Assembly: GCF_003335045.1 (NCBI RefSeq) | Contig: NZ_QOZG01000004.1 | Span: forward strand, 248,001 to 312,000 | Length of the DNA: 64,000 bases | Source: Paramesorhizobium salinisoli | GTDB lineage: Bacteria > Pseudomonadota > Alphaproteobacteria > Rhizobiales > Rhizobiaceae | Direction of reading: 5' to 3' | Translations under genes and position numbers: made by a program | Shown: in pieces, positions 1-64,000 of the stretch | Layout of the letters: each line of letters starts with the position of its first letter | Numbering within the stretch: the stretch's first letter is position 1 | The notes under the pieces: generated by a model | What the model was told of the DNA's origin: nothing | The model's input: the letters and a program-made list of their open reading frames with translations, nothing else | Database searches by the model: none

Positions 1-272
1 TCGACACGGTCGGCCTCTTGCTCGACGAGACCCTTGCGCACGAGCGTTGCGACGATTCCGGTCATTGTCGCCCGTTCGATCGCGAGCAACCGCACGAGAT
101 CACGCTGCATGGTCGGCCCGACAGTCGCGAGCTGGTAGAGCACGTACCATTGCACGGAGCCGAGATCATAAGGACGCAGGACGGAATCCATGACCGCCCG
201 GCCAGCGAAATAGCACCGCTTTGCCCAAGCTCCGATGAGGTCGCGATCCGCGCTTTTTCGCCTCTCAACCAT
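1..272 (-). CDS. MarR-family transcriptional regulator (N-terminal part)
   Basis: This reading frame runs off the left edge, so only about the first 90 residues are visible. The start is an ATG at 272 with a GGAGG ribosome site seven bases upstream. The protein begins MVERRKSADRDLIGAW, followed by a helical stretch (VQWYVLYQLATVGP, about residues 41-54) and a winged helix-turn-helix segment (QRDLVRLLAIERATMTGIV) around residues 56-74. That pattern is typical of MarR repressors, which bind DNA as dimers and release it on binding phenolic or similar ligands. A perfect inverted repeat just upstream (291-304) may be its own operator. It is divergent from the DUF2147 gene 390 bases away. The family call is fairly sure; the ligand is unknown. 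Confidence 0.8.
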   Translation of the reverse strand, partial: MVERRKSADRDLIGAWAKRCYFAGRAVMDSVLRPYDLGSVQWYVLYQLATVGPTMQRDLVRLLAIERATMTGIVATLVRKGLVEQEADRV

Positions 273-290
273 CGCTGCGCCTCCAATCTC

Positions 291-304
291 GCTAGCTACC
301 TAGC
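291..304. promoter_or_regulatory. Inverted repeat upstream of the MarR gene, candidate operator
   Basis: GCTAG-CTAC-CTAGC is a perfect 5-bp inverted repeat with a 4-base centre, starting 19 bases upstream of the MarR start codon. MarR proteins usually bind such short palindromes and repress themselves. The assignment is by position only. Confidence 0.35.
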
Positions 305-664
305 AAATATGTAAGGTGCCTAACAAGTGCCAAGGGGTCCGCTTCGCTCGACCGCGTTTCAGATGGCTGGGTGCCGGTCCTCGAATCCTGCCCCGTCGAG
401 AATTTGGGCAAGAACCCACCGGCCAGGACTTACCTCAATCCAGCTGGAGGATCAGGCAGGAAATTCGCGGTAATCGGTATTCGCCATCGTACAGCCGGCG
501 GGTAGCTTCACGGCGCATTGCCTCGGGAGCAGTGGGCTCGGTTCGACATCGCGCTTTCTCGACGAGGTGAACGGCGGATCACTCCGCAGGCATGAAGTTT
601 CGGGCGGCGCGAAATCTTTCGCGCCTATCCCACACGCGCCAACCCATCAGAAAGGAAATGCAGG
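305..664. other. Intergenic region without a recognisable gene
   Basis: About 360 bases between the divergent MarR and DUF2147 genes. Short open frames exist on both strands, but none has a ribosome site plus a recognisable protein. The promoters of both flanking genes must lie here. A ribosome site (AAAGGA) for the next gene is at its right end. Confidence 0.5.
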
Positions 665-1135
665 ATGCTCAAATCGGTAAGAGGGCCTTTGCTGGCCGCC
701 ACGCTCGCCACAGGAATGACAGGTCTCCCCGTTGGAGAGGCTTTCGCACAGGCCTCTTCGCCGGATCAGATTGTCGGCGTCTGGGAGTCCGAGGACGGCA
801 ATCTTAAACTTGAGATGTTCGACGCCGGCGAAACCTATGCCGCCCGGGTCCTCTACGGAAAGCTTCTGATGGAGGCCGACGGCAAGACCTTCAAGAAGGA
901 CACACTCAATCCGGACCCGAACCTCAGAAGCCGCTCCCTGGAGCGAGCCGTTCTCGTGACCAACCTCAAATGGGATGCCGCTGACGGTCGCTGGGAAGGC
1001 GGTAATTTCTACAGCGGCGCAACTGGTCAGACCCACTCTGCTCGAGCAACGCTGGTGAGCGGAAAACTGGAACTTCGCGCATATATGGGCACCGCCATAC
1101 TCGGTCGAACCATGGTGCTTCGCCGCGCACAATGA
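665..1135 (+). CDS. DUF2147 family exported protein
   Basis: A 156-residue protein with an N-terminal signal peptide (hydrophobic stretch, likely cut after the AFA of GEAFAQA, about residue 28). The mature part has the DUF2147 pattern: IVGVWESEDGNLKLEMF near its start and repeated short beta strands ending in GRTMVLRR. DUF2147 proteins are small periplasmic or secreted beta-rich proteins of unknown function. The start at 665 has an AAAGGA ribosome site. The stop overlaps the next gene by four bases (ATGA), so the two are probably translated together. Confidence 0.8.
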   Translation: MLKSVRGPLLAATLATGMTGLPVGEAFAQASSPDQIVGVWESEDGNLKLEMFDAGETYAARVLYGKLLMEADGKTFKKDTLNPDPNLRSRSLERAVLVTNLKWDAADGRWEGGNFYSGATGQTHSARATLVSGKLELRAYMGTAILGRTMVLRRAQ

Positions 1136-2019
1136 GTGCAAGATTTAAGACAATCCCCATAACGGACAGTTCATCGATCGTTGGTCGTGAACTCGCCGAG
1201 CCAACCGGCGGCTCTCATGGTGCAGCCCTGCGCTGGAGCGCTCGGCTGCTCGTGGCCGCAAGTTGGATCAGCGGCGCCATCTTTGCCACCTACATCCTCG
1301 CTTTCTTCGGTGGCGTCGCGTTAGGCGGAGCCGCCGAACGATGGAACGAGTCTCTTCCCGATTTATACGATGGGAGCGCACTGCTTTCTACGGCAGCCAT
1401 CGGCGCGCACTTCATGGCCGGGGGTGTGCTCCTGTTGCTCGGACCTGTTCAGTTGATTGGGAGCGTGCGCCACAATGTGCCCGGCCTCCATCGCTGGCTG
1501 GGCCGAATCTACGTCATTTCGGCCGGCCTGGCTGGTCTGGGTGGGCTTGGCTTCATATTGGGAAGAGGCACGGTCGGCGGCCCGCTGATGGACACAGGCT
1601 TCGGCATCTACGGCGCGTTGATGGTGCTCTGCGCCGCCATGGCCTACGCCCGCGCCCGGGCTGGCAGTTACGACGAGCATCGTGCCTGGGCGATCAGGCT
1701 GTTTGCGCTGACGGTCGGCTCCTGGCTGTACCGGATGGAATATGGCGCCTGGTTCCTGCTATCCGGTGGCATTGGAACGGCGAGCGGATTTACCGGCTGG
1801 TTCGACGCGATCATGATGTTCTTCTTCTACGTCCCCAATCTCATCGTCGCTGAACTCTTCATTCGGGCGCGCCGGCGGGATCGCGGAGCGGTTGCCAGCT
1901 GTGCGGCAGCAACGGTGCTCTTGGCTGCAAGCGCCTTCATAATCTTCGCGACCTGGAGCTTCACCGCTCGCAGTTGGGGGCCGGGAATGATCAGCGGCAT
2001 CACGGAAGCGGCACTGTAG
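1132..2019 (+). CDS. DUF2306 family integral membrane protein
   Basis: A 295-residue protein with about seven hydrophobic segments, starting with one at residues 38-62 (LLVAASWISGAIFATYILAF). The His-containing motifs GAHFMAGG, HRWLGRIYV and DEHRAWAIR are typical of DUF2306 membrane proteins, in which conserved histidines may bind haem or metal; this is inferred from family likeness to cytochrome b561-type folds. It is coupled to the DUF2147 gene by a 4-base overlap. The N-terminal 30 residues are hydrophilic and the true start could be slightly further in. Function unknown. Confidence 0.75.
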   Translation: MSARFKTIPITDSSSIVGRELAEPTGGSHGAALRWSARLLVAASWISGAIFATYILAFFGGVALGGAAERWNESLPDLYDGSALLSTAAIGAHFMAGGVLLLLGPVQLIGSVRHNVPGLHRWLGRIYVISAGLAGLGGLGFILGRGTVGGPLMDTGFGIYGALMVLCAAMAYARARAGSYDEHRAWAIRLFALTVGSWLYRMEYGAWFLLSGGIGTASGFTGWFDAIMMFFFYVPNLIVAELFIRARRRDRGAVASCAAATVLLAASAFIIFATWSFTARSWGPGMISGITEAAL

Positions 2020-2276
2020 GCCATCCGCCACGCGGTACTGCCATGGCAGATGACGCGGTTACCGTGTGAATTTCAGCACCATCAGGACATCTGCCGTTGC
2101 TTGCCCTCCCCGAGCCGGTGCAAGCCGCACAAATGTAGGATCGGGCATGCCTTTTACTGGTTTCGGCATGGAGGGTTGCCGCGCTTCGGGCATCCTGCCG
2201 AAGAGGACAAAAAGGCGGGTGCGTAGAGACCATCAACGCTCGAAATCTCCGCCGAGCGAAAAGGCAAGGATGATTG

Positions 2277-3224
2277 ATGACCAAGTGGACGACAAGTAAC
2301 ATTCCACCACAACACGGCCGTTCGGCAGTCGTCACCGGCACCGGAGGGCTGGGTTTTGAGACGGCGCTGGCCCTGGCGCGCGCCGGCACTAACGTTGTGA
2401 TCGCCGGGCGCAATCCCCAGAAGGGCGCTGATGCCGTCGCGGCGATCAGAAATGTCGTCTCTGGCGCGCAAGTTCGGTTCGGTAAGCTGGACCTTGCGAA
2501 CCTTGCTTCGATCGCTGAATTCGCCGCTCAGCTCGCACAGGAGCAAGATGGCCTCGAGCTCTTGATTAACAACGCTGGTGTTATGAGAACGCCGGAGCGT
2601 CGCGAGACCAGCGATGGCTTCGAGCTACAACTGGGCACGAACTATCTCGGCCATTTCGCTCTCACCGCGCATCTACTGCCGCTCCTGAAGAGGGGGCAAA
2701 ACCCGCGCGTCGTGACTGTGGGCAGCGTGGCAGCGCGGTGGGGAGCGATTAACTTCGACGACCTTCAAGCCGAGCGCGGTTACAAGCCGATGCGGGTTTA
2801 CAGCCAGTCGAAGCTGGCCTGCATCATGTTTGCCTTTGAACTGAACCGACGCAGCGAGGCGGCCGGATGGGGCGTGCAGAGCCTGGCGGCGCATCCCGGC
2901 ATCTCACGCACTGACCTGATACCGAACGGACCGGGCTGGTCGAGCGCACCGGGGTTCGCGCGGCGCTACTTATGGTTTCTCTACCAGCCCGCATGGCAGG
3001 GCGCCTTGCCCACGCTCTTTGCGGCGACAGAACCGGCGGCGCAGATCGGCGCTTACTACGGGCCTGACCGGCTTGGTGGGACGCGAGGCCATCCGGTCCA
3101 GGAGAAACCTCCTGGCCAAGCGCTGGACACAGCCGTCGCGGCTCGCCTCTGGGAGATTTCGCTGGAACTGACCAACGTGGACATACTTGTAGGACGCCAG
3201 CGGGCCTTGACCGCGCCGACCTAG
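2277..3224 (+). CDS. Short-chain dehydrogenase/reductase (tandem copy 1)
   Basis: A 315-residue SDR with no signal peptide, so probably cytoplasmic. The nucleotide-binding loop TGTGGLG is at residues 20-26, NNAG follows near residue 100, and the catalytic YSQSK motif is near residue 170. An Asn-Tyr-Leu-Gly-His stretch (NYLGHF) is typical of the retinol/protochlorophyllide-type subfamily. ATG 2277 is chosen because the paralogue at 3425 starts with the same residues (MTKWTTSN); a TTG three bases earlier is an alternative. It is highly similar to the next gene, with similar upstream DNA, so the pair arose by tandem duplication. Substrate unknown. Confidence 0.88.
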   Translation: MTKWTTSNIPPQHGRSAVVTGTGGLGFETALALARAGTNVVIAGRNPQKGADAVAAIRNVVSGAQVRFGKLDLANLASIAEFAAQLAQEQDGLELLINNAGVMRTPERRETSDGFELQLGTNYLGHFALTAHLLPLLKRGQNPRVVTVGSVAARWGAINFDDLQAERGYKPMRVYSQSKLACIMFAFELNRRSEAAGWGVQSLAAHPGISRTDLIPNGPGWSSAPGFARRYLWFLYQPAWQGALPTLFAATEPAAQIGAYYGPDRLGGTRGHPVQEKPPGQALDTAVAARLWEISLELTNVDILVGRQRALTAPT

Positions 3225-3424
3225 TAGGCCTCGACAAGTCGGCGTCTACTTTCTTTCGATATTCCTCGACAGCCAAATGAATGTAGGAATAGGCACGTTT
3301 TTTGCCAATTCAGGCATGGAGGTTTGGTGCCGCAGCCGTTCTATTGAGGGAGGTGAAAAGCGGGCGCGTTGAGACAATCCTCACCCGAAGTCTCGCTGAA
3401 CTTTTGAGAAGGCGTGGCTCCTAT

Positions 3425-4339
3425 ATGACCAAATGGACAACAAGCAACGTTCCACCGCAACACGGCCGTACAGCGGTCGTCACTGGGACTGGAGGATTGG
3501 GCTACGAGGACGCATTGGCCTTGGCTCGAGCCGGTTCAAGCGTCGTGATCGCCGGGCGCAACGCGCGGAAGGGCGCTGAGGCCGTGGCCGCGATCAAGAA
3601 AGCTATCCCTGGCGGACAAGTGCGGTTTGGGGAGGTGGATCTCGCCAACCTCGCCTCGATCGCCGAATTCGCCGCGCAACTTGCGCGGGAACAAGACGGC
3701 CTCGATCTTCTGATCAACAATGCTGGTGTCATGACGCCGCCGGCGCGCCGCGAGACTAAGGACGGCTTCGAGTTGCAGTTCGGAACCAACTATCTCGGCC
3801 ATTTTGCGCTTACGGCGCATCTGATGCCGCTCCTGAAGAAAGGCCGGAAGCCGCGCGTCGTGACCCTCGGCAGCGTCGCGGCGCGCCAAGGAGCGATCAA
3901 CTTCGACGACCTGCAGGCTGAGCACGACTACAAGCCGATGCCGGTTTACAGCCAATCGAAGCTCGCCTGCGTCATGTTCGCATTCGAATTGAGCCGGCGC
4001 AGCAAGGCGGCCGGATGGGGCGTCGAGAGCCTGGCGGCCCACCCCGGTATCTCGCGCACCGATCTGCTCCCGAACGGAGCGGGACAGACGAGCGCGCCTG
4101 GGATGGCGCGCCGCTTCCTGCCGTTCCTGTTCCAGCCCGCGTGGCAGGGCGCCTTACCGACGCTGTATGCGGCAACGGAGCCTACAGCGCGCGACGGCGC
4201 CTACTACGGACCTGACAGGTTGGGTGGGACGCGTGGCTATCCGACCGAAGAGAAGCCTCCCATGCAGGCGCTCGATGCCTCAGTGGCGGCGCGCCTCTGG
4301 GATGCGTCTCAGGAACTGACGAACGTGACGTTCGTGTGA
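3425..4339 (+). CDS. Short-chain dehydrogenase/reductase (tandem copy 2)
   Basis: A 304-residue paralogue of the preceding SDR, with the same TGTGGLG cofactor loop, NNAG, NYLGHF and YSQSK motifs. The reading frame stays open upstream to 3302, but the ATG at 3425 aligns exactly with the start of copy 1 and is the better choice. Its C-terminus ends at LTNVTFV and lacks the 11-residue tail of copy 1. The two proteins differ mainly in scattered substitutions, which suggests both are kept under selection. Likely NADP-dependent reduction of a carbonyl compound; the substrate is unknown. Confidence 0.88.
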   Translation: MTKWTTSNVPPQHGRTAVVTGTGGLGYEDALALARAGSSVVIAGRNARKGAEAVAAIKKAIPGGQVRFGEVDLANLASIAEFAAQLAREQDGLDLLINNAGVMTPPARRETKDGFELQFGTNYLGHFALTAHLMPLLKKGRKPRVVTLGSVAARQGAINFDDLQAEHDYKPMPVYSQSKLACVMFAFELSRRSKAAGWGVESLAAHPGISRTDLLPNGAGQTSAPGMARRFLPFLFQPAWQGALPTLYAATEPTARDGAYYGPDRLGGTRGYPTEEKPPMQALDASVAARLWDASQELTNVTFV

Positions 4340-4521
4340 AACGTCCAGGTGGTGGGCACCGTTTTACATCGAGAAGGCAAGTGACACGGTTGACCTAATC
4401 CGGCGACGATCGACCGGATACTCCCGTTCATGCTGATCGCAAACGAGTGCATCGCCGCTCACCTTTCGCAACACTGACATCGCCGAACCATCCAAATTCA
4501 TTACTGGGAAGGATTCCTGAA

Positions 4522-5643
4522 ATGACAGACACGCGCGGAGGGAATGGGCCTAGCAAAGCCAAAGCATCGGGATTGTCGCGCCGTTCATTTGTTCGATACG
4601 GCGCGGCGGGCCTTGCTGTTGCGGCCGTGGGCGGCGGCGTCGCCGTCTGGGCGAACAGGCCGCCCGTTTCCCCGCGTCAGCAGGGACTGCCGAGGATCCC
4701 CGATTGGACGGCGGCCGACATCCCCTCGCTGCGAGGGCGCTCGGCGCTGGTCACCGGTGGCAATGGCTATCCCGTAGGCGATCGAAGCGGCCTGGGCTTT
4801 CATGACGCCCTTGAACTCGCTCGCGCCGGGGCGGACGTAACCATCGCGTCCCGGAAGCAAGAACGGGGCGAGGAAGCGGTCAGACACATCAGGAGCATCG
4901 TTCCCGGCGCTTCGATCCGCTTCGAGACGCTCGATCTTTCATACCTCGCTTCGGTCGCCGGATTTGCGGAGCGTATGCGCGCGTCCCGAGGAAGTCTGGA
5001 TATTCTCGTCAACAATGCCGGCGTCATGGGGCGGAAAAGCCGCGAAGTGAGCGCCAACGGATTCGAGCGGGTTTTTGCCACGAACACGCTTGGTCATTTT
5101 GTGTTGACCGCCCTACTGCTGCCGCTGCTTCGCGAAGGCCAATCCCCGCGCGTCGTCTGGGTTTCCAGCAGCCGCTCGTTCATGGGCGCAATCAACTTCA
5201 CCGACCTGCAACTGGTTCAGGATTACGATTATGGGGCGGCTTACGACAACAGCAAGCTCGCCAACCTCATGCTCGCCTTCGAGATGCAGAGGCGCAGCGT
5301 GGCGGAAGGCTGGGGTATCTCGTCTATAGCTGCCCATCCCGGCATCGCCCGCACGAACCTCGTTCCCGACGGCCCCGGCCCGGACAGCCTGGAGGGGCGC
5401 AATCATCGATACATGCCTTTCCTGTTCCAACCGCCCGCTCAAGGCGCTTTGCCAACCCTGTATGCGGCAACGTCGCCGCAAGCGGCGGCTGGCGGATACT
5501 ACGGCCCCAACGGGGCGATGGGGCTAGGCGGCTTACCCGGCTGGGCCGGGATTCCTGAAAAAGCCGACGACCAGCAAGTTGCGGGGAGGCTGTGGACCAC
5601 ACTTGAGCAGCTTGGCGACGTGACATTCGGGCGAATGGGCTGA
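4522..5643 (+). CDS. Tat-exported short-chain dehydrogenase
   Basis: A 373-residue SDR with an N-terminal twin-arginine signal (SRRSF at residues 19-23, then a hydrophobic alanine/glycine stretch to about residue 45). The SDR core follows: the cofactor-loop region VTGGNGYPVGDRSGLG, NNAGVMG, and catalytic YDNSK. It is a third, more distant relative of the two SDRs upstream. The ATG at 4522 has a GGAAGG ribosome site; the frame is open back to 4447 but without one. An SDR sent to the periplasm is unusual, because NAD(P)H is not freely available there. It may carry a tightly bound cofactor, or the signal may only anchor it. Confidence 0.85.
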   Translation: MTDTRGGNGPSKAKASGLSRRSFVRYGAAGLAVAAVGGGVAVWANRPPVSPRQQGLPRIPDWTAADIPSLRGRSALVTGGNGYPVGDRSGLGFHDALELARAGADVTIASRKQERGEEAVRHIRSIVPGASIRFETLDLSYLASVAGFAERMRASRGSLDILVNNAGVMGRKSREVSANGFERVFATNTLGHFVLTALLLPLLREGQSPRVVWVSSSRSFMGAINFTDLQLVQDYDYGAAYDNSKLANLMLAFEMQRRSVAEGWGISSIAAHPGIARTNLVPDGPGPDSLEGRNHRYMPFLFQPPAQGALPTLYAATSPQAAAGGYYGPNGAMGLGGLPGWAGIPEKADDQQVAGRLWTTLEQLGDVTFGRMG

Positions 5644-5742
5644 TGCACAAAGTTCTCGCTCGATGCGCGATCCACTGTGCGCATTGATCTTGTGCCCCTT
5701 ATGAATAGCCCTAGGCTGTGAGTCTCGATGCACATCTGGCTC

Positions 5743-5964
5743 TCAAGCTGATCGCCGTCGAATGCTGGAGAATCCACGGTCGGTTGCAATAAACCGTTCT
5801 AACATCGGGACTACCAGACGAATTGGATCGGTGGCTGGTTCGCCCTGTTCCCTGCCAAGAGCTTCAGCATAGGCGCGCAGGTCGCGGTGCAGCGCCGCAG
5901 GCAGCTCCAGAGTGACTTTCACAGGCCTATCATCGACGATTGGGCCGAGCTTCAGCTTCGCCAT
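5743..5964 (-). CDS. DUF2274 family protein
   Basis: A 73-residue protein (MAKLKLGPIVDDRPVKVTLE) of the DUF2274 family, commonly the last gene of trb operons in alphaproteobacterial ICEs. The motif VTLELPAALHRDLRAYAEAL resembles a ribbon-helix-helix strand plus helix, so a DNA-binding or plasmid-stability role is possible. Its ATG overlaps the trbI stop (TGATG), so it is translationally coupled. Exact function unknown. Confidence 0.8.
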   Translation of the reverse strand: MAKLKLGPIVDDRPVKVTLELPAALHRDLRAYAEALGREQGEPATDPIRLVVPMLERFIATDRGFSSIRRRSA

Positions 5965-7190
5965 CACGATCCTCCATAGGGTTCGAGTACCAGATCCCGC
6001 GTGACGATCACGCGGACAGGGAAGCCGGGGCGGATCGTGAGCGTCGGAGCGATATTGAGCTGGCGCCGGACGATCTGTTGGCCCGCGTCATTGATCGTGT
6101 CCTGACCGCCGTTGCGGATCGCCTGGAATAGTCGATCGTCATTGTCCACGGCGAGTTCGGCGCCGACGCTGAGCAAGGTCGAAAGGCCTGCGGCTTTGGC
6201 GAGGTCCCACCAGTGGTAGTCGACGCCATTCTGCAGACCGGCGTAGCCCTCGGCGTCTGCCCCCGGCTGGCGCTCGAGCACGATCGACCGGCCGTTGGGG
6301 AAAATCAGCCTGTTCCATACCAACAGCACGCGGCTTTGTCCGAACTGGACGTTGTTGTCGTACTGGCCGATGACGCGCGTGCCTTGGGGCACGAGCAGGA
6401 TGCGGCCCGTCGGGCTGTCATAGATGTTTTCGGTCACCTGGGCAGTGATCTGGCCAGGCAGATCCGATCGAATCCCGGTGATCAGCGCGGCGGAGATCAC
6501 GGCGCCCGCCTGCAGCACGTTTGGCGAGGCTGGCGCGGCGACGCGATCAGCGGCGACAGTGCGCCGATCGGCAGCAGCGTTGAGGAAGGCGTTTTGCCGA
6601 TCCTGCGCGGTTGGCGTCGTCGGCGGCGGGGCCAGCCCGAGACTGGTGAGATCGGGCACGGATTGCGCGCCGGGCGTCGCCTGGGAGGGCGTTGCGGCGG
6701 CCGTCCGCGTTTCGGTGGCGGCGAACAGCCGCGCCGTGCGTGCCGATTCAAGTTCTTGAATGCGCCGCTGCTCTTCCGCACTGAGGCCGGGGTTGGGCGG
6801 GGCCACGCCGGGCGTCGGCACGGGTTGGCCGCGGTTTTGGGCCCCGAGAATTGGGCGTCCGAGGTCGCCCGGGAGCGGCGGGCCAAGCTGAGGCACGCCA
6901 CTGTAATCGCGTGGAAGGCCCGCAATTCCGTCGGCCGTCGAGCGGTTCTCTGTCGAGTAGAGCTCCTCGCTAGGCCGACCGTCATCGCGGGTCTGTAGGG
7001 CGTAGATGAGCGCACCCCCGATCCCGACGCTCGCGACCAGGCCGAGCCCGGCCAGCACCTTTCGCGACAGTCGGGTGACGCGCGGTGGTTCGGCGCGCAG
7101 CCGCATCTGCGCGGGACCGACGGGCTCGCCGGTCAACGGCCGAGCCTCCTCGTCCGGCCCTTCCTCTTTCCGGGGCTCCGTCTCGCTCAC
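5964..7190 (-). CDS. trbI: TrbI, VirB10-like type IV secretion channel protein
   Basis: A 408-residue VirB10/TrbI homologue that spans the periplasm and links inner and outer membrane parts of the mating channel. It has one N-terminal transmembrane helix (about residues 40-62, VLAGLGLVASVGIGGALIYAL), then a proline-rich linker, then the conserved beta-barrel domain (GAVISAALITGIRSDLPGQ, VPQGTRVIGQYD, GVDYHWWDLAKAAGLSTLL). The start is a GTG at 7190 whose GTGA overlaps the trbG stop; the long open frame upstream is a shadow of trbG. Confidence 0.95.
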   Translation of the reverse strand: MSETEPRKEEGPDEEARPLTGEPVGPAQMRLRAEPPRVTRLSRKVLAGLGLVASVGIGGALIYALQTRDDGRPSEELYSTENRSTADGIAGLPRDYSGVPQLGPPLPGDLGRPILGAQNRGQPVPTPGVAPPNPGLSAEEQRRIQELESARTARLFAATETRTAAATPSQATPGAQSVPDLTSLGLAPPPTTPTAQDRQNAFLNAAADRRTVAADRVAAPASPNVLQAGAVISAALITGIRSDLPGQITAQVTENIYDSPTGRILLVPQGTRVIGQYDNNVQFGQSRVLLVWNRLIFPNGRSIVLERQPGADAEGYAGLQNGVDYHWWDLAKAAGLSTLLSVGAELAVDNDDRLFQAIRNGGQDTINDAGQQIVRRQLNIAPTLTIRPGFPVRVIVTRDLVLEPYGGS

Positions 7191-8236
7191 GACGCCGGCC
7201 TCCCGTCGGTGCGCACGATGCGGACGCGCTTCTGGCGATCGCCGGAGCCGTACCGCAGCTCGGCGGCGGCGAAGAGCCGGTCGACGATCATGTGATGGCC
7301 GCGCACCCGGTAGTTCACCAATTCCGACGTATTGCCCTCCGGGCCGACGACGAATAGCGGCGGCATTTCGCCCTGGCCGATTCCACGCGGGAATTCGATG
7401 AAGACCTGTCGGCCGTCGTCGAAGGCGCGCAGTGGCCGCCACGGCGCGCGGTCGCCATCGATCGCGTAGCGGAAGTTGACGTTGGCGAGGTCGAGGCCAG
7501 ATGCGACCGGCTGCGCGGCCTCGGCCTGTTGGTTCTGGCGGCGCAGCGCGATGAGCTGATCTTGAGGATACTGCCAGGAGACCGAGGCCATATAGGTCCG
7601 CTCGGTCGAGCGCAGCTCCATGTGATAGGTGCGCAGGTTTGTGTTGATGACGAGGTTGGTCATCAGATCCGGCCGGGTCGGCTTCACCAGGATGTGGACC
7701 TGCAGCGTCGGCCCGGCGCCGCTCTGCGTGTCGCCAATGATCCAGCGCACTGTGTCGCCGGCGGCGACCGGACCCGATCCGACCAACTGCTCTCCGGGCT
7801 GCAACGCGATGTCCGTGATCTGCCCGACGGCGGTGTAGACTTGATAGAGCGCACCTTGCGTGAAGGGGTAGACCTGCATCGAGTTGATGAAGCCGTTGCG
7901 CACCGGCTGTATGCGCGCAGCGGCGTTGGCCTGGTTGACCCGGGCGGTCGGATCGGTCGGCTCCGGGGTGGTTCGAGACGGTTCGACTCGTTGCATCTGC
8001 CCGGGCAGCGGAAGCGGTCGCGGAATTTCGACCACGGTGACCGGCGCCGGTGGATCGACGGTCTGCACAGCCGGCGCGGCAGCATCGTAGGAGATTTCGG
8101 GCGGCGGCGTGTTGGTGGCGCAGCCGGCGAGCGCGGACGTTGCGAGCAGCAGAAGCGGCAATGCGCCTGGGCGCAAAGCCGGAACTGCGGAAATGTGTGA
8201 AGCCGGGTTTCCGGCTTTACGGAAAGACGGCTTCAT
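7187..8236 (-). CDS. trbG: TrbG, VirB9-like outer-membrane lipoprotein
   Basis: A 349-residue VirB9/TrbG homologue, part of the outer-membrane core of the conjugation channel. The N-terminus has a lipoprotein signal with a lipobox (LATSALAGC, about residues 32-40), followed by a proline-rich region and the VirB9 domain (NSMQVYPFTQGALYQVYT to YRVRGHHMIVDRLFAAAELRYG). ATG 8236 overlaps the trbF stop (ATGA). The first 20 residues are encoded by a palindromic repeat also found inside the strawberry-notch gene (see 8187-8226), so the N-terminus has been extended or altered by that element. Confidence 0.95.
   Translation of the reverse strand: MKPSFRKAGNPASHISAVPALRPGALPLLLLATSALAGCATNTPPPEISYDAAAPAVQTVDPPAPVTVVEIPRPLPLPGQMQRVEPSRTTPEPTDPTARVNQANAAARIQPVRNGFINSMQVYPFTQGALYQVYTAVGQITDIALQPGEQLVGSGPVAAGDTVRWIIGDTQSGAGPTLQVHILVKPTRPDLMTNLVINTNLRTYHMELRSTERTYMASVSWQYPQDQLIALRRQNQQAEAAQPVASGLDLANVNFRYAIDGDRAPWRPLRAFDDGRQVFIEFPRGIGQGEMPPLFVVGPEGNTSELVNYRVRGHHMIVDRLFAAAELRYGSGDRQKRVRIVRTDGRPAS
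8187..8226. repeat. Palindromic repeat element, copy inside trbG
   Basis: A 40-bp element (GCGGAAA ... GTGAAGCCGG, loop, CGGCTTT, ACGGAAA) whose centre forms a hairpin (AAGCCGG / CCGGCTT). On the coding strand it gives the peptide FRKAGNPAS. A near copy lies at 52386-52426 in the same reading frame (FRKAASPAS); most differences are in the loop. Confidence 0.65.
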
Positions 8237-8916
8237 TGACCAAGCTCCCGTGACCAGTTGATGGCGTTGACGTAGATGCCGAGCGGGTTCGCCCTGAGCC
8301 GATCGGCGTTGCGCGGGACCTGCACGACGATCGTCAGGATCGCGGTCCAGCGTTCGGTCGTAGCGAGCTGGCCGTTCTCGTAGCGGCGCTCGACCCAGGC
8401 CACACGGAAGCTGTCGGGGGACGCGCGGATAACGCTGGAGACCTCGACCGCGATCTGCTGGCGGCCGACCTTGGTGAACGGGTCGTTGGCCCGCGCATAA
8501 TCGTTGAGCGCTGCCGCGCCGCGATCGGTCGTGAAGTCGTAGGCGCGCAGCCAGTTCTGCCGCACGATGATGGCGTCGGCCGGGATCGAGCGGACCTGCT
8601 CGATGAATCGTGCCAGGTGGAAGGCGATTTGGGGGTCGGTCGGGCGATAGTCGGCAACAGCCGGCGCCACGGCCTGCGCCTGACCGAGCCGGTCGACCTG
8701 CACCACCCAGGGCACGATCGTGCCGCGCGCCGATTGCCAGACCAGCGCGGCGGCGAAGCCGGTGGAGAGGATCAGCGAACCAAAGGCCATCAGCCGCCAG
8801 TTCCTCGCTTGGACGCGCGAGGCGCCGATGCGCTCGTCCCAGACCTGCGCGGCGCGCTGGTAGGGCGTCTCGGGTTCGGGGGCTTTGCCATAGTGGGTAG
8901 AGGGTCGTTTGAACAT
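8233..8916 (-). CDS. trbF: TrbF, VirB8-like inner-membrane channel protein
   Basis: A 227-residue TrbF/VirB8 homologue. A cytoplasmic N-terminus with YGKAPEPETPYQRAAQVWDE is followed by one transmembrane helix (about residues 43-62) and a periplasmic NTF2-like domain ending AWVERRYENGQLATTERW and NPLGIYVNAINWSREL, all typical. VirB8-like proteins form part of the inner-membrane assembly platform. Its ATG overlaps the trbL stop by one base (TGATG). Confidence 0.95.
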   Translation of the reverse strand: MFKRPSTHYGKAPEPETPYQRAAQVWDERIGASRVQARNWRLMAFGSLILSTGFAAALVWQSARGTIVPWVVQVDRLGQAQAVAPAVADYRPTDPQIAFHLARFIEQVRSIPADAIIVRQNWLRAYDFTTDRGAAALNDYARANDPFTKVGRQQIAVEVSSVIRASPDSFRVAWVERRYENGQLATTERWTAILTIVVQVPRNADRLRANPLGIYVNAINWSRELGQ

Positions 8917-10280
8917 CAGCGGTCGCCTTCGGAGAGATTGACGGAGGAGCCGCCGCCATGGGCGTCACCGGAACGCACGGCGTGGGCGGTCGCCTGGACG
9001 GCGTGGGTCATGCGTTGGGAGCGGCGCATGCGCTGCGCCCATGCGGGCGGTCCGCCGGCGGTTGCCGGTGCGGCCGAGCCGCTGCTGTCGCCCGCTGCAT
9101 CGCCACCGACCGATCCCATCGTCGAGGAGCCGCCAGTGGCTTCGAACGCAGCCTTGCCGCCGGCGTTGAAGCTGGAGCGCATGCTCTCGGCGGCGCGTGA
9201 GGCGGCGCGGCGCAGCGGTGAGACAGCGGCGCTGCCTGCGGCCCGGGCAACACCGCCGAGACCTGACGCGACGCCACTGGCGCCTGATTGGCCGGCCGCG
9301 CCGAGGCTGTAGGCCGTGGATGCGCCGCCCGCCATCGCCGCGCCGCCCCGGGCCGCGGCTGCCGCGCCTCCGGCAAGCGCCGCGCCACCGGAGGCAACGG
9401 CGCCGACCGCGCCGGCTCCGGCTGCGATCATGCCGCCGGCGGCGAGGCCTGTGCCCACCGCCGCGCCGGCGCTGAGCTGCGGACCGCCAGAGACGATGCC
9501 GCTGGCGATGCCGGGACCGAAGATGCCGAGGCCGAGGAGCGACAGCGCGGCGAGCACGATGGCCATGGCTTCGTCGATGGACGGAGTCGCGCCACCAAAG
9601 CCGGCGGTGAATTCGGAGAACAGCGTCGAGCCGATGCCGATGATGACGGCGAGCACCAGCACCTTGATGCCGGACGAGATGACGTTGCCGAGCACCCGTT
9701 CGGCCATGAAGGCCGACTTGCCGAACAGGCCAAACGGGATGAGGACGAAGCCGGCCAGCGTTGTCAGCTTAAATTCAATGAGCGTGACGAAGAGCTGGAT
9801 GGCGAGGATGAAGAAGGCGAGCAACACCAGCGCCCAGGCCAGGAACATGCAGGCGATTTGGATGAAGTTCTCGAAGAACGACCAGTAGCCCATTAGGCCT
9901 GAGATGGATTCCAGAAGCGGACGTCCGGCGTCGAGGCCAGTCTGAGCCACCTTGCCAGGCCGCAGCAGATCGGCGGTCGTAAAGCCCGTGCCGCTGGCCT
10001 TGAGGCCCAAGCCGGCGAAGCTCTCGAAGACGATGCGCGCGAGGTTGTTCCAGTTGCCGATGATGTAGGCGAACACCCCGACGAACAGCGTCTTCTTCAC
10101 GAGCCGGGCGAAGATGTCGTCATCGCCGCCCCAGGACCAGAAGAGCGCCGCCAGCGTCACGTCGATCACGATCAGGGTCGTGGCGATGAACGCGACTTCG
10201 CCGCTCAGCAGGCCAAAGCCGGAATCGATGTAACGGGTGAAGACTTCGAGAAAGTGGTCGATGACGCCGGTGTTGCCCAT
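8916..10280 (-). CDS. trbL: TrbL, VirB6-like polytopic membrane protein
   Basis: A 454-residue VirB6/TrbL homologue with a short N-terminus (MGNTGVIDHFLEVFTRYI) and about five to six transmembrane segments in the first 300 residues. A glycine/alanine-rich and then serine/glycine-rich C-terminal tail follows, usual for TrbL. It forms the inner-membrane passage for DNA. The ATG at 10280 is chosen by alignment with known starts; the 94 extra upstream residues in the open frame are low-complexity arginine-rich shadow sequence. Confidence 0.94.
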   Translation of the reverse strand: MGNTGVIDHFLEVFTRYIDSGFGLLSGEVAFIATTLIVIDVTLAALFWSWGGDDDIFARLVKKTLFVGVFAYIIGNWNNLARIVFESFAGLGLKASGTGFTTADLLRPGKVAQTGLDAGRPLLESISGLMGYWSFFENFIQIACMFLAWALVLLAFFILAIQLFVTLIEFKLTTLAGFVLIPFGLFGKSAFMAERVLGNVISSGIKVLVLAVIIGIGSTLFSEFTAGFGGATPSIDEAMAIVLAALSLLGLGIFGPGIASGIVSGGPQLSAGAAVGTGLAAGGMIAAGAGAVGAVASGGAALAGGAAAAARGGAAMAGGASTAYSLGAAGQSGASGVASGLGGVARAAGSAAVSPLRRAASRAAESMRSSFNAGGKAAFEATGGSSTMGSVGGDAAGDSSGSAAPATAGGPPAWAQRMRRSQRMTHAVQATAHAVRSGDAHGGGSSVNLSEGDR

Positions 10281-10284
10281 GACG

Positions 10285-10647
10285 CTACCGAGTCTCGGCC
10301 GACGGCGACACCAGCGCCGGATGGGTCGGCATGGCCGGGTCCGCTTGCGGATGGGGAGCCGGCGCCGCTTCCGGCAGCCTCTCTGCCGGTCGAGCGCCCG
10401 GCGCAAGGAAGCGGTGGCGGTTTTCCGCCCAGGCCCGCAGGCAGGCAGGATCACGCGGCCCGGCTTCGCCGAGGGCCTGGCAGCGGAATAACTCATCGCG
10501 CAACGGGTCGGACGGAGCCGTGTTCGGTCGTGACGAAGCCCAGCTCTCCGCCTGCTCCTCATCCCGGCTTAACTCGATCGCCGTCGCGGTGACGGCCACC
10601 GCGACGAACACCACCGCGCCAAGTCGGGCGAGCATCTTGCCGTCCAT
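10285..10647 (-). CDS. TrbK-alt, putative entry exclusion protein
   Basis: A 120-residue small membrane protein: one N-terminal transmembrane helix (LARLGAVVFVAVAVTATAIEL), then a soluble part with DELFRCQALGEAGPRDPACLRAWAENRHRF, which is the signature of the TrbK-alt family found between trbJ and trbL. TrbK proteins block entry of a second copy of the same element. Start ATG 10647. Position and motif support the call; exclusion activity is inferred from the family. Confidence 0.85.
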   Translation of the reverse strand: MDGKMLARLGAVVFVAVAVTATAIELSRDEEQAESWASSRPNTAPSDPLRDELFRCQALGEAGPRDPACLRAWAENRHRFLAPGARPAERLPEAAPAPHPQADPAMPTHPALVSPSAETR

Positions 10648-10657
10648 CGCCGCGCCC

Positions 10658-11425
10658 TCAGTTGCCGCTGTTCGGGAACATGCGGGCGTTGCCCGCTTGG
10701 TAGCCGGAACCCGGCGTGAGGAAGCGGCGGCGCTGCTCACGGCCCTGTTCGGCGGCCGCTGCGCGCTCTGCCTCTGAGAGCGACTGTGCGCGACCGTTGG
10801 CAGCGACGACGGCCGTGAGATCGGCGAGCTGCTGCGCCTGCAGCGCGAGGAGCTGATTACCGGCTTGCGTCGCCTGCAGCGCGCCGGTCGCTCCTTGGCT
10901 GCGGCCGATCAGTGACGACATCTCGGACCGGTTGGTGTCGATATTGCCGACGACACCGGCCTGCACGCGCATGGCATCTTGCAAGCCGCCGACGGTATTC
11001 TGCCAGCGTTCCCGGGCGCCAGCGACGAGTTGCTGATCGGACGCCGACATCGAGGCGTTGCCGTAGGTGGTCTGGAACGCCTGATCGATGTTCTGGACAT
11101 CGTAGGCGATGCGCTGAGCCTGCTGCAGCAGTTGCTGGGTGCGTTGCACGGACTGCTGAAGTTGTTGGATCGAGGAGTACGGCAGGCTCGCGAGATTACG
11201 AGCCTGGTTGATGAGCATCGTCGCCTCGTTCTGAAGCGAACTGATCTGGTTGTTGATCTGCTCCAGCGACCTGGCCGCCTGAAGCACGTTCTGCACGTAG
11301 TTCGTCGGATCCTTCACGATCAACTGCGCCGCCGCTGGTGGCGCCCAGAAGATCGGTGACAATGCGGTGGAAGCGGTGAGCAGCGCGGCGGCAAGGCGCA
11401 CGCCGCGCGAACGACGCGGGGTCAT
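10658..11425 (-). CDS. trbJ: TrbJ, VirB5-like pilus-associated protein
   Basis: A 255-residue TrbJ homologue with a cleavable signal peptide (about residues 1-33, ending PPAAAQ), followed by a long glutamine-rich helical region (LEQINNQISSLQNEATMLIN and repeated QQLLQQAQ) likely to form coiled coils. VirB5/TrbJ proteins sit at the pilus tip and help contact the recipient. The start overlaps the trbE stop (ATGA). Confidence 0.94.
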   Translation of the reverse strand: MTPRRSRGVRLAAALLTASTALSPIFWAPPAAAQLIVKDPTNYVQNVLQAARSLEQINNQISSLQNEATMLINQARNLASLPYSSIQQLQQSVQRTQQLLQQAQRIAYDVQNIDQAFQTTYGNASMSASDQQLVAGARERWQNTVGGLQDAMRVQAGVVGNIDTNRSEMSSLIGRSQGATGALQATQAGNQLLALQAQQLADLTAVVAANGRAQSLSEAERAAAAEQGREQRRRFLTPGSGYQAGNARMFPNSGN

Positions 11426-13860
11426 GAGGACATCTCCATGTTGTTGAGGTTGGGGATGAGATCGGCGGCCCAGTCGAGGCCGCGCTGGCGCAACCAGGCC
11501 GCCAGGAAATCTTCGCGCCCGTGAGCTGCGATAGTCTGCGCGATGGCGGCCTGATCGGTCTTTGAGGATGTTGCACAGATGGCCAGCGCCACATCCGACA
11601 GGCCAAGCTCGAACAGGCGATTGCCGCGCCGTGACTGGCAGTAGTAGTCGCGCTTAGGCATCGCCCGCGCCAGGATCTCGATCTGGCGATCGTTCAACCC
11701 GAAGCGGCGATAGATCGTGGTGATCTGTGGCTCGATCGCGCGCTCGTTCGGCAGCAGAATGCGGGTCTGGCAGCTCTCGATGATGGCGGGCGCGATGGCG
11801 GAGCCGTCGATGTCGGAGAGCGACTGCGTGGCAAAGATGACGCTGGCGTTTTTCTTGCGCAGCGTCTTCAGCCATTCGCGAAGCTGACCCGCGAAGCCCT
11901 CGTCATCGAGGGCGAGCCAACCTTCGTCAACAATCAGCATCGTCGGCCGGCCGTCGAGACGATCCTCGATACGATGGAAGAGATAGGCGAGTACCGCAGC
12001 CGCGGCGCCCGTGCCGATCAGTCCTTCGGTCTCGAACGCCTGTACCGACGCCTGGCCAAGATATTCGGCTTCGGCGTCGAGCAGGCGCCCATAGGGGCCG
12101 CCGACGCAGTAGGGCCGAAGCGCCTGCTTGAGATCATTGGACTGTAGCAGGACCGATAGGCCCGTCAGTGTGCGCTCGCCGATCGGCGCGGAGGCGAGCG
12201 ACGAGAGCGCCGACCAGAGATGCTCCTTGACCTCGGGCGTGATCGAAACGCTCTCGCGTCCCAGAATGGCAGTGAGCCAGTCAGCCGCCCAGGCCCGTTC
12301 GGCGACGTCGTCGATGCGTGCCAGCGGCTGCAGCGACACGCTGTCCTCGGCGCCATCGGTGAGTCCGCCGCCGAGGTCGTGCCAGTCGCCACCCATGGCC
12401 AACGCCGCGGCCCGTATTGAGCCACCGAAATCGAAGGCGAACACTTGGGACCGCTCGTAGCGGCGGAACTGTAACGCCATCAGCGCGAGCAGCACCGACT
12501 TGCCGGCGCCGGTCGGTCCGACCATCAGTGTGTGACCTACGTCGCCAACATGGATGGAAAGCCGGAACGGGGTAGAGCCTTCGGTCTTGCCGAACAGCAG
12601 TGGGGGTGCTGCGAAGTGCTCGTCCCGTTCCGGTCCCGCCCATACCGCCGATAACGGGATCATGTGGGCGAGATTGAGCGTGTTGATGGGCGGCTGCCGC
12701 ACATTGGCATAGGCGTGGCCGGGCAGGCTGCCGAGCCAGGCGTCGACGGCGTTGATGGTCTCGGGCATTGCGGTGAAATCGCGGCCCTGGATGACCTTCT
12801 CGACGAGGCGCAGCTTCTCAGCCGCGATGCGCGGATCGTCGTCCCAGACGGTGATCGTTGCCGTCACATAAGCCTGGCCGGCATAGTCGGCGCCAAGCTC
12901 CTGCAACGCCATGTCGGCATCGGCCGCCTTGTTTGCCGCGTCGGTGTCGACCAGCGCTGAAGCCTCGTTGGTCATCACCTCTTTCAGGATGGCTGCAATC
13001 GACTTGCGCTTGGCGAACCATTGCCGCCGGATCTTGGTCAGCAGCTTGGTGGCGTCGGTCTTGTCGAGGAGGACAGCCCTGGTCGACCAGCGATAGGGAA
13101 AGGCGAGCCGGTTCAACTCGTCGAGGATGCCGGGCGTGGTCGCGGTCGGGAAGCCGACAATGGTGAGGATGCGCAGATGCGTTTCGCCAAGGCGAGGCTC
13201 TAGCCCGCCGGTGAGCGGCTGATCGGCCAGCAGTGCATCGAGATAGATCGGCGTCTCGGGCACCCGGACGCGGTGGCGTTTCGTCGAGACCGTCGAATGC
13301 AGGAAGGTCAGTGTCTCGGCGTCATCGAGCCAGGCGCATTCCGGCATGAAGGCGTCGATGAGCTGGAGGATGCGATCAGTGCGATCGGTGAAGCCGCGCA
13401 GGACTTCGTGGGCATCGACGCCGGTGTGGTCGCGGCCCTCATAGAGCCAGGTCTCGGCGCGGGCGGCATCTTCGGCTGGGGGCAGATAGAGAAAGGTCAG
13501 GAAGTAGCTCGACTCGAAATGCGCGCCGGCTTCCTCGAAATCCGCTTTGCGTTCGGCGTCGACCAGCGCGGACGCGCTGTCGGCGAACATGCTGGCGGGA
13601 TAGGTCGCGGCGCCGTGTCGCTGCGCCTCGACGAAGATCGCCCAGCCGGAGCCGAGGCGGCGGAAGGCGTTGTTGAGCCGTCCGGCGACCGCGATCAGCT
13701 CGGCCGGCACGGCGCTGTCGAGATCGGGACCGCGAAATCGGGCGGTGCGTTGCAGGCTCCCATCCTTGTTGAGGACAACGCCTTCCCCCACCAGCGCGAC
13801 CCAGGGGAGGAAGTCGGCGAGCCGGGTGTTGCGGTTGCGATATTCGGCAAGGTTCATCAT
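11422..13860 (-). CDS. trbE: TrbE, VirB4-like type IV secretion ATPase
   Basis: An 812-residue VirB4/TrbE ATPase. The Walker A motif GPTGAGKS lies near residue 450, and a Walker B-type stretch MLIVDEGWLALDDEGF is near residue 645. The N-terminus (NLAEYRNRNTRLADFLPW) is the usual TrbE start. This ATPase powers pilus assembly and substrate transfer at the inner membrane. Two adjacent ATG codons (13860, 13857) are possible starts. Confidence 0.96.
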   Translation of the reverse strand: MMNLAEYRNRNTRLADFLPWVALVGEGVVLNKDGSLQRTARFRGPDLDSAVPAELIAVAGRLNNAFRRLGSGWAIFVEAQRHGAATYPASMFADSASALVDAERKADFEEAGAHFESSYFLTFLYLPPAEDAARAETWLYEGRDHTGVDAHEVLRGFTDRTDRILQLIDAFMPECAWLDDAETLTFLHSTVSTKRHRVRVPETPIYLDALLADQPLTGGLEPRLGETHLRILTIVGFPTATTPGILDELNRLAFPYRWSTRAVLLDKTDATKLLTKIRRQWFAKRKSIAAILKEVMTNEASALVDTDAANKAADADMALQELGADYAGQAYVTATITVWDDDPRIAAEKLRLVEKVIQGRDFTAMPETINAVDAWLGSLPGHAYANVRQPPINTLNLAHMIPLSAVWAGPERDEHFAAPPLLFGKTEGSTPFRLSIHVGDVGHTLMVGPTGAGKSVLLALMALQFRRYERSQVFAFDFGGSIRAAALAMGGDWHDLGGGLTDGAEDSVSLQPLARIDDVAERAWAADWLTAILGRESVSITPEVKEHLWSALSSLASAPIGERTLTGLSVLLQSNDLKQALRPYCVGGPYGRLLDAEAEYLGQASVQAFETEGLIGTGAAAAVLAYLFHRIEDRLDGRPTMLIVDEGWLALDDEGFAGQLREWLKTLRKKNASVIFATQSLSDIDGSAIAPAIIESCQTRILLPNERAIEPQITTIYRRFGLNDRQIEILARAMPKRDYYCQSRRGNRLFELGLSDVALAICATSSKTDQAAIAQTIAAHGREDFLAAWLRQRGLDWAADLIPNLNNMEMSS

Positions 13861-13872
13861 GGCCGCGCGCCC

Positions 13873-14154
13873 TCAAACCGACAGATGACCGGGGATGCGC
13901 AGATGCCGGCGCACCACATCGACGAACTGCGGGTCGCGCTTGGCGGCCCAGACGGCGGCGAAGTGTCCGATCGCCCAGAGGCCAATTCCAACCAGCCAGA
14001 GGCGAAGGCCGAGCCCGAGCGCCGCCGCCAGCGTCCCATTCAGGATGGCGATCGAGCGAGGCGCGCCGCCGAGCAGGATGTGCTCGGTCAGCGCGCGATG
14101 GACGGGGACCGAAAAGCCCGGCACTTCGCTCGCCGTCTCGGCCGACGTCGCCAT
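13873..14154 (-). CDS. trbD: TrbD, VirB3-like membrane protein
   Basis: A 93-residue VirB3/TrbD protein. After the N-terminal GFSVPVHRALTEHILLGGAPR motif there is a hydrophobic double segment (about residues 34-70), and the C-terminus has AAKRDPQFVDVVRRHL, a family hallmark. It works with VirB4 at the inner membrane. The ATG overlaps the trbC stop (TGATG). Confidence 0.94.
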   Translation of the reverse strand: MATSAETASEVPGFSVPVHRALTEHILLGGAPRSIAILNGTLAAALGLGLRLWLVGIGLWAIGHFAAVWAAKRDPQFVDVVRRHLRIPGHLSV

Positions 14155-14486
14155 CAGACTAGCGCTCCGCCGCCGAACGAGAAGAACGACAGGAAGAAGC
14201 TGGACGCGGCGAACGCGATCGACAGGCCGAAGACGATCTGGATCAGGCGCCGGAAGCCGCCCGAAGTGTCGCCGAAGGCGAGCGTCAGGCCCGTCACGAT
14301 GATGATGATCACCGCGACGATCTTGGCGACAGGGCCCTCGATGGATTCGAGTATGGACTGCAGCGGCGCTTCCCACGGCATGGACGACCCGGACGCGTGG
14401 GCCGCGGGCGCGAGCGCCAAGGTGAGGAAGGTGATGGAGGCCGCTGTCGCTACGTGACGGCGGATACGCATGGCATGCTGGATCAT
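14154..14486 (-). CDS. trbC: TrbC, VirB2-like pilin
   Basis: A 110-residue propilin: signal peptide (about residues 1-31, ending AAHASG), then a short loop and two hydrophobic helices (IVAVIIIIVTGLTLAFGD and IVFGLSIAFAASSFFLSFF). This is the arrangement of VirB2/TrbC, which in RP4 is cyclised by the TraF peptidase; a TraF-like gene is present at 38427. The start at 14486 overlaps trbB by four bases; a second ATG five codons in (14471) is possible. Confidence 0.93.
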   Translation of the reverse strand: MIQHAMRIRRHVATAASITFLTLALAPAAHASGSSMPWEAPLQSILESIEGPVAKIVAVIIIIVTGLTLAFGDTSGGFRRLIQIVFGLSIAFAASSFFLSFFSFGGGALV

Positions 14487-15466
14487 GACGGATCTCCTGT
14501 GAGGTGCTGGCTGGCGGGGATGACGCGGTAATCGCCGTCGGGGCCGAGCCCTTCGACGCGAGCGAGTTCGGCGAGCCGGCGCGAGGCGCCGCGGCCGGAG
14601 AGCACCGCAACCAAATCGATCGTCTCGGCGATCAGGGCGCGGGGAACGGTGACGACAGCTTCCTGGATGAGCTGCTCGAGGCGGCGGAGCGCGCCGATGG
14701 CGGTGCCCGCATGGATGGTCCCGATGCCGCCGGGGTGGCCGGTGCCCCAGGCCTTGAGCAGATCGAGCGCCTCAGCGCCTCGCACCTCGCCGATCGGGAT
14801 GCGATCGGGGCGCAGACGCAGCGAGGATCGGACGAGATCGGAGAGCGAGGCGACGCCGTCCTTCGTGCGCATGGCGACGAGGTTCGGCGCGGCGCATTGG
14901 AGCTCGCGCGTGTCCTCGATCAGCACCACGCGGTCGGCGGTCTTCGACACCTCGGCGAGCAGCGCGTTGGTGAGCGTGGTCTTGCCGGTCGAGGTGCCGC
15001 CGGCGACCAGGATATTGCGACGCTCGGCGACGGCGATGCGCAACGCCTCGGCCTGATCGCCGGACATGACGCCGGTCCACACATAGTCGTCGAGCGTGAA
15101 CACGGCGACCGCAGGCTTGCGGATGGCGAACGCCGGCGCGGCCACCACTGGCGGCAGAAGGCCCTCGAACCGCTCTCCTGTTTCCGGCAACTCGGCAGAG
15201 ACGCGGGGGCTGCCTGGATGAACCTCGGCGCCGACATGGTGCGCCACGAGGCGGACGATGCGTTCGCCATCGGCCGGCGACATCCTCTCACCCGTGTCGG
15301 ACAGTCCCTCGGACAGGCGGTCGATCCAGAGCCGCCCATCGGGGTTGAGCATCACCTCGACGATCGCGGGATCTTCCAGAAATTGGGCGATCGCCGGCCC
15401 GAGGGCCGTACGCAGCATGCGTGCGCCGCGAAGGATTGCCTCCGATTTCTGGTGAGTGGCCGCCAC
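14483..15466 (-). CDS. trbB: TrbB, VirB11-like secretion ATPase
   Basis: A 327-residue VirB11/TrbB hexameric ATPase. Walker [10 protein letters not shown] is near residue 155, an Asp box [12 protein letters not shown] and Walker B-like [17 protein letters not shown] follow, then the His box [12 protein letters not shown]. It starts the minus-strand trb operon. The start is a GTG at 15466 with GGGGA six bases upstream. In related elements the gene before trbB is usually the ribbon-helix-helix gene next to traG; here 17 kb of cargo separates them. Confidence 0.95.
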
Positions 15467-15770
15467 GTCGTCCCCGTTCTCGTGCGGGCCCGCGAAGTGC
15501 GGCCCTGGATCGGGGATGAGTAGAAGAGGCAGAAATCAGGGCATGACAACAACCGAAATGTGGTCGTCGTACTGTGGCGTACAAAGACAGGCAAACGGCG
15601 GGATCACCGAGAAAGCGCAACGTCTACGGATCCATCGTTCGAATTCGACCGCCCGCACAGTTGAACTTCCGGATACTGTGGCCGTGGCGTCCTGCGGATA
15701 TGAAAGTGTCTTTGGCGGCGCAGTAATCCTGAGCGTATGCGGCACGCTGAGGATTACTTGTGATTGGACG
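15467..15770. other. Intergenic junction between trb operon and cargo
   Basis: About 300 bases with no convincing gene. It holds the trbB ribosome site, the inverted repeat at 15722-15758 and short open frames on both strands without recognisable products. It marks the left edge of the cargo block. Confidence 0.5.
15722..15758. terminator. Strong inverted repeat downstream of the LysR gene
   Basis: AGTAATCCTGAGCG and CGCTGAGGATTACT are inverted copies (13 of 14 paired) around a 9-base loop. It lies 13 bases past the LysR stop and 255 bases before trbB. There is no T-run, so it is only terminator-like; it could also be a remnant end of an inserted segment. Confidence 0.45.
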
Positions 15771-16661
15771 TCATCTCCGATTGCGGATGTATTCGAGGAA
15801 AACTCGCACGGCCGCGCTCATATGCCTCCGGCTCGGATAATACAGATACCAACTCGGCAGCTTCTGCTTCCAGTCGCTGAGCAATTCGATAAGCCGGCCT
15901 TGTTCAACCTCATCACGGACATAGTCCTCGAACAGGTGGGCGATTCCAGATCCCGCAAGCGCGGCCTGGAGCTCTTGCTGCGCTGAACTCAGTGTCAACC
16001 GACCTTTCGGCGTGATTTCCACTTCGTCGCCGTCTCTCTCAAATTTCCACGTCACCATGGTTCCGCCGGGAAAGCGACGACGAATACAGTCGTGCTGCAA
16101 GAGATCGCTCGGTGAGCCGGGTCGGCCGCGTTTGCGAAGATATTCGGGGGAGGCAACGATGGCATATCGCAGGGCGGGGCCCAGGGGCATGGCGATCATA
16201 TCTTGAGCGAGTTGGTTCCCGAAGCGCACGCCGGCGTCGAACCCTTGCTCCACGATATCGATGATCGCGGCATCGCTGACGATCTCGACGTTGATGTCGG
16301 GGTAAATTTTCATGAACTCAAAGGCCAGGGGGCACAGGACGTGGTCGGCGGCCGGACCTGGTGCATTGATCCGTACGGTGCCTGATGGGCGCTCGCGAAG
16401 CTGATTGAGATCGTCGATCGCTGTTCTGATGTCGTGAAGGGCGGGACTTAGTCGTTCGAGAAGTTGCTCGCCTGCTTCAGTAGGCGCGACGCTGCGTGTC
16501 GTTCGGTTCAGCAGCCGGATGCCCAGCGCTTCTTCGAGCACGCTGATCGATTGACTGATGGCGGACGACGAAACGCCCCTGCCAAGCGCGGCGGCTCTAA
16601 AGCCACCACAGCGTACGACGTCCTCAAAGATCTCCAAGCTATCAAGTCGTAGTGGCCGCAT
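15771..16661 (-). CDS. LysR-family transcriptional regulator
   Basis: A 296-residue LysR protein. The N-terminal winged helix-turn-helix (LDSLEIFEDVVRCGGFRAAALGRGVSSSAISQSISVLEEAL, about residues 6-46) is followed by the periplasmic-binding-like effector domain. Its start ATG 16661 gives the usual LysR length; an open frame further upstream is not used. It is divergent from the exported beta-lactamase-fold hydrolase and probably controls that operon and itself through the palindrome at 16678-16705. Effector unknown. Confidence 0.93.
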   Translation of the reverse strand: MRPLRLDSLEIFEDVVRCGGFRAAALGRGVSSSAISQSISVLEEALGIRLLNRTTRSVAPTEAGEQLLERLSPALHDIRTAIDDLNQLRERPSGTVRINAPGPAADHVLCPLAFEFMKIYPDINVEIVSDAAIIDIVEQGFDAGVRFGNQLAQDMIAMPLGPALRYAIVASPEYLRKRGRPGSPSDLLQHDCIRRRFPGGTMVTWKFERDGDEVEITPKGRLTLSSAQQELQAALAGSGIAHLFEDYVRDEVEQGRLIELLSDWKQKLPSWYLYYPSRRHMSAAVRVFLEYIRNRR

Positions 16662-16677
16662 TGCAAAGTCCTGCTTA

Positions 16678-16705
16678 ATAAGCTGATCAATTTTGATTAG
16701 CTTAT
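16678..16705. promoter_or_regulatory. Palindromic operator between LysR and hydrolase genes
   Basis: ATAAGCTGATCAA and TTGATTAGCTTAT form an inverted repeat with 12 of 13 pairs and a 2-base centre. It starts 17 bases upstream of the LysR start. LysR regulators bind interrupted palindromes of this kind in the divergent promoter region. Confidence 0.6.
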
Positions 16706-16832
16706 CCGCGCGGCCAATCCGTGTCATCCCTAGAGAAACAACATGTCGCGAGGCGAAGCCGCGGCCAATGGCGGCCCTTACCACCGACGCTGAACTCGAG
16801 CGCGCGATCAGCAATTGGATTGGAGCAAAACT

Positions 16833-17819
16833 ATGGGTGAAATCACACTGAATCGCAGAAAGATCATGCTGACGGCCGCGACGGGACTGATCTTGCCGAC
16901 CGGCATGGCCTTTGCGCAGACGGCTCCCGCCGCGTCGCCCCCAGCCCAGGGTGGAAACGCCGGCCACTACCGCTTTCGGGTCGGCGACATCTCCGCGACC
17001 GTGTTGAGCGACGGGCTGATCGGCGGCCCTCCGCGGGTCTACGCAAGCGACGCGCCGGAGGCAGAACTGCAGGAGGTTCTGCGGCGCGCCTTCCTGCCGG
17101 CTGACCGCCTGACGCTGAACCTCAACACGCTTCTTATCGAGACGAATGGCAGGCGGATCCTCCTTGAAGCCGGAGCCGGGCAGACCATGGGTCCGCAAGG
17201 CGGTCGCATCTTCGAGAACCTGGCAGCCATTGGTTTATCGCCCGAGGACATCGACGTTGTCGTTGTCTCGCACACGCATCCGGATCATGTCGGCAACCTT
17301 CGCACGGCGGACGGCGGCAAGGCATTTCCGCGGGCGGCGATCTTTACGCCGCGGGCCGATTGGGACTTCTTCGTCCGCAACGATCCGGACCTTTCCTACA
17401 TGCCGGTACCCGAGGATTTCCGCCGCAGTTTCGCAGCGGCCATTAAGCGGAGCGTCGAACCCGTCACCAACGGGATCGAGTTGTATGAAGCCGGCGCGGA
17501 GATCGTCCCTGGGCTGACCACGCTTCCGGCATTTGGCCACACCCCGGGCATGGCGAACTTCCTTGTTCAATCCGGGAACGATCAACTCCTGCTGACGGCC
17601 GATCTCGCCTACCACCCGATCGTCAATGTCGACCGGCCATGGGTGCCTGGGCCAGATCGCGACAAGGACACCGCACTCGCCTCCCGCCGCCGCATCTTCG
17701 ACATGGCGGCGGCAGACCGGCTCCTAGTTCTCGGCTTCCACTATCCGTTCCCGGGCCTTGGCCGAATGCTCAAGACGGACGCCGGCTATGCCTGGGTCCC
17801 GGTCAATTGGCAGTTCTAA
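16833..17819 (+). CDS. Exported metallo-beta-lactamase-fold hydrolase
   Basis: A 328-residue protein with a Tat-like signal (NRRKIML, then a hydrophobic stretch ending AFAQ). The zinc-binding HTHPDH motif lies near residue 148, followed by a later His (AFGHTPG) and the metal ligand Asp in LLTADLAYHP. This matches class-B hydrolases such as lactonases, but the substrate cannot be told. ATG 16833 has GGAG eight bases upstream; a TTG start at 16815 is less likely. It is the first gene of a + strand group with the dioxygenase and aldo/keto reductase. Confidence 0.87.
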   Translation: MGEITLNRRKIMLTAATGLILPTGMAFAQTAPAASPPAQGGNAGHYRFRVGDISATVLSDGLIGGPPRVYASDAPEAELQEVLRRAFLPADRLTLNLNTLLIETNGRRILLEAGAGQTMGPQGGRIFENLAAIGLSPEDIDVVVVSHTHPDHVGNLRTADGGKAFPRAAIFTPRADWDFFVRNDPDLSYMPVPEDFRRSFAAAIKRSVEPVTNGIELYEAGAEIVPGLTTLPAFGHTPGMANFLVQSGNDQLLLTADLAYHPIVNVDRPWVPGPDRDKDTALASRRRIFDMAAADRLLVLGFHYPFPGLGRMLKTDAGYAWVPVNWQF

Positions 17820-17845
17820 TTTCAGTGAGTAACGGAGGCCCCGCA

Positions 17846-18430
17846 ATGACGACATCAAGGCGCACACTTTTGTCGGGTTTCCTTGCCATGCCGCTCGTGC
17901 CCCTGGCCGGAGTGATCGCTTTCGGACAGGAAGCGCCGGTGCTGTCGCTGACACGCGCCTGCGCTGACGGAGTTGAGCCGACGCCCGCCCGTGAGGCCGG
18001 TCCCTACTTCAAGCCGAATTCACCATTGAAGCAGGATCTCTATCTGGATGCGCCGCGCGGCGAGCGCATCACCATTGCCGGCCACGTCGTCGATGATCGC
18101 TGCCGCCCTGTGCCGCATAGCCTCGTTGAGATCTGGCAAGCCGACGAAAACGGCGAGTATGATCGTCGAGGCTTCCGCTTGCGGGGACATCAGTTCACCG
18201 ACGCGCGGGGACGCTGGTGGTTCAACACCATTGTGCCGGCGCTGTATCCGGGACGCACGCGACACTTCCATTTCAGGGTTCAACGGCCGGGCGGAGATGT
18301 CCTGACGACGCAGCTCTTCTTTCCGGGCGAGCCGGGCAATGCGCGCGATCGGATTTTTGACGAAACGCTGCTCATGACGATCAGCCCCGCGGGCGACGGC
18401 CAGTTCGCGCGCTTTGACTTCGTGGTCTGA
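17846..18430 (+). CDS. Exported intradiol ring-cleavage dioxygenase family protein
   Basis: A 194-residue protein with a Tat-type signal (TTSRRTLLSGFLAMP). The mature part is the intradiol dioxygenase fold: EAGPYFKP, GHVVDDRCRPVPHSLVEIWQADENGEY, ARGRWWFNTIVPALYPGRTRHFHFRV. The Tyr residues in AGPYF and ALYPG plus the His-x-His of RHFHF fit the two-Tyr, two-His iron site. Members cleave catechols between the hydroxyls, but exported relatives are poorly characterised. GGAGG at 17834-17838 supports ATG 17846. Only 26 bases separate it from the hydrolase gene. Confidence 0.87.
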   Translation: MTTSRRTLLSGFLAMPLVPLAGVIAFGQEAPVLSLTRACADGVEPTPAREAGPYFKPNSPLKQDLYLDAPRGERITIAGHVVDDRCRPVPHSLVEIWQADENGEYDRRGFRLRGHQFTDARGRWWFNTIVPALYPGRTRHFHFRVQRPGGDVLTTQLFFPGEPGNARDRIFDETLLMTISPAGDGQFARFDFVV

Positions 18431-18503
18431 GCCATGGGGCGCCCAGCGGTGGCGCGCCGCGGTACGTGCATGAGGCACTCAAACAAAGGATGGAGACTAT
18501 TGC

Positions 18504-19601
18504 ATGAGCGAACAGCAGCATTCCGGCCTCAACCGACGCGGCTTCATCGGTGCTCTTGGCACAGGTGCCACGATGCTGGCGGCAACACCTTTCTTTTCCG
18601 GTGAGGCCCATGCCCAAGGCCAACCGAGCGTGGCGGCGACCGCCTCCACGAGATCTGCGCGAACACGAACGATTCCGAGAACGCAGCAGACCCTCACCAC
18701 TCTGGGTCTCGGCACCTTCCTGACCTTTGACGCTAAGCCGGGCGATGATCGAAGGAATCTCGGCGAGGTCTTTCGGCGCTACGTCGCGGGCGGTGGTCGG
18801 GTCGTCGACACGTCACCTCTGTACGGATCGGCGGAAGTCTCTGTTGGCGCGTTCCTCGCCGGCACGCCGGAGGCATCGGAGATTTTTGTTGCCAACAAAA
18901 TCTGGTCGACTGGCGAGTATCTCGGCGACGAGAGCCATGCTGTGGCAAGTTTCGAGCAGTCGAGGCTGCGCATCTGGCGCGATACGATCGACCTCATGCA
19001 ATGCCACAGCATCGTCAACGCACCGGTGGTCATTCCGCTGATGCAGGCCTGGAAGAAGGAAGGTCGCATTCGCTATGTCGGCGTTACCCATCATGAAGCC
19101 GCCGCGCAGGACCAGCTTGCCGAACTCGTCGAGCGTGGCGGTGTCGATTTCATTCAGACGAACTATTCGATATTCGACCGCAGCGCTGAGCGGCGCCTGC
19201 TGCCGGCGGCCGAAGCCCGCGGGGTCGGCGTCCTCATCAACCTTCCGCTCGAAAAGGCGCGCCTGATGAAGGTGGTGGAAGGTCGCTCGCTGCCGGACTT
19301 CGCCCGGGAATTTGAAGCGGCGACCTGGGCGCAGTTCTTCCTCAAGTGGGTTATGGCGCATCGCGCGGTCACGACAGTGCTGTGTGGCACCTCGAATCCG
19401 GAGCATGCGGAGGACAATGTCCAAGCCATGTACGGGCCCTTGCCGGACGAGACGATGCGCCGGCGCATGGTCCAGCATATGGAGACGATCCCGGGTTTCG
19501 CCGACATAGGACGGATGCCCTGGTATCCCGGCAAGGAAGCCCAGTATCAGGGACTGATCCGAGCGGCCCAGGCAACTGCTCGAACGCGTCTGGGGCAATG
19601 A
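18504..19601 (+). CDS. Tat-exported aldo/keto reductase
   Basis: A 365-residue protein with a Tat signal (LNRRGFIGALGTGATML, residues 9-25), then an aldo/keto reductase barrel. The beginning of the barrel reads LGLGTFLTFD, the catalytic Asp-Tyr pair is in VVDTSPLYGSAE, a Lys in VANKIW and a His in MQCHSIV complete the tetrad. An exported reductase is odd, because NADPH is cytoplasmic. It follows the dioxygenase by 73 bases and is probably co-transcribed. Confidence 0.87.
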   Translation: MSEQQHSGLNRRGFIGALGTGATMLAATPFFSGEAHAQGQPSVAATASTRSARTRTIPRTQQTLTTLGLGTFLTFDAKPGDDRRNLGEVFRRYVAGGGRVVDTSPLYGSAEVSVGAFLAGTPEASEIFVANKIWSTGEYLGDESHAVASFEQSRLRIWRDTIDLMQCHSIVNAPVVIPLMQAWKKEGRIRYVGVTHHEAAAQDQLAELVERGGVDFIQTNYSIFDRSAERRLLPAAEARGVGVLINLPLEKARLMKVVEGRSLPDFAREFEAATWAQFFLKWVMAHRAVTTVLCGTSNPEHAEDNVQAMYGPLPDETMRRRMVQHMETIPGFADIGRMPWYPGKEAQYQGLIRAAQATARTRLGQ

Positions 19602-19680
19602 GTTTTCGAATTGGCAAAGCAGTTGCTCTCACGAACTGTGCTGCAGTGTGATCTCCCGCAGGGTATTCTTCACGCAGGGG

Positions 19681-20628
19681 TCAGAGGTCCTCACCCGGTC
19701 GCGGCTCGACAAGGGAGCGAGCATCCACGGCTTTGGAATAGCGCCGCGGCGACAACCCCATGACACGGGTAAAGGCGGTGTTGAATGCGTTCTCGGATTC
19801 GTAGCCGACAGCGCGCGCGATATGCGCTAGCGTCTCATTTCCGGCGAGCTTCTCGGCGGCCAGCATCATCCGCCAGCGCGTAAGGTAAGCGACCGGCGTA
19901 TCTCCGGTTTTTTCGCGGAAACGTCGCGCGAAGACAGTTCGTGACATGCCGACATGCGCGGCAAGCATTTCGAGCGTCCAGCCGTGGCTCGGATCGGCGT
20001 GGATCGCCTCGATGGCGGAGCCGACCTGCGGGTCGGCCAGGCCGGCGAACAAGCCGATCTCCGTGCCGGACTGTTGCGTCAGATATAGGCGGAGCGTTTG
20101 CGTCAGCATTATATGCGCAAGGTGCTGCGCTACGAGAGGCGCGCCCGGCTTCGCTTCCCGCAGTTCCTGCATCATCAACTCAATCGACCAACGGAGTGCC
20201 GCTTGGTCCGCGGCAGCCTTGAGATGCACGACGGGCGGCAGCGTCCGGAGCAGCACGTCGGCATGCCGACCGCTGACTTCGAACCGGCTTCCGGTCAGCA
20301 GCACGTCTCCGCCGCCGTTGTAGATGACAGTCTCTCCGTCCCGGTCCGGCGCAAGGGCTTCGCTTGCGAGCGTTGGCGCCAGCGCCGGGTCGCTGGAGAT
20401 TCGCACCGGGCGTCCGCTCGGAAGCACGAAGCAGTCTCCGGAGACGATCTGGACCGGTTCTCTGGCCTCCTCCAGCAACAGCCAGCAACTGCCGCGCATC
20501 ACGGCGTAGCATTTGATGCGGCCGGCAAGATCGTCCAGCCGCAGCGACCAGTCGCCGCCGGCGTCGAACCCGGCGGTGATGTAGCTGCGCGGCTTCAGGA
20601 GCGAGAGGATTTCAGACAGTGGATCCAT
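19681..20628 (-). CDS. AraC-family regulator (AraC-type cupin plus HTH), copy 1
   Basis: A 315-residue regulator. The N-terminal half is a cupin-like ligand domain (KCYAVMRGSCWLLLEEA, SGDCFVLPSGRPVRIS); the C-terminal 100 residues carry two helix-turn-helix units (TLEMLAAHVGMSRTVFARRF and HIARAVGYESENAFNTAFTRVMGLSPRRY). Start ATG 20628 (MDPLSEILSLLKP) matches that of its paralogue at 24890. It is divergent from the alcohol dehydrogenase at 20740 and probably controls it; a palindrome lies between them. Confidence 0.93.
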   Translation of the reverse strand: MDPLSEILSLLKPRSYITAGFDAGGDWSLRLDDLAGRIKCYAVMRGSCWLLLEEAREPVQIVSGDCFVLPSGRPVRISSDPALAPTLASEALAPDRDGETVIYNGGGDVLLTGSRFEVSGRHADVLLRTLPPVVHLKAAADQAALRWSIELMMQELREAKPGAPLVAQHLAHIMLTQTLRLYLTQQSGTEIGLFAGLADPQVGSAIEAIHADPSHGWTLEMLAAHVGMSRTVFARRFREKTGDTPVAYLTRWRMMLAAEKLAGNETLAHIARAVGYESENAFNTAFTRVMGLSPRRYSKAVDARSLVEPRPGEDL

Positions 20629-20659
20629 AGGAACGGTACGATCGCGAAGAAAATTGGTA

Positions 20660-20673
20660 TCTCTAGCTAGAGA
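20660..20673. promoter_or_regulatory. Palindrome between AraC copy 1 and dehydrogenase
   Basis: TCTCTAGCTAGAGA is a perfect 14-bp palindrome, flanked by TTGGTA on the left and TACCAA on the right. It lies in the divergent promoter region and is a likely regulator site. Confidence 0.5.
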
Positions 20674-20739
20674 ACGTACCAAGGATCTAAGCTACTTGCA
20701 TCCCCGAACCGACAGTCCATCGCCCGATAGGAGAAAAAG

Positions 20740-21696
20740 ATGAAAGCAGCAGTCGTTACAGATTTCGGGAAAGCGCCCGCCTATGGCGATTTCCGGGACC
20801 CGGTCGCGGGGAAAGGAGAAACGATCGTGCGGGTTCACGCCGCGCCGTTGAGCCCAATCGTCAAGGCTCTGGCATCAGGCAAGCATTACACAAGTGGCGC
20901 CCAGGCGGGTTTCGTACCAGGCGTGGACGGCGTTGGCACCGACCCGGAGGGCCGGCGGGTTTATTTCCTGTTCCCCAAGGCCCCCTTCGGCTCGATGGGC
21001 GAACTGGCGCTGGTCTCTGACGAAATGATCGTTGCCATCCCCGATGAAATATCGGACGTGCGCGCCGCAGCGGTCGCGACCGGCGGCTTGGCGTCCTGGG
21101 TCGCTCTGACGCGGAGGGCGTCGGTTCAGCCGGGCGCCACCGTTCTCGTCAACGGAGCGACGGGTGCTGCTGGAGGCATGGCCGTGCAGATCGCGCGGCA
21201 TTTCGGCGCAGGCAGGGTCATCGCAGTTGGTCGCAACAAGACAGCGCTGGACCGGCTCGATGTCGAGTCGCGCATCGCTCTCGACGACCGTGCCGATGAA
21301 GCCCTGCGCGCGGAATTCGATCGAGGCGTCGATGTCGTGCTTGATTTCCTATGGGGCGAGCCTGCCGCTAGGGTCATTGCCGCCGCAACCAAAAACCGGG
21401 GGGCACGGAGCGGCGAACCGCGTGTGCGCTACGTGCAACTCGGCACGGTGGCGGGCGACGAGATTTCGATCCGTGGCGATGCTTTTCGCAGTTCTGGGCT
21501 CGAATTGATGGGCAGCGGCATCGGCAGCGTCGCCATCCGGGAATTGTTGGCTGGCGCTCGCGAGCTTCTGACGGAGACGAACAGTGCCGGATTCGATGCC
21601 CCCGTCACGACGCTCCCACTCATGGCCGTCGCTGACGCGTGGACCGGCCCCTCAGATATTCGCTACATCCTGTCGGCAGCGGGTCACACATATTGA
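20740..21696 (+). CDS. Zinc-less medium-chain dehydrogenase (quinone oxidoreductase type)
   Basis: A 318-residue MDR-superfamily protein. N-terminal GroES-like fold (FRDPVAGKGETIVRVHAAPLSP), then a Rossmann domain with VLVNGATGAAGGMAVQIARHFGAGRVIAVGRN around residues 130-165. The cysteine/histidine ligands of zinc alcohol dehydrogenases are absent, which points to a quinone oxidoreductase or enoyl reductase-type member using NADPH. It has a GGAG ribosome site and is divergent from AraC copy 1. Confidence 0.88.
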   Translation: MKAAVVTDFGKAPAYGDFRDPVAGKGETIVRVHAAPLSPIVKALASGKHYTSGAQAGFVPGVDGVGTDPEGRRVYFLFPKAPFGSMGELALVSDEMIVAIPDEISDVRAAAVATGGLASWVALTRRASVQPGATVLVNGATGAAGGMAVQIARHFGAGRVIAVGRNKTALDRLDVESRIALDDRADEALRAEFDRGVDVVLDFLWGEPAARVIAAATKNRGARSGEPRVRYVQLGTVAGDEISIRGDAFRSSGLELMGSGIGSVAIRELLAGARELLTETNSAGFDAPVTTLPLMAVADAWTGPSDIRYILSAAGHTY

Positions 21697-21759
21697 CGCG
21701 CACGGGCAATATCCGTCCGACCGTTGGTCGGGCGGGTAGGGCCTCGGACACGGCCGGCC

Positions 21760-22055
21760 GCTTTGAAAACGTCGGTCTCGACCAGGGGCGCGGAAGCGCC
21801 CGGCGACAAATTCAAAGAAGTAGGTCACCCGCAGGCGAAGTTCGCCGTCTCATCGTCAACGGTGCGTTCGAGATCCGCGGTGACGCCTCCAACACCGTCG
21901 ATGCGATGATCGAGACCGCCGACTCGGATCACCCACCATTGCAACTCGCGCTAGGTAGCACCGCCAATGAGAACATCCGCGCCGCGCTCACATTGACCGG
22001 GAGCGCTCGAAGGCCGACGAGTCTCGCCTCTTCGGCCGATCAAAAGGAAGATTGA
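21760..22055 (+). pseudogene. Decayed short-chain dehydrogenase, C-terminal remnant
   Basis: In one frame the region reads FEIRGDASNTVDAMIETAD then HPPLQLALGSTANENIRAAL, the usual end of classical SDRs (GDPAKA... PPLRLLLG... RVRAAL). The rest of that end (ERSKADESRLFGRSKG) is in another frame, and there is no N-terminal Rossmann part. It is therefore a frameshifted remnant rather than a working gene. Confidence 0.5.
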
Positions 22056-22074
22056 GATCATCGAGCGCAGAGCA

Positions 22075-22490
22075 ATGCTTGTGGCCGGCCCCGCCGCGAT
22101 GGTCCTTTCCATCGCCACCCCAGTGGCGTTGCTTCGCGCCCCTATATCCCTGAGCCGCAGGGAAAGCTGGTGTTTACGAGCGACCTGCATTTCGTCGAGT
22201 TCCTGTACGATCCGCGCATCCTCCGCATTACGTCGAACGAACGTGGTGGCGGGACAGACGAGGAGAATAGGGGCGCCATGGCAGGCACTCTCGCCTTATG
22301 TGGCCGATACACCGTCGATGTGGGCGGCAGTTTCAGCGGAAACACGGTGAAGGGTGCGTCCTTTCTCAACTGGATCGGGGATGTTCGTACAACGAACGAA
22401 CTAAAGATGGTGGTTGAGGGCAATCGGATGATCGAGAACTTTCGCGCCTTGGGGGCGAAGGTGACGATTATCTGGGGGCGTGTGCGTTAG
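22075..22490 (+). pseudogene. Truncated lipocalin-like domain protein
   Basis: From about 22143 the frame encodes PYIPEPQGKLVFTSDLHFVE, GTDEENRGAMAGTLALCGRYTVD, ASFLNWIGDVRTTNEL and VTIIWGRVR, the second half of small lipocalin-like (THAP4/YodA-type) proteins. The likely signal peptide (MLVAGPAAMVLSIATPVALL) lies just upstream in a different frame, and the first beta strands are missing. The gene appears to have lost its middle part. Confidence 0.55.
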
Positions 22491-22500
22491 CGCTCCGATG

Positions 22501-22929
22501 CTATGCAAATGTTACGGCTGAGCACCAGGTTTCGCGCTCAACCGCGCTTGTCGGACCCTTTGTTGCGGCCTGGGTGCGCAGACCGACAATGAGGATTGCT
22601 ACAAGGAACACAACGGCCGGCAGCGCCATGTGGTCAAGCGAGGGGATGAGGGCGCCGGTCGCGACATGAGATACGGCGCCTATCGCGATGCCGAGCCAGA
22701 GGCACAGCATCGCCGCCGCGCTATTCTTCAGCGATGTTGGGCGTGTGAACCAGGCGATAAACCCAGCGAACATCACCCAGACCTCGAGGTTCAATGCCGC
22801 GCTGAGCCAGGCGGCGAAGGCCGCCACGACTGAAGCAATAACTGTCCAGAGGATGTATTTTCCGCGTGGCTGGTCGTGATTGGCCCGTGGCTGTGTTCGG
22901 GGCACTTCTTGAACGTGTCCGCTGCTCAT
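22501..22929 (-). CDS. DUF1097 family membrane protein
   Basis: A 142-residue protein with about four to five transmembrane helices (YILWTVIASVVAAFAAWLSA, VWVMFAGFIAWF, AAMLCLWLGIAIGAVSHV, ALPAVVFLVAILIVGL). The pattern and length match DUF1097 (YcdZ-like) inner-membrane proteins of unknown function. The N-terminal 25 residues are polar. It is separate from its neighbours and probably monocistronic. Confidence 0.75.
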   Translation of the reverse strand: MSSGHVQEVPRTQPRANHDQPRGKYILWTVIASVVAAFAAWLSAALNLEVWVMFAGFIAWFTRPTSLKNSAAAMLCLWLGIAIGAVSHVATGALIPSLDHMALPAVVFLVAILIVGLRTQAATKGPTSAVERETWCSAVTFA

Positions 22930-23038
22930 CGTGAAGTTTCCTTTCGTGAATCTCTCAAGACCTGGTTCGAAATGAGGATTGCACTCAGTCGAACTATGCT
23001 CTCGGCGTTTCGCTCTGACCGTGTGACGACACCGACAC

Positions 23039-23793
23039 CTATGCCGGGTTCAGATTTGCGTAGATTTCCGAATACGCACCGCGCTGCTCCGCCATGCGCA
23101 GAGCCTTGACCCGCTCGACCAGAATCTCGCCGCTGGCCGGCGCAGGCTCCCCGAGAAGCTTGATGACTTCGGCGATGTAGTCAGCGAGTGGCATGGCGGC
23201 GGGATCGCTCGCCTGCCGAGGACCCGCGAGTTCGGTCTGCACGTAGGGAGGCGGAAGCTCGATGACTTCAATCGGCTTTTGGCGCAGTTGGTGACGCAGG
23301 GATTGCAGCCACGAATGGAGGAACGCCTTACTCGCGCAATAGGTCGGGTAGTTGAAGCGAGGTACGAAGGCGAGGCCTGAAGTGGTGGTGACGATGGTCG
23401 CGGACGCCTGCCTCGCGAGTGTTGGTAGTAGGGCAGCCGTCAAACGCAGGACGCCAATAACGTTCGTCTCGATGATGGAGAGCGACGTGTCGATGTCGAT
23501 CACATCGCCGTCCCACGCCTCGATCCGGGAAATGCCGGCATTGTTCACGAGAACGTCGAGGTCGGGAAAATGCGATTGAACCTCTTTGGCCAGATGAGCG
23601 ATCGCCGTCCGGTCCTGCATATCGACCTCAGGCCACGCATTCCCGGATGCGCAGCGGTGATCTCGTCGATGAGCGTCTGACGACGTCCAGCGATGATGAC
23701 TTGGTTGCCGAGGTAATGGAAAGCCTCGGCGAGGCCCCGGCCGATGCCGCTCGTGCCGCCGGTGATGAGAATGGTGTGGCCAGTCAAATGCAT
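23039..23793 (-). pseudogene. Frameshifted short-chain dehydrogenase
   Basis: The N-terminal frame (from 23793) has the cofactor loop [10 protein letters not shown] and reads to AAHPGMRGL; the rest ([31 protein letters not shown], ending YANLNPA) continues in another frame. The break is at about 23628-23640, where one base seems to be missing. With it restored, the protein would be a full 250-residue DltE-like SDR. It is either a recent mutation or a sequencing error. Confidence 0.75.
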
Positions 23794-23832
23794 GGCTTAG
23801 TGCTCCTGCTGTTGGCGGATCGAAATGCGGGC

Positions 23833-24717
23833 TCAGTCGAGCACGGCGGGCTTGAGCGTGTCCTCGCACCATTGGCGGAAGCTCGTGGGCGTTGAATTTT
23901 CCGGTGTCCTCGACACTGCCAGGTCGAGGCCCTGATCTTTGGCCCAAGCCATGTCCGTCATGCCCTGCGCCATGGCGTCGGACATGCCGAACTGCACGAA
24001 GCGAGCCTTGTAGGCGTTGAGGCTGATCTGCTGGTAGGTCACCGCCTTGCCGAGCACCTCGGATATGATTGCGGCCATATCGTCGAACGATATGTCCTCG
24101 GGGCCGAGGACCGGAACCTCGCTCTGGCCTGTCCAACTGTCATCAAGCAGCCAACGTGCCGCGACCGCTGCGATGTCGCGCGTCGCAACGCTCGGAAGTT
24201 TGAGATCGGCGGCGATCGGCAGGAAGAACTTGCCCTGATTTCTGATCGTGATCGCCTGTCGGGCGATGTTGTCCATGAAGGACGGCATAGCCAGGCCACG
24301 GAATGCGACACCCATACTGACGATCAAGTCGTCCATCGCCAGAGAGCCGGTGACAAAGCCCGCCTTGTCGGCGACGGGAGAACCCCGCCCGAGCGCGGTG
24401 ATCGAAACAACGCGCTTGACGCCTTGGTCTTTCAGTGCCGCCGCTGCAGGGCGTGTGAAATCGACATAAGCCTCCGTGACGGAGGTGGCCTTCGGATCAG
24501 CAGGCGCGAGCCAGAATACCGTGTCGGCGCCACTGAACGCTTCGTTCACGACGCCAGCGTCCCCATGGGAGCCTGTGACGATCTCGACGTTGTCTCGCAC
24601 TTCTTCGGCTAAGTGTGATGGATCGCGCGCGATCACTCGGATTTGCGCGCTCGACTGGAGAAGGTTTTGGACGACTTGATGGCCAATATCGCCAGTGGGA
24701 GTGGTTACAACGATCAT
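23833..24717 (-). CDS. NmrA-like NAD(P)-binding protein
   Basis: A 294-residue atypical SDR of the NmrA/quinone-reductase type. It begins MIVVTTPTGDIGHQVVQNLL with the cofactor loop TPTGDIG at residues 6-12, followed by VIARDP and VFWLAPADP. The active-site Tyr of classical SDRs is not obvious, in line with NmrA proteins, which act as redox sensors or azo/quinone reductases. It is divergent from AraC copy 2 and may be its target. Confidence 0.86.
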   Translation of the reverse strand: MIVVTTPTGDIGHQVVQNLLQSSAQIRVIARDPSHLAEEVRDNVEIVTGSHGDAGVVNEAFSGADTVFWLAPADPKATSVTEAYVDFTRPAAAALKDQGVKRVVSITALGRGSPVADKAGFVTGSLAMDDLIVSMGVAFRGLAMPSFMDNIARQAITIRNQGKFFLPIAADLKLPSVATRDIAAVAARWLLDDSWTGQSEVPVLGPEDISFDDMAAIISEVLGKAVTYQQISLNAYKARFVQFGMSDAMAQGMTDMAWAKDQGLDLAVSRTPENSTPTSFRQWCEDTLKPAVLD

Positions 24718-24889
24718 GTATTACTTCGGTGTTTGACGGCGAAAGCGGGAGCGGCGTGACCGCACCCGCCAGTTGGACATGTAGACATGCCGTGCCAGCA
24801 TTTATGTTCCGGCTTGAAGGTAGGTGGTTGTTTTAGGACGGTCTATGCTGCATAATCCATCTTATCTGCGCAATCGTCCGAGATGAGCC

Positions 24890-25942
24890 ATGGATCCACT
24901 TTCAGACGTCCTTTCTCTGCTTAAGCCGCATGCCTACGTCTCGTCCGGCTTCGATGCAGGCGGCGATTGGGCTGTTCAGTTCGGCGATCAACACAAGCTC
25001 ATCAAATGCTATGCGGTCGTGTCGGGTGGTTGCTGGCTCACCGTCGAGGGTGTCAGCGACGCAGTGCGCCTCGAGGCCGGCGAATGTTTCGTACTGCCGA
25101 CTGGGCGGCCTTTTCGGCTTGGCAGCAGCCTTGATGGGCCGGCCATCGGAGCCGGGGAGATATTCCCGGTCGTGCGAAGCGGTGGCGTCGTCACGCACAA
25201 CGGCGGCGGCGGCTTGTTCCTCGTTGGAAGCCGCTTCGGCGTGAAGGGCAGCCATGCCGATATGCTGCTGGGCCTGCTTCCGCCAATCGTGCACATCCAC
25301 GAGCAACCCGAGCAGGTGGCGCTGCGCTGGTCTGTCGAGCAAATGATGAAGGAGCTGCGTGAAGAGCAGCCTGGCAACGCCCTCGTGGCGCAGCATTTGG
25401 CCCATATGATGCTGGTGCAGGCGCTACGTGCGCATCTGGACGCGGATGGCGGCGACCGTATCGGCTGGTTCTTCTCTTTGGCGGACAGGCAGCTTGGAGC
25501 CGCCATCAAGGCAATTCATGCCGAACCGGCGTATCAATGGACCTTGCAAGCGCTCGGTGAGATTGCCGGCATGTCGCGCTCGACATTTGCGCTCAGGTTC
25601 AAGGAGCGCGTCGGGGAGCCGCCGATGCAGTACGTGGCGCGTTGGCGGATGCTGCTTGCCTGCGACAGGCTGGAAAATTCAGGCGACCCCGTGGCGACGA
25701 TTGCCGCTTCGCTCGGCTATGAATCGGAAAGTGCGTTCAGCACGGCCTTCAAACGCGTCATGGGCTGTTCGCCTCGCCAATACGGTCGTCTGAAGGTCGA
25801 AACAACGACCCGTTCTGTTGCTGGAGACTTGCCTACCGGTCGGATGCGCCCCGTTGCCAACAATGGGAGCCGGCGCCTTGAGCATCGTGTTGCGGCGGCG
25901 GCAGTGGGTATTCGACTTGCGTCGGACCAAGGACCTGCATGA
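24890..25942 (+). CDS. AraC-family regulator, copy 2
   Basis: A 350-residue paralogue of the AraC regulator at 19681 (same MDPLS(D/E)(V/I)LSLLKP start, KCYAVVSGGCWL, GECFVLPTGRPF). The DNA-binding helices are LGEIAGMSRSTFALRF and IAASLGYESESAFSTAFKRVMGCSPRQYG. It has an additional tail of about 50 residues after the HTH that the other copy lacks, perhaps from loss of the original stop. It is divergent from the NmrA-like gene. Confidence 0.93.
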   Translation: MDPLSDVLSLLKPHAYVSSGFDAGGDWAVQFGDQHKLIKCYAVVSGGCWLTVEGVSDAVRLEAGECFVLPTGRPFRLGSSLDGPAIGAGEIFPVVRSGGVVTHNGGGGLFLVGSRFGVKGSHADMLLGLLPPIVHIHEQPEQVALRWSVEQMMKELREEQPGNALVAQHLAHMMLVQALRAHLDADGGDRIGWFFSLADRQLGAAIKAIHAEPAYQWTLQALGEIAGMSRSTFALRFKERVGEPPMQYVARWRMLLACDRLENSGDPVATIAASLGYESESAFSTAFKRVMGCSPRQYGRLKVETTTRSVAGDLPTGRMRPVANNGSRRLEHRVAAAAVGIRLASDQGPA

Positions 25943-25953
25943 TACGCTGACCG

Positions 25954-28155
25954 CTAGGATTGCGCAGATATGTCGCTATTGCCGAGCGCGTTGCCGCTCA
26001 GGAACGGAAGGCTTTTCGTGGGAGATCCGGTCAATGCCAGCATCGCGTTCGCCACCGCAGGCGCGATCGGCGGCACGCCGGGCTCACCCATGCCGGTCGG
26101 CCGACGGATGGACTTGATGATATGTGTTTCGACCGCCGGCATTTCGTTCATGCGCAGGACCGGATGACTGTCGAAATTGGTCTCCTGGACGATACCGTCC
26201 TTCAAGGTGACCGCCCCGTACAGCGCTGCCGATAGGCCGAAGCCGACGCCGCTCTCCATTTGCGCTGCGATCTGGTCGGGCGCAACGGCAATGCCGCAGT
26301 CGACGACAGCGACAACGCGGCGCACGATCGGACGGCCGTCGACCAGCCGCACCTCGGCGACCTGACCGACGACCGTACCGAACGCCTCGGCAATTGCGAG
26401 GCCGCGGGCCCAGCCGGGTTGGAGCGGGCTGCCCCAGTCCGCCTTGTGACAAAGCTCGTCGAGCACCCCGATCCGTCTCGTATCGCCGGCCTTCTCATAG
26501 AGGGTACGCCGATACGCCGCCGGATCGCGATCGGCCCGCCGCGCGAGCTGATCGATGATATGCTCCATCACGAAGGCGGTGTGCGAAGCGCCGACAGAGC
26601 GCCAGAAGCCGACCACGACCGGAAAGCTCGGACTGAAGATCTTGCCGTCGACAGTCGAGGCGGTCGAAAAATAGGGTGAGTTGGTGATCCCCTCAGTCGC
26701 CTGAAAATTCGGCCCGATCGGCGTCAAGGCCTGGCAAACGCTGTGGACGCGCCAACGCGCCGGGAAGGTATCGGCCCCCATCTGGACCCAAACGCGATGA
26801 TGCGACATCGGCCGGTAGTAGCCAGACATCATCTCGTCCTCCCGGCTCCAGATCAGCTTGATGGGACGCCCTTGGATCCGCTTTGCAAGCCGTACACATT
26901 CGACAAGATAATCGGAAGACATGATGCCGCGGCGGCCGAACGAGCCGCCGGCCGGCACGACTTCGAGGTCGACCTTGCCGGGGATCGTGCGGGCGGCGAT
27001 CGCCGCCATGACCTGGTCGAGTGTCGCCAGATGGGCGCCTGAGGTGATCGACACGTTCCAGCCGTCCACTTGGGCAACGCAATCGAGCGTTTCCATCGGA
27101 GCATGGGCCAGATAGGGGAAATCGAACGCGAACTCGACGACGTCGCCGTCGAAGGGGGCCTCAGGATTTTCGCCCTTGGTCCCGAAGTCGCCCGGCTCCA
27201 GGTCACCCCGCCCGGCCGCAATTTGATGATAATATTCGATGAGCTCCGGGGTTGACCGCATCTCGGCTTCGCTATCGTTCCACTCGATACGCAGTGCGTC
27301 CCGTCCGCGCCGTGCGGCAAATGTCGTCTTCGCCACCACCGCGACACCGGTCTCAATGGCGAAGACGTCGACGACGTCCTTCACCTTCAGCGCGTCAGAC
27401 GCGTCGAACCGCGCCAGCGTTCCGCCGAAACGGGGGCTGTGCGCCACCATCGCGACCAGCATATCGGGACGTTGAATATCCTGAGTGTAGATCACGGCGC
27501 CGGTGCTTTTTGCCAGGCTGTCCTTGCGATGCACCCTATCGGTGCCGATCAGACGATAGTCCTTAGGCTGTTTGAGCGTGGGCGACTGCGGAGGCGTCTG
27601 GCGAGACGCGTCTTCAAGCAGGTCGGCGAACGTCGCAGACTGGTTCGAGCCCGGATGCGACACAACGCCGTCCCGCACCTCGATGGACTGGCGCGAAACA
27701 TTCCAGCGGTGCGCGGCGGCCGCGACAAACATGGCGCGCGCCGCAGCGCCTGCATTGCGCATTGCGTCCCAATTGCTGGCGATGGCGTTCGACCCCGCCG
27801 TCATTTGCAAGCCGTAAGCGCGGAAGTTGTTGCGCGCCTCAATCACGCGCACGCGATCCCAATCCGCGTCGAGTTCCTCAGCGACCATCGCGGCTATGCC
27901 GGCATGGATGCCCTGGCCCATCTCCTGCTGCTTGTTGACCACTGTCACCCATCCATCGGAACCGATGCGAACGAAGGGCCCAAAGGCGCTCGGTTCCGGA
28001 TCGCTGCCGCCGCCCTGAAGGATCGCGCCAGCGACTTGCATGGGGTGCGTGGCGGTATAGCCGACGATCAGGGCACCGCCGATCAGCGATCCGCCCAGGA
28101 TCATCCGCCGACGCGTCATACGGAACCCTCGTTTGGGGGCCTGCGGCTTGTTCAC
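25954..28155 (-). CDS. Molybdopterin-binding subunit of a xanthine dehydrogenase-family enzyme (IorB-like), operon 1
   Basis: A 733-residue IorB-type large subunit with a Tat signal ([15 protein letters not shown]). It has the [16 protein letters not shown] motif, GSFGRRG in the cofactor-binding region, and GMGEPGVPP at residues 689-697, whose Glu 691 is the catalytic base in this family. Such enzymes hydroxylate N-heterocycles or oxidise aldehydes in the periplasm and pass electrons to a 2Fe-2S subunit and cytochrome c. It is encoded with the cytochrome (28186) and iron-sulphur (28872) genes on the same strand. Substrate not known. Confidence 0.92.
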
Positions 28156-28185
28156 GGGCGTTTCCTTTTCAGAAAAATGGCTGGT

Positions 28186-28875
28186 TCATGCAGGGCATTT
28201 TCCGCCGGTATCGAGCCAAGCCTTGATGATTGCCCCGAACTCCGCCTGCGTGCCCGGCGCGGGTTTGCGACCTCCGCCAGGGCGCCAGGCCCAACCAACA
28301 AGCGCGTCCTCGCTCATGTGCTGAAGCAGTTCCTCGCGGCTCATATGAGAGCGTGCCGGGTCCAGAAGCTGCCGACAGATCTCGCCAAGAGTCTTGCCCT
28401 GCCAGGCCATTTCGATCGGTGCGAGCATCCACATTGGGTTGCCGGGCACGCCGGATGACTCGAAATTCGTGGTTCCATGGCATGTCGAGCAGCGGAGCGT
28501 CGGCTCTCCGGCGCCATCCAGACCGCGTGATACCCACGGCCTGTGCGGACGCATCGCGTCTGTCTGGGTAGGACGATCCGTTCGCGGATGACAATTCATG
28601 CAGCGTGGGTGCTGGATCACGCGACCCGCTTCCTCGAATAACGCGACCGAACGCTGGTCCAGATCGGCGATTGCAGCGAACTCCGCCACTGTGCGCAGAC
28701 GCTCGATATCCGGAAGCGGCTGACTGATCTGAATAGCCTGGGTCTGCGGCACGGGCCGAGGGTAGAGCGTATAGACGAGCGTTGCCGCGATCATCGCTGC
28801 GAATGTGGCGAACAGCCACCGGCCGATGCGAAGGCGCCCACGCCGCGGCTCGGAACGGGATCGTCGCCACCTCAT
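28186..28875 (-). CDS. Membrane-anchored dihaem cytochrome c-like subunit, operon 1
   Basis: A 229-residue protein with an N-terminal membrane anchor (IGRWLFATFAAMIAATLVYTLY, about residues 16-37) and two haem motifs, CMNCH and CSTCH, near residues 92 and 129. It probably takes electrons from the molybdenum hydroxylase to the respiratory chain. The start ATG overlaps the stop of the 2Fe-2S gene (ATGA). This cytochrome lies between the iron-sulphur and large-subunit genes, an order that differs from operon 2. Confidence 0.88.
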   Translation of the reverse strand: MRWRRSRSEPRRGRLRIGRWLFATFAAMIAATLVYTLYPRPVPQTQAIQISQPLPDIERLRTVAEFAAIADLDQRSVALFEEAGRVIQHPRCMNCHPRTDRPTQTDAMRPHRPWVSRGLDGAGEPTLRCSTCHGTTNFESSGVPGNPMWMLAPIEMAWQGKTLGEICRQLLDPARSHMSREELLQHMSEDALVGWAWRPGGGRKPAPGTQAEFGAIIKAWLDTGGKCPA

Positions 28876-29339
28876 CGGGCCGCGCCGAGTTGCGCTGCAG
28901 CGTCATGGATCGCGGCACGAATCCGGTTGTACGTGGCGCAGCGACAGATGTTGCCGCTCATGGCCACATCGATGTCACGGTCTGTAGGTGTCTTGAGGGT
29001 GCGGAGCAACGCAACGGCACTCATGATCTGCCCGGATTGGCAGAATCCGCATTGCGGAACATCGCGCGCAACCCATGCGTCCCGGATCGCCTGCGCCTCG
29101 ACTCCTTCGACGGACTCGATTGTCGTGATTCGAGCCGAGGAAGCCACTTCCAGCGGGAGCGTACAGGAGCGCATCGGTGTGCCATCGACATGCACGGTGC
29201 AGGCGCCACATTGCGCGACCCCGCAGCCATATTTGGTGCCTGTGAGCTTCAGCGTGTCGCGAAGCACCCAAAGAAGAGGAGTCTGCCCGTCATCTTCGAC
29301 GTGGTGAATCTGGCCATTGACGGAGATCGCATAGGACAT
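28872..29339 (-). CDS. 2Fe-2S subunit of a xanthine dehydrogenase-family enzyme (IorA-like), operon 1
   Basis: A 155-residue protein with the plant-type ferredoxin cluster motif ([17 protein letters not shown] ... SCTLP) in the first half and the second cluster (QCGFCQSGQIM ... GNICRCATYNRI) in the second half. It passes electrons from the Mo site to the cytochrome. ATG 29339 is preferred over a TTG two codons earlier. It heads the operon 1 gene set. Confidence 0.94.
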   Translation of the reverse strand: MSYAISVNGQIHHVEDDGQTPLLWVLRDTLKLTGTKYGCGVAQCGACTVHVDGTPMRSCTLPLEVASSARITTIESVEGVEAQAIRDAWVARDVPQCGFCQSGQIMSAVALLRTLKTPTDRDIDVAMSGNICRCATYNRIRAAIHDAAAQLGAAR

Positions 29340-29481
29340 GAACAACTCTCAGGATTTCAGCTATGTCGCCTGAGAGGCTATTCTTTTCTCGCTCAGACGG
29401 ACACGCGCGATCCTTCAGAAAAATTGCCCATTCCTACAAATTCTTGAATGGCCGCCCGCCGGCAGTGATTGAACGGGAGAG

Positions 29482-29511
29482 CCCATAGCCGCGATGCCGC
29501 GCGGCTATGGG
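29482..29511 (-). terminator. Hairpin downstream of Mo-hydroxylase operon 2
   Basis: CCCATAGCCGCG, a 6-base loop and CGCGGCTATGGG form a perfect 12-bp stem, 50 bases past the stop of the large subunit gene at 29561. No T-run follows, so it may be a terminator that relies on structure alone or an mRNA-stabilising hairpin. Confidence 0.6.
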
Positions 29512-29560
29512 AAGTCGTTCGCCGAGCCAGTTGTGGGGGGCTGCGTTGCCCAAAGAAGAT

Positions 29561-31780
29561 TCAGGTATCCAGAGCTGCCTTCACTCGTTCTGGCGTGAAC
29601 GGGTAGTGGCGAAGCCGCACACCTCCGGTGAGCCGCGCGACAGCGTTGGCGATTGCCGGGCCGGTGGGGGGAAGACCTGCCTGACCAATGCCGCCAAAAG
29701 GACTCCCGGGCGTCGGCACCACAGCTACTTCTATCTCAGGCGCCTCGGACATTCGGATCACCCGGTACGTATCGAAATTCGACTCCTGCACCTCGCCGTC
29801 GACGACGTTGATTTGCTCGAACAGCGCATGGCCGGTACCGTTGGTGATGCCGGTCATCATCATGGCCTCGATATGGAGAGGCTGGATCGCCACACCGGGA
29901 TCGATCGCGCACCAGACCTTGTGCACCCGGATGGCGCCGGTGTCCCGGTTGAGCGAGACCTCGGCGACCTGGGCACAATGCGAGCCGAAGGCATCGGAGT
30001 AAGCGACGCCGAGCCCCCGGCCGTCTCGCGCCCGGTCCCACTCAGCCATCCGGGCCACGGTCTCGATCACCTTGCGCGCGCGCGGCTGGTCCTTGAGAAG
30101 CTCCAGCCGCAACGCGACCGGATCGATGCCTCTGGCGGCGGCGATCTCGTCGACAACGCATTCGATTGCGAACCTCGTATAGCCGACCCCCACGGCGAAC
30201 CAGAAACCGATGGCGAGACCGTTGTCCTGGCGTAGATATTCTATCTGATGGGCGGGAACAGTATAATTGAACTTCGCACCCTCGGTCACGACGTCGTCGT
30301 GGCCGCCTGCTTCTTCGAACACCGGTGGCAAGGTTCGTGCAAAGATCGAATCCGCCACAATGCGGTGACGCCAGCCGACGATGTTCCCCTCGGCATCGAG
30401 CCCGACCTTGACGTGCTGCGCCTCGAGCGGCCGGAACTTGTCGTGCCGGACGTCGTCCTCGCGGCTCCAGATGACCTTAACCGGTCGGCCCTCCACGGCT
30501 TTGGCCAGCGACACTGCATCGATGATGAAGTCCGCCTCCGCCTTGCGTCCGAAGCCGCCGCCGAGCAGGGTTGTGTTCACCTTGACCTTGTCAGGCGTGG
30601 TGCCCACCACCTCTGCTGCGAAGCCCTGTGTGCCCGTCGGACCTTGCGTCGGCGCCCAGATCTCCACCCTGTCGCCGGTCACGAGCGCCGTGGCGTTCAT
30701 CGGCTCCATGGTCGCGTGGGCGACATGGTCACTCATATAATCGGCTTCTATGACCGTCGTGGCGCCAGCGATCGCGGCCTCGGCGTCACCATTGGTATGC
30801 GCGGGAACGCCTTGCTGGCCAAGGTCGCGGCCGACGGCGCGATACTCGTCGAGCAGCCGCTGACTGCTATAGTTGCGAACCCTTGACGTCGTGCTCCAGG
30901 TCACATTGAGCAGATCTTTCGCGCGCCGCGTGGCTTCAACGGTTTCGCCGACAATGCCGACGCCATACGACAGTGGGACGATATGGGTGATGCCGGGCAC
31001 ATCGCGCGCTTCGGCATCGTCGATGGTCTCAGGCCGTTCGTCCTGAACCGGCGCCCGCAGGACCGCCCCGTAGAGCATGTCCGGAAGCTGAACGTCGATA
31101 CCGAAGACCGCGGTTCCATTGACCTTCGAGGGTACGTCGATGCGCTGGATCGTCCTGCTTCCGATATAGCGCCACCTGTGGCTTTGCTTCAGGTCGGCCT
31201 CTGTGGCCTGCGGCAACGGATCCGGAAGCACCGCCCTGGCAGCGATCTCACCGTAGTCCAACGAGCGCCCCGAGGTTGGATGCAGAACCCTGTGGGGCTC
31301 GGTCTCGAGCTCACCCACTGGCACGTTTAGCACCCCAGCTGCGCCCGTCAGCAGGATTAATCGTGTCTGGGCACCGGTCATGCGAAGCAGCGCATTGTAC
31401 CCGCGCGTCGACTCGCTGCCGCCGGTAAGCTGAATCCCGTAGAAACCAGGATTGCCGTAGGTTTCCGCGTCGGACGGCGCCTGGACCACCCGCACACGGC
31501 TCCAATCGGCATCCAGTTCCTCCGCGACGAGCAGAGGCAGCGTTGTCGTGATGCCCTGGCCCATTTCGACGGCCGGCGAAATAATGCTGACCGTGCCATC
31601 CACGCCAATCGTGATCCAGGCGTTGGGACGGAAGTCGCCCTCGGCGGCGGGTGCCATGGCTGCGCCGCTGGCAAGGTCGGGCACGCTCCCGAACGCGACA
31701 GCGATGCCGAGGCCGCCGGTCGTGACGAGAAAACTACGTCGCGACAGCACGCGGCTTTGAGGCTGGAGAATCGGGGTCAT
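29561..31780 (-). CDS. Molybdopterin-binding subunit of a xanthine dehydrogenase-family enzyme (IorB-like), operon 2
   Basis: A 739-residue large subunit with a Tat signal (VLSRRSFLVTTGGLGIAVAF). It has GQGITTTLPLLVAEEL and GGGFGRKAEADF in the cofactor regions. At the position of the catalytic Glu the motif reads GGIGQAGLPP, so residue 700 is Gln where operon 1 and the family have Glu. The enzyme may be inactive, use a different mechanism, or act on unusual substrates. Part of an operon with a 2Fe-2S subunit (31784) and a cytochrome c (32249). Confidence 0.9.
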   Translation of the reverse strand: MTPILQPQSRVLSRRSFLVTTGGLGIAVAFGSVPDLASGAAMAPAAEGDFRPNAWITIGVDGTVSIISPAVEMGQGITTTLPLLVAEELDADWSRVRVVQAPSDAETYGNPGFYGIQLTGGSESTRGYNALLRMTGAQTRLILLTGAAGVLNVPVGELETEPHRVLHPTSGRSLDYGEIAARAVLPDPLPQATEADLKQSHRWRYIGSRTIQRIDVPSKVNGTAVFGIDVQLPDMLYGAVLRAPVQDERPETIDDAEARDVPGITHIVPLSYGVGIVGETVEATRRAKDLLNVTWSTTSRVRNYSSQRLLDEYRAVGRDLGQQGVPAHTNGDAEAAIAGATTVIEADYMSDHVAHATMEPMNATALVTGDRVEIWAPTQGPTGTQGFAAEVVGTTPDKVKVNTTLLGGGFGRKAEADFIIDAVSLAKAVEGRPVKVIWSREDDVRHDKFRPLEAQHVKVGLDAEGNIVGWRHRIVADSIFARTLPPVFEEAGGHDDVVTEGAKFNYTVPAHQIEYLRQDNGLAIGFWFAVGVGYTRFAIECVVDEIAAARGIDPVALRLELLKDQPRARKVIETVARMAEWDRARDGRGLGVAYSDAFGSHCAQVAEVSLNRDTGAIRVHKVWCAIDPGVAIQPLHIEAMMMTGITNGTGHALFEQINVVDGEVQESNFDTYRVIRMSEAPEIEVAVVPTPGSPFGGIGQAGLPPTGPAIANAVARLTGGVRLRHYPFTPERVKAALDT

Positions 31781-31783
31781 GGC

Positions 31784-32236
31784 TCAGCCCTCCCTTGCTG
31801 CGCGCTGGATCGCGCTGATGATGCGGACATAGGTCCCGCAACGGCAGATATTCCCGTCCATGTGGTCGACGATCTGTTCGCGGGTGGGGTTGGGCGTGGC
31901 GGCAAGAAGGGCGGCCGCCTGCATGATCTGGCCGGATTGGCAGTAGCCGCATTGCGGCACCTGCTCGGCGATCCAAGCCCTCTGCAGCGGATGGCTGGAA
32001 TCCGGCGACAGACCTTCGATCGTTGTGACCTTCCGGCCGGCGACATCCTCCAGGAAAGTCTGACAGGAGCGCATCGGCTCGCCGTCGACGTGGACGGTGC
32101 AGGCTCCGCATTGAGCAATTCCACAGCCGAATTTGGTGCCGGTGAGCTTCAGATGTTCCCGGATCACCCAAAGAAGCGGTGTATCCGGTTCGGCGGCGAC
32201 ATTGACCGCTTGTCCGTTGATCGTGAAGGCTGTCAT
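31784..32236 (-). CDS. 2Fe-2S subunit of a xanthine dehydrogenase-family enzyme (IorA-like), operon 2
   Basis: A 150-residue paralogue of the operon 1 iron-sulphur subunit, with both cluster motifs intact ([17 protein letters not shown] and [11 protein letters not shown] ... [12 protein letters not shown]). Its stop is three bases from the start of the large subunit, so the two are co-translated. Confidence 0.94.
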
Positions 32237-32248
32237 GAATGCTTCTCC

Positions 32249-32677
32249 TCAATCTGGTGATTGGCTCTCGAGGTAGTTGATGATTGCAGCCCGCTGTGCG
32301 CCATCGGGGATGCTGACGGTCATCCGTGTCCCGCGGATCATTTGGCGCGGCGCGGTGAGAAAGGTCTCGAGTGACTGGCGATCCCAGGTGATGCCGGAAG
32401 ATTGCATCGCCTGGGAATAGTTCGCGCCTTCGACGCTGCCGGCAGTCCGGCCGATAATGCCAAGGAGTGAGGGGCCCATTTTGGTTTGTCCCGGCTCGAT
32501 GTTGTGGCAGGCGGCGCAACGCTGCCGGAACAAGCGCTCTCCATCTACCTCCTGAGCGGCGGCTGAAGACCCGAAGAACAGTCCGATAGGCAAAATGATT
32601 GTAAGCAGAGCGCCCGCCGGTCCTTTGATGCGACCTGCTGCAGGCGCGGTTATGGAATGGATCGTGGTGCAAATCAT
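32249..32677 (-). CDS. Exported class I cytochrome c, operon 2
   Basis: A 142-residue protein with a signal peptide ending AAAQ (about residue 41) and one haem site CAACH near residue 54. MGPSLLGIIGR follows, and the axial Met is probably the one in IRGTRMTVSIPDG. It is the first gene of operon 2 and the likely electron acceptor of the enzyme. Confidence 0.9.
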   Translation of the reverse strand: MICTTIHSITAPAAGRIKGPAGALLTIILPIGLFFGSSAAAQEVDGERLFRQRCAACHNIEPGQTKMGPSLLGIIGRTAGSVEGANYSQAMQSSGITWDRQSLETFLTAPRQMIRGTRMTVSIPDGAQRAAIINYLESQSPD

Positions 32678-32825
32678 TGTATCGCCTCCTTAGTCAGGCG
32701 ATACGATAGTTATGCCCGTGGAAACGATCTATGCTCGGAAATCCGTGATATCTTTTCGATCGTCCGGCATTGATGTTTGATATCTTCGATGGATGCGCTC
32801 GCTATTATAGCCGTGTTGGCGGAAA

Positions 32826-33260
32826 CTATTCTGCCCGATGCGCTTGATTGATATCCTCCGAAATCTCCTGCCTGAGCTTTGGGCCGCTCGCGAGTCGGCG
32901 ACCCAGAGCCGCGATGAACGCCTCGTACCGCTCGCCGGCCTTAGCACGAGCGGCCTGAGCGGCAGGCTCGGGCAATGCCGGCGTCGTGGCTAGCCAGAAG
33001 CGAACGAAGATGGCCAGCGTCTCCACGGAGATGCCGACATCGCGTTCCATGCGGGTCATGCGCCGATCGAGCTGGTCGAGCCGCTTGGTGATGGCTGCTT
33101 CCTGGCGCTCGACCGCGTCAGGCGACAGGAAGGACGCAATGCCGGCTTCTGCGACCAGCGACAGCGAATGGCCACGCCGGGCCGCATGCGCAGAGAGCGC
33201 CTTCATGACGTCGGGGTCGAGATAGACGGAGAGCCGCTGCTTCTTCGGGGATTTCGTCAT
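32826..33260 (-). CDS. Ribbon-helix-helix (CopG-like) protein next to traG
   Basis: A 144-residue protein whose N-terminus (KKQRLSVYLDPDVMKALSAHAARRGHSLSLVAEAGIASFL) is a ribbon-helix-helix DNA-binding unit; a helical region follows (RLDQLDRRMTRMERDVGISVETLAIFVRFWL). It starts ten bases after traG ends. In related ICEs this gene normally lies between traG and trbB; it may regulate transfer genes or help the relaxase at oriT. The cargo block begins immediately downstream. Confidence 0.87.
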   Translation of the reverse strand: MTKSPKKQRLSVYLDPDVMKALSAHAARRGHSLSLVAEAGIASFLSPDAVERQEAAITKRLDQLDRRMTRMERDVGISVETLAIFVRFWLATTPALPEPAAQAARAKAGERYEAFIAALGRRLASGPKLRQEISEDINQAHRAE

Positions 33261-33270
33261 CGCGGCACTC

Positions 33271-35256
33271 CTAAAGCTCGATGCCGTCGCCCGGGTCGAG
33301 CGAAGCCTGGCGCGCGACCTGCCGCATGTTCTGGTTCATGCGACTGAGGCGCGCGGCGTCGTCATCGGCATCGTCCGCCGGGTCGATCTCGAACTCATTC
33401 TCGATCGGCGCCACCTTAGCGATCGGCTGCACGCGGCTCAGCTCGGGCTGGCGGCGGCGCTCGGAATCCGTTGTGTCCTCCTCGTCCGGATTGGCTTCCC
33501 TCGCAGCTCTCACGATCTCCGGCGACGCCGGTAACGCCAGCTTGCTCCAGTCGTCGGTCGAGACCCCATCCGGCTTGGTGATCGCGGGCGGCTGCAGAAC
33601 TCGTTCCTGAAACCGGCGATCTTCGTAATAGCGCGCCTTCTTGGCACGGATCGGCGGGGTGCCGGCGACCATGACGATTTCGTCGGAGGGCGGAAGCTGC
33701 ATGATCTCGCCGGGCGTGAGTAACTGCCTGGCGGTTTCCGACCGCGACACCATCATGTGCCCGAGCCATGGCGAAAGCCGATGGCCGGCATAGTTCTTCA
33801 TCGCCCGCATCTCGGTTGCGGTGCCGAGCGCGTCCGACACGCGCTTGGCGGTTCGCTCGTCATTGGTCGCGAAGCTGACGCGGACATGGCAGTTATCGAG
33901 GATCGAATTGTTGGGCCCGTAGGCCTTTTCAATCTGGTTGAGCGACTGGGCGATCAGGAAACTCTTCAGGCCGTAGCCCGCCATGAACGCGAGCGCGGAC
34001 TCGAAGAAATCGAGCCGTCCCAGCGCCGGGAACTCGTCCAGCATGAGGAGCAGCCGGTGGCGACCGCCCTTGGCCTGCAGATCCTCGGTAAGACGCCGGC
34101 CGACCTGATTGAGGATCAGGCGGATCAGCGGCTTGGTCCGGTTGATGTCCGAGGGCGGCACCACGAGGTAAAGCGTCGACGGCCGCTTGCCGCCGACGAT
34201 ATCGGCGATCCGCCAGTCGCAGCGCCTTGTCACTTCGGCGACGACGGGATCGCGATAGAGGCCTAGGAACGACATGGCGGTCGAGAGCACGCCGCTGCGC
34301 TCATTGTCCGATTTGTTCAGCAGCTCGCGCGCTGCGCTGGCGATGACGGGGTGGGGACCGGTTTCGCCAAGGTGCGCGGTCTTCATCATGGCGGCCAGCG
34401 TCGATTCGATCGGCCGCTTCGGATCAGAGAGGAAGGCGGCAACGCCGGCGAGCGTCTTGTCGGCTTCCGCATAGAGGACATGGAGGATCGCGCCGACCAG
34501 TAGCGCGTGACTGGTCTTTTCCCAGTGATTGCGCTTCTCGAGCGATCCTTCCGGATCGACCAGGATGTCGGCGATGTTCTGGACGTCGCGGACCTCCCAC
34601 TCGCCACGGCGCACCTCGAGCAGCGGATTGTAACCGGCCGACTTCGGATTGGTCGGATCGAACAGCAGGACGCGGCCATGCCGCGATCGGAAGCCCGCGG
34701 TCAGCGTCCAGTTCTCGCCCTTGATGTCATGCACGATCGCCGAGCCTGGCCAGGTCAGGAGCGAAGGCACGACGAGCCCCACGCCCTTGCCGGAGCGGGT
34801 CGGCGCGAAGCACAGCACATGCTCCGGGCCGTCATGGCGAAGATAGTCGCGGTCGAGCTTGCCGAGGATCACGCCGTCGGGACCGAGCAGGCCGGCGGCC
34901 TTTACTTCCTCATCCCGAGCCCAGCGTGCCGAACCATAGGTCTCGACGTTCTTCGCTTCACGTGCCCGCCAAACGGACATGCCGATCGCCACGGCGATCG
35001 AGATGAAGCCGCCGGACGCCGCGATATAGGCGCCCTCCACGAAGATCGGCGGCGCATAGGCATCGTAAAAGTACCACCACCAGAAGAAGGCCGGCGGATA
35101 ATAGATCGGCCAGCCCGCAAGCTCGAACCAGGGCGGGCCGAGCTGGGGCTGGAAGCCGAGCCGATAGGCCGTCCACTCTGTCGCCGCCCAGGTCGTGAAG
35201 AGCACGATCATGAAGACGGTGAGGATCTGGCCCCAGAGGATTTTGGTCGCCGACAT
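33271..35256 (-). CDS. traG: TraG/VirD4-type coupling protein
   Basis: A 661-residue conjugation coupling ATPase. Two N-terminal transmembrane segments (about residues 10-30 and 75-98), then the ATPase domain with Walker A PTRSGKGVGLVVPSL near residue 152 and Walker B-type LLLMLDEFPALGRLDFFE near residue 410. It brings the relaxase-DNA complex to the Trb channel. It lies 25 bases downstream of the relaxase gene. Confidence 0.96.
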   Translation of the reverse strand: MSATKILWGQILTVFMIVLFTTWAATEWTAYRLGFQPQLGPPWFELAGWPIYYPPAFFWWWYFYDAYAPPIFVEGAYIAASGGFISIAVAIGMSVWRAREAKNVETYGSARWARDEEVKAAGLLGPDGVILGKLDRDYLRHDGPEHVLCFAPTRSGKGVGLVVPSLLTWPGSAIVHDIKGENWTLTAGFRSRHGRVLLFDPTNPKSAGYNPLLEVRRGEWEVRDVQNIADILVDPEGSLEKRNHWEKTSHALLVGAILHVLYAEADKTLAGVAAFLSDPKRPIESTLAAMMKTAHLGETGPHPVIASAARELLNKSDNERSGVLSTAMSFLGLYRDPVVAEVTRRCDWRIADIVGGKRPSTLYLVVPPSDINRTKPLIRLILNQVGRRLTEDLQAKGGRHRLLLMLDEFPALGRLDFFESALAFMAGYGLKSFLIAQSLNQIEKAYGPNNSILDNCHVRVSFATNDERTAKRVSDALGTATEMRAMKNYAGHRLSPWLGHMMVSRSETARQLLTPGEIMQLPPSDEIVMVAGTPPIRAKKARYYEDRRFQERVLQPPAITKPDGVSTDDWSKLALPASPEIVRAAREANPDEEDTTDSERRRQPELSRVQPIAKVAPIENEFEIDPADDADDDAARLSRMNQNMRQVARQASLDPGDGIEL

Positions 35257-35281
35257 GGCGGGGTCCTTTCTTGGTTACGGG

Positions 35282-37021
35282 CTACAGGCCGAGGCCGCGT
35301 TTGCGGCCAAAACTCCAGTCGACCCCGCCATCGCCGCGGGCGACGCCGGAGACTTGCTGGCCAAGGTGCTTTTCGAGAGAGGGCGACCAGGGCACGAGTT
35401 GGAAGCCGAGGCCGTCGTCGATCATCGCGAAGCGGCCCGACGCGAGGGCGATGCGCTGCCGATAGGCGCCAGCGACATATTCCCCGGACCCCGCCTTTGC
35501 GAACGGGCGCCCGGTCTCGGCCGCGAGCTTCGCCCCGAGCGCATCGACCTCGCGCTGACGCAGCGTGTCGATGAGGTTGCGGGAGAAGATGACGCTGCGG
35601 CCGTGGCGTTCGGCCAGGCGCTGCTCGATCAGATGTTCGGCGCGGCGGTCCATCGCGTCCCGCACCTCGACGCCGAAGCCGCCACCGCCAAGCGCCACCG
35701 GCTCGCGGGCGATCGCCTGCCGATCGAGCCAGGTCGCGCCGGTCGCGGTGACCTGGGCAGAGATGTCGAGATCCGAGCGGACGGCAAGCGCAACGCGCCG
35801 CTGCCCTCGCGCATCGTCGAACTTGCGCAATTCGACGATCGAACCCGGCGCGCTGTCGCCGGCGGCCTCGAGGTCGGGCAGCTTGATGTGGTGGGTGCGG
35901 CCGTCGACCCCGTCGACCACGGCATAGGCCGTGCCCTTGAGCTCGTCGTCGAGGCCTCGCGTCACCAGCCGGCCGACAATGGGATCGTTCAGGCTTTCCC
36001 CGGCGAGCACATAGCTCGCCGCGCCGCGCTCGATGCCGCGGTCGGTCAGCGCGCGATGCATCCGCTTGATGATATCGCCGCGCTCGCCAAGTTCGCGCAG
36101 CGTCGCCTCCGCCTTCTCCGAGATCGTCCATTGGCCGGGACCGATTTCGTTGGCGAGGCCGAGCCCTTCGAGCTTGCGCAGCCGCCCGACCTTCAGCGTG
36201 TGGAATTCATCCGGCTGCCGGTCCGAATGCGGCGCGAGATCGACGACGCCGGTCCTGTAGGCGTCGCGCGCGAACTGGCGGTCGAGATTGGTCCAGCGCT
36301 CGGACTCGACCTGGCGCTCAATGGTCCGGCGGATTTCCTGATCGGTGCGCGGTCCCAGCTCCTGGGTGATGAGATCGCGCGCCCGGTCGCGCATGCCCTC
36401 CTTGATGTAGTCGCGCGAGATGACGAGGTTCTCGCCGTCGTCGCGCACGCCGCGCACGATCAGATGGACATGGGGATGCTCGGTATTCCAGTGATCGACG
36501 GCGACCCAGTCGAGGCGGGTAGCCAGATCCTTCTCCATCTGCCCGACCAGCTCGCGGGTGAAGCCCTTGAGGTCGGCCATCTCGACCGCGTCGTCGGGCG
36601 ACACGATGAAACGGAAATGATGGCGGTCATCCTCGCACCGCTCCACGAAAGCTTTCGGATCGGCGTCATCCCCGCCGGGGCCGAACAGCCGGGCCTTCTC
36701 TCCATCCCGGGTCACGCCCTCGCGGCGGAGATAATTGAGGTGGGTGCCGAGGGGCGCGTTTCGTCCGCCCTGGCGCACGACGCGGGCCTTGATGACGGCG
36801 CCACGCGAACGGGCGGTCAGCAGCCGGTTGGCCTGCACCGCCGCGCGCTGGCCGCGGCCGAAGCGTGAGCGGTTGCCAGGACCGATCCTTCCTTGCCGGG
36901 AGACCGCGCCGCCGGCCTTCTGCGCGGCGGCGAGCGCCTGCGCGATGAAGGGTCTGGCCTGCTGCGCGCGTGTCGAACGGATGCGACCTGGACGGATACG
37001 GAAATCGTCCTCGGCGCTCAT
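35282..37021 (-). CDS. VirD2-type relaxase with DUF3363 domain
   Basis: A 579-residue relaxase. The N-terminal nuclease half has the HxHxxV motif in NTEHPHVHLIVRGVRDDGE (metal-binding site) and an upstream region GRNAPLGTHLNYLRREGV likely to hold the catalytic Tyr; the second half is the DUF3363 region found in ICE relaxases. It would nick oriT at 37171-37177 just upstream of its own gene and stay bound to the 5' end. ATG 37021 (MSAEDDFRIRPGRIR) is chosen over one at 37039. Confidence 0.93.
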   Translation of the reverse strand: MSAEDDFRIRPGRIRSTRAQQARPFIAQALAAAQKAGGAVSRQGRIGPGNRSRFGRGQRAAVQANRLLTARSRGAVIKARVVRQGGRNAPLGTHLNYLRREGVTRDGEKARLFGPGGDDADPKAFVERCEDDRHHFRFIVSPDDAVEMADLKGFTRELVGQMEKDLATRLDWVAVDHWNTEHPHVHLIVRGVRDDGENLVISRDYIKEGMRDRARDLITQELGPRTDQEIRRTIERQVESERWTNLDRQFARDAYRTGVVDLAPHSDRQPDEFHTLKVGRLRKLEGLGLANEIGPGQWTISEKAEATLRELGERGDIIKRMHRALTDRGIERGAASYVLAGESLNDPIVGRLVTRGLDDELKGTAYAVVDGVDGRTHHIKLPDLEAAGDSAPGSIVELRKFDDARGQRRVALAVRSDLDISAQVTATGATWLDRQAIAREPVALGGGGFGVEVRDAMDRRAEHLIEQRLAERHGRSVIFSRNLIDTLRQREVDALGAKLAAETGRPFAKAGSGEYVAGAYRQRIALASGRFAMIDDGLGFQLVPWSPSLEKHLGQQVSGVARGDGGVDWSFGRKRGLGL

Positions 37022-37135
37022 GGGCATGGCCCCGCACATCGCGCAAAGCCGAGGAAATCATTGGGAAAGCGCCGCGAGCGCAGGCTGCGCCGATCAGGCG
37101 CACCTCGCGCAAACGCGCCATAAACCCTTGAAAAA

Positions 37136-37193
37136 CCACAACCGCACAAGGCCGCACATCGCGGCCCTTTATCCTGCCATCGTGCGGTTGTGG
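37136..37193 (+). other. oriT: Origin of transfer (oriT) with RP4-like nic sequence
   Basis: CCACAACCGCAC (37136-37147) and GTGCGGTTGTGG (37182-37193) are perfect 12-bp inverted repeats. Between them are a hairpin GGCCGC-ACATC-GCGGCC (37150-37166) and TATCCTGCC (37170-37178), identical to the RP4 nic region consensus (cut between G and C, here 37176/37177). The site lies between the relaxase and lytic transglycosylase genes, the usual place. The + strand would be nicked, so genes to the right enter the recipient first. Confidence 0.82.
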
Positions 37194-37265
37194 TGACTGC
37201 TGTTCCCACTTCTGCCGCCAAATCCACGCCAGAGCCCGAAAATGCCACAGGGAGTGCGGGGCCCA

Positions 37266-38030
37266 TCATCGCGGCCCCGCACTGTCGGTTCGCGCCACGA
37301 AGAGACCATCCGATCGAGGTGCAGGCGGCGTTGGATCGCGCACGGACTCCGGCGCGGGTGGTGCAACTGGATCGCTGTCGGTCCGCTGCCGATCTGCACG
37401 CGGCCTGCTGTCGACCTGCACGATGAAGAGCGGCGCACGGGTCCAGGCGAGCGGATCGGCGGTCGCTACCGTGACGGCGGCAGCGAGATCGCCGCCGCCG
37501 ATGATCGGCGCGAGAGCGGCGACATAGGCGCGCGTTTCGGCCGGCAAAGGGCGACCGGTGGCGCGATATTCCTCGTAGCGCCCGGGACCGGCATTGTAGG
37601 CCGCCAGAAAGCCGGGCGAGCCGTAGCGATCGTGCATCTCGCGCAGATACGCAGCGCCCGCCATGATGTTGTCGCGCGGGTCGTAGGGATCGCCGCCGAG
37701 ACCATGTCGCGCGCGCAGATCCGACCAGGTCGTCGGCATGATCTGCATCAGGCCCATCGCGCCCTTGGGCGAGATCGCCCGCACATCACCGCGGCTTTCG
37801 ACGCGCATGACGGCACGAATCCACGCCTCCGGAATGCCGAACCGGCGCGCTGCCTCGGTGATAGGGCCGGCATAGGGATCGCTGGGTGATGCCCGCTCCA
37901 CCGATGCGTCCTGTGCGGCGGCCGGGACGGTCGACGTCAGGCCGGTAAGCAGGCCGGAAAGGAGGAGGAAGGCTGTGCGCCGGACGGTGGGAAACCGTCC
38001 GACGACAGCGTGATGGCGGCGGGCCGGCAT
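37266..38030 (-). CDS. VirB1-like lytic transglycosylase
   Basis: A 254-residue exported SLT-type muramidase. Signal peptide about residues 1-40 (cut after AAAQ). The catalytic Glu is in AVMRVESRGDVRAISPKGAMGLMQIMPTTW; NIMAGAAYLREM and AAYNAGPGRY complete the fold. The C-terminal 60 residues are proline-rich. It opens peptidoglycan for channel assembly. Only three bases separate it from the DUF736 gene upstream. Confidence 0.93.
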   Translation of the reverse strand: MPARRHHAVVGRFPTVRRTAFLLLSGLLTGLTSTVPAAAQDASVERASPSDPYAGPITEAARRFGIPEAWIRAVMRVESRGDVRAISPKGAMGLMQIMPTTWSDLRARHGLGGDPYDPRDNIMAGAAYLREMHDRYGSPGFLAAYNAGPGRYEEYRATGRPLPAETRAYVAALAPIIGGGDLAAAVTVATADPLAWTRAPLFIVQVDSRPRADRQRTDSDPVAPPAPESVRDPTPPAPRSDGLFVARTDSAGPR

Positions 38031-38033
38031 CGC

Positions 38034-38381
38034 TCAGTCCCGCTCGCCACGCTTGGGCGGGCGGTTCCAATGGAGACCCCAGGTCGATTTGTCGTCGGCC
38101 GACTGGAACAGATTGGCGCGGATCGGCTGCGGAAAGCATGGATCGTCGAGCTGCAGCGCGACGTACTCGCCGGCCTTCTCGCCGGTGCGCTTCCAACCCG
38201 CGCCGAGCTCGGTGCTGGGTTCGTTATTCACCCCGTCGAAAACGTGCACGCGGAAATCTGGCGCATTCTCAGCGTCGGACGGCTCGGCAGGAATGATGAT
38301 AATGTCCTGGTGCAGCAGGAGCGTTTCCAAGTGGCCGATGAAGCCGCCATCGTCGCGGGTGAACTGACCTATCAGGGACAT
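38034..38381 (-). CDS. DUF736 family protein, copy 1
   Basis: A 115-residue DUF736 protein (MSLIGQFTRDDGGFIGHLETL, then ENAPDFRVHV and PIRANLFQS). DUF736 proteins are small beta-rich proteins found on alphaproteobacterial ICEs and plasmids; their function is not established. A second, diverged copy is at 43563. It sits between the transglycosylase and the TraF-like peptidase. Confidence 0.9.
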   Translation of the reverse strand: MSLIGQFTRDDGGFIGHLETLLLHQDIIIIPAEPSDAENAPDFRVHVFDGVNNEPSTELGAGWKRTGEKAGEYVALQLDDPCFPQPIRANLFQSADDKSTWGLHWNRPPKRGERD

Positions 38382-38426
38382 GATTGCCTCCGTGGATGTG
38401 CGGTGAGGTTGGGATTGGGCACGCCG

Positions 38427-38972
38427 TCACCGCGTCGGCGCGCGCCAGACGAAGCGGCCATCGCCGTCCTCGTCGGTATAGAGAGGGATGGCCCGGCCGA
38501 TTACGGCGGAGGCGGGAAGCGGGCCGAAGTAACGGCCATCGAGGCTGTCGCGGACTTCCCAGTTCATCAGGAACAGCTCGCCCTCGGCGACGACGCGGCA
38601 GCCCTGCCAGATCGGCAGCGGATTGCCGCGACGATCGCGGTCCAGCGCATCTCCAATCGGCACGGCGTCGACAGTGATCGCGAGGCCTCTCCTGCAAACC
38701 CGCTGGCCGGGAAGCGCCACGACGCGCTTCATCAGCGGCACGCCACGCGGCAGATAGCCGCCCTCGGCGAGGAAGCTCGCGAGCGGTTCGGGCACACGCA
38801 CGGCGACCAGATCGGTGACGTCCGGGGACCCGTCCGGCTCAATCGCGTAGAGCCCGATGGGCGTGCTGGCCGACGCGTTCCAGATCACCTTCGGCGCGAA
38901 GGATACGAGCGACAGGATGCCGAGCAACGACACGGCGGCCGTCGTGGTGATAGCGTAGCCGCGCCGGCTCAT
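38427..38972 (-). CDS. traF: TraF-like S26 family signal peptidase
   Basis: A 181-residue S26 serine peptidase. One N-terminal transmembrane helix (about residues 9-27) precedes the catalytic Ser in NASASTPIGLY and Lys in GVPLMKRVVALPGQRV. In RP4, TraF processes and cyclises the TrbC pilin; a TrbC gene is at 14154. Its ATG overlaps the DUF2840 stop (ATGA). Confidence 0.93.
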   Translation of the reverse strand: MSRRGYAITTTAAVSLLGILSLVSFAPKVIWNASASTPIGLYAIEPDGSPDVTDLVAVRVPEPLASFLAEGGYLPRGVPLMKRVVALPGQRVCRRGLAITVDAVPIGDALDRDRRGNPLPIWQGCRVVAEGELFLMNWEVRDSLDGRYFGPLPASAVIGRAIPLYTDEDGDGRFVWRAPTR

Positions 38973-39487
38973 GCGCCGATCCTCCGCGCCAGGAGGGAGG
39001 CGCGGTGGCGCTGCATCGTGTAGCCGCGCGGCGTCTCGCCGGCGGCAAGGCGGTTGTGGACGTGCCGCCAGTGATCGGGCGCGACCTCAACCGGATCGAT
39101 GCTGGCCGCCTCGATCGCGTCGATGAGCTGGAGCATGCGCTCCACCTTCGGCCAGCCGTCGACGCGCAGCAGAATGTCGCCGCCGGGCGTCACGGTCGGG
39201 AGCGTCTGGCAGGCTTCGCCGGGAGCGACGGCGCGCAGAATGTCGAGCCGGGAGAGCACGGTGCCGCGCTCGTTCGCGGCCCAGCGCACCAGCGCGAACG
39301 TCGCGCCGGGAGCGAAGGAGAGGATGCGACGGCGGCGGTCGACCACCTGTTGGCGGACCTCGCGGCCGAAGCGGATCCAGTGCTCGACCTGTTTCTCGAC
39401 CCAGACGAGTTGGACCTGGGTGAGATCCTCCGGCGGCGAGTGAAGCGCGCGGCCGGCGCGTGCGGATGCGGCGGCAAGACCGGTCAT
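38969..39487 (-). CDS. DUF2840 family protein
   Basis: A 172-residue DUF2840 protein: LTQVQLVWVEKQVEHWIRFGREVRQQ, FALVRWAANERGTVLSRLDILRAV, DHWRHVHNRLAAG. It is a soluble protein seen between traF and parA in ICEs; function unknown. It overlaps both neighbours by four bases, so it belongs to the same translationally coupled set. Confidence 0.88.
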   Translation of the reverse strand: MTGLAAASARAGRALHSPPEDLTQVQLVWVEKQVEHWIRFGREVRQQVVDRRRRILSFAPGATFALVRWAANERGTVLSRLDILRAVAPGEACQTLPTVTPGGDILLRVDGWPKVERMLQLIDAIEAASIDPVEVAPDHWRHVHNRLAAGETPRGYTMQRHRASLLARRIGA

Positions 39488-39738
39488 TGGGCGTCTCCTG
39501 GGGCTGGTGGGAATTCGCGCTCGAACAGTGCGCGGAGCATGTCGGCGACCGTCTGGCCGCGCTGGAAGGCCGCGATCTTGATCCGACCTCGCATGTCGGC
39601 GGTGACGTCGATGGTCAGCCTGGCCGAGAAGTCGTCGGGGGGTTGAGCGCGCTGGGTCTGGCGATCAGGCGCCTTGATCCAGCTCTCGGGATCACCGGGC
39701 CGGGATGCGAAGCCGCGCTTGGGGAACCGTGCGCTCAT
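39484..39738 (-). CDS. Small ribbon-helix-helix protein, ParA partner candidate
   Basis: An 84-residue protein with a disordered N-terminus and the ribbon-helix-helix segment ARLTIDVTADMRGRIKIAAFQRGQTVADMLRALFEREF. It is coupled to parA by an ATGA overlap. Small RHH proteins next to ParA often act as the centromere-binding partner, which is the inferred role. ATG 39738 is chosen; the frame is open for 19 more codons upstream. Confidence 0.82.
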   Translation of the reverse strand: MSARFPKRGFASRPGDPESWIKAPDRQTQRAQPPDDFSARLTIDVTADMRGRIKIAAFQRGQTVADMLRALFEREFPPAPGDAQ

Positions 39739-40373
39739 GCGCCGATCCTCGTCACCTCGGTCGCGAGCGCGGCGATCTCGCGCGCGCCTGGACAATCTTC
39801 GTCCTGCTCGGCGGCGATCCGTCCGGTCTGCATGACATCGGCAAAGACGATGCGCTGGCCGATGGTCGTCGCGAGCAATGGCGGGTCGTGATCGGCCAGC
39901 GTCTCAGCGGTTTCGCGGGCGAGCACCGTGCGGGCCGCGCAGCGGTTCAGCACGAAGCGGGCGGCAAGCTGCGGCCGGTAGATGCGCGCTTCGCCCAGCA
40001 GCGCCAGCATCTCGGCCGAGGCCCAGCCATCGAGCGGCGACGGTTGCACCGGGATCAGCACCAGGTCGGCGGCGAGCAGCGCCGAGCGCATGAGGCTGGC
40101 GACGCGTGGCGGTCCATCAATGACGACATGGTCGGCGTCACGCGCCAGCTCCGGCGCTTCGCGATGCAGGGTGTCGCGCGCCAAGCCGACGACACCGAAC
40201 AGCCGCTGCAATCCCTCCCGGCTGCGTTGCTGCGACCAGTCCAGAGCCGAGCCCTGGGGATCGGCGTCGATCAGGGTGACGCGCTTGCCGTCGCGGGCCC
40301 ATTCGCCAGCGAGATGCAGCGCCAGCGTCGTCTTGCCGACGCCGCCCTTCTGGTTGAGCAGCGCGACGATCAT
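39735..40373 (-). CDS. parA: ParA-family partition ATPase
   Basis: A 212-residue ParA/MinD-type ATPase. The deviant Walker A KGGVGKTTLALHLAGEWA is at residues 9-26, DADPQGSALDWSQ follows, and VVIDGPPRVASL is the Walker B region. It would keep the excised or replicating form of the element segregated. It lies 137 bases downstream of the iteron-like repeats. Confidence 0.94.
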   Translation of the reverse strand: MIVALLNQKGGVGKTTLALHLAGEWARDGKRVTLIDADPQGSALDWSQQRSREGLQRLFGVVGLARDTLHREAPELARDADHVVIDGPPRVASLMRSALLAADLVLIPVQPSPLDGWASAEMLALLGEARIYRPQLAARFVLNRCAARTVLARETAETLADHDPPLLATTIGQRIVFADVMQTGRIAAEQDEDCPGAREIAALATEVTRIGA

Positions 40374-40496
40374 GACGGTCTCCCGGCGATCGGGGACTCG
40401 TCCACACGGCGCGAAAAAGCGGGTTCCGTTAGAAAGATTCCGAAGGAATCCAGGTTAGATAAGTTACGGGGCTCGCAAGCTCCTGATTCAGCTCGG

Positions 40497-40511
40497 GGAA
40501 TCGGCGATTCC
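40497..40511. repeat. Inverted repeat next to iterons
   Basis: GGAATC-GGC-GATTCC, a perfect 6-bp inverted repeat with a 3-base centre, abutting the first iteron-like repeat. Possibly part of the replication or partition site. Confidence 0.45.
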
Positions 40512-40578
40512 GGTCCCCGATAGCACGAGAGTCCGGTCCCCGATGGCACGATAGTGCCGGTCCCTGATAGCACGAGAC
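40510..40578. repeat. Three iteron-like direct repeats between parA and repA
   Basis: Three copies of CCGGTCCC(C/T)GAT(A/G)GCACGA follow each other at 40510, 40533 and 40557 with spacings of 23 and 24 bases, about two DNA turns. They lie just past the repA stop. A near-match to a DnaA box (TTATCCCCA at 40589-40597) is just inside the repA 3' end. Iterons of this length bind replication initiators, so this is a candidate replication origin. Confidence 0.7.
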
Positions 40579-40581
40579 GAT

Positions 40582-41469
40582 TCACAGCTTATCCCCAGTG
40601 CGAGTTGTCGAGCGGCGACGGCGGCGCGGGATGCCGAGCGCGTTGGGATCGGTGGGTGCGAAGGACAGGATTTCCGGCCCACCGAGGCATTGCTCGATGG
40701 TGAGGCGGTAGCCGGGCAGCGGCTGGCGGCGGACGATGTCGCGCAGGTCGTAGGCGAAGTGCTTGAGCGGCGAGAGGCTGCCGGACTTGGCGTGGAGATG
40801 CGGAAAGTCGAAGCTCCAGCCGAACTCCTGTCTACCGCCGTGTTTGCGCACCAAACGGTAGAGCCAGCGCTCCAACCCGCCAGTGAGATCGAAGTATTTG
40901 CGGTCGATCGTCAGCACGAGCGCGTCGTCGAGGACAGCGCCGTAGAACCAGTCGGGGACGATCAGCTCGAGGCCGAGCGGGCGGCCGCGGTGATCGGCGC
41001 GCTCCTTCCATTCGTTGATCCAGGAGAAACGGTGCATCCGCCGCTCGGTCGGCTGGCGGATCGAGGTCGCCACCGTCGTCGATTGCAGCCGGTCGAGCGC
41101 GGCCTTCAGGCGGTCGTAGTCGCGTAAGCTGACGCCGCGGCCGATGAAGTTCAGGATTTCATAGGGGGTGGTCGCCATCAGGCGCGACGGCCGCAAGCCG
41201 ACATCGCGCGCTTCGACGATCTGGGAGGCGGCCCAGATGAGGACATCGGCATCCCAGATCGTGGCCATGCCATGTTCGGGGACGGCTTCGACGCGGATCT
41301 TCACCGAGCCCGCCTTGAAGTCGATCGGCGCCAGGCGCTTCGACTTGGCGAGCGAGAAGAACGGATAGGCCATCAGGTCTTGCGCATCGCGGGGCGCGAG
41401 ATCGCCGGGCAGCGCCCGGAACAGATCGAGCTGCGCGCGCTCATCGTGATGGTGGTGGCGAGACGACAC
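40582..41469 (-). CDS. repA: Replication initiator protein A (RPA family)
   Basis: A 295-residue RepA-type initiator: AQDLMAYPFFSLAKSKRL near the start, IWDADVLIWAASQI, TPYEILNFIGRGVS and GLERWLYRLVRKHGG. The basic C-terminus ends RRRRRSTTRTGDKL. It likely binds the iterons just past its gene. Presence on an ICE indicates that the excised circle can replicate. Confidence 0.92.
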   Translation of the reverse strand: MSSRHHHHDERAQLDLFRALPGDLAPRDAQDLMAYPFFSLAKSKRLAPIDFKAGSVKIRVEAVPEHGMATIWDADVLIWAASQIVEARDVGLRPSRLMATTPYEILNFIGRGVSLRDYDRLKAALDRLQSTTVATSIRQPTERRMHRFSWINEWKERADHRGRPLGLELIVPDWFYGAVLDDALVLTIDRKYFDLTGGLERWLYRLVRKHGGRQEFGWSFDFPHLHAKSGSLSPLKHFAYDLRDIVRRQPLPGYRLTIEQCLGGPEILSFAPTDPNALGIPRRRRRSTTRTGDKL

Positions 41470-41480
41470 GGCCGGCCACC

Positions 41481-41768
41481 TCAGCGCGCGAAGCGGCCGC
41501 CGGCGGTGGCGGAGGGTGCGGTGGTCTGGCGCTTGGCTGGCAGCACGGTCCCGCCGCGCGGATCGGAGGTCGAGGTGACAAGACCGCGATCCGCCCAGCT
41601 CTGCAGGTCCTCGACGGAATAGACGACGCGGCCACCGAGCTTGCGGTAGGTCGGGCCGGTTCCGTAGGTCCGGTGCTTCTCAAGGGTGCGCTCGGACAGG
41701 CCGAGAAAGCGCGCCGCTTCCTGAGTTCTCAGATAGCGCGGCGGTAAATTGGCGGCTTTTTCGGCCAT
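41481..41768 (-). CDS. AlpA-like helix-turn-helix protein
   Basis: A 95-residue protein with a MerR/AlpA-type winged helix: YLRTQEAARFLGLSERTLEKHRTYGTGPTYRKLGGRVVYSVEDLQSWAD. Such proteins act as excisionases or as small regulators; adjacency to repA (12 bases) suggests control of replication or excision. The tail after residue 66 is low-complexity. Confidence 0.87.
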   Translation of the reverse strand: MAEKAANLPPRYLRTQEAARFLGLSERTLEKHRTYGTGPTYRKLGGRVVYSVEDLQSWADRGLVTSTSDPRGGTVLPAKRQTTAPSATAGGRFAR

Positions 41769-41895
41769 GATCGAACCTCCGTGGTCTCGCGGGTGGCCGC
41801 TGCGAACAAGCGGCGGGTTGCGAGCACGGTGGCGCGAAGACGGCGCCTCGGACGATGTCGAAGTAAGGCGGCTAAGATCGACACGTCTGCGGGTG

Positions 41896-42066
41896 TCAGC
41901 GGTCGCGGCGTGGTCGGCGCAGCAATGTCCGATAGCCGCCGCGAACGAGCTTCATGCCGTCGCGGGCGAGACGGATGGTGATCTCCCGGATCGGGTCGCC
42001 GACCCAGGACGCTGCGTCAATTTTGTGCTGAGGGAAGAGATGCTCGGCGACGGTGCGGTAGATGGC
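41896..42066 (-). pseudogene. Detached C-terminal end of the FseA-like DUF2285 gene
   Basis: In the frame next to that of the gene upstream, this stretch encodes AIYRTVAEHLFPQHKIDAAS, then DPIREITIRLARDGMKLVRG and GYRTLLRR, which is the normal end of a DUF2285 domain. It follows Q-M-L-R of the upstream part after what looks like an out-of-frame deletion of roughly eight to ten codons at about 42066. It has no start of its own. Confidence 0.7.
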
Positions 42067-42635
42067 GCAGCATCTGGCGGGCGCGCTGACGTCTCTGTAG
42101 CGTCATGCGCGGATCGGGCGGCACACGCTTGCCGAACATTGCGTGCCAGAGGCGTTCAATCGCGGTCAGCCGGTCGGGCGTCAATTCGTCGAACATGACG
42201 AATGCGCCGAGGGGGCGGGCATCATCGACGTTGAACAGGGCCACGTCGTGGGGCTCGCCCCGGAGCGCGAGCCGGATCAGGCCAGGATCATGCTCGATGA
42301 TGGTGTGGGCGTGGAGATCCTCAGCGCGGAGGAGGAGATCTCCCGCCGGGCTGGGTCCGGCGGTTAACGGGAGCGTCGCCGGATCGGTTTGCGGGGTCCA
42401 GAAGATCGGCTGGATGAGCGCGGAGTTGCGAGGGTCGGCGACGAAATCGCAACCCCCATTGCTCTGCGAACTCGCGCGCAATGTCCTCGGTCAACCGCCC
42501 GATGGCTACCAGCTCCTGATATGATTTTCTGTACTCGGGATTGCGACGCAGGAACTCCCAGGCAAGATCGCCGGGGGTCAGTTTGTCGATATAGTCGTAG
42601 GCGGCTTCTGACCGCCATCTTTCATCTTCGGACAT
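42017..42635 (-). CDS. fseA: FseA-like excision activator made by +1 programmed frameshift
   Basis: Two overlapping frames make one protein of about 205 residues. The first (ATG 42635) encodes MSEDERWRSEAAYDYIDKL to EQWGLRF, a helical domain. At Phe 64 the codon is TTT followed by C; a +1 shift from TTT to TTC joins it to VADPRNSALIQPIFWTPQTD and the DUF2285 domain. In Mesorhizobium ICEMlSymR7A, FseA is made by exactly this UUU-to-UUC slippage and activates the excisionase gene. Without the shift a 104-residue product results. The DUF2285 end is cut short by a second, likely mutational frameshift (see 41896-42066), so the activator may be weakened. Confidence 0.78.
42443..42449 (-). promoter_or_regulatory. 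Programmed +1 ribosomal frameshift site
   Basis: On the minus strand the codons read TTG CGA TTT C. The rare CGA precedes TTT-C, where tRNA-Phe can slip from UUU to UUC. The conserved residues GLRF end the first frame and VADPRN start the second. Confidence 0.72.
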
Positions 42636-42733
42636 CCTCCACCCCCTCTGCGCGATGTTTTGCAGCGCGAGCCATGAAGTGGCTACGATTCCCGGTTGAA
42701 CGAAGCTCGGGAAGAACGAAGTGGCCGCAACGT

Positions 42734-42750
42734 GATGCGATTTGCGCATC
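42734..42750. promoter_or_regulatory. Palindrome with CGTGATGCGAT motif upstream of fseA-like gene
   Basis: GATGCG-ATTTG-CGCATC is an inverted repeat just past the QseM-like stop and 99 bases before the FseA-like start. The 11-mer CGTGATGCGAT (42731-42741) recurs at 43066-43076, next to a TTAACA -35-like hexamer upstream of the QseM-like gene. A shared regulator site is likely; the hairpin could also end the QseM-like transcript. Confidence 0.4.
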
Positions 42751-42753
42751 GCC

Positions 42754-43017
42754 TCAGTGCAGGCGACCCTGAAGCAACTGACAGAAGCCGCTGGTGGTCA
42801 TCCATTTCGCGCGGTCTAGATGGCTGGTGTAGATGCGCAGGGCGCGCTCCGGATCGGCCTTGGCATCGAGGCCGAAGAGGACTTCGACGACTTCACGCCA
42901 GTCGGCGCTGGCCGCGTCGGCGTCGAGCAGCCGGGCATAGAGCTTCAGATGCGCCTCGTCATAGGCGGTCAATGCCGCCCCGGCCGGCGGCTCATCGAGA
43001 AAATCGTCTTTGGTCAC
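42754..43017 (-). CDS. Small DUF2285 protein, QseM-like antiactivator candidate
   Basis: An 87-residue protein starting at a GTG with a strong GGGGGA ribosome site (VTKDDFLDEPPAGAALTAYD). The core DEAHLKLYARLLDADAA and ADWREVVEVLFGLD, ending with SHLDRAKWMTTSGFCQLL, fits the DUF2285 helix-turn-helix variant. In ICEMlSymR7A the small DUF2285 protein QseM binds and blocks FseA and TraR. The neighbourhood (FseA-like gene downstream) supports the same role here; this is inference. Confidence 0.7.
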   Translation of the reverse strand: MTKDDFLDEPPAGAALTAYDEAHLKLYARLLDADAASADWREVVEVLFGLDAKADPERALRIYTSHLDRAKWMTTSGFCQLLQGRLH

Positions 43018-43137
43018 AATATCCCCCGGTCGCGAGATGTATCCAAACTGGAGGAGATTGTTAACCGTGATGCGATCGGAATGATGACGCAAGGCCTGGA
43101 CGCGAGAAGACGTGGCAACGCCGCGACCTGTCGAACG

Positions 43138-43380
43138 TCAGGTTTCCTTCTTTGCGTCAACGAGCAGCACTCCCTTGCCCTGATCGGAGTTCAGGAAGAC
43201 GATGCCGGCGCGTTCGAAAGCCCTTCTCACCTCGTCGCGCGTACTCTCGAAGACCTCGAGCCCGCTAGGGGATTCGAGGCGCTTGAGCGCGGTCAACGAG
43301 ACCCGGGCCTTGTCAGCGAGCGTCTCCTGTGTCCAACCCAGCAACGCCCGTGCGGCCCGAAATTGTTGGGCGGTGATCAT
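43138..43380 (-). CDS. Small XRE-family repressor
   Basis: An 80-residue single-domain HTH_XRE protein: ITAQQFRAARALLGWTQETLADKARVSLTALKRLES, ending GKGVLLVDAKKET. It may play the part of QseC, the repressor that controls qseM in related ICEs. A perfect palindrome lies 43 bases upstream of its start. Confidence 0.87.
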   Translation of the reverse strand: MITAQQFRAARALLGWTQETLADKARVSLTALKRLESPSGLEVFESTRDEVRRAFERAGIVFLNSDQGKGVLLVDAKKET

Positions 43381-43422
43381 GCATGATCACCTCCCACACG
43401 GACCTACGCGCACGCCAAAACT

Positions 43423-43439
43423 ACGACTATAATAGTCGT
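43423..43439. promoter_or_regulatory. Perfect palindrome upstream of the XRE gene (operator)
   Basis: ACGACTAT-A-ATAGTCGT, 8-bp arms with a 1-base centre. It overlaps -10-like sequences (TATTAT on the minus strand, TATAAT on the plus strand), so a bound repressor would block the promoter. Confidence 0.65.
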
Positions 43440-43530
43440 TCTTGGCGGAATTTTCCAGCCGGAAGTGGCTGTTTGAGCTCTCTGCGGTCGACAAGGCCGC
43501 AGCTGATTCGGTCGCCGTAGAGCCGAAGGC

Positions 43531-43548
43531 CCCGGCCTTCCGGCCGGG
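43531..43548 (-). terminator. GC-rich hairpin downstream of DUF736 copy 2
   Basis: CCCGGCC-TTCC-GGCCGGG forms a perfect 7-bp stem with a 4-base loop, 15 bases past the DUF736 stop. No T-run follows. Confidence 0.5.
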
Positions 43549-43562
43549 ACCTCGCGCGGGCC

Positions 43563-43889
43563 TCAGTCGCCCCGGCGTCCGTTGGGGCGGGACCAGATGA
43601 GCGAGAAGGTCTCGCTTTCCTCGTCGTCGAAGAGGTTGGCGTAGATGGGGGCGTTGAAGCTCGGATCGTCCAGCTTGAGGCCCAGATAGTCGCGGCCCTC
43701 GTTAGAGCGCTTGGACCAGGCGGCGCCGATCTCGGCGCGGCCGACCAGGACCCGGTGGCTGGGGGCGTTTTCGCCGGTGGCGCGCTGGTCGGGGACGATG
43801 CGCACGTTCTTGGCCTGGACGCTGAGGGTGACGATTTCGCCGGTGAACTCGTTCGAGCCGGTCTTCTTGAAGGTGCCGATGGTCGCCAT
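43563..43889 (-). CDS. DUF736 family protein, copy 2
   Basis: A 108-residue DUF736 protein (MATIGTFKKTGSNEFTGEIV, ENAPSHRVLVGRAEIGAAW, NAPIYANLFDDEESETFSLIW). It is shorter and more typical of the family than copy 1 at 38034. Start ATG 43889. Function unknown. Confidence 0.92.
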   Translation of the reverse strand: MATIGTFKKTGSNEFTGEIVTLSVQAKNVRIVPDQRATGENAPSHRVLVGRAEIGAAWSKRSNEGRDYLGLKLDDPSFNAPIYANLFDDEESETFSLIWSRPNGRRGD

Positions 43890-44145
43890 TGTAAGTCTCC
43901 GTTTTCCGTTCCCGAGCCCGCACCATTGCGGCCTCGATGGCGATCGGCAGGCCGGAGGCGATCGACGGCGCACCCCGCAGGGGCCTGACAGCCAAGGAGG
44001 GCTTTCTTGTCTCGCGAGGAATGGCGGCGCAGCCGGCAGGGGAAGAAAGCTTGACGCGGCTGTTGCGTCATAGGCGATCGAGGCGGAGCCGGCCTTCGGT
44101 CAGATCAGGCCATTGAAGAGGCCGTTTGGAGCGGTCGAGCTACGG

Positions 44146-44454
44146 TCAGAGAACGGAGGAGATGGTGGCCATTTCGCATCGGCAAACCGGCGTCACCGCA
44201 GTGCTCACCGGCTTCGTTTCCTCCCGGCCCGGCATCAGCGCTGCATCGTGATCCGCCGCCAAAGGGCAGATCGCCACGCCGGATGTTCGGTGTGCCGCCA
44301 AGCGATGATCCTGACACGGCCACCGCACCAACGAGAGCCGCTTTCCTGGGCCAGGGTCGATCCGCGCTCTACGCTTTAATCCCAACAGCCTAAGACGACG
44401 AGGGCGACCGCTGCCAAAGCTGGCCCGTCCCACAACGGCGATGACGATGATCAT
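44146..44454 (-). CDS. Hypothetical protein coupled to the membrane protein gene
   Basis: A 102-residue reading frame starting MIIVIAVVGRASFGSG, whose ATG overlaps the stop of the preceding gene (ATGA). It is arginine-rich and not recognised; a + strand frame (44113-44379) covers the same DNA. The overlap is the only support. Confidence 0.35.
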   Translation of the reverse strand: MIIVIAVVGRASFGSGRPRRLRLLGLKRRARIDPGPGKRLSLVRWPCQDHRLAAHRTSGVAICPLAADHDAALMPGREETKPVSTAVTPVCRCEMATISSVL

Positions 44455-44894
44455 GCTCGCGCGAGATCCCGGCCAGAAGGGCTCGGGGCCGCTGCCATGC
44501 CTGCGACCCGTATGAAGGCGGTGATGCCGACCGCGATCGCACCGATGACGGAGAAGGTGATCTGCCATCCGTCGGACGGCATGAGGTGCTTTACGATGCC
44601 ATGCGTGGCGTGGAATCCAGCAATCGCCGCCGGCGCGACAAAGGCGATGGCTACGAGGAGCTTCAGCCACATCGGCCGGACGAAAGTGATCAGCAGATGG
44701 CCGGCCGCTAGCGTAAGGACGGCGGCGGCGGCCCCGACGAGAACCGCGCCGGGAATGCCGGCGCCGGTGCCGTGCGCCCAGGCACCTGCGGTCACGCCGA
44801 CGAACGCCGGCAGCGCGAAGACGGCCAGCGTGAACAGCAGCCAGCAAAGCAGGCCGATGGCCGCGAGGGATGCGAGTATTGCGAGGATGATCAT
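44451..44894 (-). CDS. Hypothetical membrane protein
   Basis: A 147-residue protein with about five hydrophobic segments (MIILAILASLAAIGLLCWLL, VLVGAAAAVLTLAAGHLLI, LLVAIAFVAPAAIAGF, ITFSVIGAIAVGITAFIRVAG). GGAGG lies eight bases before ATG 44894. Not assigned to a family; probably a conserved ICE membrane protein. Confidence 0.7.
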   Translation of the reverse strand: MIILAILASLAAIGLLCWLLFTLAVFALPAFVGVTAGAWAHGTGAGIPGAVLVGAAAAVLTLAAGHLLITFVRPMWLKLLVAIAFVAPAAIAGFHATHGIVKHLMPSDGWQITFSVIGAIAVGITAFIRVAGMAAAPSPSGRDLARA

Positions 44895-45034
44895 GGCGGT
44901 GGCCTCCGTGAGAAAAGGTCTGACGGTCGCGCCTCCACCACCACCACGGCGCGCTCGAACTATAGCTGAAAATCGACTGCGCCGGGAGCGGAAATCGCGT
45001 GCGACTTCCGCGCAGCGGCGCCGGTTCGCCCCGG

Positions 45035-45202
45035 TTATGGGGCGAAGGGATCGATCTCGTGGACGATCGCGTCCATTTCGCCGTCGTACTCGCTGGCTGG
45101 CGTCACCGAGAGGGTGCCGTCGCCGGCCTGGAAGATGATGATGGCGGCCATCAGGGTGGTGGCAAGGCTGAAGGCGAAGGCGTGTGCGTCGTTGAGGGAC
45201 AT
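45035..45202 (-). CDS. Small hypothetical protein with one membrane segment
   Basis: A 55-residue protein (MSLNDAHAFAFSLATTLMAA) with one hydrophobic helix and an acidic tail (EYDGEMDAIVHEIDPFAP). A GGAG ribosome site precedes ATG 45202. The frame is open 37 codons further upstream, but that part is arginine/cysteine-rich and unlike a start region. Confidence 0.5.
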   Translation of the reverse strand: MSLNDAHAFAFSLATTLMAAIIIFQAGDGTLSVTPASEYDGEMDAIVHEIDPFAP

Positions 45203-45426
45203 CGATCCGGCTCCTGTTTGAGCGGAGGACCATCCCCCGCTGACAGGCGCCCGAAGTGTCGGACTGAACGCCGCAATCACCGCACAGGCGCAGCCGAAGC
45301 GGCGGCATGCTCGCATAGCCGACCCTTTACGGGTTGATGGCGTCAGGCGATCAGTCTGACCAAGGATCAGCGCAGATAAGCGGGGGTGGTTTTCGCGTCA
45401 GGAGCCGCGGTGATACCGGGAAAACG

Positions 45427-46005
45427 TCAGTCGAGTTCAATCGTCTTGCCACGGTCCTTTTCGAGCCGGTTCAGGTATTTGTTCAGGCTAATCGTGACGA
45501 AGTGCTCGGTATGACCGACAGCTTCCAGGAAGTCGGCGATCTCGTCGACGGGAACCGCCATCGTCCACAGGTGCCGGATGACAAGACGTTCGGGCTCCTC
45601 CTTCACTGCGAGGGTGAGGCGAACGATGTCCGACGCGTCGGTGTGTGCGGCGATTGAGTTACGGAGGCCGATGAGACGGTCATGGACCTGCTTTCCGTCG
45701 TCTGATCCCTCGTAGACCTTCTTCGCATCGAGCATCGGAATTCCCGATCCCGACGATGCATAGCAGCGGCAGTAGGCCATGATCCCGGCGACGAAGAACG
45801 CCTGCTGGCGCATTGAGTTTTCCAGCTCGCCGAGCTCGACCGGGTGGTCACGCACCCACTCGAAGTTGGTGCGCGCGGTGACAAGGTGCATCAGCATATG
45901 CGTCCACGACGAAAGACGCTCAAATCCGGGGGGATCGAGCGTGAAGCCCTCTGCGACGACAGGTGCAATATGAGTTTTGTAGTCGTCGTCCGTGATTGTG
46001 CTCAT
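45427..46005 (-). CDS. HEPN-like hypothetical protein, copy 1
   Basis: A 192-residue all-helical protein. VHDRLIGLRNSIAAH carries an R-N-x4-H motif (Arg 115 to His 121), the signature of HEPN RNases (RX4-6H with a polar residue after Arg). It resembles the protein at 58081 (Y.R....GSG, VHD..I.LRN...AH). HEPN proteins cut RNA in toxin-antitoxin and defence systems. Start ATG 46005 has GGGGAT upstream; one at 46023 is possible. Confidence 0.6.
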   Translation of the reverse strand: MSTITDDDYKTHIAPVVAEGFTLDPPGFERLSSWTHMLMHLVTARTNFEWVRDHPVELGELENSMRQQAFFVAGIMAYCRCYASSGSGIPMLDAKKVYEGSDDGKQVHDRLIGLRNSIAAHTDASDIVRLTLAVKEEPERLVIRHLWTMAVPVDEIADFLEAVGHTEHFVTISLNKYLNRLEKDRGKTIELD

Positions 46006-46092
46006 CGCATCCCCGCTGTCCATTCAGTAACTTACGTAGATACGTTGCGCGCTGCGATCCAACGATTCAGTTCTCTTACCGGCAGGCGGCGC

Positions 46093-47016
46093 TCACGCGC
46101 CGCCGAACTTCCAGACCGGGATGCCGAGCTTCTTGGCCTTGTCGGCGAGGTTGTCGTTGATGCCGGTGCCGGGGAAGTGCATCACGCCCTTAGGCAGGAT
46201 TTCCAGCATCTCGTCGTTACGCTTGAAGGGCGCTGCGCGGCCGTGCTTCGTCCAGTCCGGTGCAAAGCCGATCTGCGGCACATTGCGGTTCGTGGCCCAA
46301 AGGGATGCTATCTTCTCGGCGCCCTTCGGCGATTTGCCGTGCATCAGCACCATGTCCGGGTGCTTTTCATGGACTTGGTCGAGCTTGGCCCAGATCAGCC
46401 GATGGTCGTTGAAGTCGAGCCCGCCGGTGACAAGGATCTTTGGACCAGCGGGAAGAAGGATCGTCTGCTCGGCGCGCCGCTTCGCTGCCAGGAAATCGCG
46501 GCTGTCGATCATCGCGGAGGTGAGATTGCGGTGATTGACCCTTGATCCGCTACGCGGAAGCCAGGTCTTGCCGACGTGGCGTTCGTAGTGTTCGGCCGCC
46601 TGATCGCGCATCAGCTCGAAGGCGTTCTGGCGTTCGATGAGGGTCTGGCCCTCGGCGATGTGGCGCTCGAGTTCGACTGCCTTCACCTCGCTGCCGTCCT
46701 GTTCACGCTGGCCCCGGCGTTGCGCCTGCTCGTTGTCGTCAAGCTCGCGCGCGATCCGGTCGGTGGCGCGGTGGAAGACGTTGACCGTCGACCACAGGAG
46801 ATCGTCGAGGTCGGGTTCGAGGCGAGTGTCCTCCAGCGTCCCGATCAGAGCGTCGAAGATGTCGGCGATGGCGCCTGCGACTGCATTTCCGTCGGGGAGG
46901 AGTCGCTGGTCGGGTTCATCCTCGAAGGGACGATAGCCGTGGAGCTGAAGCTCGTTGAGGACATGGTCGGTGGGTGATGACGCGTGATGCGGTTCGAAGT
47001 CGTCGTGCTCGCTCAT
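46093..47016 (-). CDS. DUF2493 family protein
   Basis: A 307-residue protein. The C-terminal third is the DUF2493 Rossmann-like domain (KILVTGGLDFNDHRLIWAKLDQVHEKHPDMVLMHGKSPKGAEKIAS, ending GKFGGA-like VWKFGGA), related to SLOG nucleotide-binding proteins. The N-terminal part is helical and acidic. It may sense nucleotides; function not established. GGAG lies before ATG 47016. The 310 bases upstream hold two strong stem-loops. Confidence 0.9.
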   Translation of the reverse strand: MSEHDDFEPHHASSPTDHVLNELQLHGYRPFEDEPDQRLLPDGNAVAGAIADIFDALIGTLEDTRLEPDLDDLLWSTVNVFHRATDRIARELDDNEQAQRRGQREQDGSEVKAVELERHIAEGQTLIERQNAFELMRDQAAEHYERHVGKTWLPRSGSRVNHRNLTSAMIDSRDFLAAKRRAEQTILLPAGPKILVTGGLDFNDHRLIWAKLDQVHEKHPDMVLMHGKSPKGAEKIASLWATNRNVPQIGFAPDWTKHGRAAPFKRNDEMLEILPKGVMHFPGTGINDNLADKAKKLGIPVWKFGGA

Positions 47017-47081
47017 GGGATGCTCCGTCGGTTGGACCGCGACCGCCGCGGCCTTCATGGCGACGAAAGCCGGCGGGCGGG

Positions 47082-47198
47082 CCGGCCCTGCACCCGGAGC
47101 GCAGCACAGGGCCGGAGCGTCAGCGGAGGATGGCGAAGGCCGGCGATTTTGCCTCGCGATGGAAAGGCGCGGCACGCGCCGCCGGAAAATCGTCGGCC
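47082..47198 (-). ncRNA. Structured intergenic element upstream of DUF2493 gene
   Basis: Two hairpins lie in the 311-base gap. First: CCGGCCCTG and CAGGGCCGG with a 16-base loop (47082-47115). Second: a nested structure, outer arms GGCCGGCGATTTT and AAAATCGTCGGCC (12 of 13 pairs, 47138-47150 and 47186-47198) around GGCGCG-GCA-CGCGCC (47166-47180). Either a leader of the DUF2493 mRNA or a small RNA; no gene fits the gap. Confidence 0.4.
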
Positions 47199-47327
47199 GC
47201 AGCCATTGCTGGGCAGGCCCGTTTGCTGGCCGATCGCCCTCTCGAAGGCCGAGGCGCGGTCCCCCTCCGACGGTTGGTGCATCTGCGAGCACGACGACGC
47301 ACCGCCATTGTCGTCTCCCGTGCCGGG

Positions 47328-48365
47328 CTATGCCGCCAGCGCCATGAACCTTGCGACATCCTGGGGTGTAATCTGCATCCGCGACTGCTGCCGGAGATGC
47401 TCGATGCCGAGGGTGTGGAGATCCTCGTTGTAGTCGCCGAGCGCTGGCGAGATGACAATCGCCTCGATTCCGAGGGCGTTGGCCCGTTCGATCAGGCTGT
47501 CACGCGCACCGTCACCGGCCGGATCATTGTCGCGCACGATGTAGAGCCGTCGTAGCGTATCGGGGAACAGGATGGCGGCGAGATGTGCTGCCGAGAGCGC
47601 CGCCAGCATCGGCATGTCGGGCAACACCTGTCGGAGCGACAGCACGGTCTCGATGCCTTCGCCGGCCGCCATCACCTCGCCGCCGATGCCGAAGCGCACG
47701 GCGTTGCCGAGCAGGTCGCCCATGGCTCGCCTCGGCGTGTCGATCGGGGCCTTGTCCCGCGATCGGGGATCGAGCCATGTCCGGTGCGCGCCGGTGATCT
47801 TGCCGTCGAGATCGGTGACGGCGCCGATCATCGCCGGCCATGTCTCGGTCGGAGAATGCTCGTCGGGCCGATAATAGCAGCGTGGATGAAAGCGAAGATT
47901 TCCGGTTCCGCGTAAATCTGGAATGCCGCGTTCGCGTAAATACGCTTGCACGATTGTGCCCCTTATCGGCTGCGACATGCCGATGAGACGCCGCGCTGCT
48001 TCCGGCGAGCCGCTTGGTGCTGGCCGCTGGCGCTCCTGAAATCGTGGCTCTGGCTCGGGTGGCGGCATGCTGAGGAAGGTGCGCGCCTCGTCGGCCACGT
48101 CCTTGAAGAGGACTAGGCCGCAGCTTTCCCGGATGACGTCGAGGAGATCGCCATGCTCACCGGTGGCGGCGTCGGTCCATTTGCCCGCGACACCTTTCGG
48201 CGAATCCTTGAGCCGGACATACATCGAGCGGCCCGGCGTGTTGCGCGCGTCGCCCACCAGCCAGTAGCGGCCCTCGCGACGCCCACTCGACAGATATTGG
48301 CGGCACACCGCCTCGGCCTGCCGGCCGAGACTGTGCGCGAGATCGGAGGCATCCTGCCGGGCCAT
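47328..48365 (-). CDS. Toprim domain primase-like protein (DUF7146 type)
   Basis: A 345-residue protein. The N-terminal half resembles DUF7146 (YWLVGDARNTPGRSMYVRL, GKWTDAATGEHGDLLDVI). The toprim domain follows: EVMAAGEGIETVLSL with the catalytic Glu and LYIVRDNDPAGDGA with the D-x-D motif. Such proteins may prime lagging-strand synthesis of incoming single-stranded DNA. Its ATG overlaps the strawberry-notch stop (TGATG). Confidence 0.9.
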   Translation of the reverse strand: MARQDASDLAHSLGRQAEAVCRQYLSSGRREGRYWLVGDARNTPGRSMYVRLKDSPKGVAGKWTDAATGEHGDLLDVIRESCGLVLFKDVADEARTFLSMPPPEPEPRFQERQRPAPSGSPEAARRLIGMSQPIRGTIVQAYLRERGIPDLRGTGNLRFHPRCYYRPDEHSPTETWPAMIGAVTDLDGKITGAHRTWLDPRSRDKAPIDTPRRAMGDLLGNAVRFGIGGEVMAAGEGIETVLSLRQVLPDMPMLAALSAAHLAAILFPDTLRRLYIVRDNDPAGDGARDSLIERANALGIEAIVISPALGDYNEDLHTLGIEHLRQQSRMQITPQDVARFMALAA

Positions 48366-51300
48366 CACGCAGCCTCCCGCTCGGAGATGCGCGCCACCGG
48401 GAAGGTGTCTAGCAACTTGGCGAGGACGCTCGGCCCGGTGGTGTCGATCGGCACGAAGAAGCGGAGCTTCCACGAGATGATTTCGCTGAACAGGCCGAAT
48501 GCCCGGAGCCGGTCCCGCATGGCTTCGGTGAAGCCGGTCAGCTCCAGTCGTTGGGCGCTCATGACGCGCGCGCGTCGAAGTTGGAGGCCGTCGGCGAGAT
48601 CGAGGATCGTCGCGCCGTCCATCAGTGCGGTGAAGGCCTGCTCCGGGGTCAGCGACGCGGCGCCCGTCGTCACAGCGTTCGCGGCCCAGGCCGGCGAGAC
48701 GCGGCGACCGATGATGCGCTCGCCGGCATCGGTCTGGAGCCGATAGACCCGCGTCGACTCGTTCGGCAGGCGCTTCCAGATCGGCAACAGCAGGCCAGCG
48801 ACGATATGGATCGTGCTGTCGGAGAAGTCCGGCACATCGTTTAGTTCCGCCCACCACGCTGCGGCGAAGGCGGCGCGATCGGCTTCCGTCCAATGGCTCT
48901 CGTCCATCATGCGCAGGGGCGCATAGTGCTGCTCCATCGGCCGGATCAGGCAGGCGCGCCGTTCGATCTCGCCATCGTCGAGCATCATCGACGGTGCGGG
49001 AATCTGCACGGCGGCGCGACCGGAGCGGCAATTGACCAGGAGCCGCGCCCGCGGATCGGAGAGATGGTCAAGAGCGTCAGCCAGGCTTGTCGGGCGGTTG
49101 CGCTCGCGCCGCGTGATCGTGAGCAGCCGCGTCTCGGCGCCGGTGCCCGGGTGCGTGTAGATCACTTGGCTGTCGGTGACGATGAAGCTCTCGGCCTGCA
49201 GCGTCTCGAGCCCGACATCGTAGACGCCGCTTCTGATGGCCCCCTCGATCTTGGCGGTGAGAAGCTGCTCGAACGCCGTAAACAGCACGCCCTGCAGGTC
49301 GATCGTCAGCGCCAGCAGGCGATTGAGGAAGGTGGTGATCGGCGGCAGTTCGTCCTTGATACCGTTGTCGTCCATCAGCTTCAGGCCGGTGGCGGACTCG
49401 AAGCGGTCGAGCGAGCAGCCCTCGACCTTGCCGCGCACCAGCAGGAGATAGAGCTGCCGGAGCGCATCGCGCGCATAGTGCGATTCCAGATTGTCCTCGG
49501 GCCGGAACAGGCCCTGTCCGCCGGTCTGGCGCTGGCCGCGTGTAATCGCGCCGAGCGTGTCAAGCCGACGCGCAATGGTCGAGAGGAAGCGCTTCTCGGC
49601 CTTCACGTCGGTGGCGAGCGGCCGGAACAGCGGAGGCTGCGCCTGGTTCGTCCGGTTGGTGCGGCCGAGGCCCTGGATCGCGGCGTCGGCCTTCCAGCCC
49701 GGTTCGAGCAGATAATGGACGCGCAGGCGCTGGTTCCGGGCCGCGAGATCGGCGTGATAGCTGCGGCCGATGCCGCCGGCGTCCGAGAACACCAACACGC
49801 GCTTCTGGTCGTCCATGAACGCGGCGGCTTCGGCGAGATTGGCGGAGGCCGCCCGGTTCTCAACGGCAAGCCGCTCGCCCTTGCGCACCACGCGGCGCGA
49901 GCGGCCCGTTACCTCGGCCACGATGTCGGTGCCGAAACGCTGGACGATCTGGTCGAGTGCGCCAGGCACGGGGGTCAGTGATGCCAGCCGTTCGATCAGC
50001 TCGTCGCGGCGGGCGACAGCTTCCCGGCTCTCGACAGGTTGGCCTTCCCGGTAGACCGGACGCGACGACAGATTGCCCTCGCTGTCGGTGAACGGCTCGT
50101 AGAGCTGCACCGGGAAGGAATGGGCGAGGTAATCCAGGACATATTCCCTGGGCGTGATGTCCACGTGAACGTCGTTCCATTCCTCGGTCGGGATCTCGGC
50201 GAGACGCCGTTCCATCAGCGCTTCGCCGGTCGAGACGATCTGGATCACGGCGGCATGACCATCGGCCAGGTCCTGCTCGATCGAGCGAACCAATGTCGGG
50301 GTCTTCATGCTGGTGAGCAGATGGCCGAAGAAGCGCTGCTTGGCGGATTCGAAGGCTGAGCGTGCGGCCGACTTCGCCTGCCGGTTCAGCGTGCCGCTGT
50401 CGCCGGTGATGTTGGCGGCCTGCATCGCCGCGTCGAGATGATTGTGGATGATGGCGAAGGCGCCGGCATAGGCATCGTAGATGCGCGTCTGCTCCGGCAT
50501 GAGCTGGTGTTCGAGCAACTCATATTCGACGCCGTCGTAGGACAGCGATCGTGATGTGTAGAGGCCGAGCGAACGTAGATCACGCGCTAAGACTTCCATG
50601 GCTGCGACGCCACCATTCTCGACCGCCTCGACGAACTCGGCCCGGTTGGCGAAGGGGAAATCCTCGCCGCCCCACAGGCCGAGCCGCTGGGCATAGGCCA
50701 GATTGTGGACCGTGGTTGCACCGGTCGCGGAGACGTAGACGACGCGCGCGTCCGGCAGAGCGTGCTGAAGGCGCAAGCCCGCACGGCCCTGCTGCGAAGG
50801 CGCGACATCGCCCCGTTCTCCCTTGCCGCCACCGGCGTTCTGCATGGCGTGGCTTTCGTCGAAAATGATCACTCCGTCGAAATCGGAGCCCAACCATTCG
50901 ACGATCTGCTTAACGCGCGAAAGCTTCTCGCCGCGGTCGTCGGACCGTAGCGTGGCGTAGGTGGTGAAAAGGACGCCTTCCGCGAGACGGATCGCCGTGC
51001 CTTGCGGGAAGCGCGACAGCGGCGTGACCAACAGCCGCTCCATGCCGAGCGCGGACCAGTCGCGCTGGGCGTCCTCGAGCAGCTTGTCGGACTTGGAGAT
51101 CCACACCGCCTTGCGCCGGCCCTGGAGCCAGTTGTCGAGGATGATCCCGGCCGACTGGCGGCCCTTGCCGGCGCCGGTGCCATCACCGAGCATGAAGCCC
51201 TTGCGGAAGCGGACGGCATTTTCCGCGTCGTCCGGCGCGGCCGAGACGAGATCGCAGGTCTCATCCACGGTCCAGGCGCCGGCGATATATTCACCATGGG

Positions 51301-52693
51301 CCTCGCCGGCGTAGATCACCGTCTCGAGCTGGGCGTCGGACAGGACGCCGTCGCTGACGATATGGGCGGGAAGCAGTGGCCGGTAGCTCGGCTTCGGCGG
51401 CGCGACCGACGCCATGGCGGCCGACTGCACGAGCTTGGTGGGATGCGGCTGCGCGTCGGGGATGCGGATCGACTGAAGCGCGTAGGCCTCGTAGATCGAG
51501 TCCGACAGGCGACCGCCCTCCGGCGGCGTCCAGTCGATCGTCTCATAGTCGAGGGGCACGCCTTCGGGCTGCGCAATGTGACGTGCAGGCGTTGCGGACG
51601 CGGCTCGGGTCAGATAGCCGCGCATGGTGCGCAGGGCGACCGGCGCGTCGGTGATCGTAATAGGGAGCGATACCGGCAGCCGGGCCGGAACATGCTGGTC
51701 GATCCATGTGAGCAACGTCGCGACATCGGGTGCGAGGCCGGGAGAGTCCGGAAAGCGGGTGGCGTCCTCGGCCGGCGCTTTGTCGATGACGGTGAGGCGC
51801 GTCTCGATGGTCGTGCCATGCTTGGCATAGACCGAGCCCGCGACGGCGGCTGTGAACACCACACGCCCGTGCTTCTGCAGGCGGATGAAGGCGTCACGCC
51901 AGGCTGGCGCTTCGGGCGAGAAGTTCGCCCCAGTGATCGTGACCAGTCGACCGCCATCGGCGAGACGCGCCAGGGCCGAGGCGACATGACGATAGGCGGC
52001 GTCGGCAATTCGTCCGGTGACGTTCGCCATCACCGAGAACGGCGGGTTCATGATGATGACGCTGGGAACGGCCGTCCGATCGAGATGATCGTCGATCTGG
52101 GCGGCGTCGAAGCGCGTAACGGAGCTGGCCGGAAAGAGGGAGGCGAGCAGATCGGCGCGGGTCTCGGCAAGCTCATTCAAGATGAGCGCGGAGCCGGCGA
52201 TCTCGGTGAGGATGGCAAGCAGGCCGGTTCCGGCCGAGGGCTCCAGCACGCGGTCGGTTGGGGTCAGCAATGCCGCAGTCAGGGCGGCGAGACCGAGCGG
52301 GACAGGGGTCGAGAATTGCTGGAAGGCCTGCGCTTCCTCGGAGCGACGCGTGTGCGTCGGCAGAAGGCGGGTGATCTTGGTCAGCGCGGAAAGGCGTGAA
52401 GCCGGCGATGCGGCTTTGCGGAAAAGCGCCTTTCCGTATTTGCGCAGGAAGAGAACGGTCGCGGCCTCACAGGCGTCATAGGCCGTCTTCCAGTCCCAAG
52501 CGCCGACAGCGTCGGACCCGCCGAAGGCCGCCTCCATCGCCGCGCGCAGCGTCGCGGCGTCAACCGTTCGGCCCTGTTCAAGATGAGGGAGGAGGAGCTC
52601 GGCGGCGGCCAGCGCGGCGGAGGCCGGTGGCGTCGCACGCGCGAGCGGGAGCGAGACTGCCGCTGGGGCAGCCTGAAGCGGAGCGTGAAGCAT
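48365..52693 (-). CDS. Strawberry-notch helicase with N-terminal DNA methyltransferase
   Basis: A 1442-residue fusion. Residues about 110-300 hold an adenine methyltransferase-like domain (SAM loop DRVLEPSAGTGLLAILTE, catalytic IMNPPF). The middle is an SF2 helicase: Walker A-like GDGTGAGKGRQSAG and DEAH-type IIFDESHAMQ; conserved helicase C-terminal domain follows. It resembles DarB-type methylase-helicases that protect DNA entering a cell from restriction. ATG 52693 is used, downstream of a structured leader. Residues near 75-90 (FRKAASPAS) come from a palindromic repeat. Confidence 0.92.
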   Translation of the reverse strand: MLHAPLQAAPAAVSLPLARATPPASAALAAAELLLPHLEQGRTVDAATLRAAMEAAFGGSDAVGAWDWKTAYDACEAATVLFLRKYGKALFRKAASPASRLSALTKITRLLPTHTRRSEEAQAFQQFSTPVPLGLAALTAALLTPTDRVLEPSAGTGLLAILTEIAGSALILNELAETRADLLASLFPASSVTRFDAAQIDDHLDRTAVPSVIIMNPPFSVMANVTGRIADAAYRHVASALARLADGGRLVTITGANFSPEAPAWRDAFIRLQKHGRVVFTAAVAGSVYAKHGTTIETRLTVIDKAPAEDATRFPDSPGLAPDVATLLTWIDQHVPARLPVSLPITITDAPVALRTMRGYLTRAASATPARHIAQPEGVPLDYETIDWTPPEGGRLSDSIYEAYALQSIRIPDAQPHPTKLVQSAAMASVAPPKPSYRPLLPAHIVSDGVLSDAQLETVIYAGEAHGEYIAGAWTVDETCDLVSAAPDDAENAVRFRKGFMLGDGTGAGKGRQSAGIILDNWLQGRRKAVWISKSDKLLEDAQRDWSALGMERLLVTPLSRFPQGTAIRLAEGVLFTTYATLRSDDRGEKLSRVKQIVEWLGSDFDGVIIFDESHAMQNAGGGKGERGDVAPSQQGRAGLRLQHALPDARVVYVSATGATTVHNLAYAQRLGLWGGEDFPFANRAEFVEAVENGGVAAMEVLARDLRSLGLYTSRSLSYDGVEYELLEHQLMPEQTRIYDAYAGAFAIIHNHLDAAMQAANITGDSGTLNRQAKSAARSAFESAKQRFFGHLLTSMKTPTLVRSIEQDLADGHAAVIQIVSTGEALMERRLAEIPTEEWNDVHVDITPREYVLDYLAHSFPVQLYEPFTDSEGNLSSRPVYREGQPVESREAVARRDELIERLASLTPVPGALDQIVQRFGTDIVAEVTGRSRRVVRKGERLAVENRAASANLAEAAAFMDDQKRVLVFSDAGGIGRSYHADLAARNQRLRVHYLLEPGWKADAAIQGLGRTNRTNQAQPPLFRPLATDVKAEKRFLSTIARRLDTLGAITRGQRQTGGQGLFRPEDNLESHYARDALRQLYLLLVRGKVEGCSLDRFESATGLKLMDDNGIKDELPPITTFLNRLLALTIDLQGVLFTAFEQLLTAKIEGAIRSGVYDVGLETLQAESFIVTDSQVIYTHPGTGAETRLLTITRRERNRPTSLADALDHLSDPRARLLVNCRSGRAAVQIPAPSMMLDDGEIERRACLIRPMEQHYAPLRMMDESHWTEADRAAFAAAWWAELNDVPDFSDSTIHIVAGLLLPIWKRLPNESTRVYRLQTDAGERIIGRRVSPAWAANAVTTGAASLTPEQAFTALMDGATILDLADGLQLRRARVMSAQRLELTGFTEAMRDRLRAFGLFSEIISWKLRFFVPIDTTGPSVLAKLLDTFPVARISEREAA
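52386..52426. repeat. Palindromic repeat element, copy inside the strawberry-notch gene
   Basis: A 41-bp element (GCGGAAA, GTGAAGCCGG, loop, CGGCTTT, GCGGAAA), about 80% identical to that at 8187-8226 and in the same frame. It encodes FRKAASPAS. Confidence 0.65.
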
Positions 52694-52700
52694 GATGGAG

Positions 52701-52768
52701 ACCTCGGAGAGCTGGACGGGACGAGCCGGCCCGGCGCTCTCTCTCGACCGGACGGGCTCAAACCCGTT
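52701..52768 (-). promoter_or_regulatory. Structured leader upstream of the strawberry-notch gene (leader C)
   Basis: Shares CTCTCTCTCGACC (52737-52749) and AAACCCGT with the ParB-like leader at 56402, but has an extra GGACGGGCT between them. Stems GACGGG/CCCGT are possible. The leader ends at the ribosome site. Confidence 0.5.
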
Positions 52769-52915
52769 CCCGGCCAACCTCTCACTCTGGCGCGGGCTGG
52801 GCCCGGCTCATCGCTCGGCCTTCCGGCTGCTGCGATCTGAAGCTAACGTTCCTGGGAAAGGAAGCTGCGGCGCCTCACTGGAGTTCGCCGTGCCGGTAGG
52901 AAAAAGGCAGGCGAA

Positions 52916-53272
52916 ATGAAGGGAAGCGCGATCGGGATTATTGCCGCGGGTTGTCTTGCGGTCGGGTTTGGCACGGGGTTTTTCCTCCGACCTGTGATTG
53001 CGCCGGTGTCCGCGTCGCCGGCTGTCGTGGCCGGGGTCGCGCAGCCGACCGAGGATGAGGCAACGGCGGCGGTTCGGCGTCACCGCCTGTTCACCGGACC
53101 GCTCACCAATGCCACCGTGAAGCTCGGCGACTGTTCGCCGGGCGGTATCGGTCCGGGCGTGACCTGCATGACGCAGATCGTGATGGATTCGACAACGCCG
53201 AACGCGACGCCGCAGAACCGGCCGATCGGTTTCGCGCGCGTCAACGGTCAATGGGAGGTCGCGGTCTGGTAG
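52916..53272 (+). CDS. Hypothetical protein with N-terminal membrane anchor
   Basis: A 118-residue protein, one of few + strand genes here. An N-terminal helix (IGIIAAGCLAVGFGTGFFL) is an anchor or signal, followed by a soluble domain with a Cys pair (KLGDCSPGGIGPGVTCMTQI) that could form a disulphide, ending WEVAVW. AGGCGAA precedes ATG 52916. Divergent from the strawberry-notch gene. Not recognised. Confidence 0.65.
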   Translation: MKGSAIGIIAAGCLAVGFGTGFFLRPVIAPVSASPAVVAGVAQPTEDEATAAVRRHRLFTGPLTNATVKLGDCSPGGIGPGVTCMTQIVMDSTTPNATPQNRPIGFARVNGQWEVAVW

Positions 53273-53290
53273 CGGCAGCACACGCGCGCC

Positions 53291-53515
53291 CTATGTCGGG
53301 GCTTCCGGCGGGCGATAGATCTTGAACGGATCGCCGTCGGCAAGATGCCCGAACGGCGTGAACACATAGTCGCCGTCTGTACGGCCAACGGCGCAGATGA
53401 CGTAGCGGGGCTCGCCCGTCGCGACGTCGGTGCATTCCATCAGCGCCAGATCGCCGCTTCCGGCCGCCCGCAACAACGTCTGGAAATTGGCACGCGCATG
53501 GTCAGGGATGCTCAT
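53291..53515 (-). CDS. DUF6117 family protein
   Basis: A 74-residue protein (MSIPDHARANFQTLLRAAGS, then DLALMECTDVATGEPRYVI, then DGDYVFTPFGHLADGDPF) of the small DUF6117 family found on these ICEs. ATG overlaps the stop of the gene upstream (ATGA). Function unknown. Confidence 0.85.
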   Translation of the reverse strand: MSIPDHARANFQTLLRAAGSGDLALMECTDVATGEPRYVICAVGRTDGDYVFTPFGHLADGDPFKIYRPPEAPT

Positions 53516-53925
53516 CGCGTTCCTCCCTCGGCAAGACGTTCGGCGAGCCAACGCCCGCTGCTCATCCAGTCGATAGTCCGGCCCGTCGCCAGATCGAGCA
53601 AGTGAGCTCCGCCGGAGAAGCCGTTGACGACGGGGTTCGAGGCGATGCCCGCCCATTGGAAGCCCCATCGCCCCGTCAGCGCGAAGGCTTCGGCGCATCG
53701 GGCGACGAAGGTGATCAAAAGCTGCGGATCGGCAATGCCGGGATCGCGAAGCCAGAGGCGCGCTGGGCCATGCTCGGGCGTCAGCGAGAGCAAGAACGGC
53801 TCGGCCGGCGGGTCTTCGCGATTGTTCTCGGCCATAAGCGCGGCGTAGATGTCGAATGCGCGCGTGGCGTTGGCGGCGGTGCCGACATCCAGCAGGCAGG
53901 AGAAGCGGGTGAGATAGTCAGTCAT
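53512..53925 (-). CDS. Conserved hypothetical ICE protein
   Basis: A 137-residue soluble protein (MTDYLTRFSCLLDVGTAANA, then RLWLRDPGIADPQLLITFV, then WGFQWAGIASNPVVNGFSGG). It has the look of a compact alpha/beta protein but no recognised motif. It precedes and is coupled to the DUF6117 gene. Confidence 0.75.
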   Translation of the reverse strand: MTDYLTRFSCLLDVGTAANATRAFDIYAALMAENNREDPPAEPFLLSLTPEHGPARLWLRDPGIADPQLLITFVARCAEAFALTGRWGFQWAGIASNPVVNGFSGGAHLLDLATGRTIDWMSSGRWLAERLAEGGTR

Positions 53926-53937
53926 GTCGGGCTCCTG

Positions 53938-53966
53938 AAAAGAAAAAAGCCCGGCGCTCGGCCGGA
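53938..53966 (-). terminator. Rho-independent terminator
   Basis: On the minus strand CCGGC-CGAGC-GCCGG is followed by GCTTTTTTCTTTT. It lies just past the gene at 53993 and ends that transcript before the gene at 53925. Confidence 0.75.
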
Positions 53967-53992
53967 CTGGAATGGAGACGGGATGGCGGCGG

Positions 53993-54211
53993 CTAGTAGC
54001 CGAACTGCCAGGACGGCCAGGACTGGCCGCCGCCGGCGGCGCGCACCGCGTCGTCGAGATAGGCAGGGTCGCCCTCGACGACGGTTGGGTCGCGCACAGG
54101 TGTTTCGTCGATGATCGTCACGCGGCCGACTAGGTCATCCTCAACCTCGACATGGACTGGAACGAGGAACTGAAAGACGACGCGGCGGGGCGACGGGCTG
54201 GATTGCGACAT
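53993..54211 (-). CDS. Conserved hypothetical small ICE protein
   Basis: A 72-residue protein (MSQSSPSPRRVVFQFLVPVHVEV ... SWPSWQFGY). It is acidic in the middle and not recognised. The ATG at 54211 has GGAG upstream, and it is followed by a clear terminator. Confidence 0.65.
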   Translation of the reverse strand: MSQSSPSPRRVVFQFLVPVHVEVEDDLVGRVTIIDETPVRDPTVVEGDPAYLDDAVRAAGGGQSWPSWQFGY

Positions 54212-54242
54212 GGCGCAGCTCCTTATGTTGGAGGAATGGGCA

Positions 54243-54260
54243 GAGCGGCCGAAGCCGCTC
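54243..54260 (-). terminator. Hairpin downstream of ParB-like gene
   Basis: GAGCGGC-CGAA-GCCGCTC, a perfect 7-bp stem with a tetraloop, 12 bases past the ParB-like stop. No T-run. Confidence 0.45.
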
Positions 54261-54271
54261 CGCGGGTGCGC

Positions 54272-56392
54272 TTATTCGGCCGCAACGAGGTGACGTTCCT
54301 CGTCTTCGGCGGAGGCCTCCTCGTCGTCGCCCGTGAGGAAGTCGGGCAGCGCGCCGTCCTCCTCGCCGCCCGCGTCGGTGTCCGCTGTGGCCGCCTCGGC
54401 CTCAGCGAGCAGCCGCAGCGGCTCAGGCAACCAACCGGTGTCGGCCAGCAGGCGTTCGGCCTCCTTGGCCATATCGCCCTTCTTCAGGTGGTCGATGAGC
54501 TGCGCGGCCTGCTCGCCGGCGCCCTCGCGAACCGCCTGGAGGATGCGGGGCTTGGTGACGCGGCCGAGATAGTTCCCGACCGTCGGACGCCAGCCGACCT
54601 CGACCATGTCCAGCCCGGTCGCGCGCGCCAGTCGATCGGCCTGGGCAAGCCGCATTTCCAGCGTGTGCTGGGAGACGCCACTGCCGCTGTAGGGGTTCGG
54701 CTTCTCGTAGAGTGCGTTGACGCCGTAGCTGACGCAGTGAGCGAGCAGCGCCATGCGGCTGGTGTCATCGAGCGCCGAGAGCCAGTCCCACAGCGCGTCA
54801 TCATCGGCCGGAATATCGCCGGCCCAGCCTTCGTGCCGCTCATGGACCGCGCGCGCCGCCGGGCTGTCCTTCAGCGCATCGTCCTGCACCGGGAAGAAGA
54901 CGTGACTGACGGAGGCCTCCATCGCGCCCTTGTACATGCGATGCTGGAAGGTGTCGGAGACCAGCTTGTGCAGGAGCGCGGTCATAGCGACGTGCGGATT
55001 CTCGGCCAGCGCGTTGCGGAGCGCGAGCGTGCGATGGGCCGTCAGCTCGGTGACGAGGCGATCCGGCAGCGGCTTGATCGCATCCTCCTCGTCATCCTCC
55101 GGCTCGGCAGGCTGGCCGCCGATCGTGATGGCGGCCCGCTGCACCACCGGCTCGACCGGATCGCCCCCGGCCTCCACGCCGGTTTCGCCCTCAGGGGCCA
55201 CTGCCGCCTCGTCCTCGGGGCGGACGTAGCCGCGCTCGACATCAAGGCTCCCGTCATGGGCGATGCTGATAAAGACGCCCGCACGCGCGATGTCCTCGGC
55301 CTCGAAGCGCACCGGCCGGGTCTCGAAGGCGGCGAGCGCCGTTTCGATCTCGCCGAGACGCTGATCTACGTGGTCGGGCAGCTCGTCGGCACTTTCATAT
55401 TCGGCCTCGAGCTTCTGGTACTCGGCGTTAAGGGCGTCAATCGTTGCCTGTTCCTCGGGCGTCTGGTCGAGCGGTTCACCCTGCAGCTCACGCAGGCCGC
55501 GCGTCGCGTCATAGGGGAAGCTGACGGCGACCTCGATCCACTTCCAGCCTTCGGCCGCGATGCTCTCGGCCGTCGCCTTCAGCTTCTCGGCCACCAGGCG
55601 GTCGAGCAGCGCCGCGTCCTGTAGCCAGCCGCCGTCATCGGACTGGAACAGGTCCCGCATGACGATGCCGCCAGCGGCCTCATAGGATTCAAGGCCGACA
55701 AAGACGGCCCGCTTGTCGGAGGCGCGCACCGTGGTCTCCGTGAGCATGCGCCGGATCTGGTACGGCTCCTTCGACCACGCGTCCTTGATCGCATCCCAAA
55801 CCTGTTCCTGGCGGGCGTGGTCGTTCGACACCGTGAACGCCATCAGCTGCTCCAGCGTCATGCCGTCCTCGGCATAGACGTCGAGCAGCGCCGGCGATGC
55901 GGAGGCCAGGCGAAGCCGTTGCTTCACGACCTGGGCCGGCACGAAGAAGGCGGCCGCGATCTCCTCCTCGATCATGCCCTTGATCAGCATGTCCTGGAAT
56001 GCGCGAAACTGGTCGAGAGGGTGCAGCGGCGCGCGCTCAATGTTCTCGGCCAACGACACCTCTTCGGGGAGGATGGCGCCGTCGCGCTCGCGAACAACGC
56101 AGGGCACGGGTGCGACCTTGGCGAGGCGCTTCTGCTTCACCAGCATCTCCAGCGCGCGGAAGCGGCGGCCTCCGGCGGGCACCTCGAACATGCCGGTCTC
56201 AACGCCCTCGGCGTCGACCACAGGAAAAACGCTGAGGCTCTGGATCAGGCCGCGCCGGGCGATCGAGGCTGCGAGGTCCCCGATCGAGACGCCGGCCTTC
56301 ACGCGCCGGACGTTGGACTGGCTGAGCACCAGCTTGTTGAAGGGGATGTCGCGCGAGGACGACAGGACGATCTTCTGAGCAGCAGTAGCCAT
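54272..56392 (-). CDS. ParB-like nuclease/partition domain protein
   Basis: A 706-residue protein. The N-terminal 220 residues are ParB-like: NVRRVKAGVSIGDLAASIARRGLIQSL, MFEVPAGGRRFRALEML, EEVSLAENIERAPLHPLDQF (CTP-binding boxes), then a HTH (EEEIAAAFFVPAQVVKQRLRLAS). The long C-terminal part is acidic and helical. ICE ParB-like proteins of this size may load on DNA and regulate, rather than only partition. It has a structured leader related to that of the DUF932 gene. Confidence 0.92.
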   Translation of the reverse strand: MATAAQKIVLSSSRDIPFNKLVLSQSNVRRVKAGVSIGDLAASIARRGLIQSLSVFPVVDAEGVETGMFEVPAGGRRFRALEMLVKQKRLAKVAPVPCVVRERDGAILPEEVSLAENIERAPLHPLDQFRAFQDMLIKGMIEEEIAAAFFVPAQVVKQRLRLASASPALLDVYAEDGMTLEQLMAFTVSNDHARQEQVWDAIKDAWSKEPYQIRRMLTETTVRASDKRAVFVGLESYEAAGGIVMRDLFQSDDGGWLQDAALLDRLVAEKLKATAESIAAEGWKWIEVAVSFPYDATRGLRELQGEPLDQTPEEQATIDALNAEYQKLEAEYESADELPDHVDQRLGEIETALAAFETRPVRFEAEDIARAGVFISIAHDGSLDVERGYVRPEDEAAVAPEGETGVEAGGDPVEPVVQRAAITIGGQPAEPEDDEEDAIKPLPDRLVTELTAHRTLALRNALAENPHVAMTALLHKLVSDTFQHRMYKGAMEASVSHVFFPVQDDALKDSPAARAVHERHEGWAGDIPADDDALWDWLSALDDTSRMALLAHCVSYGVNALYEKPNPYSGSGVSQHTLEMRLAQADRLARATGLDMVEVGWRPTVGNYLGRVTKPRILQAVREGAGEQAAQLIDHLKKGDMAKEAERLLADTGWLPEPLRLLAEAEAATADTDAGGEEDGALPDFLTGDDEEASAEDEERHLVAAE

Positions 56393-56401
56393 CGGGATTT
56401 A

Positions 56402-56450
56402 CTCCGCGACGGGCGCCGAGAGCCTCTCTCTCGACCCTAAACCCGTCACG
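56402..56450 (-). promoter_or_regulatory. Structured leader upstream of ParB-like gene (leader A)
   Basis: Outer stem GACGGG/CCCGTC (56408-56413 with 56442-56447) encloses an inner hairpin GAGAG-CCTCT-CTCTC (56418-56432). About three quarters identical to leader B at 57771, with a compensated base pair in the inner stem. Confidence 0.65.
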
Positions 56451-56566
56451 AAGCGAAGCGCCGCCCTCTTCCTCTAAAGGGGGCAGCGCCACGGACCGGT
56501 CAACCGGAAAGCCACGGAAGCGTAAACCCGGAGACACGGAAAGCCGCATCCCCGGCGTCACGGAGA

Positions 56567-57760
56567 TCAGGCCGCTCGGTCGAGCAGCTTCTTGGCCCGG
56601 GCCTCCATATCGAGGCGGGCATCCTGATGGGGCTTGTCGCGGGCGACGGCGGTGATGCCCTGAACGAAATCGAAGATGCTCTCCGGCGGCCGGCCTTCCT
56701 CGGCCAGCACCGTGTCGATGATCTTGCCCGTCTCGGCCTTGGAGAAACCACGACGGCGCAGGAAGTCGGTGCGGTCTTCGTCGGTCCTTGCCACGATCCG
56801 CTCGCGGGCCGCCCTGATGCCGTTGACGAAAGGCAGGGGCGACGAGTTGGCGAAGTTCAACAGCGCCGGGGCAGCCTCATGGGCGAACCGGTTTGCGGCG
56901 TGCTTACTGTGGCGGATGGTGATTTCCTCGAAATCTTCCACGCCCCAAAGATTCCGGTTCTGGCAGACTGCGCGGAGATAAAAACTCGCCATGCCGAGGG
57001 TCTTGGCGCCGACTTCGGAATTCCAGCAATAGAAGCCCCGGAAATAGAGGTCGGGCGATCCGTCCGGCAGTCGGCCGGCCTCGATCGGATTCAGGTCGTC
57101 GACCAGGAACAGGAAGACGTCGCGATCGGAAGCATAGAGCGTCGTCGTGTCCCTGGTGATGTCGACGCGCGGATTGTAGACGCCGGTCGACCAATCAAGT
57201 ACGCCGGGCACCTTCCAGCGGGTGTCGCCCGTGCCGTTGCCGGCGATGCGTTGTACGGCTTCCACCAGTTCTGCGTCGAATATCCTCCCATAATCCGGGC
57301 CGGTGACGGCGCGCAGTTCCATGCGGCCGTCGTCGGTTTCCAGCGTCTTGATCTGCCCGGCGCGATTGGAAGTCAGGCCATACTGCAGATTGATGGCGGC
57401 GAGCGCGGCCGGGAGCTGGCGCAGATAGGCGGCGGGTGCGCCGACCAGGCCGGCGAGCTGACCGAAGGACCAGTGTGTCGGTGCGATCGCCGTGTCGGTG
57501 CCTGGTAGGATCAGCGCCAATCGCTCCGGGTCGTTGCGGTTAGCCTCAACATGGATCAGCGCGCTTCCCACCACGCGGGTCCGACTGCGATCGGCGCGAC
57601 CGCGCACCGATCGCGCCAGTTCGGAGAGCGAGAGGTAGCGTTCGTCGGCCGGACGCGAGAACCACTCCGACGAGACGCGGCCGACCCGCTCGCCGCGGCT
57701 GACATCCACCTTGTAACCGCCGGTCGTGTCACGGCGCGCATCGAGAACTTGCATGTTCAT
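56567..57760 (-). CDS. DUF932 family protein
   Basis: A 397-residue DUF932 protein: PTHWSFGQLAGLVGAPAAYL, ELRAVTGPDYGRIFDAELV, LYASDRDVFLFLVDDLNPIE, FRGFYCWNSEVGAKTLGMASF. DUF932 proteins are widespread on plasmids and phages and are related to phage T7-like or ssDNA-annealing functions only by context; role unknown. ATG 57760 (MNMQVLDAR) is used. Preceded by leader B. Confidence 0.92.
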   Translation of the reverse strand: MNMQVLDARRDTTGGYKVDVSRGERVGRVSSEWFSRPADERYLSLSELARSVRGRADRSRTRVVGSALIHVEANRNDPERLALILPGTDTAIAPTHWSFGQLAGLVGAPAAYLRQLPAALAAINLQYGLTSNRAGQIKTLETDDGRMELRAVTGPDYGRIFDAELVEAVQRIAGNGTGDTRWKVPGVLDWSTGVYNPRVDITRDTTTLYASDRDVFLFLVDDLNPIEAGRLPDGSPDLYFRGFYCWNSEVGAKTLGMASFYLRAVCQNRNLWGVEDFEEITIRHSKHAANRFAHEAAPALLNFANSSPLPFVNGIRAARERIVARTDEDRTDFLRRRGFSKAETGKIIDTVLAEEGRPPESIFDFVQGITAVARDKPHQDARLDMEARAKKLLDRAA

Positions 57761-57770
57761 GGGACCAATC

Positions 57771-57820
57771 TCCACGACGGGCGCGGGAGCCTCTCTCCCA
57801 GCTATTCACCCGTCACGGAA
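57771..57820 (-). promoter_or_regulatory. Structured leader upstream of DUF932 gene (leader B)
   Basis: Outer stem GACGGG/CCCGTC (57776-57781 with 57809-57814), inner hairpin GGGAG-CCTCT-CTCCC (57785-57799). It ends with the GGAG ribosome site. Confidence 0.65.
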
Positions 57821-57903
57821 ACCGGTCCGCGCTCTCACTCTCAGGGGGCGTTGCGGGGTCTCCCCGCAGAAGGGGTCGGTCGAGACCGCAGGGCTCGGAC
57901 GCA

Positions 57904-57921
57904 GGGGAAAACTTTCCCCTC
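57904..57921. repeat. Perfect palindrome upstream of DUF932 leader
   Basis: AGGGGAAA-AC-TTTCCCCT, 8-bp arms with a 2-base centre, about 145 bases before the DUF932 start. Possibly an operator. Confidence 0.45.
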
Positions 57922-57947
57922 AAGGTCTAGTCCGGAGCGCTGATGCC

Positions 57948-58090
57948 TAGAAGGCAAGTGCCGCTTGCGCTGCCGGCTCACTGCTCGTTGAACAGGTTGG
58001 CTGAGCAGGCGCTGGGGCCGCCGGACCGGCGCTGAGAACGACCAGCAACTCGATAAGAGCGTCGGGATACAGCGTTGGCCTCAATGAGCG
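57948..58090 (-). pseudogene. C-terminal remnant of a core ICE gene
   Basis: One frame reads RPTLYPDALIELLVVLSAG, then PAAPAPAQPTCSTSS, ending AALAF at a stop (57948). It has no start; a stop lies right upstream, at the edge of the HEPN-like gene. It looks like the tail of a gene cut by arrival of the defence island. Confidence 0.4.
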
Positions 58091-58779
58091 GCTTTAAGGC
58101 CGTCATTCTCGGCAGGCGGAGAACTATCTGGGTTGGATGAGACCCATTTTGGAGGTGGCCCGCTGGGGAAGGTCCATTCACGCCCCGTTCTCTCCTTCAA
58201 TTTCTCAAGTTGAGCGTGAAGGCGATGGATCATCAAGCCGTCAAGAAATACAACCAGAGGCTCCCATTCGAGCGCACCCCCCACATGGAATCCCATATTA
58301 AAATTGACGCTGATGTCGAACTTCCCACCTTCAAAACCGATCTCCAGACTTCCGGTTATCGAGTCGTGGCCGACGTTGTGAGCGTAGCGTTTATTGCGAA
58401 GTTCAATGATGTGGTCGTGCACGGGGCGAAGCTCGGCGGGTAACGCGCTGCGGGAAACGCCACTGCCGATGCCACCGTCGATGAGACGAGCGTATGTCGT
58501 CACGAATGCCAAGGTCAGCATGTCGTTCTCGAGCGCCCACTCCATCGAGGCTTCGAATTTAGTGGAGGCGAGCCGATGCTGGATATAGCGAAGGCTCGCC
58601 ATAGTCGGGAACGCATGGACGAGACGATTCAATATCTTCAGATTGTCGTCCGCGGCCTCCAGAACGCCTTGTCCCTCTTCTTTAAGCGCATATAGGTGCT
58701 GCTGCCATTCTTCGGGTAGATATTTGATGGCCTCTTCAGGGAACACGACGTATTCCTGCGGCGCTTCTGATTCTTCCAT
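58081..58779 (-). CDS. HEPN-like hypothetical protein, copy 2
   Basis: A 232-residue mostly helical protein. VHDHIIELRNKRYAHN holds an R-N-x4-H motif (Arg 128, His 134) typical of HEPN RNases. The region before (AFVTTYARLIDGGIGSG) resembles the protein at 45427. The C-terminal 60 residues are proline-rich. It is last in the minus-strand defence island, 121 bases after the zinc-ribbon gene. Confidence 0.6.
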   Translation of the reverse strand: MEESEAPQEYVVFPEEAIKYLPEEWQQHLYALKEEGQGVLEAADDNLKILNRLVHAFPTMASLRYIQHRLASTKFEASMEWALENDMLTLAFVTTYARLIDGGIGSGVSRSALPAELRPVHDHIIELRNKRYAHNVGHDSITGSLEIGFEGGKFDISVNFNMGFHVGGALEWEPLVVFLDGLMIHRLHAQLEKLKERTGREWTFPSGPPPKWVSSNPDSSPPAENDGLKAAH

Positions 58780-58900
58780 GTCGCTGCTCTTCTAGTTCCG
58801 CATGATCGAAGCCCATCTGGGCTGCTCATGTTTGTCACGATAACCGGGAGCGGAGCGCGTTCCGCCTCATTGATGAGCTTTATCTGGCGAAGCTGGGTCC

Positions 58901-60037
58901 CTACGGATTCTGAAGTTTCCAGAGGCGGTATTGCTCGCGCAACTTCGCTTCTATTGTGGCCAATTGGCCGGGATAGTCGTGTCCGCCGAATCCGCGTGCC
59001 GCGATATCGGTTGACAATTGGACTAGACGCCAGGGCGTGTATTCGTGGAATGGGTTTAGCCCGATGACATTGCCAAGAGACAAGTCAGCTGGCGTCGGCG
59101 CCGTCAAGAGCTTGGCAAACGTTGCGATGGCCGTGTTCATATCCCACCGTGAGACAAACAACGCTAGTGCGCAGAGGGCAAGCAGTGGAATTGGCGGTCC
59201 CTTCCATCTGTAGGAATCAGGATTGATCGGGCTGAACTTGATGCCAGCGTTCCTTGCCACAAAACCGCAGAGCGTCAGAGCCGCGTCGTAGTGCGGCCGC
59301 AAGGCACTGACGTCGAAAACCTCTTGGTCCTTGTGCTTGGTGGCCAGTTCCTGGGCCCGACGCCAATGAGGCGGCTCGACCGGTGTCTCCCTGAGAAGTT
59401 CAAACAGGGCAAGGTGCTCTTCTGTGAATTGGTACTTTGCCGCGGCTGCCCAATCGAAGCCTGGCATTTCTGCCTGGGCGGGATGGAAGGTCCAGCGTTG
59501 ATAATGCGAGTGGCGCCGTAGGCATCGGGTCCATTCTATTTGCTCGGGCGTAACCGTCACCCGGACGCGGCTAGAGGTTTTCAGTTCGAAAAACCATTGG
59601 CGCATGGCGCGGATCGTCGATTGATCGAACAGCTTCTGTTCGATGCCCTTGCATACAAGCTCTCTGATCAGTCGTGTTTCTGCGGATTTCTCAGACCCGA
59701 GATTCACGAGCCCATCAGGTTGGGTGAGCACGCCATCGTCTTCGCCATAGAATTCACAGAAAGGATGATGCGCGTCGTTGCCGTCCTGCCCGACGAACCG
59801 GAAGTGAGATTGCCTAATCAGCTTTTGTGTTGTGCGGGCGCGAGCCGAACGCACGACGAGAGCGCCGGTGCTGCCGCACGACGAACATCGAACGTCCGAG
59901 CGAATCCATTCGCTCCATTTGGAATCTATTTCGGGAACCTGCTCGGCGGCAATGGGCTGCCTTCCGCTCAGCAACCATGCGAGTTGCTCGACGTCGATCT
60001 CGCGAGCGTAGTGTTGCGAGTAAGCAGTGGTTGCCAT
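58901..60037 (-). CDS. Unrecognised zinc-ribbon protein in the Gabija island
   Basis: A 378-residue protein that I do not recognise. Near the N-terminus DVRCSSCGSTGALVV and NDAHHPFCEFYGEDD give a likely zinc site (Cys 51, Cys 54, His 91, Cys 94). The remainder is helical with a hydrophobic stretch PPIPLLALCALALFVSRW near residue 290. ATG 60037 has AGGGGG upstream; the frame is open 105 codons further but overlaps gajB. It follows gajB by 101 bases on the same strand, so it may be an added subunit or a stand-alone defence gene. Confidence 0.65.
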   Translation of the reverse strand: MATTAYSQHYAREIDVEQLAWLLSGRQPIAAEQVPEIDSKWSEWIRSDVRCSSCGSTGALVVRSARARTTQKLIRQSHFRFVGQDGNDAHHPFCEFYGEDDGVLTQPDGLVNLGSEKSAETRLIRELVCKGIEQKLFDQSTIRAMRQWFFELKTSSRVRVTVTPEQIEWTRCLRRHSHYQRWTFHPAQAEMPGFDWAAAAKYQFTEEHLALFELLRETPVEPPHWRRAQELATKHKDQEVFDVSALRPHYDAALTLCGFVARNAGIKFSPINPDSYRWKGPPIPLLALCALALFVSRWDMNTAIATFAKLLTAPTPADLSLGNVIGLNPFHEYTPWRLVQLSTDIAARGFGGHDYPGQLATIEAKLREQYRLWKLQNP

Positions 60038-60138
60038 AGATCCCCCTAGAATGACCTTCAATGCCCGCTGGACGTGTGTCGCAGTTTGTCTTGGCGCGGT
60101 GCTTCCACCGAGTTGTTGTTCCGAATGAGAAGCGTGCT

Positions 60139-61590
60139 CTATGCTGCCGGCGTGAAGCGGACGCTCGGCGATATTATTCCTATAGTTTTCGTCGCGCGTG
60201 TGAGCGCTACATACCAATCCTTGCCGTTCATTGCGTCGGTTGATGTCACGATGGCTCGGTCGAATTCCAAACCTTTCACCAAGAGGGTGCTTCCAATACT
60301 GCGGATTCCCAATCGGCGACCGGCGTGACGACTTCGATTTTGAACCTCCCAAATCGACGCGTGGACGCTCGGGGGGTGGGTCTTCGTCGTGGTCTGGAGG
60401 GCCGATTGCATCGCAAAGTACATTTCGCGGCGGTAGATGCGGACGCCTGGACGATCTCGCAGCGCCTGTAGGAAGGCGAGCATCGAGGCATTGCCACCGT
60501 CCTGGATGACCGCATCGGTGAGCTGCAAAAGATCGCCGAATTTAGCCTGGCCCAAGCGGCGGCCTTGTTGGCGGGCATCAACGGCACGCTGGAGTTCTGC
60601 CTTGTCGGCCCCGGTCATACATTTGGCGGCGAAAGCCAGGAGCATTTTGAAACGCGCCTGCCCCACTGACTCATCAATGGCTCTGGCCGCGGCGAAAAGC
60701 GTCTTACAGCCGACCGCCTCGATATTGACGAACCCTTGCTGTGCGAGTTTCTGCGCCAGCGCCGATCGGCGGTTTTCGCTGGTGCTGTCGCCGATGACTA
60801 TGAGGTTTCCAAGCAGGTCATCACGCATCGATTCAAGGCATTGCCGGACTACCGTAGCCTGCTGATGGCGCGGATCGGCGGGCAAGGCGGTCCAGGTTAC
60901 GCAATTTGGACGATTGCTGAGATCAAGAATTTCGTCCTTCTGAAGCGCCAGCCGCACGGCTCGAAGCCATTCGGCGAGATCCTCGTTCCCGGCGTTTTTC
61001 CATCGCCACGGAGTTGTCAGTTCGGCTGCTTGTCCAAAGTTTGGAAAGACATCCTTCTCCCAGCTAACCGGCGTTTGGCCCCGGAAGTCGAAGATGGCCT
61101 GAAGCGGGTCGCCAAAAACGCACGTTGGCAAATGATTGGCGAGCCGTCGGATCACCTCGTGCTGCTGCAGGGTGCAATCTTGGTACTCGTCAACGAAGCA
61201 GCCACCATATGAAGAATTGATCACCCCATCCACGGCGCCACTATCGAGTAGACAGGCTCCGGCGGCATAAACGGCATCCCACTCCGCCGTGGAGCTGGGG
61301 GCGGTAGAAAGAATCCCGGAGCGCTGAGGAAAGGAAGCCGCAAACCGGAGGCACCAGCCGGCGATCGTGTCGATGCGATACTTACCGCTAGGAATTTGAA
61401 GCTTCTTGAGGCGTCGCGTCAACGCGTCGACGCCGGCATGCGTGTGCGTAAGAATGAGGCGGCGATGTTCGGACACACCCACCGCGCGGGCGATTTGCTC
61501 GGTTTTCCCGCAGCCGGCGGCCGCAATGATGCTCCCGCGTCGGACGCCCGCCGCCAATCGCGCAATGTCTGTGTCTGCCTCAGGAGCCAT
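60139..61590 (-). CDS. gajB: GajB-like UvrD/Rep-family helicase (Gabija)
   Basis: A 483-residue SF1 helicase: Walker A AAAGCGKT (residues 23-30), motif II VDEYQD (133-138), motif V LLVKGLEFDRAIVTS and motif VI YVALTRATKTIGII. Its size is near that of GajB (494 in Bacillus cereus). It overlaps gajA by 11 bases, as expected of a coupled pair. In Gabija, GajB senses DNA ends and activates GajA. Confidence 0.88.
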   Translation of the reverse strand: MAPEADTDIARLAAGVRRGSIIAAAGCGKTEQIARAVGVSEHRRLILTHTHAGVDALTRRLKKLQIPSGKYRIDTIAGWCLRFAASFPQRSGILSTAPSSTAEWDAVYAAGACLLDSGAVDGVINSSYGGCFVDEYQDCTLQQHEVIRRLANHLPTCVFGDPLQAIFDFRGQTPVSWEKDVFPNFGQAAELTTPWRWKNAGNEDLAEWLRAVRLALQKDEILDLSNRPNCVTWTALPADPRHQQATVVRQCLESMRDDLLGNLIVIGDSTSENRRSALAQKLAQQGFVNIEAVGCKTLFAAARAIDESVGQARFKMLLAFAAKCMTGADKAELQRAVDARQQGRRLGQAKFGDLLQLTDAVIQDGGNASMLAFLQALRDRPGVRIYRREMYFAMQSALQTTTKTHPPSVHASIWEVQNRSRHAGRRLGIRSIGSTLLVKGLEFDRAIVTSTDAMNGKDWYVALTRATKTIGIISPSVRFTPAA

Positions 61591-63310
61591 CGACCCATGT
61601 CCGCATGGCTTCGAGCCCTTGGGCGAGTGGAGTCGCGGCGACGTTGGCCAAATGGGGGCCGACAACTGATGCCAACCCTTCGCCGCGTGAAATGTCCTTG
61701 AACCAACTCTTTTCGTTCGCGACCTTACCAATCAGCCGACGCAAATCCACGGTGTCGCGCTCCGGTCCCAGCTTGGCGGCGGAAACGGTCGGAAGATCGG
61801 CGGCGTTCAAGGCATTGTCGAGGACGGCGATGACGCTGTCCTGTCCGACGCACTCGATTGCGAGGGCGATCAGTGCGCGTACTCCGGCCCAGGGTAGGTC
61901 GAGAAACAGCCGTTGCTCGGTCGAGCAGTTGTCAGGCCATTGCCAGACGGCCGCGCCTTTGTCGGTCGCTCGTCGCAAGGCCTCCGCGTTTGGCGGTTTG
62001 TCGGAGTCCAGAAGAAGCCAGACCTCGTATCCAAGGTCGCGAAGATGCTCGGCGATAAGTGGGGCCTTATCCTTGCCGCCGCCATCGATCGGGACCGCAC
62101 CCAGCAAGGCGAACGAATCTCGGCCGCTAGTATGCCACCACCCATCAAGGCCGCGCATAAGACCCTGTTCCGTTCTCCCCTCGCCAACAAGGACCTTGCG
62201 CGCGAGGAAGGCCTCAGGCGTTCCGCGAAGGTGACGCTGCGCCGTGTCGAGGTCTCTGGCCAGTCCCGAAACTGACGCCACAGTCGTCACACCCGCCGAA
62301 GATCGAACAGCAAAAATATCCGAGGCGGTTAGCTCGCGGATGACGACCGGCGAGTGTGTCGTCACGAACATCTGCGGCTGGACGGTGCCTTCCCCGTCCT
62401 TGGGCGTTTTCAGATATTTGAGCAGCCGGGCGACGCGATGCGGTTCCAGACCATGCTCGATTTCGTCGACGATAGCGATATGAGGCGGACCGGCGTCGTG
62501 CTGAAGCGCCGACACCAGAAGGCGAGAGGACCCAGTTCCAAGTCGACGGAGTGGAAGGTTGCCGTCATGCAACGCAATTCCGCCAGAGGTGATGCTGACG
62601 CCTTGAACGTCCAGTTCGGCTGTGAATTTCCCTCGGACGGGCACGGCGAATAGCTTGCTCAGCTCCTCTGCCCGGTCGACGGCTTTTTTGAAGATACCTT
62701 GATCGCCGGCCTTGAAGGCCGTGCGGGCCGCCCGGCCGGCTTCCGCGAGTTGAAGGCTATATCCCTCACCAGCCTCGCCGATGCGTGTCAGGACGGAGGT
62801 TCGGCCCCAGCCGAGATGTCGTTCGGCATATGGTCCCAAGCGATTGGTGCCCATCCGCTTGGTGTCTTTGTAACGTACGGCCGGCGGGTCCTTGTCGATG
62901 GCATCAATACGATCATTGTGGATCGACCATCGAGCCTCTAGCGATTGATCGATAACTACGGTGATAGATAGCGCGTCTTCCAGACCCGCGCCGGGCTCGT
63001 CTTCGATTTTCGTAGCTGCTTGGTTCCAGCCGCGAAGGTGTAAACCGTATCGGTCCTCGGCCTTGAAGTCGCCGGGTAGCCCGGCCAACGTTACAGTGAT
63101 CCGTAACGGCTTCTCGATATCGAGATCGAAGAAGTCGCAATCATCGGCGAAGCTATACGAGCGGGGATTTAAACACAGCTCGATGGCATCGAGGATGGTC
63201 GTTTTTGTGGAGTCACCAGGGCCGATCAGGCAGTTCATGCCCGCCGCGGGTGCCCAAACCAGAGATTTGATTCCACGGAAGTTCTGGACCTCCAGATAGA
63301 CGATGCGCAT
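61580..63310 (-). CDS. gajA: GajA-like OLD-family ATPase with TOPRIM nuclease (Gabija)
   Basis: A 576-residue protein, close to the 578 of known GajA. N-terminal ABC-type ATPase: Walker A GPGDSTKT (residues 30-37, with Thr in place of Gly before the Lys), Walker B IAIVDEIEHGL, H-loop FVTTHSPVVI. C-terminal TOPRIM: Glu 377 in VGEGRTE and the D-x-D at 435-437 in LLLDSDK. It forms a nicking nuclease complex controlled by nucleotide levels. It heads the operon with gajB. Confidence 0.9.
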   Translation of the reverse strand: MRIVYLEVQNFRGIKSLVWAPAAGMNCLIGPGDSTKTTILDAIELCLNPRSYSFADDCDFFDLDIEKPLRITVTLAGLPGDFKAEDRYGLHLRGWNQAATKIEDEPGAGLEDALSITVVIDQSLEARWSIHNDRIDAIDKDPPAVRYKDTKRMGTNRLGPYAERHLGWGRTSVLTRIGEAGEGYSLQLAEAGRAARTAFKAGDQGIFKKAVDRAEELSKLFAVPVRGKFTAELDVQGVSITSGGIALHDGNLPLRRLGTGSSRLLVSALQHDAGPPHIAIVDEIEHGLEPHRVARLLKYLKTPKDGEGTVQPQMFVTTHSPVVIRELTASDIFAVRSSAGVTTVASVSGLARDLDTAQRHLRGTPEAFLARKVLVGEGRTEQGLMRGLDGWWHTSGRDSFALLGAVPIDGGGKDKAPLIAEHLRDLGYEVWLLLDSDKPPNAEALRRATDKGAAVWQWPDNCSTEQRLFLDLPWAGVRALIALAIECVGQDSVIAVLDNALNAADLPTVSAAKLGPERDTVDLRRLIGKVANEKSWFKDISRGEGLASVVGPHLANVAATPLAQGLEAMRTWVDGS

Positions 63311-63616
63311 TCCCGCCCCCAGGCCGCTGACGCAGATCGTCAGTCAAAGTTCCTTTTTGCCAAACCACTCACAAGGATCCTCGATCCGGATACGCTGGTC
63401 GAAGGCATTGGCTCAGCGTGTCGACGAGCACGTTGGAGATTCCGTGCGTCCTAGCCGGAGCGCTAAAAGACAAAGATCTCTGCTTCAGGCTCATCGGCAG
63501 ACTCGATGTTTTCGGGAAATGATATAGCTTTGAAGCTATGTTGCGTCAATGGTATCGACTTCCGGCGTAGCTTGCCGTTGCATGGAGAAAAAGCCATCTC
63601 ACCGCGGTCCTAGCCG
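63311..63616. other. Intergenic region between gajA and DUF2326 gene
   Basis: About 306 bases without a convincing gene. It must carry the gajA promoter and the 3' end of the DUF2326 transcript, and holds the inverted repeat at 63524-63539. Confidence 0.5.
63524..63539. repeat. Small inverted repeat between gajA and DUF2326 gene
   Basis: ATAGCTT-TG-AAGCTAT, perfect 7-bp arms. A weak terminator of the DUF2326 gene or a regulator site for gajA. Confidence 0.4.
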
Positions 63617-64000
63617 TTAGTATCGGAAGCCAAGCAAACTCCCGCTCGGATCTGTGTCGGTCAGGCGAAGGCGAATCAACGACTCGAAGTCGAAACCCTG
63701 CGAAAAATCGTTGACCGGGACCATGTCGGTGTTGAGGGTGCAAATATACTGAAAGCCGTATTTTGCCGCCATCGCCGCCGCCAGTTCTAGCGCGTGGGCT
63801 CGCTGTCGCGGGTCAACGCCATCGAAGATTGTGCTGTCGTGAATAAGGAAGTCGATGCCTAGACCGCGTTGCCGTGCGAAGGAAATGAGCATGAGGTCGT
63901 AACAGAAGATCTTCATCTTGCTGATGCCCTCGCTCGGGCTACCCGCAATCTCGACATCAAACTTGTATCCGGTGTCGTCAATGTCGATCACCAGTCGACC
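63617..64000 (-). CDS. DUF2326 protein, C-terminal part (ABC three-component type)
   Basis: The reading frame runs off the right edge, so only the last 127 residues are seen. ISKMKIFCYDLMLISFAR, FLIHDSTIFDGVDPRQRAHAL and the following FQYICTLNTD are the DUF2326 signature. This domain ends Rad50/SMC-like ATPases of ABC three-component systems, which are thought to act in defence. The apparent GTG start at 63991 is internal. Confidence 0.85.
   Translation of the reverse strand, partial: GRLVIDIDDTGYKFDVEIAGSPSEGISKMKIFCYDLMLISFARQRGLGIDFLIHDSTIFDGVDPRQRAHALELAAAMAAKYGFQYICTLNTDMVPVNDFSQGFDFESLIRLRLTDTDPSGSLLGFRY

Follow-up and report, generated by a model that had tools for sequence, protein, structure and literature searches.

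Does the gene that lies in two reading frames on a chromosomal element of Paramesorhizobium salinisoli encode a working FseA, the activator of excision made by programmed ribosomal frameshifting (PRF), or has it been damaged? The DNA analysed (the window) is the 64 kb stretch C4:248001-312000 of contig C4 (NZ_QOZG01000004.1), taken from a 187-contig draft genome. The +1 slip that makes FseA in ICEMlSymR7A of Mesorhizobium consists of tRNA-Phe moving from UUU to UUC. As described for the known system, TraR drives fseA and a low-frequency +1 shift yields FseA, which binds its box and turns rdfS on, and QseM blocks FseA through the DUF6499 domain (PMC10359603, PMC11963761, PMC5882170). The +1 frameshift is reported to be needed by about 61% of 4709 FseA homologues (PMC10359603). 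The frames and junctions of the window gene, fseA, are as follows.

42321..42635, minus strand: ORF1, the DUF6499 (PF20109) half of fseA; residues 1-64 before the shift, then 40 frame-0 codons
42443..42455, minus strand: +1 frameshift site GGG TTG CGA TTT C, with TGG before it; slip codon TTT at 42446-42444, extra base C at 42443
42017..42442, minus strand: ORF2 in the frame entered by the +1 shift, with the middle domain and the beginning of DUF2285; its final 15 codons and its stop (TGA 42019-42017) are out of frame, beyond a deletion
42065..42069, minus strand: deletion junction (26 nt lost), between 42069 and 42068; a common GCGC allows it to be placed up to 4 nt away
41896..42066, minus strand: DUF2285 remnant in the third frame, ending at TGA 41898-41896

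From the ATG at 42635, ORF1 translates as MSEDERWRSEAAYDYIDKL...AEQWGLRF and then continues in frame 0 for 40 further codons to TGA 42323-42321. In a Pfam scan it matched PF20109 with 80.9 bits (cut-off 23.8), and the N-terminal DUF6499 of an FseA-type protein is thus present. ORF2 reads ...FVADPRN... in the +1 frame and gave a partial match to PF10074 (28.8 bits, cut-off 26.4) that keeps only positions 4-51 of the 107 in the profile; a complete C-terminal DUF2285 in the +1 frame is absent. The DUF6499 and DUF2285 frames connect solely through a +1 step at CGA TTT C (42446-42443) within the joint TGG GGG TTG CGA TTT C GTC, which places a TTT-C PRF site at the end of DUF6499. An RBS-like UGGGGG, a feature already described for FseA genes (PMC10359603), is present at WGL. 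The first-pass annotation had joined two ORFs at this point, and both frames and the joint were re-read as it claimed. It had also let the first frame end in WGLRF, which is indeed reached, but frame 0 does not stop there. The exact codon number of the fusion (206 with the stop), offered at the time as evidence, has no bearing, since a single +1 step between any two ORFs always leaves a whole number of codons.

An alignment of the N-terminal halves of 21 genes served as the query for relatives in named genomes, and the best 80 of 498 confirmed relatives were taken; these 80 loci were selected by the N-terminal half, none was dropped, and they overlap several of the 30 loci L005-L034. TTT stood at the end of the WG(L/M/V)xF motif in 80/80 (best 80 of 498), followed by C in 75 and by T in 5, and in every one of the 80 the +1 frame was open for 157-200 codons after the Phe codon, the value of 157 belonging to L057, where the contig ends. 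A GGYR-type C-terminal motif was unmatched in three of the 80, namely L057 (contig end), L108 (variant ending) and L113 (open for 191 codons). Another set of 24 loci, which overlaps the first and is made up of L005-L034 minus L005 (the window itself) and minus L010, L017, L018, L019, L023 and L025 (motif unmatched), plus L001, had TTT in 24/24, then C in 21 and T in 3, with a +1 frame of at least 187 codons in 23/24. The exception, L033, has a nonsense codon 60 codons past the shift and represents another damaged fseA copy.

Synonymous codons before the shift were strongly biased. Arginine was CGA in 51/54 against 11.5% in the rest of these genes, leucine was TTG or TTA in 66/78 (11.5% in the rest), and glycine was GGG in 66/80 (13% in the rest), while phenylalanine at other positions of these genes was TTT in 149/546. 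The Arg and Leu counts cover the rows having that residue (54 and 78 of 80), and all these codon counts come from related sequences and are not independent. The presence of TTT and an open +1 frame in all 80 relatives examined, together with this bias, gives good support to the reading of TTT-C as the inherited +1 programmed-frameshift site of an FseA-type gene rather than a sequencing error, as the first-pass annotation had argued. The site appears to be selected, its base bias exceeding what the protein sequence demands. Close relatives that carry the gene in a single frame and lack the T-run were sought, and none was seen among the 80 (best 80 of 498). Viral contigs yielded three weak loci, which were set aside, and plasmid records yielded 10 (distant) and 6 (near) matches.

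Two further observations were made on these loci. The unshifted frame stops 38-41 codons past the shift in 43 of the 80 relatives, which may reflect common descent or selection that keeps the unshifted product at one length; as this clustering was counted without control for relatedness, we make no claim of a conserved function for the frame-0 extension. At L010, on a small contig from the genus of the host, the fseA copy is damaged as well: the DUF2285 half is in frame and the N-terminal half is replaced by other sequence, which from its appearance may be an insertion element.

The window copy departs from its relatives beyond the shift. A family search of the window's genome returned DUF2285 in two pieces lying in different frames (window 42056-42193 and 41917-42066), and alignment with nine relatives (L006-L009 and L011-L015) showed that 26 nt are absent from the window fseA after 42069, inside DUF2285. 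The +1 frame is open through DUF2285 in all nine aligned relatives and the gap is found in the window alone. Because 26 cannot be divided by three, the shifted frame passes into 15 foreign codons and stops at 42017; it covers 141 codons after the Phe codon, where the 80 relatives (best 80 of 498) have 157-200. The predicted shifted product has 205 aa, consisting of 190 native and 15 foreign residues; DUF6499 and the middle domain are intact, and compared with the intact relative P0004 (254 aa) the C-terminal 64 residues are gone. Judged from the published domain map (PMC10359603) and the PF10074 profile match, the lost part would run from within the first DUF2285 helix, whose exact border is inferred, to the end of the protein, and would comprise most of the DNA-binding unit, DUF2285 being described as the DNA-binding domain of FseA (PMC10359603). 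The gene end at 42017 given in the first-pass annotation is thus a product of the deletion, beyond which DUF2285 goes on in the third frame to TGA 41898-41896. The first-pass identification of an FseA-like gene with a real frameshift site stands, but the proposal that this FseA drives excision is unsupported, since the second loss of frame removes most of the DNA-binding domain.

A 4-nt GCGC is common to the sequences after both ends of the missing stretch and resembles what slippage or a microhomology deletion would leave. Of the predicted remnant peptide, 55 residues are identical in L010, L042 and L046 (three of the nine loci checked), and a remnant so unchanged points to a recent deletion event. 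The junction was searched as a 30-base pattern with up to 3 mismatches in 394 genomes of the family, sampled evenly from a larger group; it occurred in one, the window's own, and in no other genome of the 394.

The gap might instead be a sequencing or assembly error, in which case the cell would carry an ordinary intact frameshifted FseA. The frame past the gap encodes a DUF2285 C-terminus identical in three of the nine loci checked, and this unchanged remnant fits both readings. The sequence around the gap is very GC-rich and partly repetitive, and the deletion is judged from the assembly of a 187-contig draft. Base-calling errors would not usually produce a clean loss of 26 nt with 4-nt common ends, however, which looks more like a true deletion, and the adjoining genes read well. 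We consider an error unlikely on this evidence, and the less likely of the two readings; the window fseA is most likely a recent loss-of-function allele, the deletion being presumably real in the cell.

The setting of the gene was examined with Pfam and by comparison with relatives, and the features that bear on its function are listed below.

43138..43380, minus strand: XRE-type HTH gene in the qseC position (PF01381; Pfam and relatives)
42754..43092, minus strand: QseM-like lone DUF2285 gene (PF10074 20.9 bits, under the cut-off of 26.4); start codon uncertain
41856..41883, no strand assigned: FseA-box-like inverted repeat TGTCGA-N16-TCGACA, upstream of rdfS; sole exact match in the 64 kb
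41481..41768, minus strand: rdfS-like HTH_17 gene (PF12728), intact (Pfam and relatives)
40582..41469, minus strand: repA (PF10134; Pfam), in the same position in 16/16 relatives (first 16 of the 80 loci)
39735..40373, minus strand: parA-type ATPase (Pfam)
35282..37039, minus strand: relaxase, rlxS type (PF03432, PF11843; Pfam)
33271..35256, minus strand: coupling protein traG (PF02534; Pfam)
5964..15466, minus strand: trb mating-pair genes; four ORFs scanned (TrbI, TrbL, a TrbE-like ATPase and a type II/IV secretion ATPase as TrbB)

On the upstream side of fseA lie the QseM-like lone DUF2285 gene and the XRE gene, and past rdfS follow, in order, repA, parA, DUF2840, signal peptidase, transglycosylase, relaxase and traG. 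The DUF2285 neighbour noted at first pass is therefore there, its profile score being the sub-threshold one given above, and the presence of a QseM-like lone-DUF2285 gene on the element is a further FseA-type feature, published for ICEMlSymR7A. Sixteen relatives (the first 16 of the 80) were compared for gene content: the rdfS-like protein was 79-94% identical over 86-95 aa in 16/16 and the QseM-like gene was 64-96% identical in 16/16; the XRE gene was matched in 16/16 as well, in L043 over 56 of 80 residues only, and all three genes, like repA, kept their positions in 16/16. Neither traR nor traI was recognised among the 45 other window ORFs that the Pfam scans covered. A tRNA-Leu(CAA) gene lies at C4:237885-237969, and 34 of 39 bases of an att repeat agree between C4:237918-237956, in tRNA-Leu, and C4:316923-316961 (top match, E = 0.002 in that comparison), the latter copy being adjoined by an integrase-family ORF at C4:315337-316812. 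Repeat and integrase delimit an element of about 79 kb within which the whole window falls, and the features of an rlxS/rdfS/trb-type integrative and conjugative element (ICE) are present: an integrase by the tRNA att repeat, a relaxase, a coupling protein and trb genes. Judged by sequence, the window gene is an fseA orthologue by descent on this ICE of about 79 kb in tRNA-Leu, and a complete DUF2285 is the one tested feature of a working FseA that it lacks.

The element also carries other genes. Adjacent ORFs at window 60139-63310 (minus strand) match PADLOC GajA (663.5 bits) and GajB (542.6 bits), and this Gabija-type pair is likely a phage-defence system carried as ICE cargo. Between trb and traG (window 15771-33260) lies catabolic-looking cargo that includes LysR, a dioxygenase, an aldo/keto reductase, an AraC-type regulator, molybdopterin and 2Fe-2S dehydrogenase subunits and cytochrome c.

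The published form of the FseA box is two inverted hexamers 15-16 bp apart (PMC10359603), and the repeat upstream of rdfS, judged by this form, is a putative binding site. With up to 2 mismatches allowed, the window-type box gave 3 matches in the window against 3.5 expected; as this is chance level, the assignment rests on the single exact match. Among the first 16 of the 80 relatives, 11 had the strict box pattern where it was expected, 7 of them with both exact hexamers and a spacer of 15 or 16; in the other five (L038, L044, L048, L049 and L050) it was not found there.

A second set of fseA, QseM-like, XRE and rdfS-like genes is present in the same genome at C1:678889-681000 (L001, L037). 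This fseA has a TTT-T shift site and an intact +1 frame of 197 codons. No window-type box was found at L037; upstream of this second rdfS type lies a palindrome, TGCCGC-N18-GCGGCA, conserved in seven aligned rows, with one base different in L146. These rows are fewer distinct loci, as L037 repeats L001, L142 repeats L034 and L143 repeats L031. The exact palindrome is absent from the window, where 1-2 mismatches gave 21 matches against 14.5 expected. Its occurrence also at L031 and L034, and at L146 with a single base difference, may mark a second type of FseA box. The second fseA could in principle act in trans on the window element; we think such rescue unlikely because the palindrome before its rdfS type differs from the window box.

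Taken together, we consider it highly probable that the window gene is the fseA of an alphaproteobacterial rlxS/rdfS/trb-type ICE of about 79 kb that keeps its +1 site and has recently been disrupted, leaving the element locked, by prediction, in tRNA-Leu. A slip from UUU to UUC at the retained TTT-C would place the ribosome in the frame of ORF2, and the 26-nt deletion in DUF2285 would then cost even the shifted ribosome its frame. The product would consist of DUF6499, the middle domain, part of the first DUF2285 helix and the 15 foreign residues. Lacking the helix-extended-turn-helix, it is predicted not to bind the intact FseA box, so that rdfS would stay off and the element would be held in tRNA-Leu unless another activator acts. 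The frameshift switch is probably dead in the window copy. Expression from PrdfS is described as negligible without FseA (PMC11963761), and in Azorhizobium the loss of the homologous unit is reported to cut transfer about 1000-fold, with neither half alone restoring it (PMC9601964).

The truncated product could also persist as a decoy whose DUF6499 binds QseM-type antiactivators without activating rdfS, thereby altering the control of other elements in the cell, such as the second FseA/QseM system. QseM is reported to bind the DUF6499 part of FseA (PMC10359603), DUF6499 and the middle domain are intact in the window product, and the second fseA has its own QseM-like gene; that system is, however, distant in sequence, and the allele is a single one in one genome, apparently recent and without sign of selection. 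The available text of PMC10359603 reports no bona fide DUF6499 without an adjoining DUF2285. We regard a decoy role as improbable. It is more improbable still that the 206-codon fusion ending at 42017 is a complete and functional FseA, as first proposed: the frameshift site is real, but the product ends in 15 foreign residues and lacks the last 64 residues of the 254-aa relative, and all 80 relatives examined (best 80 of 498) have a longer shifted frame. A second programmed +1 shift, rejoining DUF2285 near 42069, was rejected as the least probable reading, although another +1 step does reach the remnant frame: TTT-C is absent at the junction, the rejoined protein would be some nine residues short, and the junction occurs in one of the 394 genomes searched, the window's own.

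The disrupted fseA was likened to Msi172-Msi171, the FseA of ICEMlSymR7A from Mesorhizobium japonicum, by published descriptions. Both have DUF6499 followed by DUF2285 in two frames with a +1 shift after DUF6499, and the two systems have in common the UGGGGG at WGL, an inverted repeat of FseA-box form (two inverted hexamers with a 16-bp spacer), and QseM-like, XRE, rdfS, relaxase and trb genes on one element. Unlike ICEMlSymR7A, the window copy has the 26-nt deletion in DUF2285, its element lies in tRNA-Leu, and traR/traI were unseen in the scanned ORFs. The rihF1b/rihF1a genes of ICEAc from Azorhizobium caulinodans are likewise adjacent half-genes, both of which are needed for transfer, but differ from the window fseA in that the frameshift is absent according to the authors (PMC9601964). 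Locus L153, from the genus of Azorhizobium oxalatiphilum, carries an fseA-like gene in which TTT-C is present and the +1 frame is open for 190 codons; if its genome is that of A. caulinodans ORS571, which is a guess, this would counter the statement of an absent frameshift in the available text of PMC9601964. A sequence search of solved structures (PDB) with P0004 gave nothing significant, the best match being 6xz5 (E = 0.21). This is RovC of Yersinia, a named relative of the PF10074 domain, which regulates a type VI secretion system and is called distantly related in PMC10359603.

That FseA is made by frameshifting is already known, and damaged ICE regulators have been published too, those of ICESym being described as often duplicated, pseudogenised and rearranged (PMC8627217). 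Titles and abstract openings of the literature searched held no mention of the ICE of the window or of a comparably broken fseA. These results add the disrupted allele, the corrected gene end and, perhaps, the codon bias. The results support the frameshift as inherited control in this ICE lineage, and the UUR CGA bias before the slip site offers a concrete target for mutation. They also indicate that two-frame genes can hide true inactivation, the first change of frame here being programmed and the second looking like damage. The locus would also provide a natural test of whether the loss of FseA locks an otherwise complete-looking ICE in its chromosome.
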